From positions 1 through 49,371 of IMG/VR virus record IMGVR_UViG_3300031784_000051: a stretch of 49,371 nucleotides of DNA; one strand, given 5' to 3'. A program made the position numbers and the translations under genes. Under the pieces are notes generated by a model, which made no database searches, was not told the origin of the DNA, and saw nothing but the letters and a program-made list of their open reading frames with translations. Shown piece after piece: positions 1 through 49,371 of the stretch; the stretch's first letter is position 1; each line of letters opens with the position of its first letter. This stretch comes from a virus.

Positions 1-2
1 CT

Positions 3-3000
3 TTATTAGGAAATACAACTGGGGCAAGTAACAGTGCATTTGGTAGAGGTTCACTACAAGCAAATACTATTGGTCAAAGAAACAGTGCATTTGGTACATA
101 CAGTATGTTTGCTAATACAATTGGTAACTATAATAGTGCATTTGGTTTCCACGCTTTAAGATATAACACAACAGGTGCAAGTAACAGTGCATTTGGTTAT
201 ATGAGTTTGCGATTCAATACAACTGGAGTAAATAACGTTGCTGTTGGTCTTCAAGCGTTATATGTTAATACTGGTGGTTATAACAATGTAGCAATTGGAA
301 ATGCTGCACTTGCGGCTAATACAGTTGGTATAAATAACGTAGCTGTTGGACATAATTCTCTTATAACTAATGTTGCTGGATATTCTAATACAGCTGTTGG
401 TTTTCAAGCTTTAGAAAATAATACCACTAATTTCAATAGTGCATTTGGATATAGAGCTTTAAGAGCTAATACAACAGGTATCGGTAATACAGCCGTTGGT
501 TATCATTCTCTATTAACTAATACTATTGGTATTCAAAATAGTTCATTTGGTTTTAGATCGTTAGCTTCAAATACTACTGGAGGAAATAATAGTTCATTTG
601 GTATGTATTCTATGTTGAATAATACTATTGGAGCTAATAATTCTGCATTTGGTTTAAGTACATTACAAAATAATACAACTGGTAATAGTAACTCCGCTTT
701 TGGTAAAGACGCATTAAAATTAAATACAACTGGTTCTAATAATTCAGCTTTTGGTTTTTATGCTTTGTTTGCAAATACAATCGGCAATAATAATACAGCA
801 ATGGGATTGGATGCTTTGCGAGGTAATACTACTGGTAATAATAATAGCGCGTTTGGTATACAAGCGTTAAGATATAACACTATTGGTGAAGCTAATTCCG
901 CTGTAGGCTATCAATCACTTTTCTATAATAGCATTGGAGTAAATAATAATGCTATAGGTTACAGAGCGTTATATAATAATACTACAGGCTCTAACAACAA
1001 TGCATTTGGTAGCAGCGCTTTAAGAGAAAATACAACTGGCATTGAAAACTCTGCATTTGGCACATATGCTTTAAGAAAAAATACAATTGGACAAAATAAC
1101 ATAGCGATAGGTAGCAGCGCATTACAGGAAAATTTAATTGGTAGCAATAACACTGCTGTAGGCTTTCAAACTCTAGTAAATAATACAACAAATAATAATG
1201 CTGCATTTGGCTATAGAGCGTTAAGATTAAATACTACAGGTACAGGTAATACAGCTGTAGGAAATGGTTCTTTACAAGTAAACACAATTGGTAATTACAA
1301 TAGCGCATTTGGTGAAACTGCATTAAGATACAATACTACTGGTACAAAAAATACAGCAGTAGGTTGTAATTCTTTATTTAATAATACAATTGGTGCTAAC
1401 AATGTTTCTGTTGGTTTCCAGTCAATGTTCTATAATACAACTGGAGGAAATAATAGCACCTTTGGTTATAGAGCATTATTTAGTAACACAATCGGAGCTA
1501 ATAATAGTGCATTTGGTCATTATTCTTTAAGAAATAATACAACTGGTTCTCAAAACAGTGCATTTGGTAAGAGCGCATTAGGAAGTAATACAATTGGAGC
1601 AACCAACTGTGCGTTTGGTAATTACGCTTTGTTATTAAATTCAACAGGCGGCGCAAATGTTGCAATGGGATATAGCGCTTTGTATAATAATACAACGGGT
1701 TATAATAATACAGCTATTGGTTATACCGCTTTGTATGCAAATACAACTGGTATAAATAATACTGCTTTGGGTTTATCAGCTTTATCAAATAATACAAGCG
1801 GTACTAATAACGTTGGACTTGGCGTTCAAGCATTATTAAATAATACATTTGGTTCAAATAATATTGCAATCGGTAGAGACGCACTTGTTTATAATACAAC
1901 AGGCAATAATAACACCGCTGTAGGATTTAATAGTTTAGCATTAAATACAATCGGCAGCAATAATAGTGCTTTTGGTAAATACGCATTGTATGCAAATACA
2001 ACTGGTATTAATAATACAGCTGTTGGTGTTAATGCATTAAATGCAAATACAATTGGAACTAGTAATACAGCAGTTGGTTATGTATCTTTACAAAATAATA
2101 CAACAGGTACTGGTAATAGCGCCTTTGGTTACTACGCTTTAAAGAGTAACACTATTGGAACTAATAATAGCGCATTTGGTCGTCAAGCTTTATTTAGTAA
2201 TACGACCGGCATAAATAATAATGCGTTTGGCCTAAATTCTTTAGGTTCAAATACAAGTGGAACTAATAATAATGCTTTTGGTAGATACGCTTTAAGAAAT
2301 AATACTATTGGTGGAAAAAATAGTGCATTTGGTCATAGATGTTTAGAAAATAACACTACAAATAGTAATAGTGCTTTTGGTTATAGAGCGTTATTTACTA
2401 ATACTGTTGGTACATACAATAGTGCTTTTGGTTATCAATCTCTATCAAGTAATACTACTGGAAGTAATAATAGTGCTTTTGGATATAAAGCGTTAAATGC
2501 TAATACAATTGGTACACAAAATGTTGCTGTTGGTATGCAATCTTTGCTCTTTAATACGACAGGTAGTAATAATGTAGGAATTGGATATAGAGCATTATAT
2601 AGTAATACAATTGGTACAGCTAATACAGCCGTTGGAACTGAAGTTTTATTAGCTAATACTACAGGTGTTTCTAATAGTGCATTTGGTTACAACGCAATGG
2701 GTGGAAATACAATTGGCTCTAAAAATAGCGCATTTGGTAGAATGTCTTTATTATATAATGTTTCTGGAAATAATAATAGTGGATTTGGATATAGATCGTT
2801 ATTTAAGAATACTATTGGTGGTAATAACAGTGCTTTTGGTTATAGTGCTTTAAGATACAATACCACAAATAATAATAGCGCTTTTGGTTATAAGGCGTTA
2901 TACAGTAATACAACAGGTCAATACAATGTTGCTGTAGGCAGAAGCGCTTTACAAAATAATACATTTGGTAGATATAATAACGCTTTTGGTGGTAATGCTC

Positions 3001-4215
3001 TAGCAAGCAGTACAACTGGTTATGATAACTGTGCATTTGGTTATGTATCACTAAATTCTAATACAAGTGGTATCAGAAATGTAGCAATGGGTGCTGCCGC
3101 ACTTAGATACGGCACGGTAATATCAGCAAATACAGCAGTAGGATTTGCAGCATTAGCAAATAATACTACAAACAACAACAGTGCGTTTGGTTATAAAGCT
3201 TTAAATTATAATACAATTGGTACAAATAACGTTGCGGTTGGTTTGAACGCTTTATATGCAAATACAACTGGTTCTTCAAATGCTGCGGTTGGTGTAGCTG
3301 CTTTGCAAAATAATACTGTAGGAATGGAAAATAGTGCTTTTGGTACTGCGGCTTTGCTAAATAATACTACAGGAAGTTCTAATAGTGCATTTGGTTTTCA
3401 AGCTTTAGTTTATAATATCACAGGTCAAAATAATAGCTCATTTGGTTTGAGATCATTATTTAATAATACAAGCGGAAATAATAATTCTGCATTTGGTAAA
3501 TATTCATTGAGAAATAATACTATTGGTATTAATAATGCTGCTTTTGGTTATCAAGCATTACGAAATAATACAATAGCTAGTAATAACACTGCTGTAGGCA
3601 GAAGCGCTTTACAACTTAATACTACAGGTACAGGTAATAGTGCATTCGGCGCTTACGCATTGGTTACTAATACAACAGGTACTAATAACACTGCTATCGG
3701 ATTGAATTCAATGAGATTGAATACAATCGGAAATGATAATACCGCTGTTGGATTAGAAAGTTTATATAATAATACAACAGGAATACAAAATACTGCTGTT
3801 GGTAGAAGCGCTTTAGTAAGTAATACAGTAGGTATAAGTAATAGCGCATTTGGTTATAGAGCGTTGAGTGAAAATACGCTTGGTAATTATAATACTGCTG
3901 TAGGAAGAACTGCTTTATATCTTAATACGATAGGTTCAAATAATACCGCAGTTGGATTTGCAGCATTGTATACAAATACAACTGGTAATAGCAATAGCGC
4001 TTTTGGTTATCAATCATTACCTGTAAATACAATTGGTGCAAATAATACAGCAGTAGGAACATACTCATTAAGATATAATACTACAGGATCAAAAAATTCA
4101 GCATTCGGTAGAGAAGCTTTATTTAGCAATACTATTGGTGTTGATAATAGTTCATTTGGTGCGTATTCTTTAAGAAGTTCAACAACTAGTATTGAAAATA
4201 CAGCGGTTGGTCAAT
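3..4215 (+). repeat. Array of about 83 repeats of 51 bp (17 codons) in fibre gene
   Basis: The unit encodes roughly NSAFGxxALxxNTTGxN. Copies are diverged at the DNA level (synonymous and non-synonymous), so this is not a fresh amplification. NTTG and NTIG versions often alternate, giving a weak two-unit (34-residue) pattern. A few copies (NTTNNN, NTTNSN, NTTNFN) lack one residue. The array continues beyond the left edge of the window. The count was made by eye. Confidence 0.9.
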
Positions 4216-4991
4216 CTTCAGGATACGACATCACTACTGGCAGAACAAATACACTACTTGGATTTAATACTGGTCGTGGTATTACCACTGGCAACTACAA
4301 TACAATCCTAGGTGCAAATGTCACGGGATTAAGCACAACGCTTGCAAATAACATTATAATTGCTGACGGCCAAGGTAATAGAAGAATAAATGTTGATAGT
4401 AGTGGTAATGTTGGTATAGCAACTACAAGTCCTTCTAATAAAACAACAATAGAATCAGATGCAACAGGCGCATCATTTGCAGATAATGGTGTTGGACAAC
4501 TTGTTATTCGTGGAGCAACAAATACAGCTAAACGCCTAGGCTTAGGTATTGATACTACAAATAATATTGGCGTAATTCAAGCGCAACTATATGGTACTGG
4601 TCAGTATCCATTAGTTTTGAATCCAGCAGGAGGTAACGTTGGTATTGGAACAACTGGTCCAAGTACCGCACTACAAGTTGTCGGCACAATTACTTGTACA
4701 ACATTAGTTGAAACATCAAGTGTCGCAACAAAAACAAATGTCAAAAAACTAAATAGTCAAACCGCCAAACTATCCAAGCTTGTACCTGTATCTTTTAATT
4801 ATAAAAAAGACAACAAACGCAGTCTAGGATTGATTGCGGAAGAAGTCGCCCAAGTTTACCCAGAATTAGTTGAGTATGAAAATGGTCGTCCTTTAGGTGT
4901 AAACTATTCGAAGCTTACTGCTGTATTAATTAGTACAGTAAATGAGCTAGCCGCCGAAGTCGCAGAACTAAAAAAACAACTAAATAAGTAA
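3..4991 (+). CDS. Giant repeat tail fibre with C-terminal S74 chaperone (5' end cut by window)
   Basis: Partial gene: the frame is open from base 3 and the gene starts upstream of the window. About 83 consecutive 17-residue repeats of the form N-S-A-F-G-x-x-A-L-x-x-N-T-T/I-G-x-N fill most of it; they resemble the head (Hep/Hag) repeats of YadA-type trimeric adhesins, which fold as a left-handed beta-roll. After the repeats come degenerate copies, then two VGIxTTxPxxK fibre modules (near 4410 and 4640). The last 90 or so residues match the peptidase S74 intramolecular chaperone: the SSVATKTNV cleavage/catalytic region, LGLIAEEVAQVYPELV, and a C-terminal coiled-coil helix ending ELKKQLNK. By family knowledge this domain trimerises the fibre and then cuts itself off. 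The product is expected to be a very long trimeric, virion-surface fibre that binds the host. It ends 22 bp before the next fibre gene. Confidence 0.9.
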   Translation, partial: LLGNTTGASNSAFGRGSLQANTIGQRNSAFGTYSMFANTIGNYNSAFGFHALRYNTTGASNSAFGYMSLRFNTTGVNNVAVGLQALYVNTGGYNNVAIGNAALAANTVGINNVAVGHNSLITNVAGYSNTAVGFQALENNTTNFNSAFGYRALRANTTGIGNTAVGYHSLLTNTIGIQNSSFGFRSLASNTTGGNNSSFGMYSMLNNTIGANNSAFGLSTLQNNTTGNSNSAFGKDALKLNTTGSNNSAFGFYALFANTIGNNNTAMGLDALRGNTTGNNNSAFGIQALRYNTIGEANSAVGYQSLFYNSIGVNNNAIGYRALYNNTTGSNNNAFGSSALRENTTGIENSAFGTYALRKNTIGQNNIAIGSSALQENLIGSNNTAVGFQTLVNNTTNNNAAFGYRALRLNTTGTGNTAVGNGSLQVNTIGNYNSAFGETALRYNTTGTKNTAVGCNSLFNNTIGANNVSVGFQSMFYNTTGGNNSTFGYRALFSNTIGANNSAFGHYSLRNNTTGSQNSAFGKSALGSNTIGATNCAFGNYALLLNSTGGANVAMGYSALYNNTTGYNNTAIGYTALYANTTGINNTALGLSALSNNTSGTNNVGLGVQALLNNTFGSNNIAIGRDALVYNTTGNNNTAVGFNSLALNTIGSNNSAFGKYALYANTTGINNTAVGVNALNANTIGTSNTAVGYVSLQNNTTGTGNSAFGYYALKSNTIGTNNSAFGRQALFSNTTGINNNAFGLNSLGSNTSGTNNNAFGRYALRNNTIGGKNSAFGHRCLENNTTNSNSAFGYRALFTNTVGTYNSAFGYQSLSSNTTGSNNSAFGYKALNANTIGTQNVAVGMQSLLFNTTGSNNVGIGYRALYSNTIGTANTAVGTEVLLANTTGVSNSAFGYNAMGGNTIGSKNSAFGRMSLLYNVSGNNNSGFGYRSLFKNTIGGNNSAFGYSALRYNTTNNNSAFGYKALYSNTTGQYNVAVGRSALQNNTFGRYNNAFGGNALASSTTGYDNCAFGYVSLNSNTSGIRNVAMGAAALRYGTVISANTAVGFAALANNTTNNNSAFGYKALNYNTIGTNNVAVGLNALYANTTGSSNAAVGVAALQNNTVGMENSAFGTAALLNNTTGSSNSAFGFQALVYNITGQNNSSFGLRSLFNNTSGNNNSAFGKYSLRNNTIGINNAAFGYQALRNNTIASNNTAVGRSALQLNTTGTGNSAFGAYALVTNTTGTNNTAIGLNSMRLNTIGNDNTAVGLESLYNNTTGIQNTAVGRSALVSNTVGISNSAFGYRALSENTLGNYNTAVGRTALYLNTIGSNNTAVGFAALYTNTTGNSNSAFGYQSLPVNTIGANNTAVGTYSLRYNTTGSKNSAFGREALFSNTIGVDNSSFGAYSLRSSTTSIENTAVGQSSGYDITTGRTNTLLGFNTGRGITTGNYNTILGANVTGLSTTLANNIIIADGQGNRRINVDSSGNVGIATTSPSNKTTIESDATGASFADNGVGQLVIRGATNTAKRLGLGIDTTNNIGVIQAQLYGTGQYPLVLNPAGGNVGIGTTGPSTALQVVGTITCTTLVETSSVATKTNVKKLNSQTAKLSKLVPVSFNYKKDNKRSLGLIAEEVAQVYPELVEYENGRPLGVNYSKLTAVLISTVNELAAEVAELKKQLNK

Positions 4992-5013
4992 TATAATAAA
5001 TATATAAAAATAT

Positions 5014-8000
5014 ATGGCAATTCTTAATCATGGTTCAACAATAAGAACAGCGGATGGTGGACAATCAACAACAACCATAGTAACCGCCACTAACATTGGC
5101 AGTTATGCTGTAGCAAGTAGTGCTACTTATTATATTGGTACGACACAAAATGTTTTTAACAGAGCGAGCGGCGCACAAACACTAACTGGCGTTAGTATTG
5201 ATGGTAATGCGGCTAATATAACTGCGTATACCATTAATCAAAACGTAGGAACTAGTAATACACCATCATTTGCAGGTATAGTTTCTTCTGGTATTACTAA
5301 TTATGCATTTTTACAAGTAACAGATACAAATAATTTTTGGATAACTCCTGGCAATAATAACTGGGGTTTATATTTTGAAACAAGTGCTGGTGGACTTTTG
5401 GGTGGATCAGGAGATTCGAATCGTTTGGGATTTGTTGGTGCTGGTGCTGCTCGTTTTTATGTTGATTTAAATAATGGTAACGGATGGTTCGGAGGATCTT
5501 TGACTGCAAATACAGATTCTCGCGCACCAATATTTTACGATAGTGGTAATACAGCTTATTATTTAGATCCTGCAAATACTGGAACATCTTTATTAGTTGC
5601 GGGCAGTGTAGGTATAAATACAACAAGCCCAGCCTTTAAGTTAGATATAAATGGAACAGTCGGAGTCAGAGACACAATGTCATTTGGGCCTTCTGTAGGG
5701 TTGATCTCTTGGGGATCAATGGGAGGTGGAACAGGCTTTGGTATTAGATCGGAAAGTGGAAGAGCTTTAAGTTTAGGGGCAAATGGTAATTGGGATTACG
5801 TAGTAATAAATACGTCAGGTAATGTTGGTATAGGTACAACAACTGCATTTTCAAAAACTACAATATCTAAAGCTGGAGTAAGCCTTCCTACAACAGCAGA
5901 CAGCACAAATAATGCACATTTAACTTTAGCGGGATCAAATTCTTTAGTAAGATTACAATTTGGAACACAGAATGTTGCTCCTTATGGTGGATGGATTCAA
6001 GCGTCGTATGATAATACAGCGGGAGATAACGGAGCAGAGCCTATCTTACTTAATCCTTTAGGAGGCAATGTTGGTATAGGTACAACAAGTCCTGGTTATA
6101 AATTAGACATAACTGGAGATGCAAGAATTGCATCAGCAGCAGGTGCTGGAGCGTTGTATTTTGGAACACTTGATCCTTCAAATGTTTATTTAAAAGTTGA
6201 TAATAATTATGATTTAACTTTAGCTCAAAATGCTTCATCAGGTAATGGTTTGTATCTAGCTGGTGCTGGAAATGTTTATGTTAGTATTGATTCAAATAAT
6301 AATTCTACAATCGATGCATTTATTGTACAAAATAATGCAATCAAGGCTGGTACAGAATTATTTAGAGTACAAGAAAATGGAGTTGTTACTGCATCTACTG
6401 ATTTTCGCGCACCGATATTTTATGATAGCGGTAACACTGCTTATTATTTAGATCCAGCAAATACAGGTACTTCTTTATTGGTCGCTGGTAATGTAGGTAT
6501 AGGTACAACAAGTCCTACTGTAAAATTAGATATTGCCAGTACACAAGCCAATGGTATTGTAATGCGTTATGATACTGGTACAGCTTATCAAGCTTGGATA
6601 AGACCATATTGGAATAGTGGTACTGATACCAGAATTGATTTTGCTATTAATAGAACTGCTAACGTAACCCCCGAGGTTATTATGTCTGTTGGTTATGGTA
6701 GTAACGTTGGTATAGGCACAACAGGACCTAGTTTTAAATTAGATGTAAATGGTACAGTTAGAATCGCTAATACTCTTCGTATTGATGGTTTTGATACAAG
6801 TAGCGCTCAAAGAGCAATTGGTTTTGGAGGAAATACTCTTGGAACAAATGGAGTAATATATTCAAATGGAAGTTATATATCAATAAGTGCTGCAACTAAC
6901 CAACCATTATATTTAAATAGTGATACAAATGGTAATATTTTAATAAGTGGTACTAGTAGTGTCGGTATAGGTACAGCAAGTCCATCACAAAAATTACATG
7001 TTGTTGGAACTGGATTTGCCACAAGTGATTTTCGTGCGCCTATATTTTATGATAGTAATGATACAGCTTATTATGTTGATCCCGCTAGTAATTCTCGATT
7101 ATTAAATCTTGGTTTAGGAAACGTAACTCCAGATTTAAGACTAAGCGTAAGCGGTGATGCTCAATTAAGTGGAATTCTTTATTTGGGCGGAACGGCTGGA
7201 TCATATAATAGTTGGGGATCTAGAACTTATACAACTTCAGGAGTTTTGTATAATAATTCAAGCAGCGTAGAGTTTAATAATTATGGTTATGGTTCAACAT
7301 GGACATTTACTCTTGGTGGTGGAAATGCCACATCGTCTGGTTCATTTCGTGCGCCGATATTTTACGATAATGATAATACTGCGTATTATGCAAATCCAAG
7401 TGGCGCATCAATTTTTAATGGATTAAAATTAGTCAGTTCTGGTAACGAAGTTAGTGGTTCAGACTATAGTTTATGGATACAAGGAGGCAATGAGGACTGG
7501 GGTATTGGTATCGATAAATCTGCCAATAATTATGGCATAACTTATAATCTAGCATCAAGTCATACTTATGCAATTCAAGGAAGAAAAAATGGTACTGAGT
7601 ATTTTAGACTTGGTACGGACATGTTATCTCATGATACTAGATTGCAAGCGCCAATATTCTATGACAGTAATGATACAACTTATTATATTGATGCTGCAAG
7701 TACATCTCAGTTAAATCAAGTAGCATCTTATTATTTGAGAAATCTTGCTGGTGTATCAACTGATCATCAATTTGGTTTATATTTTAATAATTCAATAGAT
7801 ACTGCATACGCTATTTATAGAGAAGGTGGAGCTTGGACAAATCCATATCCAGATTTAAGAATTGCATTCCATACAGGCATAAAATTGGGCGCAAATGCTG
7901 GTTACAATGGTATAAGATTTTATAATGATTATGATATGACTACTCAAGTCATGTCAGTAAATAATAGTGGTGACGGACTGGGAACTAATAATGTTTATGT

Positions 8001-11000
8001 AAATAACAGTTTGCAAGCAGGCAGCAGCTTAAGGTCTCCAATTTATTATGATTCTGATAATACAGCATATTATATTAATGCAGCAAGTACATCTAGTTTA
8101 AATGCTTTAAATCTTGCTGATTATGTTGATGTTGGCACATATATTTATCTAAGAAATAATCTTAGAATGTTGAATAGTGGTGCTAACGGTTGGTTAGAAA
8201 CAATTGTTAGAAATTCAGGAAATCCTTATTTTCAAAATAGTATTGATGGAGGAACTTTCTTAGCTTCTGATGTTAGTGAAAATAATAATTGGTTGTTTCA
8301 AGAAGCAGCAAGAGGTTGGGGTCTTTTCTATTTTAATAAAGGAACACAATCTGGACAAACTTTTGGTAATTATACAACAATTGGTGCAGAAACATTCATT
8401 GTAGGTCAAGGAAATGGCACAACAATGCCTAGTACTTGGACAGGTTATAACGCTTCAAGCAAAGTTGCAATAATGTTATCAAATTACACCGGATATATTT
8501 GGGCGAATGATACAATATTTTCTGCTACAGGATTAAGAGCGCCAATATTTTATGACAGTAATGATACAACATATTACATTGATCCTGCATCTACATCAAG
8601 AATAGTTGCTTTATGGGTTCGTGGATCAAGCGAAACTGTTGGTAATATTTATGTTGGTGGTACTGCTGCTGGTGATAGATTGAATATAAATTTCGATCAG
8701 ATTTGGACTCCAAATGGTAACTTGCATTTGCAATATAGTGGAGGAGGAAATATTGACATGAATTTTGGAGGAGGTCATGCATTTAGCAGAACTTCTTTAC
8801 GCGCACCAATTTTTTATGATTATAATAACACAGCTTATTATACTGATCCAGCAAGTACATCAGTATTAAATAGATTAACAATCGATGGCGGCAATTATGC
8901 ATTCGATTATTTTCAATCGTTGAGTGACTTTACTAGTGGTACTTTAGTCACGACAGATATTCCAGCTACTGCTGCCGAAGGTGAATCTTTTGTGATGAAC
9001 GTTGTAGGTAAGAGTTATAGTGGAAGTACATCACCATTTAATTTTAGTGTTCAAGGTTATTTATATAGCAGTACCATTATAAATTTCTCAGGTTTGAGTT
9101 TGGATTCGACTGCGTTAAGTACAGTTAAAATATTTGAAAATGGCGGCGTACTTTGTTTCTGGTGGCCAACGATTACTTATTGGAATGCTTTTGAAGTAAG
9201 CGTAAGAGCTTATAATAACGCAAAGAATAATTATAATAGAGTCACAAATATTACTAACAGTGTTGAACCAACAGGAACTAAAAAAGTAACAGTTACTTTG
9301 CAAAGATTCATGAGAGCAGATGTTTCTGCTACTAATAGCGTTGATCTAAGAGCGCCAATTTTCTATGATTCTAATGATACGACTTATTATACAGATCCAT
9401 CAAGTTTATCTAATATTTTAGAGTTAAAAACAAATAAAAATTGGTACGACAGTAGCGCAAGTGCTTGGGGTGGTGGTATCAATATGGGAGGAAATAATCC
9501 AAGCATTGGATTCCAAAGCACGGCTTCAACTTGGTGGTATATGTTGCATCACTCAAGCAGTAATATAAATTTTTATAGAAGAAGTACGAGTGGTTCTTGG
9601 AATCACGATGGTATCTGGGATAGTTCTGGAAATCTTATTTGGCAAGGATCATCAGTTCGCGCACCAATTTTCTACGATCAAAATAATACAGCTTATTATA
9701 TAGATGCTGCAAGCACATCTAATTTCAATGATTTGTATTTAGATGGAGATTTAAGAATGAACGGCTCAGATAGTTATATCTGGATGCCTAATAATAATAC
9801 TCTTTCAACAGGGTTTTTTGATCCAGTTACGAGTTTAGTTCCACTTCAATTACATGGACCAAGTGATGGTATTTACATTGGTAATAGTGCATGGATTAGT
9901 TATAATACTGCAAATAATAATAGTTATAATGAAAATATAAGATTGTTTGCTGCGTCGAATGGGGTTTCTACAATTGCTTTTAGAGCGTCTGGAGCAAGTG
10001 GTGAACCTACTAATAGTATATTAGGATTTTCTGATAGATTTGAAATAAGACAGGCAGGGCAATGGCAATTAAGAAGTTATGCTAACTATATCGAAGCCTA
10101 TGGTAGTTCACGCGCACCAATATTTTATGACAGCAATAACACTGCTTATTATACTGACCCAGCCAGTACTTCAGTATTAAATAGAATTGATTTACCATCA
10201 GGTTCAGCAACTATAAATACAACAACACCGGGACAAACAGTTTATCAATTAAACTTTACTGGTCAATCGACTAATGATAATGCTCAAGCGATTACTTGGG
10301 GTTGGTCAACATCAGGAGCGCAAGCTGGTATTTATGTTCAATCATCAGGAGGTTATGGCACAAAAATGTACATAGCCACCACAGATTCTTTTGCAACAGG
10401 ATCAAAAACCGCTTTAACAATTGATCATACTGGTATTGTAACTACTAATCGTAATTATCTACAAGCTAGTGGATCTCTTCGTGCGCCACTGTTCTACGAT
10501 TCTGATAATACTGCTTATTATTTAGATCCTGTAGGAACAAGCCGTTTAACAAATTTAAATGTTAATGAATATTATGCAATTGGTTGGTTTAGAAATAGTA
10601 CTAATGGTAATGGTTTATATAATGAAGCAACTACTCAACATTTTTATTCTGATGATGTTAGTTATTGGAACGTCGCAAGCTCTTCGGGCGCACAAGGCAT
10701 AAGATTAAGAACTGGCGGTCATGCTGGTACTATTCGTGGATATTTTTATGCAGATACTGCTAATGACGTTGGTTTATTAAATAATGCTGGAAATTGGAGA
10801 ATAAGAATAGTTGGTGGTGATTATACATTATTTGATGGTTCATCAATAAGAGCGCAAACATTTTTAGATAGCAATAATACTGCTTTTTATTGCGATCCTG
10901 CCAGCACAAGTAATTTAAATGTTTTAAATATTATAGACGGTACTGTTGAATTATATGAATCTCAAACTGTTGATATGTCTAATACAACGACATATAGCAC

Positions 11001-12582
11001 AAGCAATTATTATCCAGTAACAATAAGTGTCCCAACCGAAGGTTGCATAATACAAATTCAAAATAATCTAAACTCAAATGTTCCTTCTTGGGCTACTCAT
11101 GGTAGCGGATTTACTTTGAATCTAAAATGGAGAACAAATGGTTCTGGTTGGGGAACAACAGAAGTTAGAAGATATATAGAACAATATCATGAAAGATTTG
11201 CTAATCAAACTATTTGCGGCGGTATCACACAGATGGGCAATAGTAGTACAGAAGTTGTTTGGTTAAGAGGTGGCGGTCAATATCTTTTTAAATTTAGTAG
11301 AAATCTTAGTGCAACTGCTCAATCAGCAACTTACACAGTAAATAGTCAAAGCGTAACGCCAACTTCCACTGCTCAAAATACAGTTTGGAATTCATATGGC
11401 GGTTATGAATTAAAATATAATAATGCAACAGTGTCTACAGATAATATGTATACGCCTGTATTATATGATTATAATAATAGTGCTTATTACGTTGATCCAT
11501 CAAGCACAAGTAATTTGGTTGGTTTGACTGTTGCAAATACAATTACTGGAAGCATCACAGGCAATGCTGGTGGAAGTTCCGCTTCTTGTACTGGTAATGC
11601 CGCTACAGCAACTACTTTACAAACAGCGAGAAATATTAATGGCACAAGCTTCAACGGCAGCGCCGCAATCACAACTGCTACTTGGGGAACAGCAAGAACA
11701 ATAACCATTGGTTCAACAGGTAAATCAGTAGATGGTAGCGCAAACGTTTCTTGGAGTCTTGCTGAGTTAGGTGCTGCCGCAACTAACCAAACAATGTTTA
11801 TTGGTACAACATCAGTTGCAATTAATAGATCATCCGCAAGTCAAACATTAACAGGAATAAGCATTGATGGTAACGCTGCTACTGTAACAAACGGTGTTTA
11901 TACTAATGCTAGTAATACATTAACTGGAGTAAATTATTTTAGATCTGATAAAGGCTCTATATCTACAGTTGGAACTAATAATACTTACGCTTTGCAAGCA
12001 TTTTCAAATGACGCTGGTGCAGCAGGTATGTCATTCCATCGTGGAGGATATTATGCTGTTAATATGGGATTAGATCCAGATAATATAATGCGTATTGGTG
12101 GCTGGAGTGCATCAGCTAATCGTTGGGAATTAGATATGTCAGGAAACAATTGGGTCGCTTCTTCTTTTAGAGCGCCAATTTTCTACGATTCTAATGATAC
12201 GAATTATTATGTTGATGCTGCTTCAACTAGTAATTTATTATTAGTAAAAACAAGAAATACTTTTGGAGAAAGAGTCGCTGTTACTGCTGCCGCAACAACA
12301 ACAATTAATACTCAGTATAATTTGACAGAATTAACAATGTCCGCTTCAATAACAACATTAACATTATCAAATATTCAATCAAGTGGTACTGTTCATATGT
12401 GGACAATTGTTACAGTAGGAAATGGTACAGCTTATTCAATAGCATGGCCAGCCGCCGTTAAATGGCCTAGTGGTGCTGGTCCAAATGTAACAGGAACAAA
12501 TACTAAACGCGATATTTATCAATTTGTTACTTATGATGGTGGCACAACTATTTATGCAATTATCGTAGCTCAAAATCTATAA
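5014..12582 (+). CDS. 2522-residue tail fibre with RAPIFYDS repeats
   Basis: Virion fibre-like protein. It contains 15 copies of a motif close to RAPIFYDSNNTAYYxDPASTS (first at residue ~170, last at ~2387), separated by variable beta-rich inserts of about 80-260 residues, plus six VGIGTTSPxxKLDI modules in the N-terminal third. These modules occur in fibres of many marine and freshwater phages. A module near residues 40-71 (YIGTT..NRASGAQTLTG) recurs at ~2262-2293. The C-terminal 100 residues carry a fibre-tip-like pattern with SIAWPAAVKWPSG and a DGGTTIYA ending; there is no S74 domain, unlike the upstream gene. The start ATG at 5014 follows an A/T leader without Shine-Dalgarno. Most likely a receptor-binding or side fibre; the variable inserts could each carry binding sites. 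Confidence 0.85.
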   Translation: MAILNHGSTIRTADGGQSTTTIVTATNIGSYAVASSATYYIGTTQNVFNRASGAQTLTGVSIDGNAANITAYTINQNVGTSNTPSFAGIVSSGITNYAFLQVTDTNNFWITPGNNNWGLYFETSAGGLLGGSGDSNRLGFVGAGAARFYVDLNNGNGWFGGSLTANTDSRAPIFYDSGNTAYYLDPANTGTSLLVAGSVGINTTSPAFKLDINGTVGVRDTMSFGPSVGLISWGSMGGGTGFGIRSESGRALSLGANGNWDYVVINTSGNVGIGTTTAFSKTTISKAGVSLPTTADSTNNAHLTLAGSNSLVRLQFGTQNVAPYGGWIQASYDNTAGDNGAEPILLNPLGGNVGIGTTSPGYKLDITGDARIASAAGAGALYFGTLDPSNVYLKVDNNYDLTLAQNASSGNGLYLAGAGNVYVSIDSNNNSTIDAFIVQNNAIKAGTELFRVQENGVVTASTDFRAPIFYDSGNTAYYLDPANTGTSLLVAGNVGIGTTSPTVKLDIASTQANGIVMRYDTGTAYQAWIRPYWNSGTDTRIDFAINRTANVTPEVIMSVGYGSNVGIGTTGPSFKLDVNGTVRIANTLRIDGFDTSSAQRAIGFGGNTLGTNGVIYSNGSYISISAATNQPLYLNSDTNGNILISGTSSVGIGTASPSQKLHVVGTGFATSDFRAPIFYDSNDTAYYVDPASNSRLLNLGLGNVTPDLRLSVSGDAQLSGILYLGGTAGSYNSWGSRTYTTSGVLYNNSSSVEFNNYGYGSTWTFTLGGGNATSSGSFRAPIFYDNDNTAYYANPSGASIFNGLKLVSSGNEVSGSDYSLWIQGGNEDWGIGIDKSANNYGITYNLASSHTYAIQGRKNGTEYFRLGTDMLSHDTRLQAPIFYDSNDTTYYIDAASTSQLNQVASYYLRNLAGVSTDHQFGLYFNNSIDTAYAIYREGGAWTNPYPDLRIAFHTGIKLGANAGYNGIRFYNDYDMTTQVMSVNNSGDGLGTNNVYVNNSLQAGSSLRSPIYYDSDNTAYYINAASTSSLNALNLADYVDVGTYIYLRNNLRMLNSGANGWLETIVRNSGNPYFQNSIDGGTFLASDVSENNNWLFQEAARGWGLFYFNKGTQSGQTFGNYTTIGAETFIVGQGNGTTMPSTWTGYNASSKVAIMLSNYTGYIWANDTIFSATGLRAPIFYDSNDTTYYIDPASTSRIVALWVRGSSETVGNIYVGGTAAGDRLNINFDQIWTPNGNLHLQYSGGGNIDMNFGGGHAFSRTSLRAPIFYDYNNTAYYTDPASTSVLNRLTIDGGNYAFDYFQSLSDFTSGTLVTTDIPATAAEGESFVMNVVGKSYSGSTSPFNFSVQGYLYSSTIINFSGLSLDSTALSTVKIFENGGVLCFWWPTITYWNAFEVSVRAYNNAKNNYNRVTNITNSVEPTGTKKVTVTLQRFMRADVSATNSVDLRAPIFYDSNDTTYYTDPSSLSNILELKTNKNWYDSSASAWGGGINMGGNNPSIGFQSTASTWWYMLHHSSSNINFYRRSTSGSWNHDGIWDSSGNLIWQGSSVRAPIFYDQNNTAYYIDAASTSNFNDLYLDGDLRMNGSDSYIWMPNNNTLSTGFFDPVTSLVPLQLHGPSDGIYIGNSAWISYNTANNNSYNENIRLFAASNGVSTIAFRASGASGEPTNSILGFSDRFEIRQAGQWQLRSYANYIEAYGSSRAPIFYDSNNTAYYTDPASTSVLNRIDLPSGSATINTTTPGQTVYQLNFTGQSTNDNAQAITWGWSTSGAQAGIYVQSSGGYGTKMYIATTDSFATGSKTALTIDHTGIVTTNRNYLQASGSLRAPLFYDSDNTAYYLDPVGTSRLTNLNVNEYYAIGWFRNSTNGNGLYNEATTQHFYSDDVSYWNVASSSGAQGIRLRTGGHAGTIRGYFYADTANDVGLLNNAGNWRIRIVGGDYTLFDGSSIRAQTFLDSNNTAFYCDPASTSNLNVLNIIDGTVELYESQTVDMSNTTTYSTSNYYPVTISVPTEGCIIQIQNNLNSNVPSWATHGSGFTLNLKWRTNGSGWGTTEVRRYIEQYHERFANQTICGGITQMGNSSTEVVWLRGGGQYLFKFSRNLSATAQSATYTVNSQSVTPTSTAQNTVWNSYGGYELKYNNATVSTDNMYTPVLYDYNNSAYYVDPSSTSNLVGLTVANTITGSITGNAGGSSASCTGNAATATTLQTARNINGTSFNGSAAITTATWGTARTITIGSTGKSVDGSANVSWSLAELGAAATNQTMFIGTTSVAINRSSASQTLTGISIDGNAATVTNGVYTNASNTLTGVNYFRSDKGSISTVGTNNTYALQAFSNDAGAAGMSFHRGGYYAVNMGLDPDNIMRIGGWSASANRWELDMSGNNWVASSFRAPIFYDSNDTNYYVDAASTSNLLLVKTRNTFGERVAVTAAATTTINTQYNLTELTMSASITTLTLSNIQSSGTVHMWTIVTVGNGTAYSIAWPAAVKWPSGAGPNVTGTNTKRDIYQFVTYDGGTTIYAIIVAQNL
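5518..12240 (+). repeat. 15 dispersed copies of RAPIFYDS-type fibre repeat
   Basis: Each copy encodes about 22 residues, consensus RAPIFYDSxNTAYYxDPASTS, diverged in DNA sequence. Two early copies (near 5518 and 6403) are almost identical over RAPIFYDSGNTAYYLDPAN and both are followed by a VGIxTTSP module, suggesting a more recent internal duplication. Copies 13 (RAQTFLDSNNTAFYCDP) and 14 (YTPVLYDYNNSAYYVDP) are the most diverged. Confidence 0.88.
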
Positions 12583-12586
12583 TAAT

Positions 12587-13549
12587 ATGATTAAATTATT
12601 AGGACCGAGTAGAACAACAAATCCGCCGCCTTCAAGCGGCGGAACTCAAGTAACAGGATTTAGTTCTGCATATTTTTTATTTGGAGATCCAACTGGAACA
12701 AATGTTGGAGTTGGATATAATAGAACTATATCTTTTAGCACAGACAGCGAATCTACAAGAACAGCCAATACTGGTCCAAGAATATCTCAGGGAGCAGGAG
12801 GTTTTAGTTCTACAAATATTTATCATATAAATGGTTTTCAATCTGGTTTGATTACCGTAAAAAATAAAATTCTTGCTTCAAGCGATGTGCAAAGTACAGC
12901 AGTTATTTCTTTTACCGTAGAAAGAAGAGGAGCTACAAATAATTTACCAACCATAGTAGCATCTCGTTTTTATTTTATGGGTGGTTATAGTGACTCTCTA
13001 GCTCAATATAGAGCTGATACGACTTACATAACAACATCAACTGATACAGCAACAAATACAACAGCTATTACCGCTGCTGGTCACCTTGGAGCAGGTATGT
13101 ATCAGAGCAATAATGCTTATCTTTTAGGAGGATATAATTCATCAGGCGCAACAACAAGTGCAATAAATAAGTATGCAATGAATACAGATACTCCATCTAG
13201 TACAAGTATGAGTGAAACAGCAAACAATGCACAAAGTTATGCTATTTCTAATTCTTCTTGGGGATATAGAGCAAATGGTCTATCAGTAGGAAGTACTAAT
13301 AATAGAAAATTAACATATTCGACAGAAACTACTGCTGCTGGAACTAATAGTCCAGAAAGTAGTTTACAATTATTCCAAGGAGTGGCGAGTGCAACAGCAA
13401 CTGTTGGATATATTTGGACTGGTTATAGAAATTTTACATTAAATAGAGCATATCATAAATTAACTTTTTCTACAGAAACTTGGACCAATAATAGTTATAC
13501 AACAGGTGATACAAATTCTGGGTGGATAACTAGCGGAAGCGGCGCATAA
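12587..13549 (+). CDS. Kelch-like beta-propeller protein, fibre-associated
   Basis: 320 residues, starting 4 bp after the large fibre gene, so very likely co-transcribed with it. After a short proline/glycine linker (PPPSSGGTQ) the sequence has several kelch-like units: FYFMGGYSDS.., AYLLGGYNSSGATTSAINKY.. and related Gly-Tyr turns with TYSTET-type strands between them (roughly residues 110-310). No signal peptide or catalytic motif is visible. Kelch/galactose-oxidase-like propellers in phage fibre loci are usually taken as adhesin or glycan-binding tips; that role is inferred here from position and fold only. Composition is Ser/Thr/Asn-rich like its fibre neighbours. Confidence 0.55.
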   Translation: MIKLLGPSRTTNPPPSSGGTQVTGFSSAYFLFGDPTGTNVGVGYNRTISFSTDSESTRTANTGPRISQGAGGFSSTNIYHINGFQSGLITVKNKILASSDVQSTAVISFTVERRGATNNLPTIVASRFYFMGGYSDSLAQYRADTTYITTSTDTATNTTAITAAGHLGAGMYQSNNAYLLGGYNSSGATTSAINKYAMNTDTPSSTSMSETANNAQSYAISNSSWGYRANGLSVGSTNNRKLTYSTETTAAGTNSPESSLQLFQGVASATATVGYIWTGYRNFTLNRAYHKLTFSTETWTNNSYTTGDTNSGWITSGSGA

Positions 13550-13554
13550 TATAT

Positions 13555-14154
13555 ATGGACAATATTCTAGACATTAAACTAAAAGAGTTCTCTGATAAGT
13601 TCGATCTTGGTAAAATAGATTTTTCTAAATATACTGCTGGTCGCACTTCTTTTCAGTTAGAAAGATTCGTTATGCAAGAGCATGATTTGCCAGAAAGAAA
13701 GTTTCTGCAATTGATGATGGAGCTTAAATCTATGCGTGATGGATTCATTGGTGACGTATTTGAAATAGAAAAGATGAAAATAGAAATAAAGAGATTACTT
13801 GCCAAGAACGATGAAGTTGACACTCTTGAAGCCATGAAGAAACAATATTTCATGAGACAGTTGGAAGAAAATATGATCTTCAGAGAGCGCGAAATTAAAA
13901 CTATTGTTCAATTAATAAATAGCTTGCCCAAAATTTACACATATGATGAAATTGAAGCCGCCGAAGCTCGTTACTGGGAATGCCGTTTAACTCGTCAAGC
14001 TTTTGAAGACATGGCGAGCGCACAGACTGGAATCAATCAAGGAAACATTCGCGCAAATATTCAAGCAGGAACAACAATGGCTCCTAATCTGTTAGATTTT
14101 AAACAATCATTATTAAATAACTTTATCAATCCACAAATAACATATATAAAATAA
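13555..14154 (+). CDS. Helical protein of unknown function in the fibre operon
   Basis: 199 residues, 5 bp after the kelch-like gene. I do not recognise the family. The middle (about residues 45-130) is charged and helix-prone, likely coiled coil (ERKFLQLMMELKS.., IEKMKIEIKRLLAK, REREIKTIVQLINSL), and the C-terminal 50 residues are less charged with Gly/Asn turns. No membrane segment or catalytic motif. The location between a propeller protein and an assembly-chaperone-like gene suggests a structural or fibre-assembly role, but nothing in the sequence proves it. Start ATG follows ATAATATAT with no Shine-Dalgarno. Confidence 0.75.
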   Translation: MDNILDIKLKEFSDKFDLGKIDFSKYTAGRTSFQLERFVMQEHDLPERKFLQLMMELKSMRDGFIGDVFEIEKMKIEIKRLLAKNDEVDTLEAMKKQYFMRQLEENMIFREREIKTIVQLINSLPKIYTYDEIEAAEARYWECRLTRQAFEDMASAQTGINQGNIRANIQAGTTMAPNLLDFKQSLLNNFINPQITYIK

Positions 14155-14155
14155 T

Positions 14156-14692
14156 ATGGATAAAAAATACGTTTTAGTAGTAAATAATCATATAGTTTCT
14201 ACGCCAGCGCCGCTTCCCATAAGTTATAAAAACATATCTAATATTTTTGTATTGCCTGACGATAAATTGGCTGATTTGTCATGGTCTGGAAACGACGAAG
14301 GATTCTGGGTTGTAAACAGTGATCCGTTTCCAACAATTAATATTCATCAAAAAATAGAAACATCATGGACACTCAACATTCAAAATAAAACATGCCAAGA
14401 AAGTTATACTGTAGTTGACGTTACGCCATCAGAAGAAGAAATAAGAATCAATAGAATCAAATCTAGCATAAGAATGACTAGAGATCAGTATCTTCTTTTA
14501 ACTGATTTTACGCAATTAAGTGATGCGCCAATCTCTGATATTGCTAAAAATGATTTTAAAACTTTTAGACAACAGTTGAGAAGTATGCTTGACATACCTG
14601 ATGTCACTCAAGCAGTTTGGCCTACGATTCCAACTTCTGCTCCTAACATTTCTTTGCCGCCATTTCCTCCAATGCCAAGCTTTAATGGTTAA
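14156..14692 (+). CDS. Tail fibre assembly / APC-type protein
   Basis: 178 residues, 1 bp after the previous stop. The C-terminal part has the pattern of phage tail assembly chaperone-like proteins found next to fibre genes: a helix RIKSSIRMTRDQYLLLTDFT, a second helix with FRQQLRSMLDIPD, then VWPTIP and a proline-rich tail. Family members pair the conserved L..TDxT...YRxxLRdi sequence with a final WP.P motif. The N-terminal 80 residues look like a small beta domain (VLVVNNHIVSTPAPLP.., WVVNSDPFP). Its likely job is chaperoning or attaching the upstream fibres; it could alternatively be a minor virion component. No terminator is evident before the next gene 20 bp away. Confidence 0.65.
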   Translation: MDKKYVLVVNNHIVSTPAPLPISYKNISNIFVLPDDKLADLSWSGNDEGFWVVNSDPFPTINIHQKIETSWTLNIQNKTCQESYTVVDVTPSEEEIRINRIKSSIRMTRDQYLLLTDFTQLSDAPISDIAKNDFKTFRQQLRSMLDIPDVTQAVWPTIPTSAPNISLPPFPPMPSFNG

Positions 14693-14712
14693 GCTTTTTT
14701 TATATAATAGTC

Positions 14713-15342
14713 ATGGGTTATTCTTATGACTATTATGTACAAACTTGTTTAATGTTGCGGCAGAATGGATTTTATCCAAAAAGAATATTAGATATTGGCG
14801 CAAGCGTCTGTCAAACGGCAGACGTTATGCATGATGTTTGGCGTGTTGCTGATATTGTTCTTTTTGAAGGCAACAAAGAATGCGAGCCTTTGTACAAAAC
14901 AAAAGATTATGCTTATCATATTAAATTACTTGGTAAAGAAAACGGCATCGCTAAATTCTATAAAACAAAATGGAGTCCCATTTGTTCAGGCAATTCTATA
15001 TACAAAGAAAACTCGTCAACTTACAATGAAGAAAACTTGATAGTCGAAGAGTTGCCGATTTATAAACTAGATGATTGCGTTAATGGCATTTTTGATCTAA
15101 TAAAAATTGATACTCAAGGTAGTGAATTAGATATCATCAACGGTGGATTGCGAACTTTCTTAAATACCAAAGTAGTTATCGCAGAAGTATCTTTAACTAA
15201 TTACAATGAAGGCGGCTGCACGAAGCAACAGATTGTTGATAAAATGATTAGTCTAAAATTTGATTTAGTATCTATAATAGAATCAGTAGTAAATGAAAAT
15301 AAAGAACTGATCGCTGAAAGTTTATTATTTATTAAACCTTAA
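14713..15342 (+). CDS. FkbM-family SAM-dependent methyltransferase
   Basis: 209 residues. Class I methyltransferase fold: motif I ILDIGAS at residues 25-31, the acidic residue of motif II in LFEGN (E52), and the FkbM signature FDLIKIDTQGSELDIINGG in the second half. FkbM enzymes O-methylate sugars or small polyketide substrates with S-adenosylmethionine. The last 40 residues finish the sheet (LIAESLLFIKP). The gene lies at the end of the + strand fibre block and meets the - strand glycosyltransferase gene tail to tail with a 4-bp overlap of the stop regions. With two glycosyltransferases and a sulfotransferase alongside, methylation of a glycan is the likely role. Confidence 0.88.
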   Translation: MGYSYDYYVQTCLMLRQNGFYPKRILDIGASVCQTADVMHDVWRVADIVLFEGNKECEPLYKTKDYAYHIKLLGKENGIAKFYKTKWSPICSGNSIYKENSSTYNEENLIVEELPIYKLDDCVNGIFDLIKIDTQGSELDIINGGLRTFLNTKVVIAEVSLTNYNEGGCTKQQIVDKMISLKFDLVSIIESVVNENKELIAESLLFIKP

Positions 15343-16304
15343 ATATCTAAAATCTTCTTCCACCATTTGATAACCATTTGCGGACGAAAGTTTCTTGGGT
15401 TTTGTTGAGTTGGAGTGTAGTTCTTAAAATAGTTTATATAATTATGCATGTCAGAAGTCAAACTATTATTATTTATTAATTCTGGCAACGATCCTAGACC
15501 GTTGAGTCCATAAACATATGGTGTTGTTTGCAAAATATCAGCAAGAACAACGCTAATCCCAAAAGTTTCGGGCATATTATTTACATAAAACATGCCTTTG
15601 CATTTTGCCATAAGCTCAACGACTTCTTTAAAATTCAACGTGCCAATATAATTGACATTATAATTTACATCGGTAATATCATTTTTTGGATTATCATATC
15701 CCGGCAAACATACATTTAAGACATCAGTGCCAGATAATATTTTTTCGTCTTTTAAGTATTTCCACATCTGCAAAGTATATGGATATCCTTTCATCAAGCT
15801 ACTCGCATATATATAATTTTTCTTATTTTGTGGAATTGGATAGTCGTATACCCAATCAGGAATCATGAAATAAATAATATGCTTGTTCCAATGAGCAGGA
15901 AACAAACCGTCTTGAAATTTACTGAGAGTAATTAAAGATAACTTCTTTTCCTCAAATAGTTTGTAGAATTTTAGATTGTGAACGCCATTAAGATCGGTTG
16001 CCCACATGAAAGCTTTTTTATGGGCGATCTTTGGGATGTCGCTGTATCTATGAATTATTAAGTTCTTGCATTTTACCTTATATTTATTTACTAAAACATT
16101 TGGTAAATATAATACATTATTTATATACGTTTCTTTTTCGCAATTGTTGAAGCAGATAACTTTATATCCTTCTTTCGCCAACTCTTCAAGAAGAAGAATA
16201 GCTTGAAATTCGCTGCCGCCCATGCCTTTTTCATGCATGGTGTTGCCAGTATAAGACATTCCGATACTGTCAAATAAAATTACATCTGCGAAAATTTCGT
16301 TCAT
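15339..16304 (-). CDS. GT-B fold glycosyltransferase
   Basis: 321 residues. The N-terminal Rossmann half has the GMGGSEFQAILLLEELAKE loop-helix typical of GT4/GT1-like enzymes, where GGSE/GGAE binds the nucleotide sugar. The C-terminal half has PETFGISVVLADIL, corresponding to the E-x(7)-E region of retaining GT-B enzymes, followed by a GLGSLPEL stretch. At about 320 residues it is slightly short for the family. It starts by an ATGA overlap with the stop of the upstream glycosyltransferase, so the two are translationally coupled. Donor and acceptor are unknown. No membrane segment, so probably cytosolic, acting on a soluble acceptor such as a virion protein or activated glycan. Confidence 0.8.
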   Translation of the reverse strand: MNEIFADVILFDSIGMSYTGNTMHEKGMGGSEFQAILLLEELAKEGYKVICFNNCEKETYINNVLYLPNVLVNKYKVKCKNLIIHRYSDIPKIAHKKAFMWATDLNGVHNLKFYKLFEEKKLSLITLSKFQDGLFPAHWNKHIIYFMIPDWVYDYPIPQNKKNYIYASSLMKGYPYTLQMWKYLKDEKILSGTDVLNVCLPGYDNPKNDITDVNYNVNYIGTLNFKEVVELMAKCKGMFYVNNMPETFGISVVLADILQTTPYVYGLNGLGSLPELINNNSLTSDMHNYINYFKNYTPTQQNPRNFRPQMVIKWWKKILDI

Positions 16305-17065
16305 ACAAGAACTTTAAAATCGTCATCTGGATCACTCTTTGCAAAATATCTAGAAATGTCTGTTACTGGTTGTGGATTGAAAGTTTCTTGTTTCTTGAAA
16401 GAATTAATCCATTTACCTACGTCACCGACAAATGTCTTCGTACCCGTGTGCGAGCAGGTAATCTTTGTGTCAAGGTAAACGCTGTTTCCAAGATTGCGCC
16501 ACTTTTTGCACATATAAATGTCTTCGCTGATAAGATCGCCGTCTTCGCATACGACTTCGAATACCATGCGTGTGTCGCCCTTTTCAGATGTGTAAGGTTT
16601 TGAGATTTCCCAAAGAGCTTCCATAGCCTTGCGGGAGATTTTCATGAAGCCACAGCCAAGTCCAGCAACTTCCAAAAGACCATCTTTATCGATGCTTAGA
16701 TTTAGTTTGCTGTTATCTTTGTCGAGAGCTTTTACTACATAAAGTTCTTCGTTGTCGCTCTTCTTTCTATAGCTGCCGCCAATCAAATCTTTGTCGCTAT
16801 TTACTAGTTTATAAAAGTCTAATGGATTCCAACCGACATCACCATCAATAAAAAACAATACATCAATATCGTTGCTGTAAGCTAGTTTAAATAAATCATT
16901 TCGGGCGCGTTGAATAAGAGAGTCGTAGCAGATAAATAATGGAAAAACTTCTACGTTATTCTTTTCTGCTAAAGATAGAGTGTTTAGAAGTGAGTCGATG
17001 TAATAAACATCAAGTTTGCCGTCGTATGATGGAGTTGCGATTAAAACTTTCTTTTTATCAGCCAT
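16301..17065 (-). CDS. GT-A fold glycosyltransferase
   Basis: 254 residues. Begins with a beta strand KVLIATPSYDGK and a QRARNDLFKLA helix, then FFIDGDVGWNPLDF, where the DGD acts as the metal-binding D-x-D of GT-A enzymes. A second conserved block is GLGCGFMKISRKAMEAL, followed by EDIYMCKKWRNLG and a C-terminal CSHTGTKTF that may supply the last metal/nucleotide ligand His. This layout matches viral glycosyltransferases of the Anp1/GT2-like type. The ATG lies directly behind the U-tract of a terminator-like hairpin, and the hairpin's GAGG is the only Shine-Dalgarno candidate (see that feature). Coupled downstream by ATGA to the GT-B gene. Confidence 0.82.
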   Translation of the reverse strand: MADKKKVLIATPSYDGKLDVYYIDSLLNTLSLAEKNNVEVFPLFICYDSLIQRARNDLFKLAYSNDIDVLFFIDGDVGWNPLDFYKLVNSDKDLIGGSYRKKSDNEELYVVKALDKDNSKLNLSIDKDGLLEVAGLGCGFMKISRKAMEALWEISKPYTSEKGDTRMVFEVVCEDGDLISEDIYMCKKWRNLGNSVYLDTKITCSHTGTKTFVGDVGKWINSFKKQETFNPQPVTDISRYFAKSDPDDDFKVLV

Positions 17066-17098
17066 AAAAAAACCTCAAGAACGATATGTCCTTGAGGT
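17066..17098 (-). terminator. Terminator-like hairpin abutting the GT-A start codon
   Basis: On the - strand RNA, ACCUCAAG pairs with CUUGAGGU and the stem can extend by G-U, A-U and C-G to an AUAUC loop. A run of U follows and leads straight into the AUG of the GT-A gene at 17065. It is better paired on the - strand than on the + strand, so it probably ends transcripts of the small upstream gene (17134-17415). The 3' arm contains GAGG seven bases before the start codon, so the same hairpin could also hide the ribosome site. Attenuator or RBS-masking function is inference. Confidence 0.7.
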
Positions 17099-17133
17099 AT
17101 TTTATGTTTTTTATTTGTAGTTTTCTACTTGTA

Positions 17134-17415
17134 TTATCGGGTTAAAGCAGGTGGATATTCACCAGTAACAAGAGTAACTACAGCAGAAGCTAGTTGCGCG
17201 TCAGTCCATTGACCAGCCTGATCGTAAGTGTCGCCAGACCAAACGGTATACCAATTGTGAGCGTAAGGATTGGTAGATATTTTTACCAAGCTCTTTACGG
17301 TCTTGCCAACTGGATCATCAGTTGTTTGGAGGATTTCGATTTGGCTGCTATTGGCAGCTTGTTGGATTTCTACTGCATTTGGTAGATTAATAATTGGGAA
17401 TACTGGATCGCTCAT
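17134..17415 (-). CDS. Small protein of unknown function in the glycan cassette
   Basis: 93 residues, on the - strand between the sulfotransferase (41 bp upstream) and the GT-A gene. I do not recognise a family. The N-terminal third is helix-prone (LPNAVEIQQAANSSQIEIL); then comes a basic stretch (GKTVKSLVKI), an aromatic segment NWYTVWSGDTYDQAGQW and a helix TDAQLASAVVTLVTGEY. No Cys, signal peptide or membrane segment. It is followed by a hairpin that looks like its terminator, so it may be expressed more strongly than the genes behind it. Start in context CAAAATATGAG without Shine-Dalgarno. Confidence 0.7.
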   Translation of the reverse strand: MSDPVFPIINLPNAVEIQQAANSSQIEILQTTDDPVGKTVKSLVKISTNPYAHNWYTVWSGDTYDQAGQWTDAQLASAVVTLVTGEYPPALTR

Positions 17416-17456
17416 ATTTTGTATATATTTTTACACTATTTTTATATCTATAGAAA

Positions 17457-18281
17457 TTAATAATCGTAGCTAAAAGCTTTGTAGAACCAAGAAAATCTAT
17501 TGTAAATGTTATCGCAGTTCTGCTTACCTAACACATCGATATAATCATTTGGAACGGGCTTGATAACTTTTTGGATTGTATGATCGCCAAAAGGAATGTG
17601 CATACGATCATCTTCAAAAGTCTTTTGTTCGACATTGTTAAAGTCATGTTGATAAAATGGCAATTCAAGATATTCATAAACTCGCTGCATTTCACGTTGA
17701 GGATTGGCGGCAAAGTTTTCAAACTTAATAAATAAACACTTTTTACTTAACTTACGCATAATTGTGTCGTATAATACATCCATGCTTACTGCAAGTGGCG
17801 GCGCTTGCAATAAAAAGTAATCGATTCTCTTGTCTACAGTTGTGTTACGAAGTTCGTTCCAATTCTGAAGGCCAGCGTCTATATTTTGGTGTTGTCGCCA
17901 CTTCTTTTCCATGCTTGCAACTACCGCTCGCAAGTCTCGCACCATAACAATCACCTTTGGATCTGGATAATACCAGTTTAAAAAGTCATAAGTCACGCTC
18001 CAGCCTCTACTCTTGTCAATAACATATTTCTTGTCAGTGATGGCGTTGAAGTATGCGAACATACCTTCTTTGCAAAGAGCTTTAAACGCTGGTTCAACAA
18101 CATTGATATCTTGAGCCTTAAATTCTATATTTGTAGAATATATATTTCTGGCATTAAGAAAGATTTCGATCAACCCACTTGTTGGTGTGGCGTAAAAATC
18201 AGGATTTTGGGCTAGTACGTTTTGTAATAATGTCGAACCTGCTCTCGGCAAAGAGCATTGAAAAAATATCTTTTCAACCAT
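17457..18281 (-). CDS. PAPS-dependent sulfotransferase
   Basis: 274 residues from the ATG at 18281, which opens with the first beta strand VEKIFFQCS. The next residues, LPRAGSTLLQNVL (11-23), are the 5'-phosphosulfate-binding loop of sulfotransferases, and VIVMVRDLRAVVASMEKKW is the 3'-phosphate-binding region with the usual Arg and Ser. Family enzymes move sulfate from PAPS to hydroxyl groups of sugars, Tyr residues or small molecules. A longer start at 18326 would overlap the divergent kinase gene by 35 bp and add residues before the first strand, so it is less likely. It heads the - strand cassette sulfotransferase, small protein, GT-A, GT-B. No membrane anchor, so cytosolic. Confidence 0.85.
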   Translation of the reverse strand: MVEKIFFQCSLPRAGSTLLQNVLAQNPDFYATPTSGLIEIFLNARNIYSTNIEFKAQDINVVEPAFKALCKEGMFAYFNAITDKKYVIDKSRGWSVTYDFLNWYYPDPKVIVMVRDLRAVVASMEKKWRQHQNIDAGLQNWNELRNTTVDKRIDYFLLQAPPLAVSMDVLYDTIMRKLSKKCLFIKFENFAANPQREMQRVYEYLELPFYQHDFNNVEQKTFEDDRMHIPFGDHTIQKVIKPVPNDYIDVLGKQNCDNIYNRFSWFYKAFSYDY

Positions 18282-18291
18282 AACATATATT

Positions 18292-18747
18292 ATGTCAGTT
18301 GGTTCGTTTTTAAAGGTGTTAATCATGGGTTTACCGGGATCTGGTAAAACTACATTAGCAGCAGATTTGTTTTATCTTTTAAGTAGTAATTATAAGTGCC
18401 ATTGGTTAAATGCAGACAAAGTTCGTGAACAATTCAATGACTGGGACTTCAGCGAAGCTGGTCGCGAACGCCAAGCCAAAAGAATGAAAGATTTGGCCGA
18501 TATGTATGGTCAATATAACGAAATAATTATTTGCGATTTCGTATGTCCGTTACAGAAAACTAGAGATCAGTTTAATCCTGATTATATAATTTTTATGAAT
18601 ACTATTGAAGAATCAAGATACGAAGATACGAACAAGGTATTCGAACCGCCGAAAAAGTTTGATGTCGAAGTCAAAAGCAAGAACAGCAACTATTATTCTA
18701 AAATGATCTACAACGAAATAGTTCATAAAATGAATAAAAAAGTGTAA
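18292..18747 (+). CDS. Adenylylsulfate (APS) kinase-like P-loop protein
   Basis: 151 residues. Walker A GLPGSGKTTLA follows the strand LKVLIM. Next comes WLNADKVREQFNDWDFSEAGRER, matching the APS kinase pattern (D-x-x-R-x-x-x-N then F-S-x-x-x-R, APS binding), and IICDFVCPLQKTRDQF, matching the kinase's fSPxxxxR loop. The C-terminal part has NTIEESRYEDTN followed by FEPPKKFDV, seen in phage versions. It is shorter than the usual ~200-residue CysC and lacks a clear KGLYxxA lid motif. The expected reaction is APS + ATP to PAPS, the donor needed by the sulfotransferase encoded divergently 10 bp away. An alternative is a related kinase acting on another nucleotide. The adjacent downstream structural gene starts 9 bp after it. 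Confidence 0.75.
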   Translation: MSVGSFLKVLIMGLPGSGKTTLAADLFYLLSSNYKCHWLNADKVREQFNDWDFSEAGRERQAKRMKDLADMYGQYNEIIICDFVCPLQKTRDQFNPDYIIFMNTIEESRYEDTNKVFEPPKKFDVEVKSKNSNYYSKMIYNEIVHKMNKKV

Positions 18748-18756
18748 GTATAATAT

Positions 18757-19269
18757 ATGGTAGCTTATAGTGTACATGATTTAGCTGATGAAATATTCGG
18801 AAACGAATTTGAGTATGACAGTGGATATGCTCAATTTTATTATATTTCAGGTTGGCTTGCCAACAACGTTGGTATGTTGAATACAAAAATATATAGTCAA
18901 TTTTCTGTAGAAGGAGCTAATTTCGTTCCAACTGGGACTTTTCAACAAGAAGAAAGAGCTATATATAAGCAAATGTATCTTTATGAGTTTTATACAAAAA
19001 AGACTCGTCAGGTTTTGCGCGGAGTTGATTCAAGTGTTGATTTCGTAACTTTGCGCGAAGGCGATACAATGATCACTCGCACAAATAAAAACGAACTAGC
19101 TAAAACATATCGTGGATTAGCTAATGATGCTAGAGATGAGATGGAAAAATTAGTTACCAGTTATAATATTTATCGTTCTGCGCCAGTTCAAGTTGCTGGC
19201 GAAGATGGTTCGCCAATATTTACTGGATCAGGATATTTCTATTATCCTTATGGATATGGAAATCCTTAA
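18757..19269 (+). CDS. Putative head-tail connector / virion structural protein
   Basis: 170 residues. I do not recognise a named family with certainty. Features: an N-terminal helix (VHDLADEIFGNEF), YYISGWLANNVGMLNTKIYSQF, then an acidic-basic helix EERAIYKQMYLYEFYTKKTRQVLRG, and a C-terminal helix NELAKTYRGLANDARDEMEKLV followed by a Tyr/Gly-rich tail. The all-helical plan and length resemble head-completion adaptors that dock on the portal. It sits next to the neck and tube genes and is convergent with the tube gene across a bidirectional terminator. It is probably co-transcribed with the APS-kinase-like gene, an odd pairing. Start in context GTATAATATATGG. Confidence 0.55.
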   Translation: MVAYSVHDLADEIFGNEFEYDSGYAQFYYISGWLANNVGMLNTKIYSQFSVEGANFVPTGTFQQEERAIYKQMYLYEFYTKKTRQVLRGVDSSVDFVTLREGDTMITRTNKNELAKTYRGLANDARDEMEKLVTSYNIYRSAPVQVAGEDGSPIFTGSGYFYYPYGYGNP

Positions 19270-19274
19270 TAGAT

Positions 19275-19315
19275 AAAAAAGAACCCCAGTCTTTCGACTG
19301 GGGTTTTTTATTTTA
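19275..19315. terminator. Bidirectional intrinsic terminator
   Basis: A 10-bp perfect stem AACCCCAGTC / GACTGGGGTT with a TTTC loop, flanked by A6 on the left and T6 on the right, so it reads as a Rho-independent terminator on both strands. It lies between the convergent connector-like gene (ends 19269) and the tail tube gene (ends 19325), ending both transcripts. It is markedly GC-rich against its surroundings. Confidence 0.95.
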
Positions 19316-19324
19316 TTTTATATA

Positions 19325-20662
19325 TTAACCTACCTTGCCAGTTCCAAGCTTGAAGAAGCCTGAAGTGATGGAGTCGAGATAGTTTTGATAGCTACCAGAC
19401 ATGAACAAACCAGCGGTTGTATCATTAGCGCCACCGATTTGAACAGAATATGTTAGATCAACGGTTTGGTTATCTCCAAGATTTTCTGAATATGTTTCTG
19501 ATTGTAATATAGCGCTTTTAATTTCATATCTGATTTTATTAACGCTATTGCTGTCTTTTAGAACAATAGATAGATCGTTGGTTTGGCTAACTAGCGCATC
19601 AAATAGATTCTTATCTTGCAATTCTGAAACGATAGCGCTTATGGTAACATCCATGTTGATAGGAACATCAACAACTCTTGCGAAACCAAATGTATTTCCA
19701 AGACGTTGTAGAATTGTTCTGCTTAGAGGAAGTGTGAAACTAAATGATTGAATATGAGCATCAGAAAGTTTTGTCATACCACGGCTTGTTCCAAGTGAAA
19801 GAACGATATCTCCTGGTCTCAAAGCGCTAACTGTGCTAACACCAGTTGTAAATCCAGTGAAATTAACACCAGCGGCGGCACCAATTGATCCAGTGAAATT
19901 TCTACTATAATCAAGTTTATAAGAGTTTCCAATGTTAGTTAACTTTGATGCTGGTTGAGCAAAAAGATCGATAGCAGGACTGTTTCCTGTTATTGTTACT
20001 ATATTAGCTCCTACATGGCTTTCAGCTGGAGCGTTAATAGTAGTTAAAGAAACGGGAACTTCAGTTGCATCAGATTTAATATTAAAAGCTTCAACTGTTA
20101 CAGAAGCTGTTGGAATAGCTCCAACACTAGCTTCGAAACTATATTCGCTAATAAATCCATTTCCAATTCCAACTATTGTTGATGAGGGTGCCAAGGTTCC
20201 GCCAACTACGTCTTCGCCTTCGTCTACAGTTAAAATATAATAGTTGTTTCCTTGTAGATCTGCTAGTAATCCAGAAATAGCTTGAGCGCTATTAACAATA
20301 TTACTGTCGGTAACGCCTGTAATATTAAAACCCATCAATCTTTCATTATAACCATCAGTTACATAATATGAAAAATCTAAGCCTACAGTTGGAGCTTCCA
20401 TAACGACAGAATCAATACGAGCTAGTTTTCCGAACTCATTGATATCTTGTCTGTTTATTGTGAAGTTAAAATTGCAACTTTGAATACGATCCATTTTTTT
20501 CAATAGAGAAATACCAGAAGCTAAAGCTCCAGTATTTTCGGGTTTAGATGGTGAAGCTGTGGGTCCAGTACCAGCAGTATCAACACCACTGACTTGCGTT
20601 CCAGTAGAGCTGGGAGCGATAAATAAAGCTTGACTTTGGTAAATTACACGATTTCTTGCCAT
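19325..20662 (-). CDS. Major tail tube protein (two tube-like domains)
   Basis: 445 residues. Two parts have the same plan: RIQSCNFNFTINRQDINEFG ... MEAPTVGLDFSYYVTDGYNERLMG (about residues 57-115), and HIQSFSFTLPLSRTILQRLG ... VVDVPINMDVTISAIVSEL (about 305-365) followed by LSIVLKD and a closing beta hairpin. Between them lies a Ser/Thr-rich beta region. This pattern of a strand, an lG turn, a pI-x-V strand and an L-x-x-L helix is what I associate with siphophage tube and tube-like proteins. It is the last gene of a four-gene - strand neck/tail operon, after a 69-bp gap that could hold its own promoter. Alternative: another abundant virion protein such as a head decoration protein. Confidence 0.65.
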   Translation of the reverse strand: MARNRVIYQSQALFIAPSSTGTQVSGVDTAGTGPTASPSKPENTGALASGISLLKKMDRIQSCNFNFTINRQDINEFGKLARIDSVVMEAPTVGLDFSYYVTDGYNERLMGFNITGVTDSNIVNSAQAISGLLADLQGNNYYILTVDEGEDVVGGTLAPSSTIVGIGNGFISEYSFEASVGAIPTASVTVEAFNIKSDATEVPVSLTTINAPAESHVGANIVTITGNSPAIDLFAQPASKLTNIGNSYKLDYSRNFTGSIGAAAGVNFTGFTTGVSTVSALRPGDIVLSLGTSRGMTKLSDAHIQSFSFTLPLSRTILQRLGNTFGFARVVDVPINMDVTISAIVSELQDKNLFDALVSQTNDLSIVLKDSNSVNKIRYEIKSAILQSETYSENLGDNQTVDLTYSVQIGGANDTTAGLFMSGSYQNYLDSITSGFFKLGTGKVG

Positions 20663-20731
20663 ATGTTTTTTATTTGTTAGTTATTGTTAAAATGTTAATA
20701 TTTTTTACAGTGATTGGTATTGTTTGTGAAA

Positions 20732-21592
20732 TTATAATCTAGGATATCGATAAGCTTTTACTTCGAAATCTAAAAATCCTATGTGTAATATAGGATTTAA
20801 TTCTTTTAGAACGCTATCTCGTATTTTTGAAGTTTCAACATGAGATATGAAAAGAGTTTCTGAGTTATAAGCGCTACTTACAGAATTATAGTTGTATCCA
20901 GTAGGATATACGCCAGTTTTCAATTCATTAAATTCTCCAAGAGGATGCGCGGTCATTGGAATAAGGCTGAAAATTTCATTATAAGAATCGCCAAAAACAC
21001 TTAATACACCATCCAATTGATATAGATTTTCGCAGAAAGCTACAACCTTTATAATACATTTAGTTTCATCTTCGCCGCCAAATGCAAAAGCTGTATTATG
21101 CGCGGTTTCTAAAGAAGCGAATATACATGGAGTTACAGGATTATATGGAGCTACGCCAGTTTCGGTTACTGTAAATCTGCTGTTGTTGATATATTTACCT
21201 TCGATAATTAAATTGTCTTCAGGTTGATCTGTTACATAGCTATTAACTTCTTTCACAGAATATGTACCAGATATATTTAAATTAGTGGAAACTCCGCTAT
21301 TAAATATAATACGTCCATTATCGAAATCAATTGCCATTCCGCTTGTTCCAGTTGGTCTAAAGATTCCATCGATTGTAAATCCACTGGGTATCGTGGCTCC
21401 AGTTATACTTTTATCGTATACCCATTGTTTGAATGGTGAGCTATAAGCGACTTTCCCGTTACCTAATCTGAAATCAGGATTGCTATATAATTTTGTTGTA
21501 TATGTTTTATAAGCGTCTCCCTTGGTCATTAAAAAATTATCGAACCATAAAAAGAAACTGTTTACTACATTGTGTGAAAAAGTGGGTTTCAT
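20732..21592 (-). CDS. Putative tail completion / neck structural protein
   Basis: 286 residues, beta-rich with no motif that names a catalytic activity. The N-terminus FSHNVVNSFFLWFDNFLMTKGDAY is followed by AIDFDNGRIIFNSGVS, LIIEGKYINNSRF and TAHNTAFAFGGEDETKCIIK, with a final LHIGFLDFEVKAY. I associate similar sequences with unannotated structural genes near the tube gene of environmental phages, from memory only. It overlaps the preceding gene by ATGA and precedes the tube gene, the place held by tail terminator or completion genes in siphophages, so that role is inferred from order. Start in context TAAACATATGAA. Confidence 0.5.
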   Translation of the reverse strand: MKPTFSHNVVNSFFLWFDNFLMTKGDAYKTYTTKLYSNPDFRLGNGKVAYSSPFKQWVYDKSITGATIPSGFTIDGIFRPTGTSGMAIDFDNGRIIFNSGVSTNLNISGTYSVKEVNSYVTDQPEDNLIIEGKYINNSRFTVTETGVAPYNPVTPCIFASLETAHNTAFAFGGEDETKCIIKVVAFCENLYQLDGVLSVFGDSYNEIFSLIPMTAHPLGEFNELKTGVYPTGYNYNSVSSAYNSETLFISHVETSKIRDSVLKELNPILHIGFLDFEVKAYRYPRL

Positions 21593-22179
21593 ATGTTTAA
21601 TTTATTTAACTGCTTTAATTCTTTATTGAATCTATTTATTAAATCTGATATGTATTTAGAATTCTTGAACATAACTCCTGTTCTAACTTGTTCTATTGTG
21701 GTTTGAATACCTAAACCAGAGCGACTGTTCTTAGTTTTTTTTAAATAATATCCAAGACCAGAAATTCCTGTTTCTATTCCTCTTGCCCAGCTTCTTCCAA
21801 CTGCCCAAGGCATGGGTGTTATTTCAAATATTTGAGCCGCAGTTGGTATATCAAAAATTACTGTTGCATCGACAGATTTATTATTATATAAAATTCTATA
21901 GTTTGATTTCTTTAATAATTCTTCGATAGGTCTAATTGGATCAGTTCCTTCATCGAATCCTATAAAAGAATATAAATTAGTTATACCGCCAAGAGTTCCT
22001 GATATATTTGTTGCGCTTATTCCGCCTTGGATTTCTTGGGTAATTGGGTGATTCATGAATTCGTCAATGAATTCATCTTTTATTTTATTAAATTCTTGAT
22101 CAATTATTCTGTTTATTTCTTTTTGATATTCTTTATCAGCTTGCAAATCTTGAAACATTTTTATCCATTCGGGATTCAT
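21589..22179 (-). CDS. Putative neck / minor tail protein
   Basis: 196 residues. The N-terminal half is helical (EWIKMFQDLQADKEYQKEINRI.., DEFIDEFMNHPITQEIQGG), followed by a Gly-turn block NISGTLGGITNLYSFIGFDEG, a beta segment RILYNNKSVDATVIFDIP, then PMPWAVGRSWARGIETG and a basic helical tail. The size, the helical start and the position between a connector-like and a tail-completion-like gene recall HK97 gp10-type neck proteins, but similarity is not strong enough to assign. Overlaps the next gene (ATGA) and starts 3 bp after the previous stop, so it is translationally coupled on both sides. Confidence 0.5.
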   Translation of the reverse strand: MNPEWIKMFQDLQADKEYQKEINRIIDQEFNKIKDEFIDEFMNHPITQEIQGGISATNISGTLGGITNLYSFIGFDEGTDPIRPIEELLKKSNYRILYNNKSVDATVIFDIPTAAQIFEITPMPWAVGRSWARGIETGISGLGYYLKKTKNSRSGLGIQTTIEQVRTGVMFKNSKYISDLINRFNKELKQLNKLNI

Positions 22180-22182
22180 ATC

Positions 22183-22638
22183 TTATGGATCAGGCTTGAG
22201 ATACATTGTATAAAATTGATTATCAAATAGACCGTGTGGTCTAAAAGTAGAATTTAAAACGAATCTTTTACCGTCTACATCAAAACGGCGACCATCTTTT
22301 ATATAATCGTAATCTTCTGCTCTAATTTTAATTCTAACTGAACCAACAACTGCTTCTAATTTAATTTGAGAAGCTAATCCTGATTCGCTCCAATATTTTT
22401 TACCAATATCATCATTATATTGAATTCTAACTTTAAATGTCTTGTAAACAGGTGTATTTACATATGAAGTGGTTTGACCAGCAGTATTATATAAAGGGTT
22501 AAAGTTAGGATCAGTAATGATTACGATTTGAGAAGCTTCTTTAAAAACAGTGATTTCGCGAGCAAATGTCTCATGAATATCATCAATAACTGCGTTGAGC
22601 GCAGTTCTTTCAGAAGCAGAGATAAGATTTGTAGCCAT
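22183..22638 (-). CDS. Putative head-tail joining protein
   Basis: 151 residues and the first gene of the - strand neck/tail operon. An N-terminal helix (SASERTALNAVIDDIHETFAREI) is followed by a beta barrel-like remainder: VFKEASQIVIITDPNFNPLY, TFKVRIQYNDDIGKKYW, VRIKIRAEDYDYIKDGRRFDVDGKRFVLNSTFRPHGLF. The length and the RIKI...DGRRFxVDGKRF block fit head-tail stoppers of siphophages, where a small beta barrel seals the portal. The assignment depends on gene order plus this outline. Divergent from the tail chaperone gene across 55 bp. Start in context AAAGTAAATATGGC. Confidence 0.5.
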   Translation of the reverse strand: MATNLISASERTALNAVIDDIHETFAREITVFKEASQIVIITDPNFNPLYNTAGQTTSYVNTPVYKTFKVRIQYNDDIGKKYWSESGLASQIKLEAVVGSVRIKIRAEDYDYIKDGRRFDVDGKRFVLNSTFRPHGLFDNQFYTMYLKPDP

Positions 22639-22693
22639 ATTTACTTTTACACTGGTTGAAAAACTATAGAATATATATTAGTATAAATAAATT
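22639..22693. promoter_or_regulatory. Divergent promoter region between neck and tail operons
   Basis: 55 bp between the divergent starts at 22638 (-) and 22694 (+). For the + strand a weak sigma70-like pair can be drawn: TTGAAA at 22656-22661 and TAGTAT at 22679-22684 with a 17-bp spacer. TATAAATA at 22682-22689 lies only 4 bp from the start codon. For the - strand no clear boxes are seen. Some promoter must be here or in the flanking coding ends, since the two operons diverge; the exact boxes are uncertain. Confidence 0.35.
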
Positions 22694-23473
22694 ATGTCAA
22701 AGTCTCTATATAGTTTCAATATTTTTAAAAATGCCGAGGTCGAAGAAGACAAGACTGAAACGGTAACAAACGAACAAGGTGAGTCAGTTACTCGCACTTA
22801 TAAAGAAAAGGTAAAGAAACAGATTCCAGTAGAAATAAATATTTTGCAGCCAAATCGAAAACAAATGCAAGAAGCCGATATGGAATTCAGTATTGAAATG
22901 AGTAGATGTATTAGAAATGGTATTTTGACAAAAGCAATGTTGCTAAATAAGTATAGCGATACTGGTGGTTTGATTAGCGATGCTGATGCAAAGGTCATGG
23001 TTTCTGCTGCTGGAGAAATTGGAGATCTACAAAGTAGACTTACAATTCTTAATTTAAAGCCAGAATCAGAAAGAGACGAAGATTATAAAAAGAAGATTGA
23101 GTCTGTAACTTCTGAAATTCTTCAACGTCGTAAGACCCTGATTGAAAAAGAAACTAGTTATATGACTTTGTTTAATCATACTGCTGATATCAAAGCTCAG
23201 AACAGAGCTATTCTATGGTATGTACTTAATCTTACTCAATTTAAGGATAATAGTAAGAAAAATGCTGAATTTGAGTGGCTATTTCCAGGTAAAACTTTCG
23301 AAGCTAAAGAAGCGGCCATGTTTGATTACGAGGAAAATAAGAATGAAATTTATGAAAAGTGTTATAGTAAGTTAGCTAGTATTATTAGTTATTGGTTCTT
23401 TACTAGCAATACTGAAAAAGAAGAGTTCGATAGAATCATTGGAGAAATAGATGGAACAGTCCCAACAGAGTAA
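22694..23473 (+). CDS. Tail assembly chaperone 1 (lambda gpG-like position)
   Basis: 259 residues, charged and largely helical, with no catalytic motif. The N-terminal part ends with VKKQIPVEINILQPNRKQMQEADMEF, after which helices dominate (LQSRLTILNLKPESERDEDYKKKIESV, KNAEFEWLFPGKTFEAKEAAMFDYEE). It directly precedes a second chaperone-like gene that overlaps it by 23 bp, and the tape measure gene follows: the gpG, gpGT, tape-measure order of siphophages. In that system the proteins coat the tape measure protein before tube polymerisation and are absent from the virion. Its C-terminus overlaps the next gene in the +1 frame. The function is inferred from order and composition. Confidence 0.6.
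   Translation: MSKSLYSFNIFKNAEVEEDKTETVTNEQGESVTRTYKEKVKKQIPVEINILQPNRKQMQEADMEFSIEMSRCIRNGILTKAMLLNKYSDTGGLISDADAKVMVSAAGEIGDLQSRLTILNLKPESERDEDYKKKIESVTSEILQRRKTLIEKETSYMTLFNHTADIKAQNRAILWYVLNLTQFKDNSKKNAEFEWLFPGKTFEAKEAAMFDYEENKNEIYEKCYSKLASIISYWFFTSNTEKEEFDRIIGEIDGTVPTE
23441..23450 (+). promoter_or_regulatory. Shine-Dalgarno for overlapping chaperone gene
   Basis: GGAG at 23441-23444 lies 6 bp before the ATG at 23451, inside the 3' end of the upstream chaperone gene. It is one of the few clear Shine-Dalgarno matches in this window. It supports independent initiation of the downstream gene, as does the in-frame TAG at 23448-23450 just before its start. Confidence 0.65.
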
Positions 23474-24446
23474 ATACAAGAAAGCTTTTAGGGATATTAA
23501 AAATGGATTCTCTGAAATTAAAGTTTTAGAGAATCTTTTTTATTTAAAGCACTTGTCTTTAGAAGATCAGGTCGATATTGATCAGATCTACGATTATTAT
23601 TTTGAAGAGGCTAAAAACAGAGGGGTTCCTACAAACGACGAAACTTTGAAACGCTTGATCGAAGAAAAACAGTGGACAAATCGGCAGGAATCTTTAATTA
23701 AACAAGAAGAAAATTTAATAGAAAACTTTCAAAAGCAGAAAAAAACATTATATTTAAAATCAGAAATATTAAGAATAAATGCAGATATCGAATCGGCACA
23801 AAAAAGATTATACGATTTAAAAAATACTAAAGCAGCTTTTTTTAATAGAACTGCCGAAAGCTATGCTGAAGAAAGAGTTAACGATTTTTATATTCTTAAG
23901 TGTTTATATAAAGATAAAAAACTAAGTATGGTCGCTTTTGAAGAAGATCAATTTGATAATATTGATTCAGAAACTCTAACTTGCATCATAAAACAATATT
24001 CAGAAGTATATAAAAATATAAATGACAACACGATTCAATATTTAGTTTTACAAGATTTTTTTAATTTATACATGCCTTTTGCAGAAAATCCTACTGAATT
24101 CTTTGGTAAATCAGTATGTGAACTTACTTATAATCAAGTAAAATTACTTATTTATGCTAGATTTTTTAAGAATGTATTTCAGCAGAACGATAAAATGCCT
24201 CAAGAAATTAAAAATGATCCTGATAAGATTATTGATTATGTCAATGCAAATGAAAATGCTAAAAAAGCTATAGAAAATAAAAATAATAAAGAAAATCAAG
24301 CGTCTTCTATCGTTGGAGCAACTTCAGAAGATCTTGAATATATAGGTTTAAAGGCTAAAGGTCAAAAAACTCTTTCTTTGGCTGACGAAGCTAAGAAGAA
24401 AGGTGGTTCATTAAGTATGGATGATATGATGAAAATATTCGGATAA
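23451..24446 (+). CDS. Tail assembly chaperone 2 (lambda gpT-like position)
   Basis: 331 residues, highly charged and helical (KKAFRDIKNGFSEIKVLENL, a long Lys/Glu-rich segment around residues 65-130, and a C-terminal SLADEAKKKGGSLSMDDMMKIFG). No catalytic motif. It overlaps the previous gene by 23 bp in the +1 frame and has its own GGAG site and ATG. It ends 28 bp before the tape measure gene, so an accessory in tape measure folding is likely. The short conserved-looking end (SLSMDDMMKIFG) is the sort of peptide that docks on a partner; that is speculation. Larger than lambda gpT, in line with the oversized tape measure protein. Confidence 0.6.
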   Translation: MEQSQQSKYKKAFRDIKNGFSEIKVLENLFYLKHLSLEDQVDIDQIYDYYFEEAKNRGVPTNDETLKRLIEEKQWTNRQESLIKQEENLIENFQKQKKTLYLKSEILRINADIESAQKRLYDLKNTKAAFFNRTAESYAEERVNDFYILKCLYKDKKLSMVAFEEDQFDNIDSETLTCIIKQYSEVYKNINDNTIQYLVLQDFFNLYMPFAENPTEFFGKSVCELTYNQVKLLIYARFFKNVFQQNDKMPQEIKNDPDKIIDYVNANENAKKAIENKNNKENQASSIVGATSEDLEYIGLKAKGQKTLSLADEAKKKGGSLSMDDMMKIFG

Positions 24447-24474
24447 TCAATAATTTAACGTGTAAATAAGAAAT

Positions 24475-27400
24475 ATGGCAGTTCAAATTAATGTCGCGGC
24501 CAATCAAGCAGCATTAACAGCTTCTATTCAAGCTGGTGTTCAAGCGTATAATCAAAGATTCGCTCAGAACAACCAAATTAATCTAAGTATTAATCAACGA
24601 GGTTTTTCTCAACCACTTGGAAGAATCACCGGAGATGTTAAAGACTTCGAAGCTGCGCTCGCTGCTTCTAATGCTCGCGTTATTGCATTCGGAGCTTCTA
24701 CTGCTGTTCTTGGAGGTGTAATTCGCAGTTTCAAGGAATTAGCTAATGTAACAATTGAAGTTGAAAAAAATCTTGCAGATATTAATCGCGTATTCGGATT
24801 GACTACAAGTCAGTTACAAAAGTTTAGTACAGATTTATTTAATGTAACTAAATTAACAGCTTCTTCATTTGACGATGCTTCTAAAGCTGCTCTTGAATTT
24901 TCTCGTCAAGGTTTAAAGGCTGAAGACACTCTTCAAAGAACAAAAGACGCATTGACATTAACTAGATTGGCGGGAATTAGCACTGCAAATGCTGTTGATG
25001 CATTGACATCTACCGTAAACGGATTCGCTTCAACTGGAATTTCTACGACTCAAATTTTAAATAAGCTAGTTGCTGTTGAACAAGATTATGCTGTAGGCGC
25101 TGGAGATTTGGCCGAAGCTTTGTCTCGTACAGGACAAGCGGCGCAAGAAGCAGGTGTTAGTCTTGATCAATTGAACGCATTGGTCACTTCAGCTCAACAA
25201 AGTACAGCAAGAGGTGGCGCGGTAATTGGTAACGCATTAAAAACAATTTTTACTCGCTTACAACGTACTGATACTTTAGATCAATTAGAAGCTTTTAATA
25301 TTTCTGTAAGAGACGTTCAAGGTAATATCTTACCAGCCGTCCAAATATTACAAAACTTTGCTGGAGCTTATAAAGGTTTAGCTGATGCTCAAAGAGCGCA
25401 ATTGTCAGAACAAGTTGCAGGTGTTTATCAAGTTAACATCTTAAAAGCAATTGTTAATGATTTAAATAAATCACAAGGCACATATGCTGGAGCTTTACAA
25501 AGAGGCGCAGCGGCAACAAATGAAGCCGAAGTAGCAACTGCAAAATTGAATCAAACTCTTGATGCTTTATTAAAGCAAACTGCAACTTCTACTCAACAAT
25601 TAGCAAATAACATTGGTAAAGTAACATTCGAACCATTGGCTAAGTATGGAACTGAGCAATTAAAATCTTTTATTGAATCATTGAATGAAGTTCTCGAAGG
25701 AGAAGGAGTTGGTTCTACTTTTGCGAATGGTTTATTAAAAGGTATTCGTAATGTAATAGCTGGTCCCGGTGCTATCGCAGCTTTCTTTACGCTTTTTAAG
25801 TTAATACAAAATTCTTTTACTTATCTTAGTCAGGCTTTACCTCAGATTGCTGGTATAACAACTGAAACACAAAATAGAAAAAACATCGAACAATCTATTT
25901 TGCAAATCATGCAGCAACAAGGGCCTGTTTCTCAGGCTCTTGCTGGTACAATGGGTAATCAAGCTGCGCAAGCTCAATTGTTACTTCAGTTGGCTAGACA
26001 ACAAACAGCAGAGTATCAAATGCAAACTACTCTGGCCAAACAACTAGCTGTTCAATTGGCTGGACAAGGAGTAAGAGTTAAAGGTTCTGGTGGATTGCAA
26101 GTTACTCGCGCAGGTGGATATATTCCAAATGCAACAAAGATGGCTGAAGTTGTTGGCGCACAAGCTGGTGGTTATACTCCCGGCAGAGTTGTTTCGTCTC
26201 CTGTTGGTGGAGTAATGAATACTGCGGAAGATGTTAAATATATTCCCGGTTTCGCTCAACCTTTTATTAATCCTCCTGCGAATTCAAAAGCTGGTCGCGC
26301 ACATAGACAAAAAGCTATAAGTAGAACAGGTGTTGATCCATATATGTATGGTGGATTTATACCTAACTTTTCAAATCCAAAAGATGTTATAAATAAAAGT
26401 TATACTGGTCCTTTACATTTATTACAAATTCATAGTTTAGATGAAAAAGAAGAGATTCAAAAAGTTGCTGATCTTGAAACCGAGATTACTAAACGCGGAA
26501 AAAAACAAGTAATTAATGACAAAATAACTGGATTTGGTATCAAATATGTTACAGAAGAAATTAAAGGAAAAAGCAATTCTGATTATAGAAAAGAAGCCGC
26601 AGATTTAGCTTTATCTGGGGACATTGAAGCAATCAAAAAATCAATGCCTAAAACGAAGGGATCTAGTTTTAATGCGACACAATGGCGCGACAATTTAAAA
26701 GACTTAAATGATAAAGGAATAAATTTATATTTATCTAATATTGAAAATCTTTCCAGATTAAAAAATGCGGTTCCATCTTTAATAACTGGTAAAACAGTTG
26801 AGTTTGGAAGACAGTTTACGGGTTTATTGAACGCTTTATCTGGTGAAGCTTTTGAAAAAGATATAGCTAAACAAAAGAAAAAGCTTTTCGCTAGATCTGA
26901 AAAAAGCAATGCAAGACTTGATTTCGAATCTTTAAATCAATCATATTCAGGTGGGGAAGCTAAATTGGGCGGTATAACACTTGGAAATTTAGTTGCAAAA
27001 GCAATAGAATCAACTGGGCGAAAATACGACAATGGTGATGAAGATAAAATTGCTTTCAGCAAACCAATAAAATTATTTGTTCCTGAAAAACACAAATTAT
27101 TAAATAAAGGTTTTATTCCTAACTTCGCTCCTCCTACAAGCGCAATAAGAATTCCTTGGTTTAAAAAATTTGGTAATCCTGCTTTTGATGCTATTCAACC
27201 TGCTTTGGGAATATCTAAAGCAAGTGACGTAGAAACTTTTAGACAAATCAATTTTAAAAGTACTGCTGAAGGCGCAGATGAGGGAGGAGATAGTAATATA
27301 TTTGCTCCATTATTTGAGGATTTTGCATTTAAAGCGATGCAATTAGTTTCTCAACAAGATGTAAAAGACGATTTAATAAGAGGTTATGTATTACAACCAG

Positions 27401-30400
27401 GAACAAATCAAAAACAATCAGCATTTGACGGTGCATTAGAAAAACTTGGTATAGGTTTAGAATACAAAGGTTATCCAAAAAAGAATTTAACGGGAAGTAT
27501 TACTGGAGAATTAACAAGAAAATATAAAACACTATCTAAAACTAATCCCGCAGCAGCTGCAAAATTAAAAGAATTAATTATTGCTTTTAATGAAGTAGGC
27601 CATGAAAATCAAATAACTTCAGAATTAGGTAAAAAACTTTTTAGTCCTTTAGCTGGTGTGAGTTATTCTCAAATGGTCAAGAATAGCCCTGATCTTGTAA
27701 AAGGATTATCCGCAGAAACAAATAGTTTATTAAATAGTTATGTCAAGAATCCTGCGTTTTTAGCAATGGCTTCTGCAAGTGGTTTCATTCCTAACTTTGC
27801 ATATAAACAAGAAGTAATGGGCTTAGAAGAAAGCATGAGCGGCAACAAGGCCATTTTCGATACAAAGCCTTTCCCTCATATTAGAAATAGCAGTCAACCA
27901 ACATTCAGCTCTGCAATTGCTGATCATGGTGGTTTAGGTAATGCATTGAGCGATTCAATGAGAGGACAAAAAGCTGCTGGTTTAATGAGCGGAGGATTCA
28001 TTCCTAATTTTGTACGCACTCGTCAACGCAATCCTAGAGTATCAGGTAATTTACAATTAGAAACAATGGACCCAAGTGTTATTGGTTCTGCATCTGGATC
28101 GCCTATTTTACCAAGTAATTTAAAAAAGAATTTGATTAAATCTGTTAATGATATAATTAAAGAATATTCTGATGGGGCAATAAATCAAGATGAATTAAAT
28201 AAAAGAATAAAATCTTTAAGCTCAAGATATCAATTAACTCAGCAAAGTGAAGAAAAATTACAAAATTCTGTTAATAAACAAACGGCTGCTATAAATAATA
28301 ATCAAAGTAAATCTGATAAATTTGCTAAAAGTTTAGCTTCGGCGGGTACTGCTATTTCGATTGCTGGACCTATGCTTGCAGGACAAATTGAACAAATGGC
28401 TTTTGGTAATAGAGATAGAACTGATATGACTAGCGGAGAAAGATTTGCTCAATCTGCATTAAGTACAGGTTTAACTGCTGTTACTACAGGCGTTGGTATA
28501 GGCGCAAGCTTTGGGCCTATTGGTGCTGCTATTGGTGGTTTAAGTGGATTGTTAATAGGTTTAGCAACTGCAACTGATGCAGCAAAATTATCAATTGAAG
28601 ATTTAAATAAAATAAATGAAAAATATTTCACCCAGCAATCTCAAAATTTGAGTTCTAGTCAAGAATATATTCAGTCTCAACAACAATTAAATGATTTGAT
28701 ATCTAAAGGAGCAAGCAATGAAGATATTCAAAAAGCTAGTAAAAATTTAGCAGAAAATTTTTCAAAAATAAAAGACGTTAATTTACAGAAAGCTTTTATT
28801 GAAACTGGAGGAGATTTGAAAAAAATGGATAAAGTTGTTAAAGAGTTTACCGATAATTTAAATACTCAAAAATTAACTAGAGGAATAATTGCTAGTACTA
28901 AAGATCTTTCAGGTTTTTCAAATTATTGGCAAAGTGTTCTTTCCTTTTTTGGAGGAAAAACTTCTTTTGACGTTTCTACAAATTTAGATACAGAAAATAT
29001 AAATAACTTAATTTCAGCATTATCGCAAATAAATGTTCCTTCTAATAGATTGCAGTTTAAAGGAAAATCACTAGCAAATAGAATTCAAGAGGCTAAAGCA
29101 GAATATAGTAAAACTACAGGCGTTCCTGCTGAAAAAGTTGTTCTTGACAATTTAGATGATATTCAAAATCAATTTGCTTCTGAATTTGCACAACAAAATA
29201 GTGATTTTATAAACGAATTAACTGAAAAAGCTAAATTTGCAAACGAAGAAGAAAAACAAAAATATAAAGAAAAAATAGGTTCGCTTTTAGCTCGTTATTA
29301 TGAATTTATAAATCAAGGTTTAAGTGAAAGAGAAATAACTCAAAAAAATGCTTCGATAGTCAGTCGTCTTTCACAAACAGCGGTTCAATCTTTTTCTCAG
29401 ATTTTTAAAATAATTGAAAATCAATTTAAAGATTTAGCTTTTAATATTGCAATGGATTTTGAAAAAAATAGCGCTAAAAATAGAGTTGAAAACATATTGT
29501 TAGATTTCACAACAAATTTTAATGATGAGATGTCTAGTTTTGTATTAAAAAATTTACCTGATCTTGATAAATTTAGATTGGCACCAATAGTCGCAAGACA
29601 GAAAAAGGAATCATCTTTTAGAAAATTAAGTTTAGAGTCTTCAGATTTTGAAATAAAACAAGCTAGAGATAGAAGCTTGTTTTTAATGGAAGGCGCTCAA
29701 AATTTAACTAAAAATTTTAAAGAACAAATGTTAGATTCAGAACAAAATGCTAAATATTTTCTAGAGAGCATTCTGCCTGATTTAAAACAAGGTAATTATG
29801 ATGTTAATGTTGGATCTGTAGCTCAAAAAATGTTTGAAAGAAGACAAAAAGATTTAATTGACTATTCTGCTTCTTTAGAGTCAAGAGGTTTAGGGATTAC
29901 AAGCGTTTCTGGATTAAATGGAAGAAGAGGTGCGCCTTTAGATTTAAATAATCCAGAAATGATAAGATCGTTGCAGACATCTATATCTCAAAGATTAAAT
30001 ATTAAAGATTTAAATCCAAAAGATAGAGAAGATCTTATTAAATTAAATGATAAACTTATTTTAGCTGAAAGAGCTAGCGCATTTTTAAGAAATCAAAACG
30101 CTCAAGATGAAATAAATAATGCATTAAAAGTTCAAAATTTAGAAAAAATTAAATTTGATTTAATTGCTGAAAACGCTAGAAAAGAATTTGAATTAAATCA
30201 AACTCTTTCTAAAGAAAGAATGAAAGCTCAAGAAATCATGGCCGTGGAAGAAGCTAAAATTCAATCAGAAAATTTGATCAGAACGAAAAGTATGGAAGCT
30301 GCGAGCAAGCGTTTAGGATTCGGCGCTGATTTATTTAAAGCGCAGAGAGAAGGTAGAATATCAGATATTGAAAGAAATCTTTCTGATCCAAGATTAGAAG

Positions 30401-32340
30401 CTGGTTTAGGCGTTAAAGAAATAACTGAAAGAAGAATTAAAGCAGAAAGAGAAATACTAGAAGAAAGAAGAAAAATTGAAGATCAAGCTTTAGCTACTGA
30501 AATAGCTCAAGCTCAAATGCAATTATTAGCTGAAATACAAAATACTAATGCGTTAGAACAGTTAACTAAAGCTGTATTAGCAATGACTAGTTCTAATTTA
30601 ATAACAGATTTAGGAGGTCAAGATCAAATAAATAGGATTGAAGAGTATATTAGAAATCAATTACCCACAGGTCAATTAGGAGAAGCAACATCTATGCGTG
30701 ATATAAATTTTGATGTTGATAGAGAATTTGGAAAAGGTTCTTATGGTAAATATTTAGCTTACAAGAGAAACGAAGAACAAAGACAGCTTTTAGATAATAA
30801 TGCTGCCAATATTGCTAATATGAGAGAGCAGTTAAAAAAATCTGGTAACTTTAAAGATGAACAATTAACTTATAATAATTTAGAAAATTTAGCTAAACAA
30901 AATCCATTATTTGCAGATCAAGTCCAATTATTAAAAGAACAATATGATAAACGTAAACAAATTTTAGATATACAAAGAAGTAGTGTAGATAAAGATCAAG
31001 CTCAAAAAGATGCTTTGGCAAGACTTAATGCTTCTTTTATTGGAAATATGGCTTTAGGTCTTGGAGGGCTAAGAAAAGAAGGAGATGATATGTTCTTAAA
31101 ATTAGGTAGAGATCTTCCTAGAATGTTTGCAGATGGAATGGTAGATGGAATAAAAGCTGTAATTCGTGAATCAGATAATTTAGGTGACGCTTTAATGGGT
31201 ATTGCATCAAAATTTCTTGATGAAATAAGCACAACGTTGATGAGATCCGGCATGTATCAAATATTAGGAAGTATAGGAATGGGCATTCCAAGTGTGCAAA
31301 CAGCTCTTGGAGGTAAACAAAAAGGAGGCGTAATTCGCGCTCAAAATGGAATGTTCGTTTCTGGAACTGGTTCTGGAGATAAATATCCAGCATTACTTGA
31401 GAATGGTGAATACGTTTTAAATAGAAGAGCGGTAATGGCGATGGGCGGTCCTGCTGCTCTCGACACTCTTAATTTTAGCATGGCTCCTCGTTTCGCCTCT
31501 GGAGGTTCATTTGGATTTGATTTAGCAAGTTCTAAATCCGATGCCGAAAACATTGCAAAAATGGAAAGTCTAATGACTAGCGAAGGTTTAGAAAATAGTC
31601 CTTTATATAAAGAATTATCTGATGCTGAAAAACAAAGACGAGAAGAAGATAGAAAAAAGAGATTAGCTAGAAAACAACAAAGAGCGGCTTTGATTGGACA
31701 ATTTGCTGCTGCTGGTATTACACTTGCTATCGGTGCTGGTTTGAGTAATGTAATGAAAAATACTGAGTTAACTAAATTGCAGAAAATATCCGATAAAATG
31801 CAATCAAATCCTTATGGATATAAATTTACAGCCAGTGAAATGAAATTATATAATAAAGGAGTTTCAAAAGGTATGTTGTCTCCTTCTGGTCAATTAATAG
31901 GTGCTGGAATGAATACTCCTAGAACAGGTATAAGCAGTGTATTGTCTCCAAAAGCATTTATTGACCCAAGAAGACAAACTGGTGGTTTAATTGGTTCTCG
32001 CTTATCCGATACAATTCCCGGTTATATGGAAGGAGGATTATATAGTTCATCAATAGTTAAAAAATATGGAACTGGTATGCAAGGCGGCGGTTCTTCTATA
32101 ATGGCAGCTGGAAATAATAGCTCTACAGTCAATAATAATACGAATGCTAATAATTCGTTTAATTTTAATACAACGGTTCAAAGAGACGGAACTATAAAAA
32201 TGGGGGCAAATACTACAAGTTATCAACAACAAGATGTTGAGCTTTCTAAAAACTTAAATGCTAAAATGTATGCTGTAGTTACTGAGGTTATAAGAAAAGA
32301 AAAGCAATTTGGTGGTTCGCTAGCAGGAATAAGAAATTAA
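24475..32340 (+). CDS. Tape measure protein with two embedded nuclease-like segments
   Basis: 2621 residues. Residues ~75-330 carry the TP901-type tape measure domain (ASTAVLGGVIRSFKELA.., DDASKAALEFSRQGLKAEDT.., then EALSRTGQAAQEAGVSLDQL). Hydrophobic stretches occur at ~425-445, ~1333-1370 and ~2410-2430. The region 547-1180 is studded with G-F/Y-I-P-N motifs that bound two inserts (634-877 and 886-1102), each with an E..D..E-x-K pattern. Residues 1400-2280 are mainly helical and charged. Near 2283 the sequence GGVIRAQNGMFVSGTGSGDK then ALLENGEYVLNRRAV is the C-terminal block common in long tape measure proteins. The protein sets tail length and leaves the tail during DNA ejection. At 0.15 nm per residue the full chain would imply a tail near 390 nm, less if inserts do not count. 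Confidence 0.92.
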   Translation: MAVQINVAANQAALTASIQAGVQAYNQRFAQNNQINLSINQRGFSQPLGRITGDVKDFEAALAASNARVIAFGASTAVLGGVIRSFKELANVTIEVEKNLADINRVFGLTTSQLQKFSTDLFNVTKLTASSFDDASKAALEFSRQGLKAEDTLQRTKDALTLTRLAGISTANAVDALTSTVNGFASTGISTTQILNKLVAVEQDYAVGAGDLAEALSRTGQAAQEAGVSLDQLNALVTSAQQSTARGGAVIGNALKTIFTRLQRTDTLDQLEAFNISVRDVQGNILPAVQILQNFAGAYKGLADAQRAQLSEQVAGVYQVNILKAIVNDLNKSQGTYAGALQRGAAATNEAEVATAKLNQTLDALLKQTATSTQQLANNIGKVTFEPLAKYGTEQLKSFIESLNEVLEGEGVGSTFANGLLKGIRNVIAGPGAIAAFFTLFKLIQNSFTYLSQALPQIAGITTETQNRKNIEQSILQIMQQQGPVSQALAGTMGNQAAQAQLLLQLARQQTAEYQMQTTLAKQLAVQLAGQGVRVKGSGGLQVTRAGGYIPNATKMAEVVGAQAGGYTPGRVVSSPVGGVMNTAEDVKYIPGFAQPFINPPANSKAGRAHRQKAISRTGVDPYMYGGFIPNFSNPKDVINKSYTGPLHLLQIHSLDEKEEIQKVADLETEITKRGKKQVINDKITGFGIKYVTEEIKGKSNSDYRKEAADLALSGDIEAIKKSMPKTKGSSFNATQWRDNLKDLNDKGINLYLSNIENLSRLKNAVPSLITGKTVEFGRQFTGLLNALSGEAFEKDIAKQKKKLFARSEKSNARLDFESLNQSYSGGEAKLGGITLGNLVAKAIESTGRKYDNGDEDKIAFSKPIKLFVPEKHKLLNKGFIPNFAPPTSAIRIPWFKKFGNPAFDAIQPALGISKASDVETFRQINFKSTAEGADEGGDSNIFAPLFEDFAFKAMQLVSQQDVKDDLIRGYVLQPGTNQKQSAFDGALEKLGIGLEYKGYPKKNLTGSITGELTRKYKTLSKTNPAAAAKLKELIIAFNEVGHENQITSELGKKLFSPLAGVSYSQMVKNSPDLVKGLSAETNSLLNSYVKNPAFLAMASASGFIPNFAYKQEVMGLEESMSGNKAIFDTKPFPHIRNSSQPTFSSAIADHGGLGNALSDSMRGQKAAGLMSGGFIPNFVRTRQRNPRVSGNLQLETMDPSVIGSASGSPILPSNLKKNLIKSVNDIIKEYSDGAINQDELNKRIKSLSSRYQLTQQSEEKLQNSVNKQTAAINNNQSKSDKFAKSLASAGTAISIAGPMLAGQIEQMAFGNRDRTDMTSGERFAQSALSTGLTAVTTGVGIGASFGPIGAAIGGLSGLLIGLATATDAAKLSIEDLNKINEKYFTQQSQNLSSSQEYIQSQQQLNDLISKGASNEDIQKASKNLAENFSKIKDVNLQKAFIETGGDLKKMDKVVKEFTDNLNTQKLTRGIIASTKDLSGFSNYWQSVLSFFGGKTSFDVSTNLDTENINNLISALSQINVPSNRLQFKGKSLANRIQEAKAEYSKTTGVPAEKVVLDNLDDIQNQFASEFAQQNSDFINELTEKAKFANEEEKQKYKEKIGSLLARYYEFINQGLSEREITQKNASIVSRLSQTAVQSFSQIFKIIENQFKDLAFNIAMDFEKNSAKNRVENILLDFTTNFNDEMSSFVLKNLPDLDKFRLAPIVARQKKESSFRKLSLESSDFEIKQARDRSLFLMEGAQNLTKNFKEQMLDSEQNAKYFLESILPDLKQGNYDVNVGSVAQKMFERRQKDLIDYSASLESRGLGITSVSGLNGRRGAPLDLNNPEMIRSLQTSISQRLNIKDLNPKDREDLIKLNDKLILAERASAFLRNQNAQDEINNALKVQNLEKIKFDLIAENARKEFELNQTLSKERMKAQEIMAVEEAKIQSENLIRTKSMEAASKRLGFGADLFKAQREGRISDIERNLSDPRLEAGLGVKEITERRIKAEREILEERRKIEDQALATEIAQAQMQLLAEIQNTNALEQLTKAVLAMTSSNLITDLGGQDQINRIEEYIRNQLPTGQLGEATSMRDINFDVDREFGKGSYGKYLAYKRNEEQRQLLDNNAANIANMREQLKKSGNFKDEQLTYNNLENLAKQNPLFADQVQLLKEQYDKRKQILDIQRSSVDKDQAQKDALARLNASFIGNMALGLGGLRKEGDDMFLKLGRDLPRMFADGMVDGIKAVIRESDNLGDALMGIASKFLDEISTTLMRSGMYQILGSIGMGIPSVQTALGGKQKGGVIRAQNGMFVSGTGSGDKYPALLENGEYVLNRRAVMAMGGPAALDTLNFSMAPRFASGGSFGFDLASSKSDAENIAKMESLMTSEGLENSPLYKELSDAEKQRREEDRKKRLARKQQRAALIGQFAAAGITLAIGAGLSNVMKNTELTKLQKISDKMQSNPYGYKFTASEMKLYNKGVSKGMLSPSGQLIGAGMNTPRTGISSVLSPKAFIDPRRQTGGLIGSRLSDTIPGYMEGGLYSSSIVKKYGTGMQGGGSSIMAAGNNSSTVNNNTNANNSFNFNTTVQRDGTIKMGANTTSYQQQDVELSKNLNAKMYAVVTEVIRKEKQFGGSLAGIRN
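26374..27105 (+). other. Tape measure insert 1: PD-(D/E)XK-like segment
   Basis: Residues 634-877, bounded by GFIPNF motifs. Candidate catalytic set: E791 in a helix (SGEAFEKDIAK), D816 in ARLDFESL, then E828 and K830 in GGEAKLGG; the D-to-E spacing is 11 residues, in the range for PD-(D/E)XK enzymes. The preceding part is charged and helical (SDYRKEAADLALSGDIEAIKK). The pattern is short and common, so this is a candidate only. Confidence 0.45.
27130..27780 (+). other. Tape measure insert 2: PD-(D/E)XK-like segment
   Basis: Residues 886-1102, bounded by GFIPNF motifs. Candidate catalytic set: E948 in a helix (APLFEDFAFKAMQLV), D985 in SAFDGALEKL, then E996 and K998 in IGLEYKGYP, D-to-E spacing 10 residues. 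The order helix-E, D, E-x-K repeats that of insert 1 although the two segments share little other sequence, which makes chance less likely. The rest is Lys-rich helices. Unverified. Confidence 0.5.
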
Positions 32341-32341
32341 A

Positions 32342-33256
32342 ATGAAAAGCGCATTACTTAATTACGAAAATATATTTTATTTGAATAATACAACCATTTC
32401 TGGAATAACATCTATTAATGGAAGTTATAATATAAATTATGAACCTATTAAAACAATAGGTGTTGGATACAATAAACAAGTAATTGCTGAAGTGCCGGTT
32501 GCTAATTTTTCTATTGCTAAATATTTATTATATAATGATCCTTTTTTACCTTTTACTGGAGAAAATGCCAATAAAACTGCTAAATCTTTTAAAGGAAGTA
32601 TAAACTATAATGGTAAAAAATTAGGTTTTTTATCTGGTTATTTAAATGCTTTTTCTTTATCGTGTTCGGTTGGTGAAGTGCCTTCAACAACAGCGGATAT
32701 AATAGTTTATGGAGACTTAGGTCCAAGCTTAGATGCGTCAGGTAATTTCAAGCCACCAGAGTTATTCGTGCCACAAGTTAAAGATATCGTATTGACTTGT
32801 AGCGGATCTTCTTCAAATAGGATAACTAGTTTTGATTATTCTATAAATTGTCAAAAACAACCAGTATATACTTTGAACCAAAGTGGAATTTCTTTTTCTG
32901 GACCAACGGGACCAACGACACCGATTCCAAATTATATTCCAAGCGAAGTATTATTAAATGTTCCAATAGAAATTGATGCTAACTTCACATTAGAAGTAGA
33001 CGATTATCAAAGCAGATCATTATATAATATATTAACTAATGATACAGATACAAATTTTAATATAGTTATAAAAGGAAAAGTTTTTCAGAACACTTCTTTA
33101 GTAACCAGTGATATAGAAGGATTCAATGCAAACAATGGGGTTACAATTTTTAATCAAAGTTTTTCTAATGTTAAACTCGTATCACAGCAATTTAATACAT
33201 CAGCAGACGATGTTTTAAGTGTAAATTTAAGTTATAAAGGTTATCTAAATAGTTAA
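32342..33256 (+). CDS. Tail tube-like protein A (distal tail)
   Basis: 304 residues, starting 1 bp after the tape measure gene. Two beta domains: residues ~20-130 (SINGSYNINYEPIKTIGVG ... LGFLSGYLNAFSLSCSVGEV), and ~145-304 (RITSFDYSINCQKQPVYTL ... VLLNVPIEIDANFTLEVDDYQSRSLYNIL ... FNIVIKGKVF). The second matches the plan of the tube gene's repeats: a strand, a turn, a PI-x-(I/V) strand, then L-x-x-L. The first has a related outline. Sited just after the tape measure gene, it is probably a tube-derived ring at the tip end of the tail, such as a Dit-like adaptor. Assignment rests on outline and order. Confidence 0.5.
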   Translation: MKSALLNYENIFYLNNTTISGITSINGSYNINYEPIKTIGVGYNKQVIAEVPVANFSIAKYLLYNDPFLPFTGENANKTAKSFKGSINYNGKKLGFLSGYLNAFSLSCSVGEVPSTTADIIVYGDLGPSLDASGNFKPPELFVPQVKDIVLTCSGSSSNRITSFDYSINCQKQPVYTLNQSGISFSGPTGPTTPIPNYIPSEVLLNVPIEIDANFTLEVDDYQSRSLYNILTNDTDTNFNIVIKGKVFQNTSLVTSDIEGFNANNGVTIFNQSFSNVKLVSQQFNTSADDVLSVNLSYKGYLNS

Positions 33257-33257
33257 T

Positions 33258-35054
33258 ATGAGTACACCATTAGCTTCATTTCCAGCAAAACTAGGCTCAA
33301 GCGTTGTTTCTAGTGATATATTTTTTATATCAGATTCAACATCCGCAAATAACAATAAGATAACCACCGAAGAGCTTTCAAAAGCTTTCACGGGTTTATA
33401 CGCACAAACGGCTCAAGGGTTTACAATATTTGAAAATACTGAAAATTATGGTTTATCAATAAGCGGTGCGTATGGTTTTGTCGGCATTAATGATAGAACT
33501 CCATTTGTTTCATTAGATGTGGTAGATAATTTAACAGCTACAAATGGTTCGGGTCAAATTAGATTAAGCACCTTAGATTCAGGAAGAAAAATAGCTTTTT
33601 CCTTGTCTGATCCAAATGTTTATTATCAATTTAGCAAAAAACCTAATGATACTAAATTATATCTTGAATCTTCTATTAATAGTGGATCGACGTTTACTAA
33701 TTTATTTGTAGTAGATCAAAGTGGTAATTTTGGTATAACTAATTCTACTGACGCTTTAAGTAATAAGTTCTTAGTAAGTGGTTCATCAGTTCAGTTTCAA
33801 AATTCAGGTAATGCAATACTTTTTGATCCATATAACGGAGAAATTAAAACAAGCGCAACAGATGAAGCTTTATTAATAAATTATAATAACATTGGAGATA
33901 TAAATATAGGTAGAAATGCTGTTTATGTTGATAATAGTTTGAGTGCGCCAAAAATAGGACTTGGACATAATCTTCCAGCATATTTATTGCATCTCAGTGG
34001 CATAGGTCAATTAGCTAGATTTCAATCTAGTAACGCTCAGTCTTACGCAAGTTATAAAAATAGTACTGCAACTTCATATTATGGAATGCAGTCTAATAAA
34101 ATATATTTTGGATCAGAAAGTTCGTTGAGTGAAAAGAATTTAGTATATTCTATTGCAGGTAGCGGATTTCTTGGTTTAGGTACTACAGGGCCTGCTTATA
34201 AATTAGACGTTAGAACTACAGATCCTACTGATAGTACACCAGCTTCGTTTCAAAATACGGATACGCAAGGGTATTGTCAAGTAGTTATTGCTTGTAACAA
34301 AGCTTTTGGCGGTGGCGATACTGGACCAAGAAATAGTTTAGTTACATTTTCAAGATATGATGCCACTCCTGATACTCAAAAATGGTCTATTGGTAATCTA
34401 TATAATGATACTACATTTACATCATTAAATGATTATTTTGTTTTTGTAAAAAATGGTTATGGTGGAATCTCTCCTGATGTAGTTGCAAAATTAAGTCCAG
34501 CAGGTAGTTTAGATATTGATGGAAGTTATACTAGTAGTGATAGTTATTGTAAAGGGAAATTTATTCAAACATATCAAACTAGAGTAACTGGTTTTGATGT
34601 TTATTTTAGCGCAATTAATCCTAATTCTGATATAATTCCAAGCGGAAATAATTATTTACATGCTCCTTTTACAATAACTCCATATGCAGGTTCTGTAGAA
34701 AAAGTTTCTATTTTTACTTCCGATACTGATGCATTATCAAGCTCATATAGATTTGAGATATCGGTAATTACTCCAGCTTATAATCCTGCGGTTCCAAGTG
34801 AATTTGTTACGGGTTTTTATGTAAGTCCACCAAGTGATCCTGTAGCTTATCCTACTAGTGGTATAATTGGTGCAAGCTATTTTAACACTATAAATCCAAA
34901 TGTTATATATTCAAAAACTAAAGCAAATATAAGTGGATCAACCAGTTTTAATTTAGGTCAACTTTTACAATTTAGATTATGTGAACCAACTGGCGGTAAA
35001 AGCACAGCAGTTGATTTTACAGTAGTTTCAACAATTGCATATACTATAACTTAA
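33258..35054 (+). CDS. Fibre-like virion protein in the tail operon
   Basis: 598 residues, 1 bp after the previous gene. Starts MSTPLASFPAKLGSSVVSSDIFFISD, a head often seen in fibre-like phage proteins, with a helix ITTEELSKAF. The body carries VGINDRTPFVSLDVVD (near residue 75) and LGLGTTGPAYKLDVRT (near 310), the same module family as in the two large left-hand fibres, and beta-rich Asn/Ser/Thr-rich segments between. The C-terminal 150 residues look like a beta-sandwich (YAGSVEKVSIFTSDTDALSSSYRFEISVITP). No S74 domain. Its place between two tube-like genes suggests it is mounted on the distal tail as a short fibre. Overlaps the next gene by one base (TAATG). Confidence 0.65.
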   Translation: MSTPLASFPAKLGSSVVSSDIFFISDSTSANNNKITTEELSKAFTGLYAQTAQGFTIFENTENYGLSISGAYGFVGINDRTPFVSLDVVDNLTATNGSGQIRLSTLDSGRKIAFSLSDPNVYYQFSKKPNDTKLYLESSINSGSTFTNLFVVDQSGNFGITNSTDALSNKFLVSGSSVQFQNSGNAILFDPYNGEIKTSATDEALLINYNNIGDINIGRNAVYVDNSLSAPKIGLGHNLPAYLLHLSGIGQLARFQSSNAQSYASYKNSTATSYYGMQSNKIYFGSESSLSEKNLVYSIAGSGFLGLGTTGPAYKLDVRTTDPTDSTPASFQNTDTQGYCQVVIACNKAFGGGDTGPRNSLVTFSRYDATPDTQKWSIGNLYNDTTFTSLNDYFVFVKNGYGGISPDVVAKLSPAGSLDIDGSYTSSDSYCKGKFIQTYQTRVTGFDVYFSAINPNSDIIPSGNNYLHAPFTITPYAGSVEKVSIFTSDTDALSSSYRFEISVITPAYNPAVPSEFVTGFYVSPPSDPVAYPTSGIIGASYFNTINPNVIYSKTKANISGSTSFNLGQLLQFRLCEPTGGKSTAVDFTVVSTIAYTIT

Positions 35055-35860
35055 TGAGTAAATATATAAAATATGAAAACATAGATTTTCGAATTAATAA
35101 TAATATTTTTTATTCGAAATCTGTGCAGCTTTCATTGAATACTAATATTTCGCCAATTCTTTTATCGGATGGGTCTTTATTAAGATATGCACCAGAAAAT
35201 ACTATCGTTGGATCTTTGGATACAGATTTTTATTTAACTGGATCTTTGCCTTCATTTCTAGAACCAACTTCAAATTTAGAGTCTTCAATTGAATGCATTT
35301 TTGCTGGTGTTAAAATAACAGATTGTTATTTAAAATCTATATCTTTTAATGTATCAAATTTTTCACCAATTCTTTTAAAAGCTAACTTTGACTGGTATGG
35401 GAAATTAAATTCGACGAATAGTACAACTGATATGCGACCATTTTATTCAAATAGAAATCCTAGCTTATCAGAAATATCACACGCTAATAATACATATTTG
35501 ATTGATACAAATAAAGTTTTTGGTTTTTCAGAAATATTTAATTTTAATTATTCAGAATCTGTGGATAGAATTCCTTTTTTTGCAAATGATCAGATAACAC
35601 CTTTTAGAGTTGCTAAAACTAATAAAATGAAATCAATTTCTGTTGAGGGCAATTTTCCAAAAAAATCAAACGTTTTAGAAATACAAGGAACGACAACTAA
35701 TTGCGAATTATATTTAAAAGATTATAGTTCTAATCTTTTGAAAACTTTTAATATTTCTGGAGTTATCGAATCTCGTTCTTTCAATGTAACAACAGATGGT
35801 TTATTACAAAGTTCTTTAGCGATAACACAACGTTTAGCACCACTTAGAAATACATTATGA
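35054..35860 (+). CDS. Tail tube-like protein B (distal tail)
   Basis: 268 residues. Two beta halves: residues ~10-120 (FYSKSVQLSLNTNISPILL ... GSLDTDFYLTGSLPSFLEP ... DCYLKSISFNVSNFSPILLK) and ~150-268 (SEIFNFNYSESVDRIPFF ... MKSISVEGNFPKKSNVLE ... LYLKDYSSNLLKTFNISG, with a final hairpin). The halves echo each other and tube-like protein A (LYLKDYSSN against NIVIKG; SISFNVSNFSPI against AFSLSCSVGEVP), so A and B look like remote paralogues. Coupled to its neighbours by a TAATG start and an ATGA end. Probably a second ring or adaptor near the tail tip; the assignment is tentative. Confidence 0.5.
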   Translation: MSKYIKYENIDFRINNNIFYSKSVQLSLNTNISPILLSDGSLLRYAPENTIVGSLDTDFYLTGSLPSFLEPTSNLESSIECIFAGVKITDCYLKSISFNVSNFSPILLKANFDWYGKLNSTNSTTDMRPFYSNRNPSLSEISHANNTYLIDTNKVFGFSEIFNFNYSESVDRIPFFANDQITPFRVAKTNKMKSISVEGNFPKKSNVLEIQGTTTNCELYLKDYSSNLLKTFNISGVIESRSFNVTTDGLLQSSLAITQRLAPLRNTL

Positions 35861-37857
35861 GTAAATTTTTAGATACGCAATTTTCAGTTACTGGGATTAA
35901 AAATTTTTATGCTGGAGCTTCATACGATCAATATGATTTGGTTGATTTTCAGTATTATACTGGTAATGCAATTTATCCAAAAGATTTGTCAGGTCTATTT
36001 GCATGGTTTAATTTAGATAATTTAAATAATTTAGAATTTGATAGTTCTGGAAAGATCTCTGCTTGGTATAATTCTGCTCCAGGTCATTCTGCTGAAAATT
36101 TATATAATTTTGATACGTCTGATAATACTAGACCGAAATACAGTCAAGATAAAAACGCTGTAGTTTTTGAAGCTAATGCTGATATAGGAACTCTTAATCA
36201 ATTATATACTCATCCTACTTCTCCAAATTTTTCTGGTTTTTTAACTGGAGATAGATGTTGGTTTATTGTTTATGAATTTGATAGTTTAAGATCAGGTAAT
36301 TTAACTACTCCTCAAGGTTATTATGCTAATTACGCAACGATAATAAATACAGATGAAAAAAATATTTCAACTGCATCTACTGGTTATTTAGGTGTTTATG
36401 GAAATAATTCTGATAATATTATCAACTCTAATGTTTTAGCTAAATCTCAAGAATTTGTTATGGATAGTAATCCAGCAAATTTATATCCGACAGCTTCATC
36501 TTTAAATTCAGCTTTTTCTTCAGCAGATTTATTGAATAAAAATATAATTTCCATAGTTAAAAATAACACCACTAATAATTTAATATTAAGAAACAATGGT
36601 CAAGAAATTTTAAATATAACAACTACAAATTTTGCAAGTGGTTGCGCTAGCTTAAGAATAGGAACCGCTGGTAATTTTCATGGAGTTGTCCCTGCTGGTG
36701 CTGTTTATAATTATGATGCTAGCAATATTTCAATAAATGAAATACTCGGATATAGTGCGCTACCAACAAACGAACAAATAACTGGTTTAGAAAAATATTT
36801 ATTTAAAAAACATTTTTTAAATTCTGATAATTTATATATAGCTAAAGATGATTTTACAGCTTCGTCTTATCAATACAGTCCGATAAATTTAACTGGCGCT
36901 TTAAATCTTACAAAAGATATCGATTTTATTTTTAATAAAACATATGGTTGCTCTGCCAGTTTTTCAACAAAAGCTATAAAAGCAAATTATGGAGACGGTT
37001 ATTATACAAATGTTATACCAAATATTAATAATATTATTACTAATTTTACTTTGAGTTATAATGGATTGACGGACAAACAGGCAAATTCTTTAATCGGTTT
37101 TTTTCAAAACAGTTTTGAATATCAGCCATTAACGCTAACATCTTCTTATGAAAATGTCGAGATAGATTTATTTTATCCTTACAAGGATAATGCAAAAATT
37201 TATTTCGAAAACTTAGATCAAAAATGCGTTGATTCAAATATTAATAATATAACAATAAATTGTACGACAGCCTACGATTCAAGCTTAGATTATAAAGGAT
37301 ATTTAGTTACAAATGAAGAAGTTATAAGATTTTTCGATTTCGCTAAAGTTTATAATTATAATGATGTTGTTTATTATAAAAGCTCATCATTAGAAGGTGG
37401 TTATTATTGGTTCACGGGACAAAATCCAACTTTAGTAACTTCAGAACAAAGCCCAACAGGATCAAATAGTTTATTTACAAGAGATTTTTATTTTAAACCA
37501 GATCTTGATTTTTCTATACCTGTAAAGCCCAGATTTTTAAAAAATGAATATGAGTTAACGTCCGTTACTTTTGAACAAGATGGTATAAATAAAAATATTT
37601 TAGATCTTTCTTTAACTTTTAATGGGCGTTCTGATAAAGAAGCTATTGCTATTTTAAAATTTTTAGATGCTCATTGTGGTTTTAAATTGTTTGAATTTAT
37701 TCTACCAGAACCTTATAATAAAAATATAACTGTTTATTGTCCAGAGTGGAATCACACATATAAATTCAAAGACAATCACGATATATCTGTTAAATTTTTA
37801 GAGTTTAAGGGAAAAACCGCTTCTGATATATATTTCAATACTTTACTATCGTTATGA
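35857..37857 (+). CDS. Lambda M-like minor tail protein with LamG-like domain and duplicated M domain
   Basis: 666 residues. After a short head, residues ~40-325 look like a concanavalin/LamG-type domain (LFAWFNLDNLNNLEFDSSGK, ISAWYNSAPG, closing with ITGLEKYLFKKHF). Residues ~369-455 match the phage minor tail (M-type) domain: NYGDGYYTN, then FTLSYNGLTDKQANSLIGFF and YENVEIDLFYPY. Residues ~489-535 have a carbohydrate-binding-like outline (VYNYNDVVYYKSSS, YYWFTG). Residues ~567-655 repeat the M domain (LSLTFNGRSDKEAIAILKFL, CPEWNHTYKF, VKFLEF). Lambda gpM is about 110 residues, so this is a greatly enlarged version; the extra domains probably face outward and could bind cell-surface sugars. 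ATGA overlaps at both ends. Confidence 0.72.
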   Translation: MSKFLDTQFSVTGIKNFYAGASYDQYDLVDFQYYTGNAIYPKDLSGLFAWFNLDNLNNLEFDSSGKISAWYNSAPGHSAENLYNFDTSDNTRPKYSQDKNAVVFEANADIGTLNQLYTHPTSPNFSGFLTGDRCWFIVYEFDSLRSGNLTTPQGYYANYATIINTDEKNISTASTGYLGVYGNNSDNIINSNVLAKSQEFVMDSNPANLYPTASSLNSAFSSADLLNKNIISIVKNNTTNNLILRNNGQEILNITTTNFASGCASLRIGTAGNFHGVVPAGAVYNYDASNISINEILGYSALPTNEQITGLEKYLFKKHFLNSDNLYIAKDDFTASSYQYSPINLTGALNLTKDIDFIFNKTYGCSASFSTKAIKANYGDGYYTNVIPNINNIITNFTLSYNGLTDKQANSLIGFFQNSFEYQPLTLTSSYENVEIDLFYPYKDNAKIYFENLDQKCVDSNINNITINCTTAYDSSLDYKGYLVTNEEVIRFFDFAKVYNYNDVVYYKSSSLEGGYYWFTGQNPTLVTSEQSPTGSNSLFTRDFYFKPDLDFSIPVKPRFLKNEYELTSVTFEQDGINKNILDLSLTFNGRSDKEAIAILKFLDAHCGFKLFEFILPEPYNKNITVYCPEWNHTYKFKDNHDISVKFLEFKGKTASDIYFNTLLSL

Positions 37858-40604
37858 CATATACAAATATTACAGGAGTTAACGTGGGAAATTGTTTAAC
37901 TGGTTTTGGAATTCATTTTCCAGTTACTGTTATAAATGATGGTAATTCTGAAGTTCTTTATTCTTTTGCGGTCACTAATTCTACCAATTTTTCTTTATCT
38001 AGTTCTTCAGTTAGTTTATATCCAAGCAATTCTGGCGTATTTGATATCTTTTATAAACCTACAATAGAAGGTTTGGCGCAAGATGAAATTTCTGATATAA
38101 CTATAAACTCTGTATCGGTTGAAGATAATTCACTTGATCCAAGCGGAGTTATAACAATTAAAGCTACTGGTCGTAGTATCATCAATATAACAGGCGGAAA
38201 TCCAAGATCATTTAGGGTGGTTGGAAGTTTTTCCGCTAATGATGGTCCAAAATTTAATTTTTATTGGAAACATCCAACTGGAATAACTGGAGATAATTTA
38301 CATAATTATTTTATTACTGGATATAATTTGCAATTGTCTAGCGATTCAGATTTTGATCCATTGTTATATACAAAAGAAATAAATATCTCATCAAATACAA
38401 ATTTAAATCCTAAGTATGCTAGTTATTATGGTTTTAATGATGAAGATATTTTCACATCAATAACGAAAAATGATTTATCTTCATTAGCACTAGATACACC
38501 TTATTATGCAAGATTATATACATGTACTGTTAATAATACAGGCGTTAGCGTATACGCTTCTGGAGTAAATTCTAAAACTGATGGTTTACCATCAGAAATA
38601 GCCGTTGGATATTCTGGGACTCCTATTGCAATAAAAATAGAAAAACAACCACTAAATGTATATATCGAAGCTAATCAATATACATCAATGTATGATTTAG
38701 ATTCAAAAATATTAAGTTTGGTTGGCAGCAGTGCAGATATGTCTTTTTATTCTGGTATAAATATATATTTACCAGAAAATTCTATTTTTAGATCTGATAA
38801 TACTGCTTTGCCAGCCATTAAATTAGATGGTGTTTATTTAAATTTTACTGGTTCTACCACTTTGCTGCCTAGTAATGATACTGTTGTTAATATATATGTT
38901 CCTACTAGTACGGTTATAGCGGGTCAACATGGGAAAGGTGGTAAAGTTAAATTTAATAATAATATACAAACTAATAAAGCGCAAGGAAATTTTACTTGGG
39001 AATATTATAATTTTACGCAAGATATAACTACACAGCAAAATAATACAACTCAAGCTTATAATAACACGAATCAAAAAGAAATATATGATACTTCAAATGG
39101 GGGACCAGCTATTTCATTGAAATTACAAAGCAACAATCAAATTCAAGAAATAAGAAAAGATATAAAATATAAAATCCATTCGCAAGTTGGTTCTAGAATT
39201 TATTCTGGAGGTGGAGGTACTAAAGCTGGTATTCATATTGTAGGAGGTAATGGGGCTTCATCTTTTCAATTTTTAGGATTTCAATCATCAGATACACAAG
39301 ATAATTCTATGTATCCAATGTATTTTCCAGTAAATGGAAATTTATCTAACAATAATTTATATATAAATTGGAACGTTTATTATAGAAATAATTTTGGTGG
39401 ATCTATTAAATCAAGCACTGTGTCTCCTGCTTTTCCTTACTGGGGAGAAGTAGGATTCAATAAAAGCATTTTTTTAAATAGAAAAGCGGATTTAAATAAA
39501 GAAACAAATGAATATTTATTTTCTACTGTTATAAATAGCGCTCCACCTGATTTGGGCGTTGATTTTTATGGAGATCAAATTAGTAATTATCGTTATGAAT
39601 TTTTACCAATAAATAATTTAACTGAAAATCGTCAGCCGGGATACCTTGTCGAATCATTATCAGAAAGTTATGTAAAATTATTTATCGCTAATTCTTCATT
39701 TATACCAACTGATTATACTTTTAGATTTGCAAATAATGGACTTACTAGCGCAACAAATTGGACAGGGGGAACATCAGCTAGTCCAAGTTTATATACTTTA
39801 TCTAGTACTAATGCTGGCGATTATGTTTCTAATTTTGAAAGTTTATCATATAAGGCTTTAAGATTAAAACAAAATAAAGATATTCACATTGATTTTTCGA
39901 GTTCAATTAATAAAAATTGCAAAAATTTTGATATGTTTTTTGTTTGCGCTTTCGACAGTATAGCTTTGAATCAAGGAACAAATACTGTTGCAAAATTATT
40001 TGACTGGACTTTAACTAGTTCCGCAAATAATACAGTCAAAAATCAAATTTCAGTTTTTAGGCTTACAGAAAATCAGACAACTTATACATCAAAAGATGAT
40101 CTAATATTTGATTTTAAATTATTGCCATTGGTTAATCAAAAAGACGAATCTTCGATAACAAATTTTGCTTTTACAGGAATAGCTACAAAAGATATTCAAA
40201 AAATATCGAAACCTTTGAGTGGAAGTGGAAGTTTTAGACCTTTTATAATAAATATTTCTAGATATTCAGATACTTATTATATTTATGTTAACGGCATTTT
40301 ATTAAAAACAACAAATTCGTTAGGTGGTCCTAGCAACATATTGTCTTCAACCGCTAATTTAATAACGAATTTAAATTCAACTACATTCAAGTTGATCAAT
40401 TCATCATCTTTTTATATTAATTATTTTGATATTTTATTTTATAGTAGGACTATAACTGCTTCAGAAAGACAGCAAGTTAATAATTATTTAACTAACTCTT
40501 ATTTAAATTTATTTGCGGGAAGCCTGGCCACAGAATTAGATCTTAAATCTAATGCGTATGCTTATAGATTACCGAATATTTTTAATTTAGCTGGTAAATC
40601 TTAA
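37854..40604 (+). CDS. Multidomain tail-tip protein: Ig-like, FN3-like and LamG-like domains
   Basis: 916 residues with no lambda counterpart, lying between the M-like and L-like genes. Residues ~8-107 resemble an ASH/HYDIN-type Ig domain (IHFPVTVINDGNSEVLYSFAV, SGVFDIFYKPTIEG). Residues ~110-270 look fibronectin III-like (FNFYWKHPTGITGDN, TPYYARLYTCTVNNTGVS). The middle is Gly/Asn-rich with beta-helix character (GGGGTKAGIHIVGGNGASS). Residues ~660-905 form a LamG/concanavalin-like domain closing with FDILFYSRTITASERQQVNN. Probably an exposed virion protein for attachment to cell-surface glycans. Translationally coupled by ATGA, so made together with the tail tip. Confidence 0.6.
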   Translation: MTYTNITGVNVGNCLTGFGIHFPVTVINDGNSEVLYSFAVTNSTNFSLSSSSVSLYPSNSGVFDIFYKPTIEGLAQDEISDITINSVSVEDNSLDPSGVITIKATGRSIINITGGNPRSFRVVGSFSANDGPKFNFYWKHPTGITGDNLHNYFITGYNLQLSSDSDFDPLLYTKEINISSNTNLNPKYASYYGFNDEDIFTSITKNDLSSLALDTPYYARLYTCTVNNTGVSVYASGVNSKTDGLPSEIAVGYSGTPIAIKIEKQPLNVYIEANQYTSMYDLDSKILSLVGSSADMSFYSGINIYLPENSIFRSDNTALPAIKLDGVYLNFTGSTTLLPSNDTVVNIYVPTSTVIAGQHGKGGKVKFNNNIQTNKAQGNFTWEYYNFTQDITTQQNNTTQAYNNTNQKEIYDTSNGGPAISLKLQSNNQIQEIRKDIKYKIHSQVGSRIYSGGGGTKAGIHIVGGNGASSFQFLGFQSSDTQDNSMYPMYFPVNGNLSNNNLYINWNVYYRNNFGGSIKSSTVSPAFPYWGEVGFNKSIFLNRKADLNKETNEYLFSTVINSAPPDLGVDFYGDQISNYRYEFLPINNLTENRQPGYLVESLSESYVKLFIANSSFIPTDYTFRFANNGLTSATNWTGGTSASPSLYTLSSTNAGDYVSNFESLSYKALRLKQNKDIHIDFSSSINKNCKNFDMFFVCAFDSIALNQGTNTVAKLFDWTLTSSANNTVKNQISVFRLTENQTTYTSKDDLIFDFKLLPLVNQKDESSITNFAFTGIATKDIQKISKPLSGSGSFRPFIINISRYSDTYYIYVNGILLKTTNSLGGPSNILSSTANLITNLNSTTFKLINSSSFYINYFDILFYSRTITASERQQVNNYLTNSYLNLFAGSLATELDLKSNAYAYRLPNIFNLAGKS

Positions 40605-40608
40605 CTTT

Positions 40609-41676
40609 ATGAATACTTTTTTTAAATTAGATAATTATGTCGTTTTAGACCTTTTTGAACTACAGTTAGAAGCTACGGAGGGTTATTTAAGATTTCATGG
40701 TTCAAAGAATTTTTCACGCGATATAATTTTTCAGGGTCAAACTTATATTTTTATACCATGTGAATTGTCTAATATAGAATCTTCTTCAAATGGAAAACAA
40801 TCTAAACCAACAATAAAAATTGCAAATATAAATAATTATATTTCATATATTTTGAAAGATAGATCTGATTTAATTGGAAACGCTTTTAATAGAAAAAAGA
40901 TTTTGGCTAAAGATTTAGATTCTGAAAATTTTGAAAATGGTATAAATCCATTCGGTATTTCTAATTTTAAAACTCATATCGCTTTTGATGAATTTATTGT
41001 AAATTTAAAAAAATTAGAGAATAAAGAACATGTTGAAATTGAATTAGCGACAAAAATTGATTTGCAAAATTTAAACATACCAGCAAGAAAAATAACAAAT
41101 GATACTTGTTCTTGGTGTTATAGATGTTATGGGTGTAATTATGGAAATACTTCAGATTATGAAGGTCCAGTTGTAATTATATCTCAATATTCACCTAATG
41201 CATTACCGAGTAAAGATTATTTTCTATCCTTAAATTCTTATGATGTCGGTATTCCTATAGCAGATGAAAATGATAAAACATTTTTATCTAGTTATAAAGC
41301 TAATCTAGCGAATAATTCATATAATTTATCTACATTGAGATATAGTGGTCAATGGTCTCCAACTGCGATTTATAATTCTGGTGATTTTGTTTATTTAGAT
41401 TATTTGCCCAATGTGTTAACGAATGGAACTAATGCTTCAACCGTCAATCTATCAAACAAATCTAAAAACTTTTATGTTTGTATTGAAAGTGATATTATCA
41501 ATAAACAACCGGATATGAATACAGATGTATGGAAACAAGATCAATGCTCTAAAACTTTAAGAGGCTGTTTATTAAGATTTCAAGATTATATTGTTAAAGA
41601 TAGTAATGCAGTATCAAATAAAGCTTTACCTTTTGGTGCATTTCCATCGACATTTCAATATGATAATAAATCCTGA
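40609..41676 (+). CDS. Lambda L-type minor tail protein with Cys cluster and inserted sugar-binding-like domain
   Basis: 355 residues against about 230 for lambda gpL. The N-terminal part has the L-family outline (VLDLFELQLEATEGYLRFHG, IIFQGQTYIFIPCEL, AFDEFIVNLKKLENKEHVEI). Cysteines 167, 170, 173 and 176 form C-x2-C-x2-C-x2-C (CSWCYRCYGCNYG), and C313 and C320 form C-x6-C in QCSKTLRGCLLRF. Lambda gpL binds a [4Fe-4S] cluster through four Cys, the last two also C-x6-C, so a cluster is likely here, with two extra Cys. The extra length is an insert at ~180-312 whose end (GQWSPTAIYNSGDFVYLDY .. FYVCIE .. W) resembles CBM5/12 chitin-binding folds. Lies upstream of the K-, I- and J-type genes as in lambda. 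Confidence 0.82.
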   Translation: MNTFFKLDNYVVLDLFELQLEATEGYLRFHGSKNFSRDIIFQGQTYIFIPCELSNIESSSNGKQSKPTIKIANINNYISYILKDRSDLIGNAFNRKKILAKDLDSENFENGINPFGISNFKTHIAFDEFIVNLKKLENKEHVEIELATKIDLQNLNIPARKITNDTCSWCYRCYGCNYGNTSDYEGPVVIISQYSPNALPSKDYFLSLNSYDVGIPIADENDKTFLSSYKANLANNSYNLSTLRYSGQWSPTAIYNSGDFVYLDYLPNVLTNGTNASTVNLSNKSKNFYVCIESDIINKQPDMNTDVWKQDQCSKTLRGCLLRFQDYIVKDSNAVSNKALPFGAFPSTFQYDNKS

Positions 41677-41992
41677 GTTGCTAGATCAAATTAAGTCATA
41701 TTGCAATAAAAACCCTTCAATTGAAAACTGTGGTTTTATTGTAGAAGATTCTGGGAAATTGTCTTTTGTACCAGTAGATAATAAACACCCTGATTCTATA
41801 AATTATTTCGTTGTTTCTCCTAGAGATTATCTTAATATAAAACAAAAATATAAAATAAAATATTTATTTCATAATCATAGATCTGAAGCATCTTTTTCTA
41901 ATGTAGATATTCATTATCAAAAATATCATGGTATGAATATGTTGTTATATATATTAGATACCGATGAATTTAAAGAAATAAAGTGTAAATAA
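41660..41992 (+). CDS. Stand-alone JAB/MPN metalloprotease-like tail protein (K-like, N-terminal half only)
   Basis: 110 residues from the ATG at 41660, which overlaps the L-like gene by 17 bp. The JAMM residues are present: E22 in SIENCGFI, then H71-x-H73 (LFHNHRSEASFSNVD), S80 and D83. The gap between H73 and S80 is six residues, where the textbook motif has seven. Lambda-type gpK has this domain followed by an NlpC/P60 cell-wall hydrolase; the second domain is absent here, so the phage must carry its wall-degrading activity elsewhere or lack it in the tail tip. An upstream ATG at 41591 would add 23 unlikely residues inside the L-like coding region. Confidence 0.78.
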   Translation: MIINPELLDQIKSYCNKNPSIENCGFIVEDSGKLSFVPVDNKHPDSINYFVVSPRDYLNIKQKYKIKYLFHNHRSEASFSNVDIHYQKYHGMNMLLYILDTDEFKEIKCK

Positions 41993-41996
41993 GTCT

Positions 41997-42551
41997 ATGG
42001 TTAATGTTAAATTACATGGTGTTTTTGAGGATTTCATAAAAACAGAATGGAACTTAAATGTTTCTTCTGTATTAGAAGTTTTTGAAGCTATAGAGGCAAA
42101 TAGTAGTAAATTAATATCAACTTTAGGAACTTTTAATGAATATTTAAGTTATTTTATTATTTATGTAGATGATAAAATTATGCCTCCAGAATATTTGAAT
42201 TCTCCAATTTTAAAGAAAAATTCTAAAGTTGAGGTTGTTCCTTTTATATTTGGTTCCGCTGAATTAGCTATTGGTATAGCTTTAATGTTAATTGGTACTG
42301 GAATTCAAATGTTAATAACAAAATTATTAACACCAAAATCTCCTACAGATGTCAAAACAACTTCTAGATTATTTAGTAATTACGAAAACGTTACGATGAG
42401 AAATGTTGCGGTTCCAATAGGATATGGAAGATGTAAAGTTGGATCTATTGTTGTATCTAATAATATATCGTTTTCAATCTATACGGCTTCAAGTTTAAAT
42501 TCTCAATTATTAGAGTATTATAAAGATTATGTTATTGTAGGAGAAAATTAA
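41997..42551 (+). CDS. Lambda I-type tail assembly protein
   Basis: 184 residues, 4 bp after the JAB gene. The N-terminal ~80 residues fit the ubiquitin-like fold of lambda gpI (MVNVKLHGVFEDFI, VLEVFEAIEANSSKL, FIIYVDDKIM, KVEVVPFIFGS). Next comes a glycine-rich hydrophobic helix LAIGIALMLIGTGIQMLITKLL (about residues 90-113), then VTMRNVAVPIGYGRCKVGSIVVS, a conserved ending of this family. gpI acts in assembly of the tail tip with K and J and is probably absent from the finished tail. The order L, K, I, J is conserved. Start in context AAATAAGTCTATGG. Confidence 0.82.
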   Translation: MVNVKLHGVFEDFIKTEWNLNVSSVLEVFEAIEANSSKLISTLGTFNEYLSYFIIYVDDKIMPPEYLNSPILKKNSKVEVVPFIFGSAELAIGIALMLIGTGIQMLITKLLTPKSPTDVKTTSRLFSNYENVTMRNVAVPIGYGRCKVGSIVVSNNISFSIYTASSLNSQLLEYYKDYVIVGEN

Positions 42552-42558
42552 TATATTT

Positions 42559-45500
42559 ATGAAAATAATACCTTCGCCTTCAATACAAGCTGCTTTTGGT
42601 TTATCTTTTACTAATGCAAATCAAAATTTAGAAACTGAATCTTTTTATGATGTTTTAGATTTAGTGTCAGAAGGGCCAATTGAGGGTTTGGTTGATTCAA
42701 ATGGTCAAACAGTAAATTATATTAACACTAACTCTTCTGATGTTCAAACATTAAGCTATGGTATTTATTACAATGATGTGCCAATAAGAGAAAAAAATAC
42801 AGATTTATATAATTTTTCTGGTTCTAAAATCTCTTTTACTACTGGCGATCAATCTAAAAATTCTATATCTACAAGCACAGCTATTTATGATTATAAAATT
42901 AAACTTTATGATATTTCATTGGGCGCGATTCTTTTGGCATCTAGAAATAATTTTAAATTATCTTCGGTTCCTGTAAAAGCTTGCCCGAATATAAGTTATG
43001 ATTTTTTTACAGATAAAAACGCTAACACGAATCAAAAGACATATATAGCTTTTAAAAACTATTCTCGTCCGTTTTCGCATTATGTAAAAAATAAATATGC
43101 AACTTCTTTAAATTTAAATATTGGTGTTGAAAGTTTATACAATCTTTCAGAAAATGGATCTGTTTTATGTTCTGATCTGCGTCTTATTGTAAACGTTTCC
43201 AATTTAACGCAAAAAGAAAATTTTTATCTTTATGTGCAAGGTTCTTTTGTTGCTAAAGGAGGAGCAATTGTTTTACCTTTTGAAATAGTTTTTGAGGAGA
43301 TAGATAAAAAAATTAATTTATTTCCAGAAATTGTTGTAAATGTTTATAGTTTATCTGAAAAAATAACTTATACTAGCAATCAAAATAGAAATGTTTATGT
43401 TGATTCGGTTGTAGAAAAAATAGATTATCCATTTTCTTATCCATATTCCGCTTTATGTAGAAGCGTTGTAAGTTCAAAACATTTTAATAATATACCTACT
43501 AGGACATATGACTGCAAACTTTTGAAAATAAAAGTTCCAGAAAACTATGATGGTGAGGCAAGGGAATATGATGGAGATTGGTCAGGTAATTTTAGCAGAA
43601 CTTTAAAATGGACTAATAATCCAGCATGGATTTTTTATGATCTTTGTATTAATAGTCGCTATGGAATGGCGAAAGGTAAATTAAATGAAACTGATTTGAA
43701 TAAATGGCAGTTATTATCAATATCTAAATATTGTGATGAACTGGTTAAAACAAATGCTGGTACAAAATATGATCCTGATTATTTTTATTTTGAAAATTCT
43801 TTGAGTTATGGAGATTCTGGATTTAATACAATAACTTTTTCTACAGGATTGACAGAAGCTCAACTACAAGAAAAATATCCAATAGGATATACTTTATATA
43901 TTTATGATTTAAAGAATACTTCAGGCGAGTATATTAATGAAAATTTTAAAAAAGTTATTTTAACAGCTAGAGTTTCATCTAATATTGCTACTTTATTTTT
44001 ATGTAATGATTTTGGACCAAGAAAAATTTTAGAATCAGATGTTAGTGGGGTTTTATTTTCAACTTTACAGAAAATAATCGCTAATACTCCAACATTTAAT
44101 GTCGAAAATATAATTAAAAACATAATAGCATCATTTTTTATAAATGCGGCTTCAGGTATAAATCCAAATAATTCGGATACATTGCCGATATCTATTAATC
44201 ACACGTCCAAACGTATTTTTGAAAAATCTTTAAATGTTAAAAGTGGATATTGTGTTGCAAAGCATAGTGATTATCAAGATTTTCTAGAACCTCGTTTTTC
44301 TTGTAATTTAATTTTAAATAGTGAAAATGAGGGTTTAAAAGCTTTAACTGATTTAGCATCTATTTTTAGAGGGATGTTTTATTTTAAAAATGGAATGCTT
44401 AATTTAACAAGCGATGTTAAGCAAAATAGTGTTTATATATTTACGAATTCAAACATTAAGGATGGTTTATTTACATATTCATCTGGAGATTTAAATAATT
44501 TATTTAGTGTTGCAAAGGTTAAATATTCTGATAAAAATGATAATTTTAAAGATAAAATTATATATGTCGAAGACGCTCAATTAATAAGACAAATAGGTCT
44601 TGTAGAAAAAGAAATTTTAGGTTTTGGAGTTACTTCTAAGTATGAAGCTCAAAGAATAGGTAAATGGTATTTAGCGACTGGTAAACTAGAATCAGAAATA
44701 GTAAATTTTATATCAGGATTTGAAGCGTCTATTTTACAAATCGGAAATATTATTCGCATATCGGATTCATTAAAAACATCATCGGTTATATATGGAAAAT
44801 TGACAAGACTAGATGTTGTTAATAAATCTATATATATAGATAGAGAGGTTTCTGAAGACTGTTTGGGTAAATTAATAAGAATATTTTCTTTAATAAATAA
44901 TAATCCTATAGAATTGATGTTTTCTGTTTATGAAGTTGATAACAAAAATTTAAAGCTAAAGATATTGCCTTTTACTTATATGAACTGGAATATTGTTCAA
45001 AAGATATCTTCGGGAGATGATGGAAAAACTTTGATGTCTTCGTCTGCTTCAAATCCTGATGGATGGGATAAAAAGGCTTACACAAATAAAAGTTATATAG
45101 ATAATTGTCAAATAATTTTTCAAAGTCCTTTTGCTATAAATGATCGCCTTGTGGTAGGAATATCTGAAATTAATAACATATCAGTTAATCAGAATGATAT
45201 TGATTATGGTTTTTATATTGTAGGAAATGGCACTACGGCTTCATTATCTGTAATTTTAGACGGTGTTATTCAGCCAGCTTTAGCTTCTCCATATGATACA
45301 GTAACATCAAATGATGTTTTGAAAATAACTTATGATGGAAAAGAGGTTAATTTTCTTAAAAATGATATTGTTGTTTGTAATTCTATATCTAGAACTAAAG
45401 GCAAATCTTTATATGGGGTCGTTGCTTTATATGAAAACTTTAGTAAAGTTTCTAATCTTAGTTTTTCAAAATTTCCAGATTACGAATATGGTCAATACGC

Positions 45501-46125
45501 TGCATTAAGATCAGATGCTAATTTTGTAGTCTATTTAGAAGAAGATTACTCAAGTCATGATTTATATAGAATAATAAATATAAATGAAGTTTCTTCTAAT
45601 GAATACGCTATAACAGCTATGAAATATGATGAAGAAAAATTTAATATTGTTGAAAATAATGAATATGTTAATAATCAACAGGATAAACAAAAACAAATTG
45701 TTTTTTCTACAGATAATTTTATCAGTCAGCTGTTCACAAATACTGAAGTAAGTTTAGCGATTAATAATGGTAGCGGCCAAACAAGAGCAATTAGTTTTGC
45801 TCAGGCTGTAAATACTCAATATGATTACAGTTTTACAATTGAAAAAGAAGTTTTAAACGATCAGTTTAGTAACTCTATTTATGATGAAGTTTACATTGAT
45901 TTCAAATTTTTATTTGCGATTTTGAATAATAGACAGAATTACGATACTTTTGGATTAATGTGTGTAATTAATAGAAACGGTAAAACAATGAAATTTAATA
46001 TACTGAAAGAAGATGCATTTGTTGTTAAAGTGTTTCTTGGAGAAACATCAATTGGTTCTTATACAGCTAAAACAGATATTGATTTTTATGCTTTTGACAG
46101 AAATTATAAAATAATAAACGTGTAA
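42559..46125 (+). CDS. Lambda J-type tail tip attachment protein
   Basis: 1188 residues, about lambda gpJ length (1132). The N-terminal FYDVLDLVSEGPIEGLVD (residue ~30 on) followed by YGIYYNDVPIREK is the J-family signature. The phage-tail protein domain then continues through SALCRSVVSSKHFNNIPTRTYDCKL and WTNNPAWIFYDLCINSRYGM, and a baseplate-hub-like region at about 590-760 (LKALTDLASIFRGMFYFKNG, LVEKEILGFGVTSKYEAQRIGKW). From ~830 to 970 there is a beta-sandwich insert; the C-terminus is beta-rich. J trimers form the tip hub and contact the receptor. Follows the I-like gene by 7 bp and precedes a fibre gene by 8 bp. Confidence 0.9.
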   Translation: MKIIPSPSIQAAFGLSFTNANQNLETESFYDVLDLVSEGPIEGLVDSNGQTVNYINTNSSDVQTLSYGIYYNDVPIREKNTDLYNFSGSKISFTTGDQSKNSISTSTAIYDYKIKLYDISLGAILLASRNNFKLSSVPVKACPNISYDFFTDKNANTNQKTYIAFKNYSRPFSHYVKNKYATSLNLNIGVESLYNLSENGSVLCSDLRLIVNVSNLTQKENFYLYVQGSFVAKGGAIVLPFEIVFEEIDKKINLFPEIVVNVYSLSEKITYTSNQNRNVYVDSVVEKIDYPFSYPYSALCRSVVSSKHFNNIPTRTYDCKLLKIKVPENYDGEAREYDGDWSGNFSRTLKWTNNPAWIFYDLCINSRYGMAKGKLNETDLNKWQLLSISKYCDELVKTNAGTKYDPDYFYFENSLSYGDSGFNTITFSTGLTEAQLQEKYPIGYTLYIYDLKNTSGEYINENFKKVILTARVSSNIATLFLCNDFGPRKILESDVSGVLFSTLQKIIANTPTFNVENIIKNIIASFFINAASGINPNNSDTLPISINHTSKRIFEKSLNVKSGYCVAKHSDYQDFLEPRFSCNLILNSENEGLKALTDLASIFRGMFYFKNGMLNLTSDVKQNSVYIFTNSNIKDGLFTYSSGDLNNLFSVAKVKYSDKNDNFKDKIIYVEDAQLIRQIGLVEKEILGFGVTSKYEAQRIGKWYLATGKLESEIVNFISGFEASILQIGNIIRISDSLKTSSVIYGKLTRLDVVNKSIYIDREVSEDCLGKLIRIFSLINNNPIELMFSVYEVDNKNLKLKILPFTYMNWNIVQKISSGDDGKTLMSSSASNPDGWDKKAYTNKSYIDNCQIIFQSPFAINDRLVVGISEINNISVNQNDIDYGFYIVGNGTTASLSVILDGVIQPALASPYDTVTSNDVLKITYDGKEVNFLKNDIVVCNSISRTKGKSLYGVVALYENFSKVSNLSFSKFPDYEYGQYAALRSDANFVVYLEEDYSSHDLYRIININEVSSNEYAITAMKYDEEKFNIVENNEYVNNQQDKQKQIVFSTDNFISQLFTNTEVSLAINNGSGQTRAISFAQAVNTQYDYSFTIEKEVLNDQFSNSIYDEVYIDFKFLFAILNNRQNYDTFGLMCVINRNGKTMKFNILKEDAFVVKVFLGETSIGSYTAKTDIDFYAFDRNYKIINV

Positions 46126-46133
46126 AATAATTT

Positions 46134-49100
46134 ATGCCTTTATTAACAAATAGTTCTGTATCTTATGCTGATCCTTTTATTGTTAGTAATGTAAAATTTA
46201 ATTTTACTAGTTCTTTGTCTGTTGCTGATTATAGTCAGTCAGCTTCGTTATTTGGTCTTGATCAATCAATTTCATTTGTCAGTGGAGCTTTAAGGGAAAA
46301 TGAGATTAATTTATCTTGGGAAGTTATCAGACCAATAACTAAAAATATTTTGTCTAATCGGATAATTGAAGAAGGGTTTTCTGGTTTTTCTGTTGCTTTT
46401 TACGATAAAAATAGAAATTTTTTGTTTAATGGCCCGAATTCTTTCTCTTCTACTTCATATAATATATCTGTAGAAGATTTATATAATAGTTTTGAGAACA
46501 TAACTGGTTTAGAAAATATAAGCGCTTTAAATAGTTTTTTTATTGATATAGTTTCGACAGATAATAAAGGTTTGAAAAGCACTGGTGTTGCTTTAGTAGA
46601 TTTTAGTAATGTAGATGTTTCTATTACAGATATATCTATTAATAATAATGTAAATTTAACGTTAGATTATTCTAATTTTGATGCGATTAATTATGTTGAT
46701 GTATATGTAACTACAGGAAGTTATTTTAATTTTGCTAGCGGTCAATTTTTATATAATCAAAGCTATTTTTATCCTAATATTTCAAACATTGAAATACCTG
46801 ATTTAAATACATTAGATCAACAAAATGTTTCTACTGATAATTCATTGCGAGTTCCATATTTTGTTCATGTTGTTCCTTATAATTATTTAAATAGTGGAGA
46901 AGCCGTGGTTTCTTCGGGAATAAAACCATTATCTTATGATTCTAACTCGTTTCCATTAAAAATCACTAATCTAACGGGTTACGCTTTTTATGATTTTAAT
47001 AATAGTGATAAAGATTTAAACTTACAAGCTTTTATGTCTTGGGACGCTATTCAATCGTCTCAAGATAGTTCATTTCATATTTTTATTGAGCAAAGCGGAA
47101 AAAATAATACTAAATATGATTATTATGTACAAAATTTCTTTGTTGAAAATATAAATTCTATTGCTGGTGGAACAGGAACGGGCGCGTACTCTATAACAGG
47201 AAATGTTTTTAAAAATTATGGATCTTCTGGTATTCAGTGGGTAGATCATACAATTTATGTAGATAATTTTGGATCGTATCCTACAGGTTTATATTCAAGT
47301 GGTTACAATGATTTAAAATATATTTCAGAAATAAGAATACCTTCCGGTTATTTGGAAAGTTCTGAAATTTTTTTAAATTATGGATATACTGGAGGCAATA
47401 GTTTTCAGTTCTTACCTTCAGGAGGTCAATATAGCGGAAATGTATATACTGGTTTTTATTCAGACTCAAGATATACAAATACATCTTTAAATTATAATTC
47501 AGGATTTTTAGATCTAAATTCTAGTTTTACTGGTATTTGTTTAGCAAGAAGAATTACTGGATTTGCTGATTTTGTTCATAGTTTATATAATCCATCTTTT
47601 GTTTTTCCAATTACAGAAGATTCTGATTATTTTGTAAAAGTAAGAGCTATAAATTCTGACGAAACTGTTTCGGAGTTTTCTGATCCTATTTGTATATCTT
47701 CTGATTATATAAACAATATTGTAAATTTATCTCCATTAAGCGGCAAAAAAGTTATTGACGGTTCAGGAGTTGCTAATTATATACCAAAATTTTCAGATTT
47801 AGACACTTTAACTACAGGAACGCTATATTATAGCGGTTCTAATAATTTAGTATTTACAGAACTTCCAACAACTACAACTTCTGAAAATTTATATAAGTTA
47901 GTAATTGAAAATAATATTGTTAAAAAACAATTGGATACTGGTAATGGTACTGCTTTGATTGATGAATTTACTCAAGCAAGTCATGGATTCGTTGTTGGTG
48001 ATATTGTTAGATTCGATGGAACTACATGGTATAAAGCGCAAGCTGATAGTGCCGAACACGCTGAAGTTCAAGGTGTAGTAAGAACTATTGTTGATTCAAA
48101 TACTTTTAAATTGGTATATGATGGATTGATTGAAGGATTAAGTGGTTTAACACCGGGGCAGGTTTATTTCTTGTCAGCAACTACAGCGGGTGCGGCAACA
48201 ACAACGGAGCCAAGTAATTTTGGAGAAGTTTCTAAACCTGTCTATTTTGCATTAACAACAACTTCCGCAAATGTTTTAACATTTCGTGGCGTTATTATTG
48301 AACCTCAAAGCGGAACTTCAGGAACAAGTGGAACCAGCGGTGATCCAGTTATTTCTTCTACTTTAGCTTATTATAATAATTCAACTCAAAGCATATCATC
48401 TTCTTCAAATACAAAAGTAACTTGGTCTACAGCAGATACTGCAAATACTCAAGGATCGATTGGTTTAACCTTTAATGGAACTGATAGATTTACAAATACT
48501 TCTGGAGATACAATTGTTATCACTGTTGATGGATATATAGGGTGGGCAAGCGGTGGAACTTCTGGTACGTCTAGATCTGTATTTATAGTAAAAAATAGTA
48601 ATGTTTCTTCTTCTCAAGGAAGGTATTCGTATAGTAGTATACCTGCAAACAATGATTATCCAGTAACTCATTTTTCTTCAGTTTTGGTTTTAGCTAATAA
48701 TGATTATATAGAGATATATGCTTGGCATAACGATTCAAGTTCTCAGAATATAAATGCGCAAAGTAATTATCCAGCAAGCAGAATAATAATAGCTAGAAAT
48801 GAAGGCGTGGCTGGAATTAGTGGATCTTCTGGAATAAATGGAACATCTGGAACTAGTGGTTCATCTGGTATTAGTGGAAACGCTGGATCTTCAGGAACTA
48901 GTGGATCTTCTGGTACAAGTGGAGGATCTGGCTCTAACGGTTCTTCTGGATCCAGTGGAAGTTCTGGTTCTAGTGGTTCTTCTGGATCTAGCGGTTCAAG
49001 TGGATCATCGGGTTTAAGCGGTTCAAGCGGTTCTTCTGGATCAAGTGGAAGTTCTGGTTCTAGCGGCTCTTCTGGTTCTAGCGGCTCTTCTGGTTCTAGC

Positions 49101-49371
49101 GGCTCTTCTGGATCTAGCGGTTTAAGTGGATCATCTGGTTTAAACGGTTCCAGTGGCTCTTCTGGATCAAGTGGAAGTTCTGGTTCTAGTGGTTCTTCTG
49201 GATCTAGCGGTTCAAGTGGATCATCGGGTTTAAGCGGTTCCAGCGGCTCTTCTGGATCAAGTGGAAGTTCTGGTTCTAGTGGTTCTTCTGGATCTAGCGG
49301 TTCAAGTGGATCATCGGGTTTAAGCGGTTCCAGCGGCTCTTCTGGATCAAGTGGAAGTTCTGGTTCTAGTG
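46134..49371 (+). CDS. Tail-tip fibre with C1q-like and collagen-like regions (3' end cut by window)
   Basis: The frame is open from the ATG at 46134 to the window end (1079 codons seen, no stop). Residues 1-560 are beta-rich, probably fibronectin-like (SDYFVKVRAINSDETVSEFSD near 500). Residues ~612-722 form a module typical of phage fibres (HGFVVGDIVRFDG, EVQGVVRTIVDSNTFKLV, LTPGQVYFLS). A GTSGTSGTSG linker leads to a C1q/TNF-like domain at ~737-893 (FTNTSGDTIVITVDG, HFSSVLVLANNDYIEIY). From residue 894 there are 62 uninterrupted Gly-X-Y triplets, almost all GSS, GTS or GLS, with no proline. Immediately follows J, so it is likely the central tip fibre. The missing end may hold a binding or chaperone domain. 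Confidence 0.85.
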   Translation, partial: MPLLTNSSVSYADPFIVSNVKFNFTSSLSVADYSQSASLFGLDQSISFVSGALRENEINLSWEVIRPITKNILSNRIIEEGFSGFSVAFYDKNRNFLFNGPNSFSSTSYNISVEDLYNSFENITGLENISALNSFFIDIVSTDNKGLKSTGVALVDFSNVDVSITDISINNNVNLTLDYSNFDAINYVDVYVTTGSYFNFASGQFLYNQSYFYPNISNIEIPDLNTLDQQNVSTDNSLRVPYFVHVVPYNYLNSGEAVVSSGIKPLSYDSNSFPLKITNLTGYAFYDFNNSDKDLNLQAFMSWDAIQSSQDSSFHIFIEQSGKNNTKYDYYVQNFFVENINSIAGGTGTGAYSITGNVFKNYGSSGIQWVDHTIYVDNFGSYPTGLYSSGYNDLKYISEIRIPSGYLESSEIFLNYGYTGGNSFQFLPSGGQYSGNVYTGFYSDSRYTNTSLNYNSGFLDLNSSFTGICLARRITGFADFVHSLYNPSFVFPITEDSDYFVKVRAINSDETVSEFSDPICISSDYINNIVNLSPLSGKKVIDGSGVANYIPKFSDLDTLTTGTLYYSGSNNLVFTELPTTTTSENLYKLVIENNIVKKQLDTGNGTALIDEFTQASHGFVVGDIVRFDGTTWYKAQADSAEHAEVQGVVRTIVDSNTFKLVYDGLIEGLSGLTPGQVYFLSATTAGAATTTEPSNFGEVSKPVYFALTTTSANVLTFRGVIIEPQSGTSGTSGTSGDPVISSTLAYYNNSTQSISSSSNTKVTWSTADTANTQGSIGLTFNGTDRFTNTSGDTIVITVDGYIGWASGGTSGTSRSVFIVKNSNVSSSQGRYSYSSIPANNDYPVTHFSSVLVLANNDYIEIYAWHNDSSSQNINAQSNYPASRIIIARNEGVAGISGSSGINGTSGTSGSSGISGNAGSSGTSGSSGTSGGSGSNGSSGSSGSSGSSGSSGSSGSSGSSGLSGSSGSSGSSGSSGSSGSSGSSGSSGSSGSSGSSGLSGSSGLNGSSGSSGSSGSSGSSGSSGSSGSSGSSGLSGSSGSSGSSGSSGSSGSSGSSGSSGSSGLSGSSGSSGSSGSSGSS
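48813..49371 (+). repeat. Collagen-like Gly-Ser-Ser coding repeat, continues past window
   Basis: 186 codons in Gly-X-Y order. Inside it are three steps of a 90-bp unit at 49111, 49201 and 49291; the last two are identical over the 81 bp visible, and the first differs at a few positions. Three 18-bp units (GGTTCTAGCGGCTCTTCT) are identical at 49056-49109. Such fresh tandem copies suggest length change by slippage or recombination. Confidence 0.92.

Follow-up and report, generated by a model that had tools for sequence, protein, structure and literature searches.

We describe a gene cassette from an uncultured aquatic phage that is probably a phage-encoded sulfation module, in which APS from the host would be converted into PAPS and the latter used to form a sulfated and methylated glycan, with a tail fibre as the most likely acceptor. 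It lies in a virus record that is incomplete, comprises 49,371 bases and is called the window here. That the phage makes PAPS and sulfates a glycan is the most likely reading because the pairing of a sulfotransferase (SULT) with an APS-kinase-like protein (KIN) recurs, has several origins and involves both classes of this kinase. In the proposed pathway KIN would phosphorylate host-made APS to PAPS, as suggested by its fold, its residues and its repeated pairing with sulfotransferases, and SULT would use PAPS to sulfate a hydroxyl group of a sugar, as expected from its family. The glycan itself would be built by two glycosyltransferase-like proteins and methylated by an FkbM protein, and a Ser/Thr/Asn-rich fibre protein of the virion would be the preferred acceptor, with the host surface as second choice.

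Organisation and conservation of the cassette

The original prediction had placed five genes at 14713–18747, and all five (FkbM, GT-B-like, GT-A-like, SULT and KIN) are indeed present as open frames in the order FkbM (+), GT-B-like (−), GT-A-like (−), a 93-aa ORF (−), SULT (−) and KIN (+) (Table 1). The assignment at family level is firm for FkbM, SULT and KIN and distant for both glycosyltransferases. FkbM scores above the cut-off of TIGR01444 (43.2 versus 37.7 bits), matches PF05050 with an E value of 7e-10 and lies tail to tail with the GT-B-like gene, as predicted. The expected GT-A and GT-B enzymes are weaker assignments than predicted, with a distant likeness only, and both miss the Pfam cut-offs for GT2/GT4. 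The GT-A-like protein matches phrog_1574 (unknown function, E 1e-23) and the glycosyltransferase family phrog_12406 (E 1.5e-4), its E value for Pfam GT2 is only 0.06, and its acidic motif FFIDGDVGW is invariant in our alignment (A5). The GT-B-like protein, whose gene overlaps that of the GT-A-like protein by 4 bp and is syntenic in relatives, reaches only E 0.11 for Pfam GT1 (PF00534) and matches the mannosyltransferase WbaZ-1 in the PDB with E 0.035. For the 93-aa ORF, which is also syntenic in relatives, no family match was found in Pfam, PHROG or NCBIfam.

Table 1: Features of the cassette and of the adjoining fibre region, with positions in the window.
Feature	Position	Strand	Basis
Tail-fibre/spike protein, S74 endosialidase-chaperone domain; candidate acceptor or context	105..4991	+	PF13884 E 1e-9; 39% S+T+N
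Very large tail-fibre-like protein (2522 aa), repetitive; acceptor candidate or context	5014..12582	+	32% S+T+N
Tail-fibre assembly chaperone, adjoins cassette (context)	14156..14692	+	PF16778 E 7e-8; phrog_4912 E 4e-11
FkbM-family SAM-dependent methyltransferase, predicted sugar O-methylation	14713..15342	+	PF05050, TIGR01444
GT-B-like glycosyltransferase, weak assignment	15339..16304	-	PF00534, WbaZ-1, synteny
GT-A-like glycosyltransferase, DxD-like motif	16301..17065	-	phrog_1574, phrog_12406
Small ORF, 93 aa, kept with the cassette in the window's lineage	17134..17415	-	Synteny, dN/dS
SULT, PAPS-dependent sulfotransferase, 274 aa from the likely start MVEK	17457..18281	-	PF13469, PAPS loops
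AT-rich 10-bp spacer between the divergent SULT and KIN start codons	18282..18291	.	Well conserved
KIN, APS-kinase-like P-loop kinase, NQ class, short lid RYEDTNKVF	18292..18747	+	PF01583, AlphaFold, Foldseek, residue map

The whole block is syntenic in about 20 related IMG/VR contigs, and the cassette ORFs are genuine and not chance frames. Thus the genes stay together in related genomes and are not scattered, and the pair of sulfotransferase and APS-kinase-like gene recurs in unrelated phages. The dN/dS values are 0.02–0.04 for SULT, corresponding to very strong purifying selection, about 0.04 for the GT-A-like gene, 0.03–0.10 for the 93-aa ORF and 0.04–0.12 for KIN, with FkbM being the loosest of the cassette genes (0.10–0.24). 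One relative (L014) encodes a SULT of 58% and a kinase of 79% identity together with reordered glycosyltransferase genes, which looks like a cassette exchange. In four contigs, all of them fragmentary (L062–L064 and L068), SULT relatives with 95% identity are present without the kinase.

The cassette had been proposed to lie between fibre and neck genes. The fibre side of this placement stands, as shown by the S74 domain and the fibre-assembly genes, but on the putative neck side no PHROG or Pfam match was obtained. The gene for the 2522-aa fibre-like protein sits between those of the S74-chaperone protein and the fibre-assembly protein, and the tail module of the window is lambda-like (J and minor tail proteins). 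The fibres are very rich in Ser, Thr and Asn, as originally described (32–39% S+T+N), and contain 5–6% Tyr. Nothing pointing to lysogeny was noticed in this fragment. Only three of 27 genes in the window are preceded by a Shine-Dalgarno-like site, which is near chance level. The leaders are rich in A and T, a usual feature of Bacteroidota, from which we infer a host of this group.

The kinase and the sulfotransferase

KIN matches Pfam APS_kinase (PF01583) with E 3e-13 and 50.3 bits (cut-off 21.1). With 43.8 bits it falls well short of the 138.7 bits required by the CysC equivalog model of NCBIfam (TIGR00455) and is therefore named APS-kinase-like only. Among viral proteins it matches best one from Ralstonia phage phiRSL1 that is annotated as APS kinase. 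The AlphaFold model (pLDDT 93, pTM 0.88) was compared with the PDB using Foldseek, and all of the best 50 matches listed are APS kinases, headed by 1m7g with bound ADP and APS (E 9e-9, TM 0.81). The Walker A P-loop reads GLPGSGKT, with G18 and K19 being invariant in 21 relatives. An inspection of the model for an APS pocket, as suggested with the original prediction, gave a mixed picture. The equivalents of D63, R66, F75 and R80, which we take to be APS-binding or catalytic residues in the Penicillium APS kinase, are kept as D42, R45, F53 and R58, but D61 is replaced by N40, N83 by Q61 and S107 by C85, and a short RYEDTNKVF stands in place of the FTGID lid. Because the former four are kept while N83, D61 and the lid are changed, the modelled APS pocket appears plausible but altered. 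Thus KIN shares the P-loop, these four residues and the overall fold with CysC and the APSK domain of PAPS synthetases and differs from them in its length of only 151 aa, its lid and the residues N40 and Q61.

The longest ORF of SULT spans 17457–18326 (−), and the protein belongs to Sulfotransfer_3 (PF13469, E 1e-18, 68.7 bits with a cut-off of 27) and to phrog_27463. Both PAPS-binding loops that had been noticed are conserved: the 5' loop PRAGST, in which P27, R28 and G30 are invariant among relatives, and the 3' loop with the likewise invariant R130 and S138. As homologues start at MVEK, the true start is probably at 18281, and the start codons of SULT and KIN are therefore back to back, only 10 bp apart, in agreement with the divergent arrangement originally described. 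Good conservation of this stretch is seen across seven sequences from the window's lineage.

Sulfotransferase, kinase and NT across phages

A search with the SULT profile, a few members of which had first come up in kinase searches, led to 80 viral loci, and 60 non-redundant loci were left after removal of near-copies and of the window's lineage. Most SULT loci show the same-strand order SULT, APS-kinase-like gene and a gene for an adenylyltransferase of about 130 aa, called NT here. Of the 60 non-redundant loci, 38 have the kinase no more than four ORFs away from SULT, with 37 of these 38 placements at +1 to +3, and 35 have NT within this distance. Other neighbours in the same range are a family of about 290 aa with unknown function and an N-terminus resembling GT-B enzymes (46/60) and a DUF2061 gene (28/60), for which the literature search gave no paper supporting a known role as a sulfur gene. 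Many SULT loci also contain GT or FkbM genes.

As a control we used loci found with the GT-A-like protein and scored the kinase within six ORFs. It is present in 14 of 22 such loci with SULT versus none of 28 without it (Fisher P 3e-7), and the kinase frequency of the latter also differs from that of the SULT loci (Fisher P 1e-9). This control ties the kinase to SULT, and a general link of the kinase to glycosyltransferase cassettes is therefore rejected. The kinase tree shows two fully supported classes, DN with the canonical residues and NQ, to which the kinase of the window belongs. Kinases of the DN class are known here from dozens of SULT-kinase-NT sets. Those of the NQ class occur next to SULT in such sets as well (L292–L326), as kinase-NT fusions next to SULT (L022, L040, L049 and L050) and in the divergent layout of the window. 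Two further SULT-bearing contigs encode a DN-class kinase, but far away. The state 'SULT nearby' changes at least 17 times on the kinase tree, which was built by a quick method from few alignment columns, and judged from these sequences the SULT-kinase pairing has arisen several times in both classes.

NT belongs to the HIGH superfamily, and numerous other phages and bacteria encode it after the kinase or as a fusion with it; among 80 viral NT loci, 76 have a kinase that is fused or near. In the window a search with the NT profile gave no match, and in 17 relatives no credible one, as the only two hits (16.6 bits) were both inside fibre genes and were rejected as a hidden NT. Nor is there any other ATP-sulfurylase candidate in the window or its close relatives, and with NT missing the APS would have to come from the host. 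Thus the claim that the phage makes its own PAPS is supported by the fold of KIN and by the pairing but has to be narrowed to a synthesis starting from APS. Bifunctional PAPS synthases combine an adenylyltransferase and a kinase, just as the kinase-NT proteins of many other phages and bacteria do. In the window the partner of the ATP-sulfurylase type is absent beside the kinase, and NT itself differs from the ATP sulfurylase of these enzymes in being about 130 aa long and NMNAT-like instead of Sat-like. Its structure model (pLDDT 92) has NMN and phosphopantetheine adenylyltransferases (NMNAT, PPAT) as nearest folds, and neither sequence nor fold supports NT as a classical ATP sulfurylase, with none among the best 50 matches listed.

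The nearest cellular copies of NT are almost all from SAR11. In 40 NT-bearing genomes, mostly incomplete SAR11 genomes, CysD was found in none, an ATP sulfurylase in two and AprB in 28, and in 15 of 80 loci AprB and AprA genes are at most four ORFs away from NT. As kinase-NT pairs occur in SAR11 genomes that lack known ATP sulfurylases, and as these NT-bearing genomes often have AprB, with NT near AprB and AprA in some loci, the gene content suggests that NT is an APS-linked enzyme and a candidate for a minimal ATP sulfurylase. We tentatively extend this to a minimal sulfate activation shared by phages and SAR11, in which NT might make or consume APS and the fused or adjacent kinase might convert it into PAPS, feeding a sulfotransferase near the tail fibres in many phages; the window would then represent a reduced form that has lost NT. 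If so, NT and kinase would constitute a novel and compact type of ATP sulfurylase and PAPS synthase, with NT filling the place of the partner that APS reductase lacks in SAR11. An ATP sulfurylase function of NT would thus bear on APS handling in SAR11, where in the genomes tested APS reductase is present and a recognised ATP sulfurylase almost absent.

Acceptor and alternative functions

A fibre is regarded as the likeliest acceptor because the cassette abuts the fibre-assembly gene, 38 of 80 SULT loci encode repetitive fibre-like proteins at a distance of at most four ORFs, and the fibres of the window are rich in Ser, Thr and Asn. The position beside the fibre genes thus favours the virion as target. 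With the same chemistry the acceptor could instead be a surface glycan of the host, with sulfation and methylation of LPS or capsule hiding receptors and blocking superinfection or the rebinding of progeny. Loci for surface polysaccharides typically contain sulfotransferase, FkbM and GT genes, and in a Crocinitomicaceae contig kinase and NT are found near an export-type ATPase gene and two sulfotransferases, both in line with this possibility. We regard it as a serious rival but as less likely than the virion, given that SULT recurs a few genes from fibre proteins in many unrelated phages and that the cassette of the window adjoins the fibre-assembly gene in a fragment with no sign of lysogeny. 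Sulfation of tyrosines in the phage's own fibres, as performed by eukaryotic TPSTs, is brought to mind by the best PDB matches of SULT by sequence, which are the protein-tyrosine sulfotransferases TPST1/2, and by the Tyr content of the fibres. SULT shares the PAPS-binding loops and the fold family with TPST1/2, but the segment aligned with their GEETR motif reads TPTSG, with a non-acidic residue at the position of the presumably catalytic glutamate. Tyrosine sulfation is not assumed for SULT because this motif is missing, and the GT and FkbM genes beside SULT in many loci, as in the fibre region of the window, fit a glycan acceptor, making this the most improbable of the readings.

The identity of KIN as an APS kinase can also be questioned. 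Cj1415 of Campylobacter is CysC-like and acts on a CDP-linked donor, and NQ-class kinases might similarly phosphorylate another nucleotide or small molecule, their adjacency to SULT being incidental. The exchanged residues N40 and Q61, the truncated lid and the fold of NT, which resembles NMN and phosphopantetheine adenylyltransferases and not ATP sulfurylase, would agree with this, as would NQ-class kinase-NT fusions without any sulfotransferase, which are common in phages and also found in SAR11. In 22 contigs with such a fusion, Sulfotransfer_1 was detected in two and PAPS reductase in none. These fusions are the main evidence against the proposed sulfation module, to which the altered residues, the lid and the low CysC score of KIN and the SULT genes without a kinase, both in the 95% relatives and in cyanophages, can be added. 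Yet at least three more arrangements (L022/L040, L049/L050 and L292–L326) have an NQ-class kinase next to SULT, and the DN class is found there in dozens, none of the 28 GT-A-like loci without SULT has the kinase nearby, and the nearest folds of the KIN model are all APS kinases among the matches listed. We therefore think it improbable that KIN acts on a substrate other than APS, and prefer its function as donor-making enzyme of a sulfation module.

Phage sulfotransferases are widespread in aquatic viromes. Those described in marine phages, with a function that 'remains unclear' (PMC10580990), share the Pfam domain with SULT, but neither a kinase nor a donor-making module is mentioned in the available text of that report. 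In mycobacteriophages, virions are known to be glycosylated by glycosyltransferases of the phage (Freeman et al. 2023, as cited in PMC12619734), the genes of which are near virion genes as in the window; unlike in the window, sulfation or PAPS synthesis is not mentioned in the part of that article available. The enzyme families are known, but a search of the literature, with subscription journals being thinly covered, for sulfotransferases in combination with phage APS kinases or with tail fibres revealed neither such a cassette nor any phage module that makes the donor for its own sulfation. The repeated order sulfotransferase-kinase-NT gives phage sulfotransferases a specific and testable role, namely the transfer of sulfate from a donor that the phage itself produces. 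It also suggests that sulfated glycans may be present on the fibres of some phages. In cyanophages and single-cell marine viruses SULT is present without kinase or NT, and among cultured phages the kinase-NT fusion is found in Stenotrophomonas phage DLP_6 and Xanthomonas phage AhaSv.

Signals between and ahead of the genes of the window

The start codons of the sulfotransferase and kinase genes are divergent and separated by 10 bp (CATAACATATATTATG, 18279-18294 with the start codons); each of the two promoters must be located inside the opposite gene. This stretch is almost a palindrome and shows good conservation. As only 3 of the 27 window genes possess a Shine-Dalgarno-like site and the leaders are AT-rich, the sequence suggests a Bacteroidota-like host for the phage. 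A strong hairpin that is terminator-like on both strands (19278-19309) is located between the ORFs 18757-19269 (+) and 19325-20662 (-).

Neighbours and arrangements of phage sulfotransferases

The commonest neighbour, present at 46 of the 60 non-redundant viral sulfotransferase loci, is a ~290-aa family with the motif GGLGKxIxxTAV, which is without match in Pfam or PDB and shows a GT-B glycosyltransferase likeness at its N-terminus. A gene for a DUF2061 membrane protein (PF09834) is found at 28/60 loci and often follows the sulfotransferase-kinase-NT set. In L089 (4198-7083) a tandem pair of sulfotransferases (84% and 58% to that of the window) adjoins a fibre gene, with one GT-A-like gene for each of them, and in L050 (4612-6453) a long C-terminal region is joined to the sulfotransferase domain, with a kinase-NT fusion downstream.

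The NT adenylyltransferase family

NT proteins (~130 aa) are NMNAT-like with the motifs GRWQPxHxGH and ISATKIR, and in viruses APS-kinase-like proteins are their near-constant partners, either adjacent or fused. Neither CysD nor ATP sulfurylase was found in the SAR11 genomes of L179 and L180.

Location of selected features in the window and in comparison loci
Feature	Location	Remark
Fibre-like protein, 2522 aa	window 5014-12582	repeated AYYxDPASTS-type modules
NT	L070:9501-9899	
NT	L073:10593-10975	
NT	L018:8413-8835	
NT fused to APS-kinase-like protein	L022, L034, L041	
NT directly 5' of APS reductase genes	L179:8001-11607	SAR11 genome
NT and kinase directly 5' of APS reductase genes	L180:7555-10516	SAR11 genome
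DUF2061 membrane protein gene	L132:2342-2566	PF09834
~290-aa GGLGKxIxxTAV family member	L162:1502-2389
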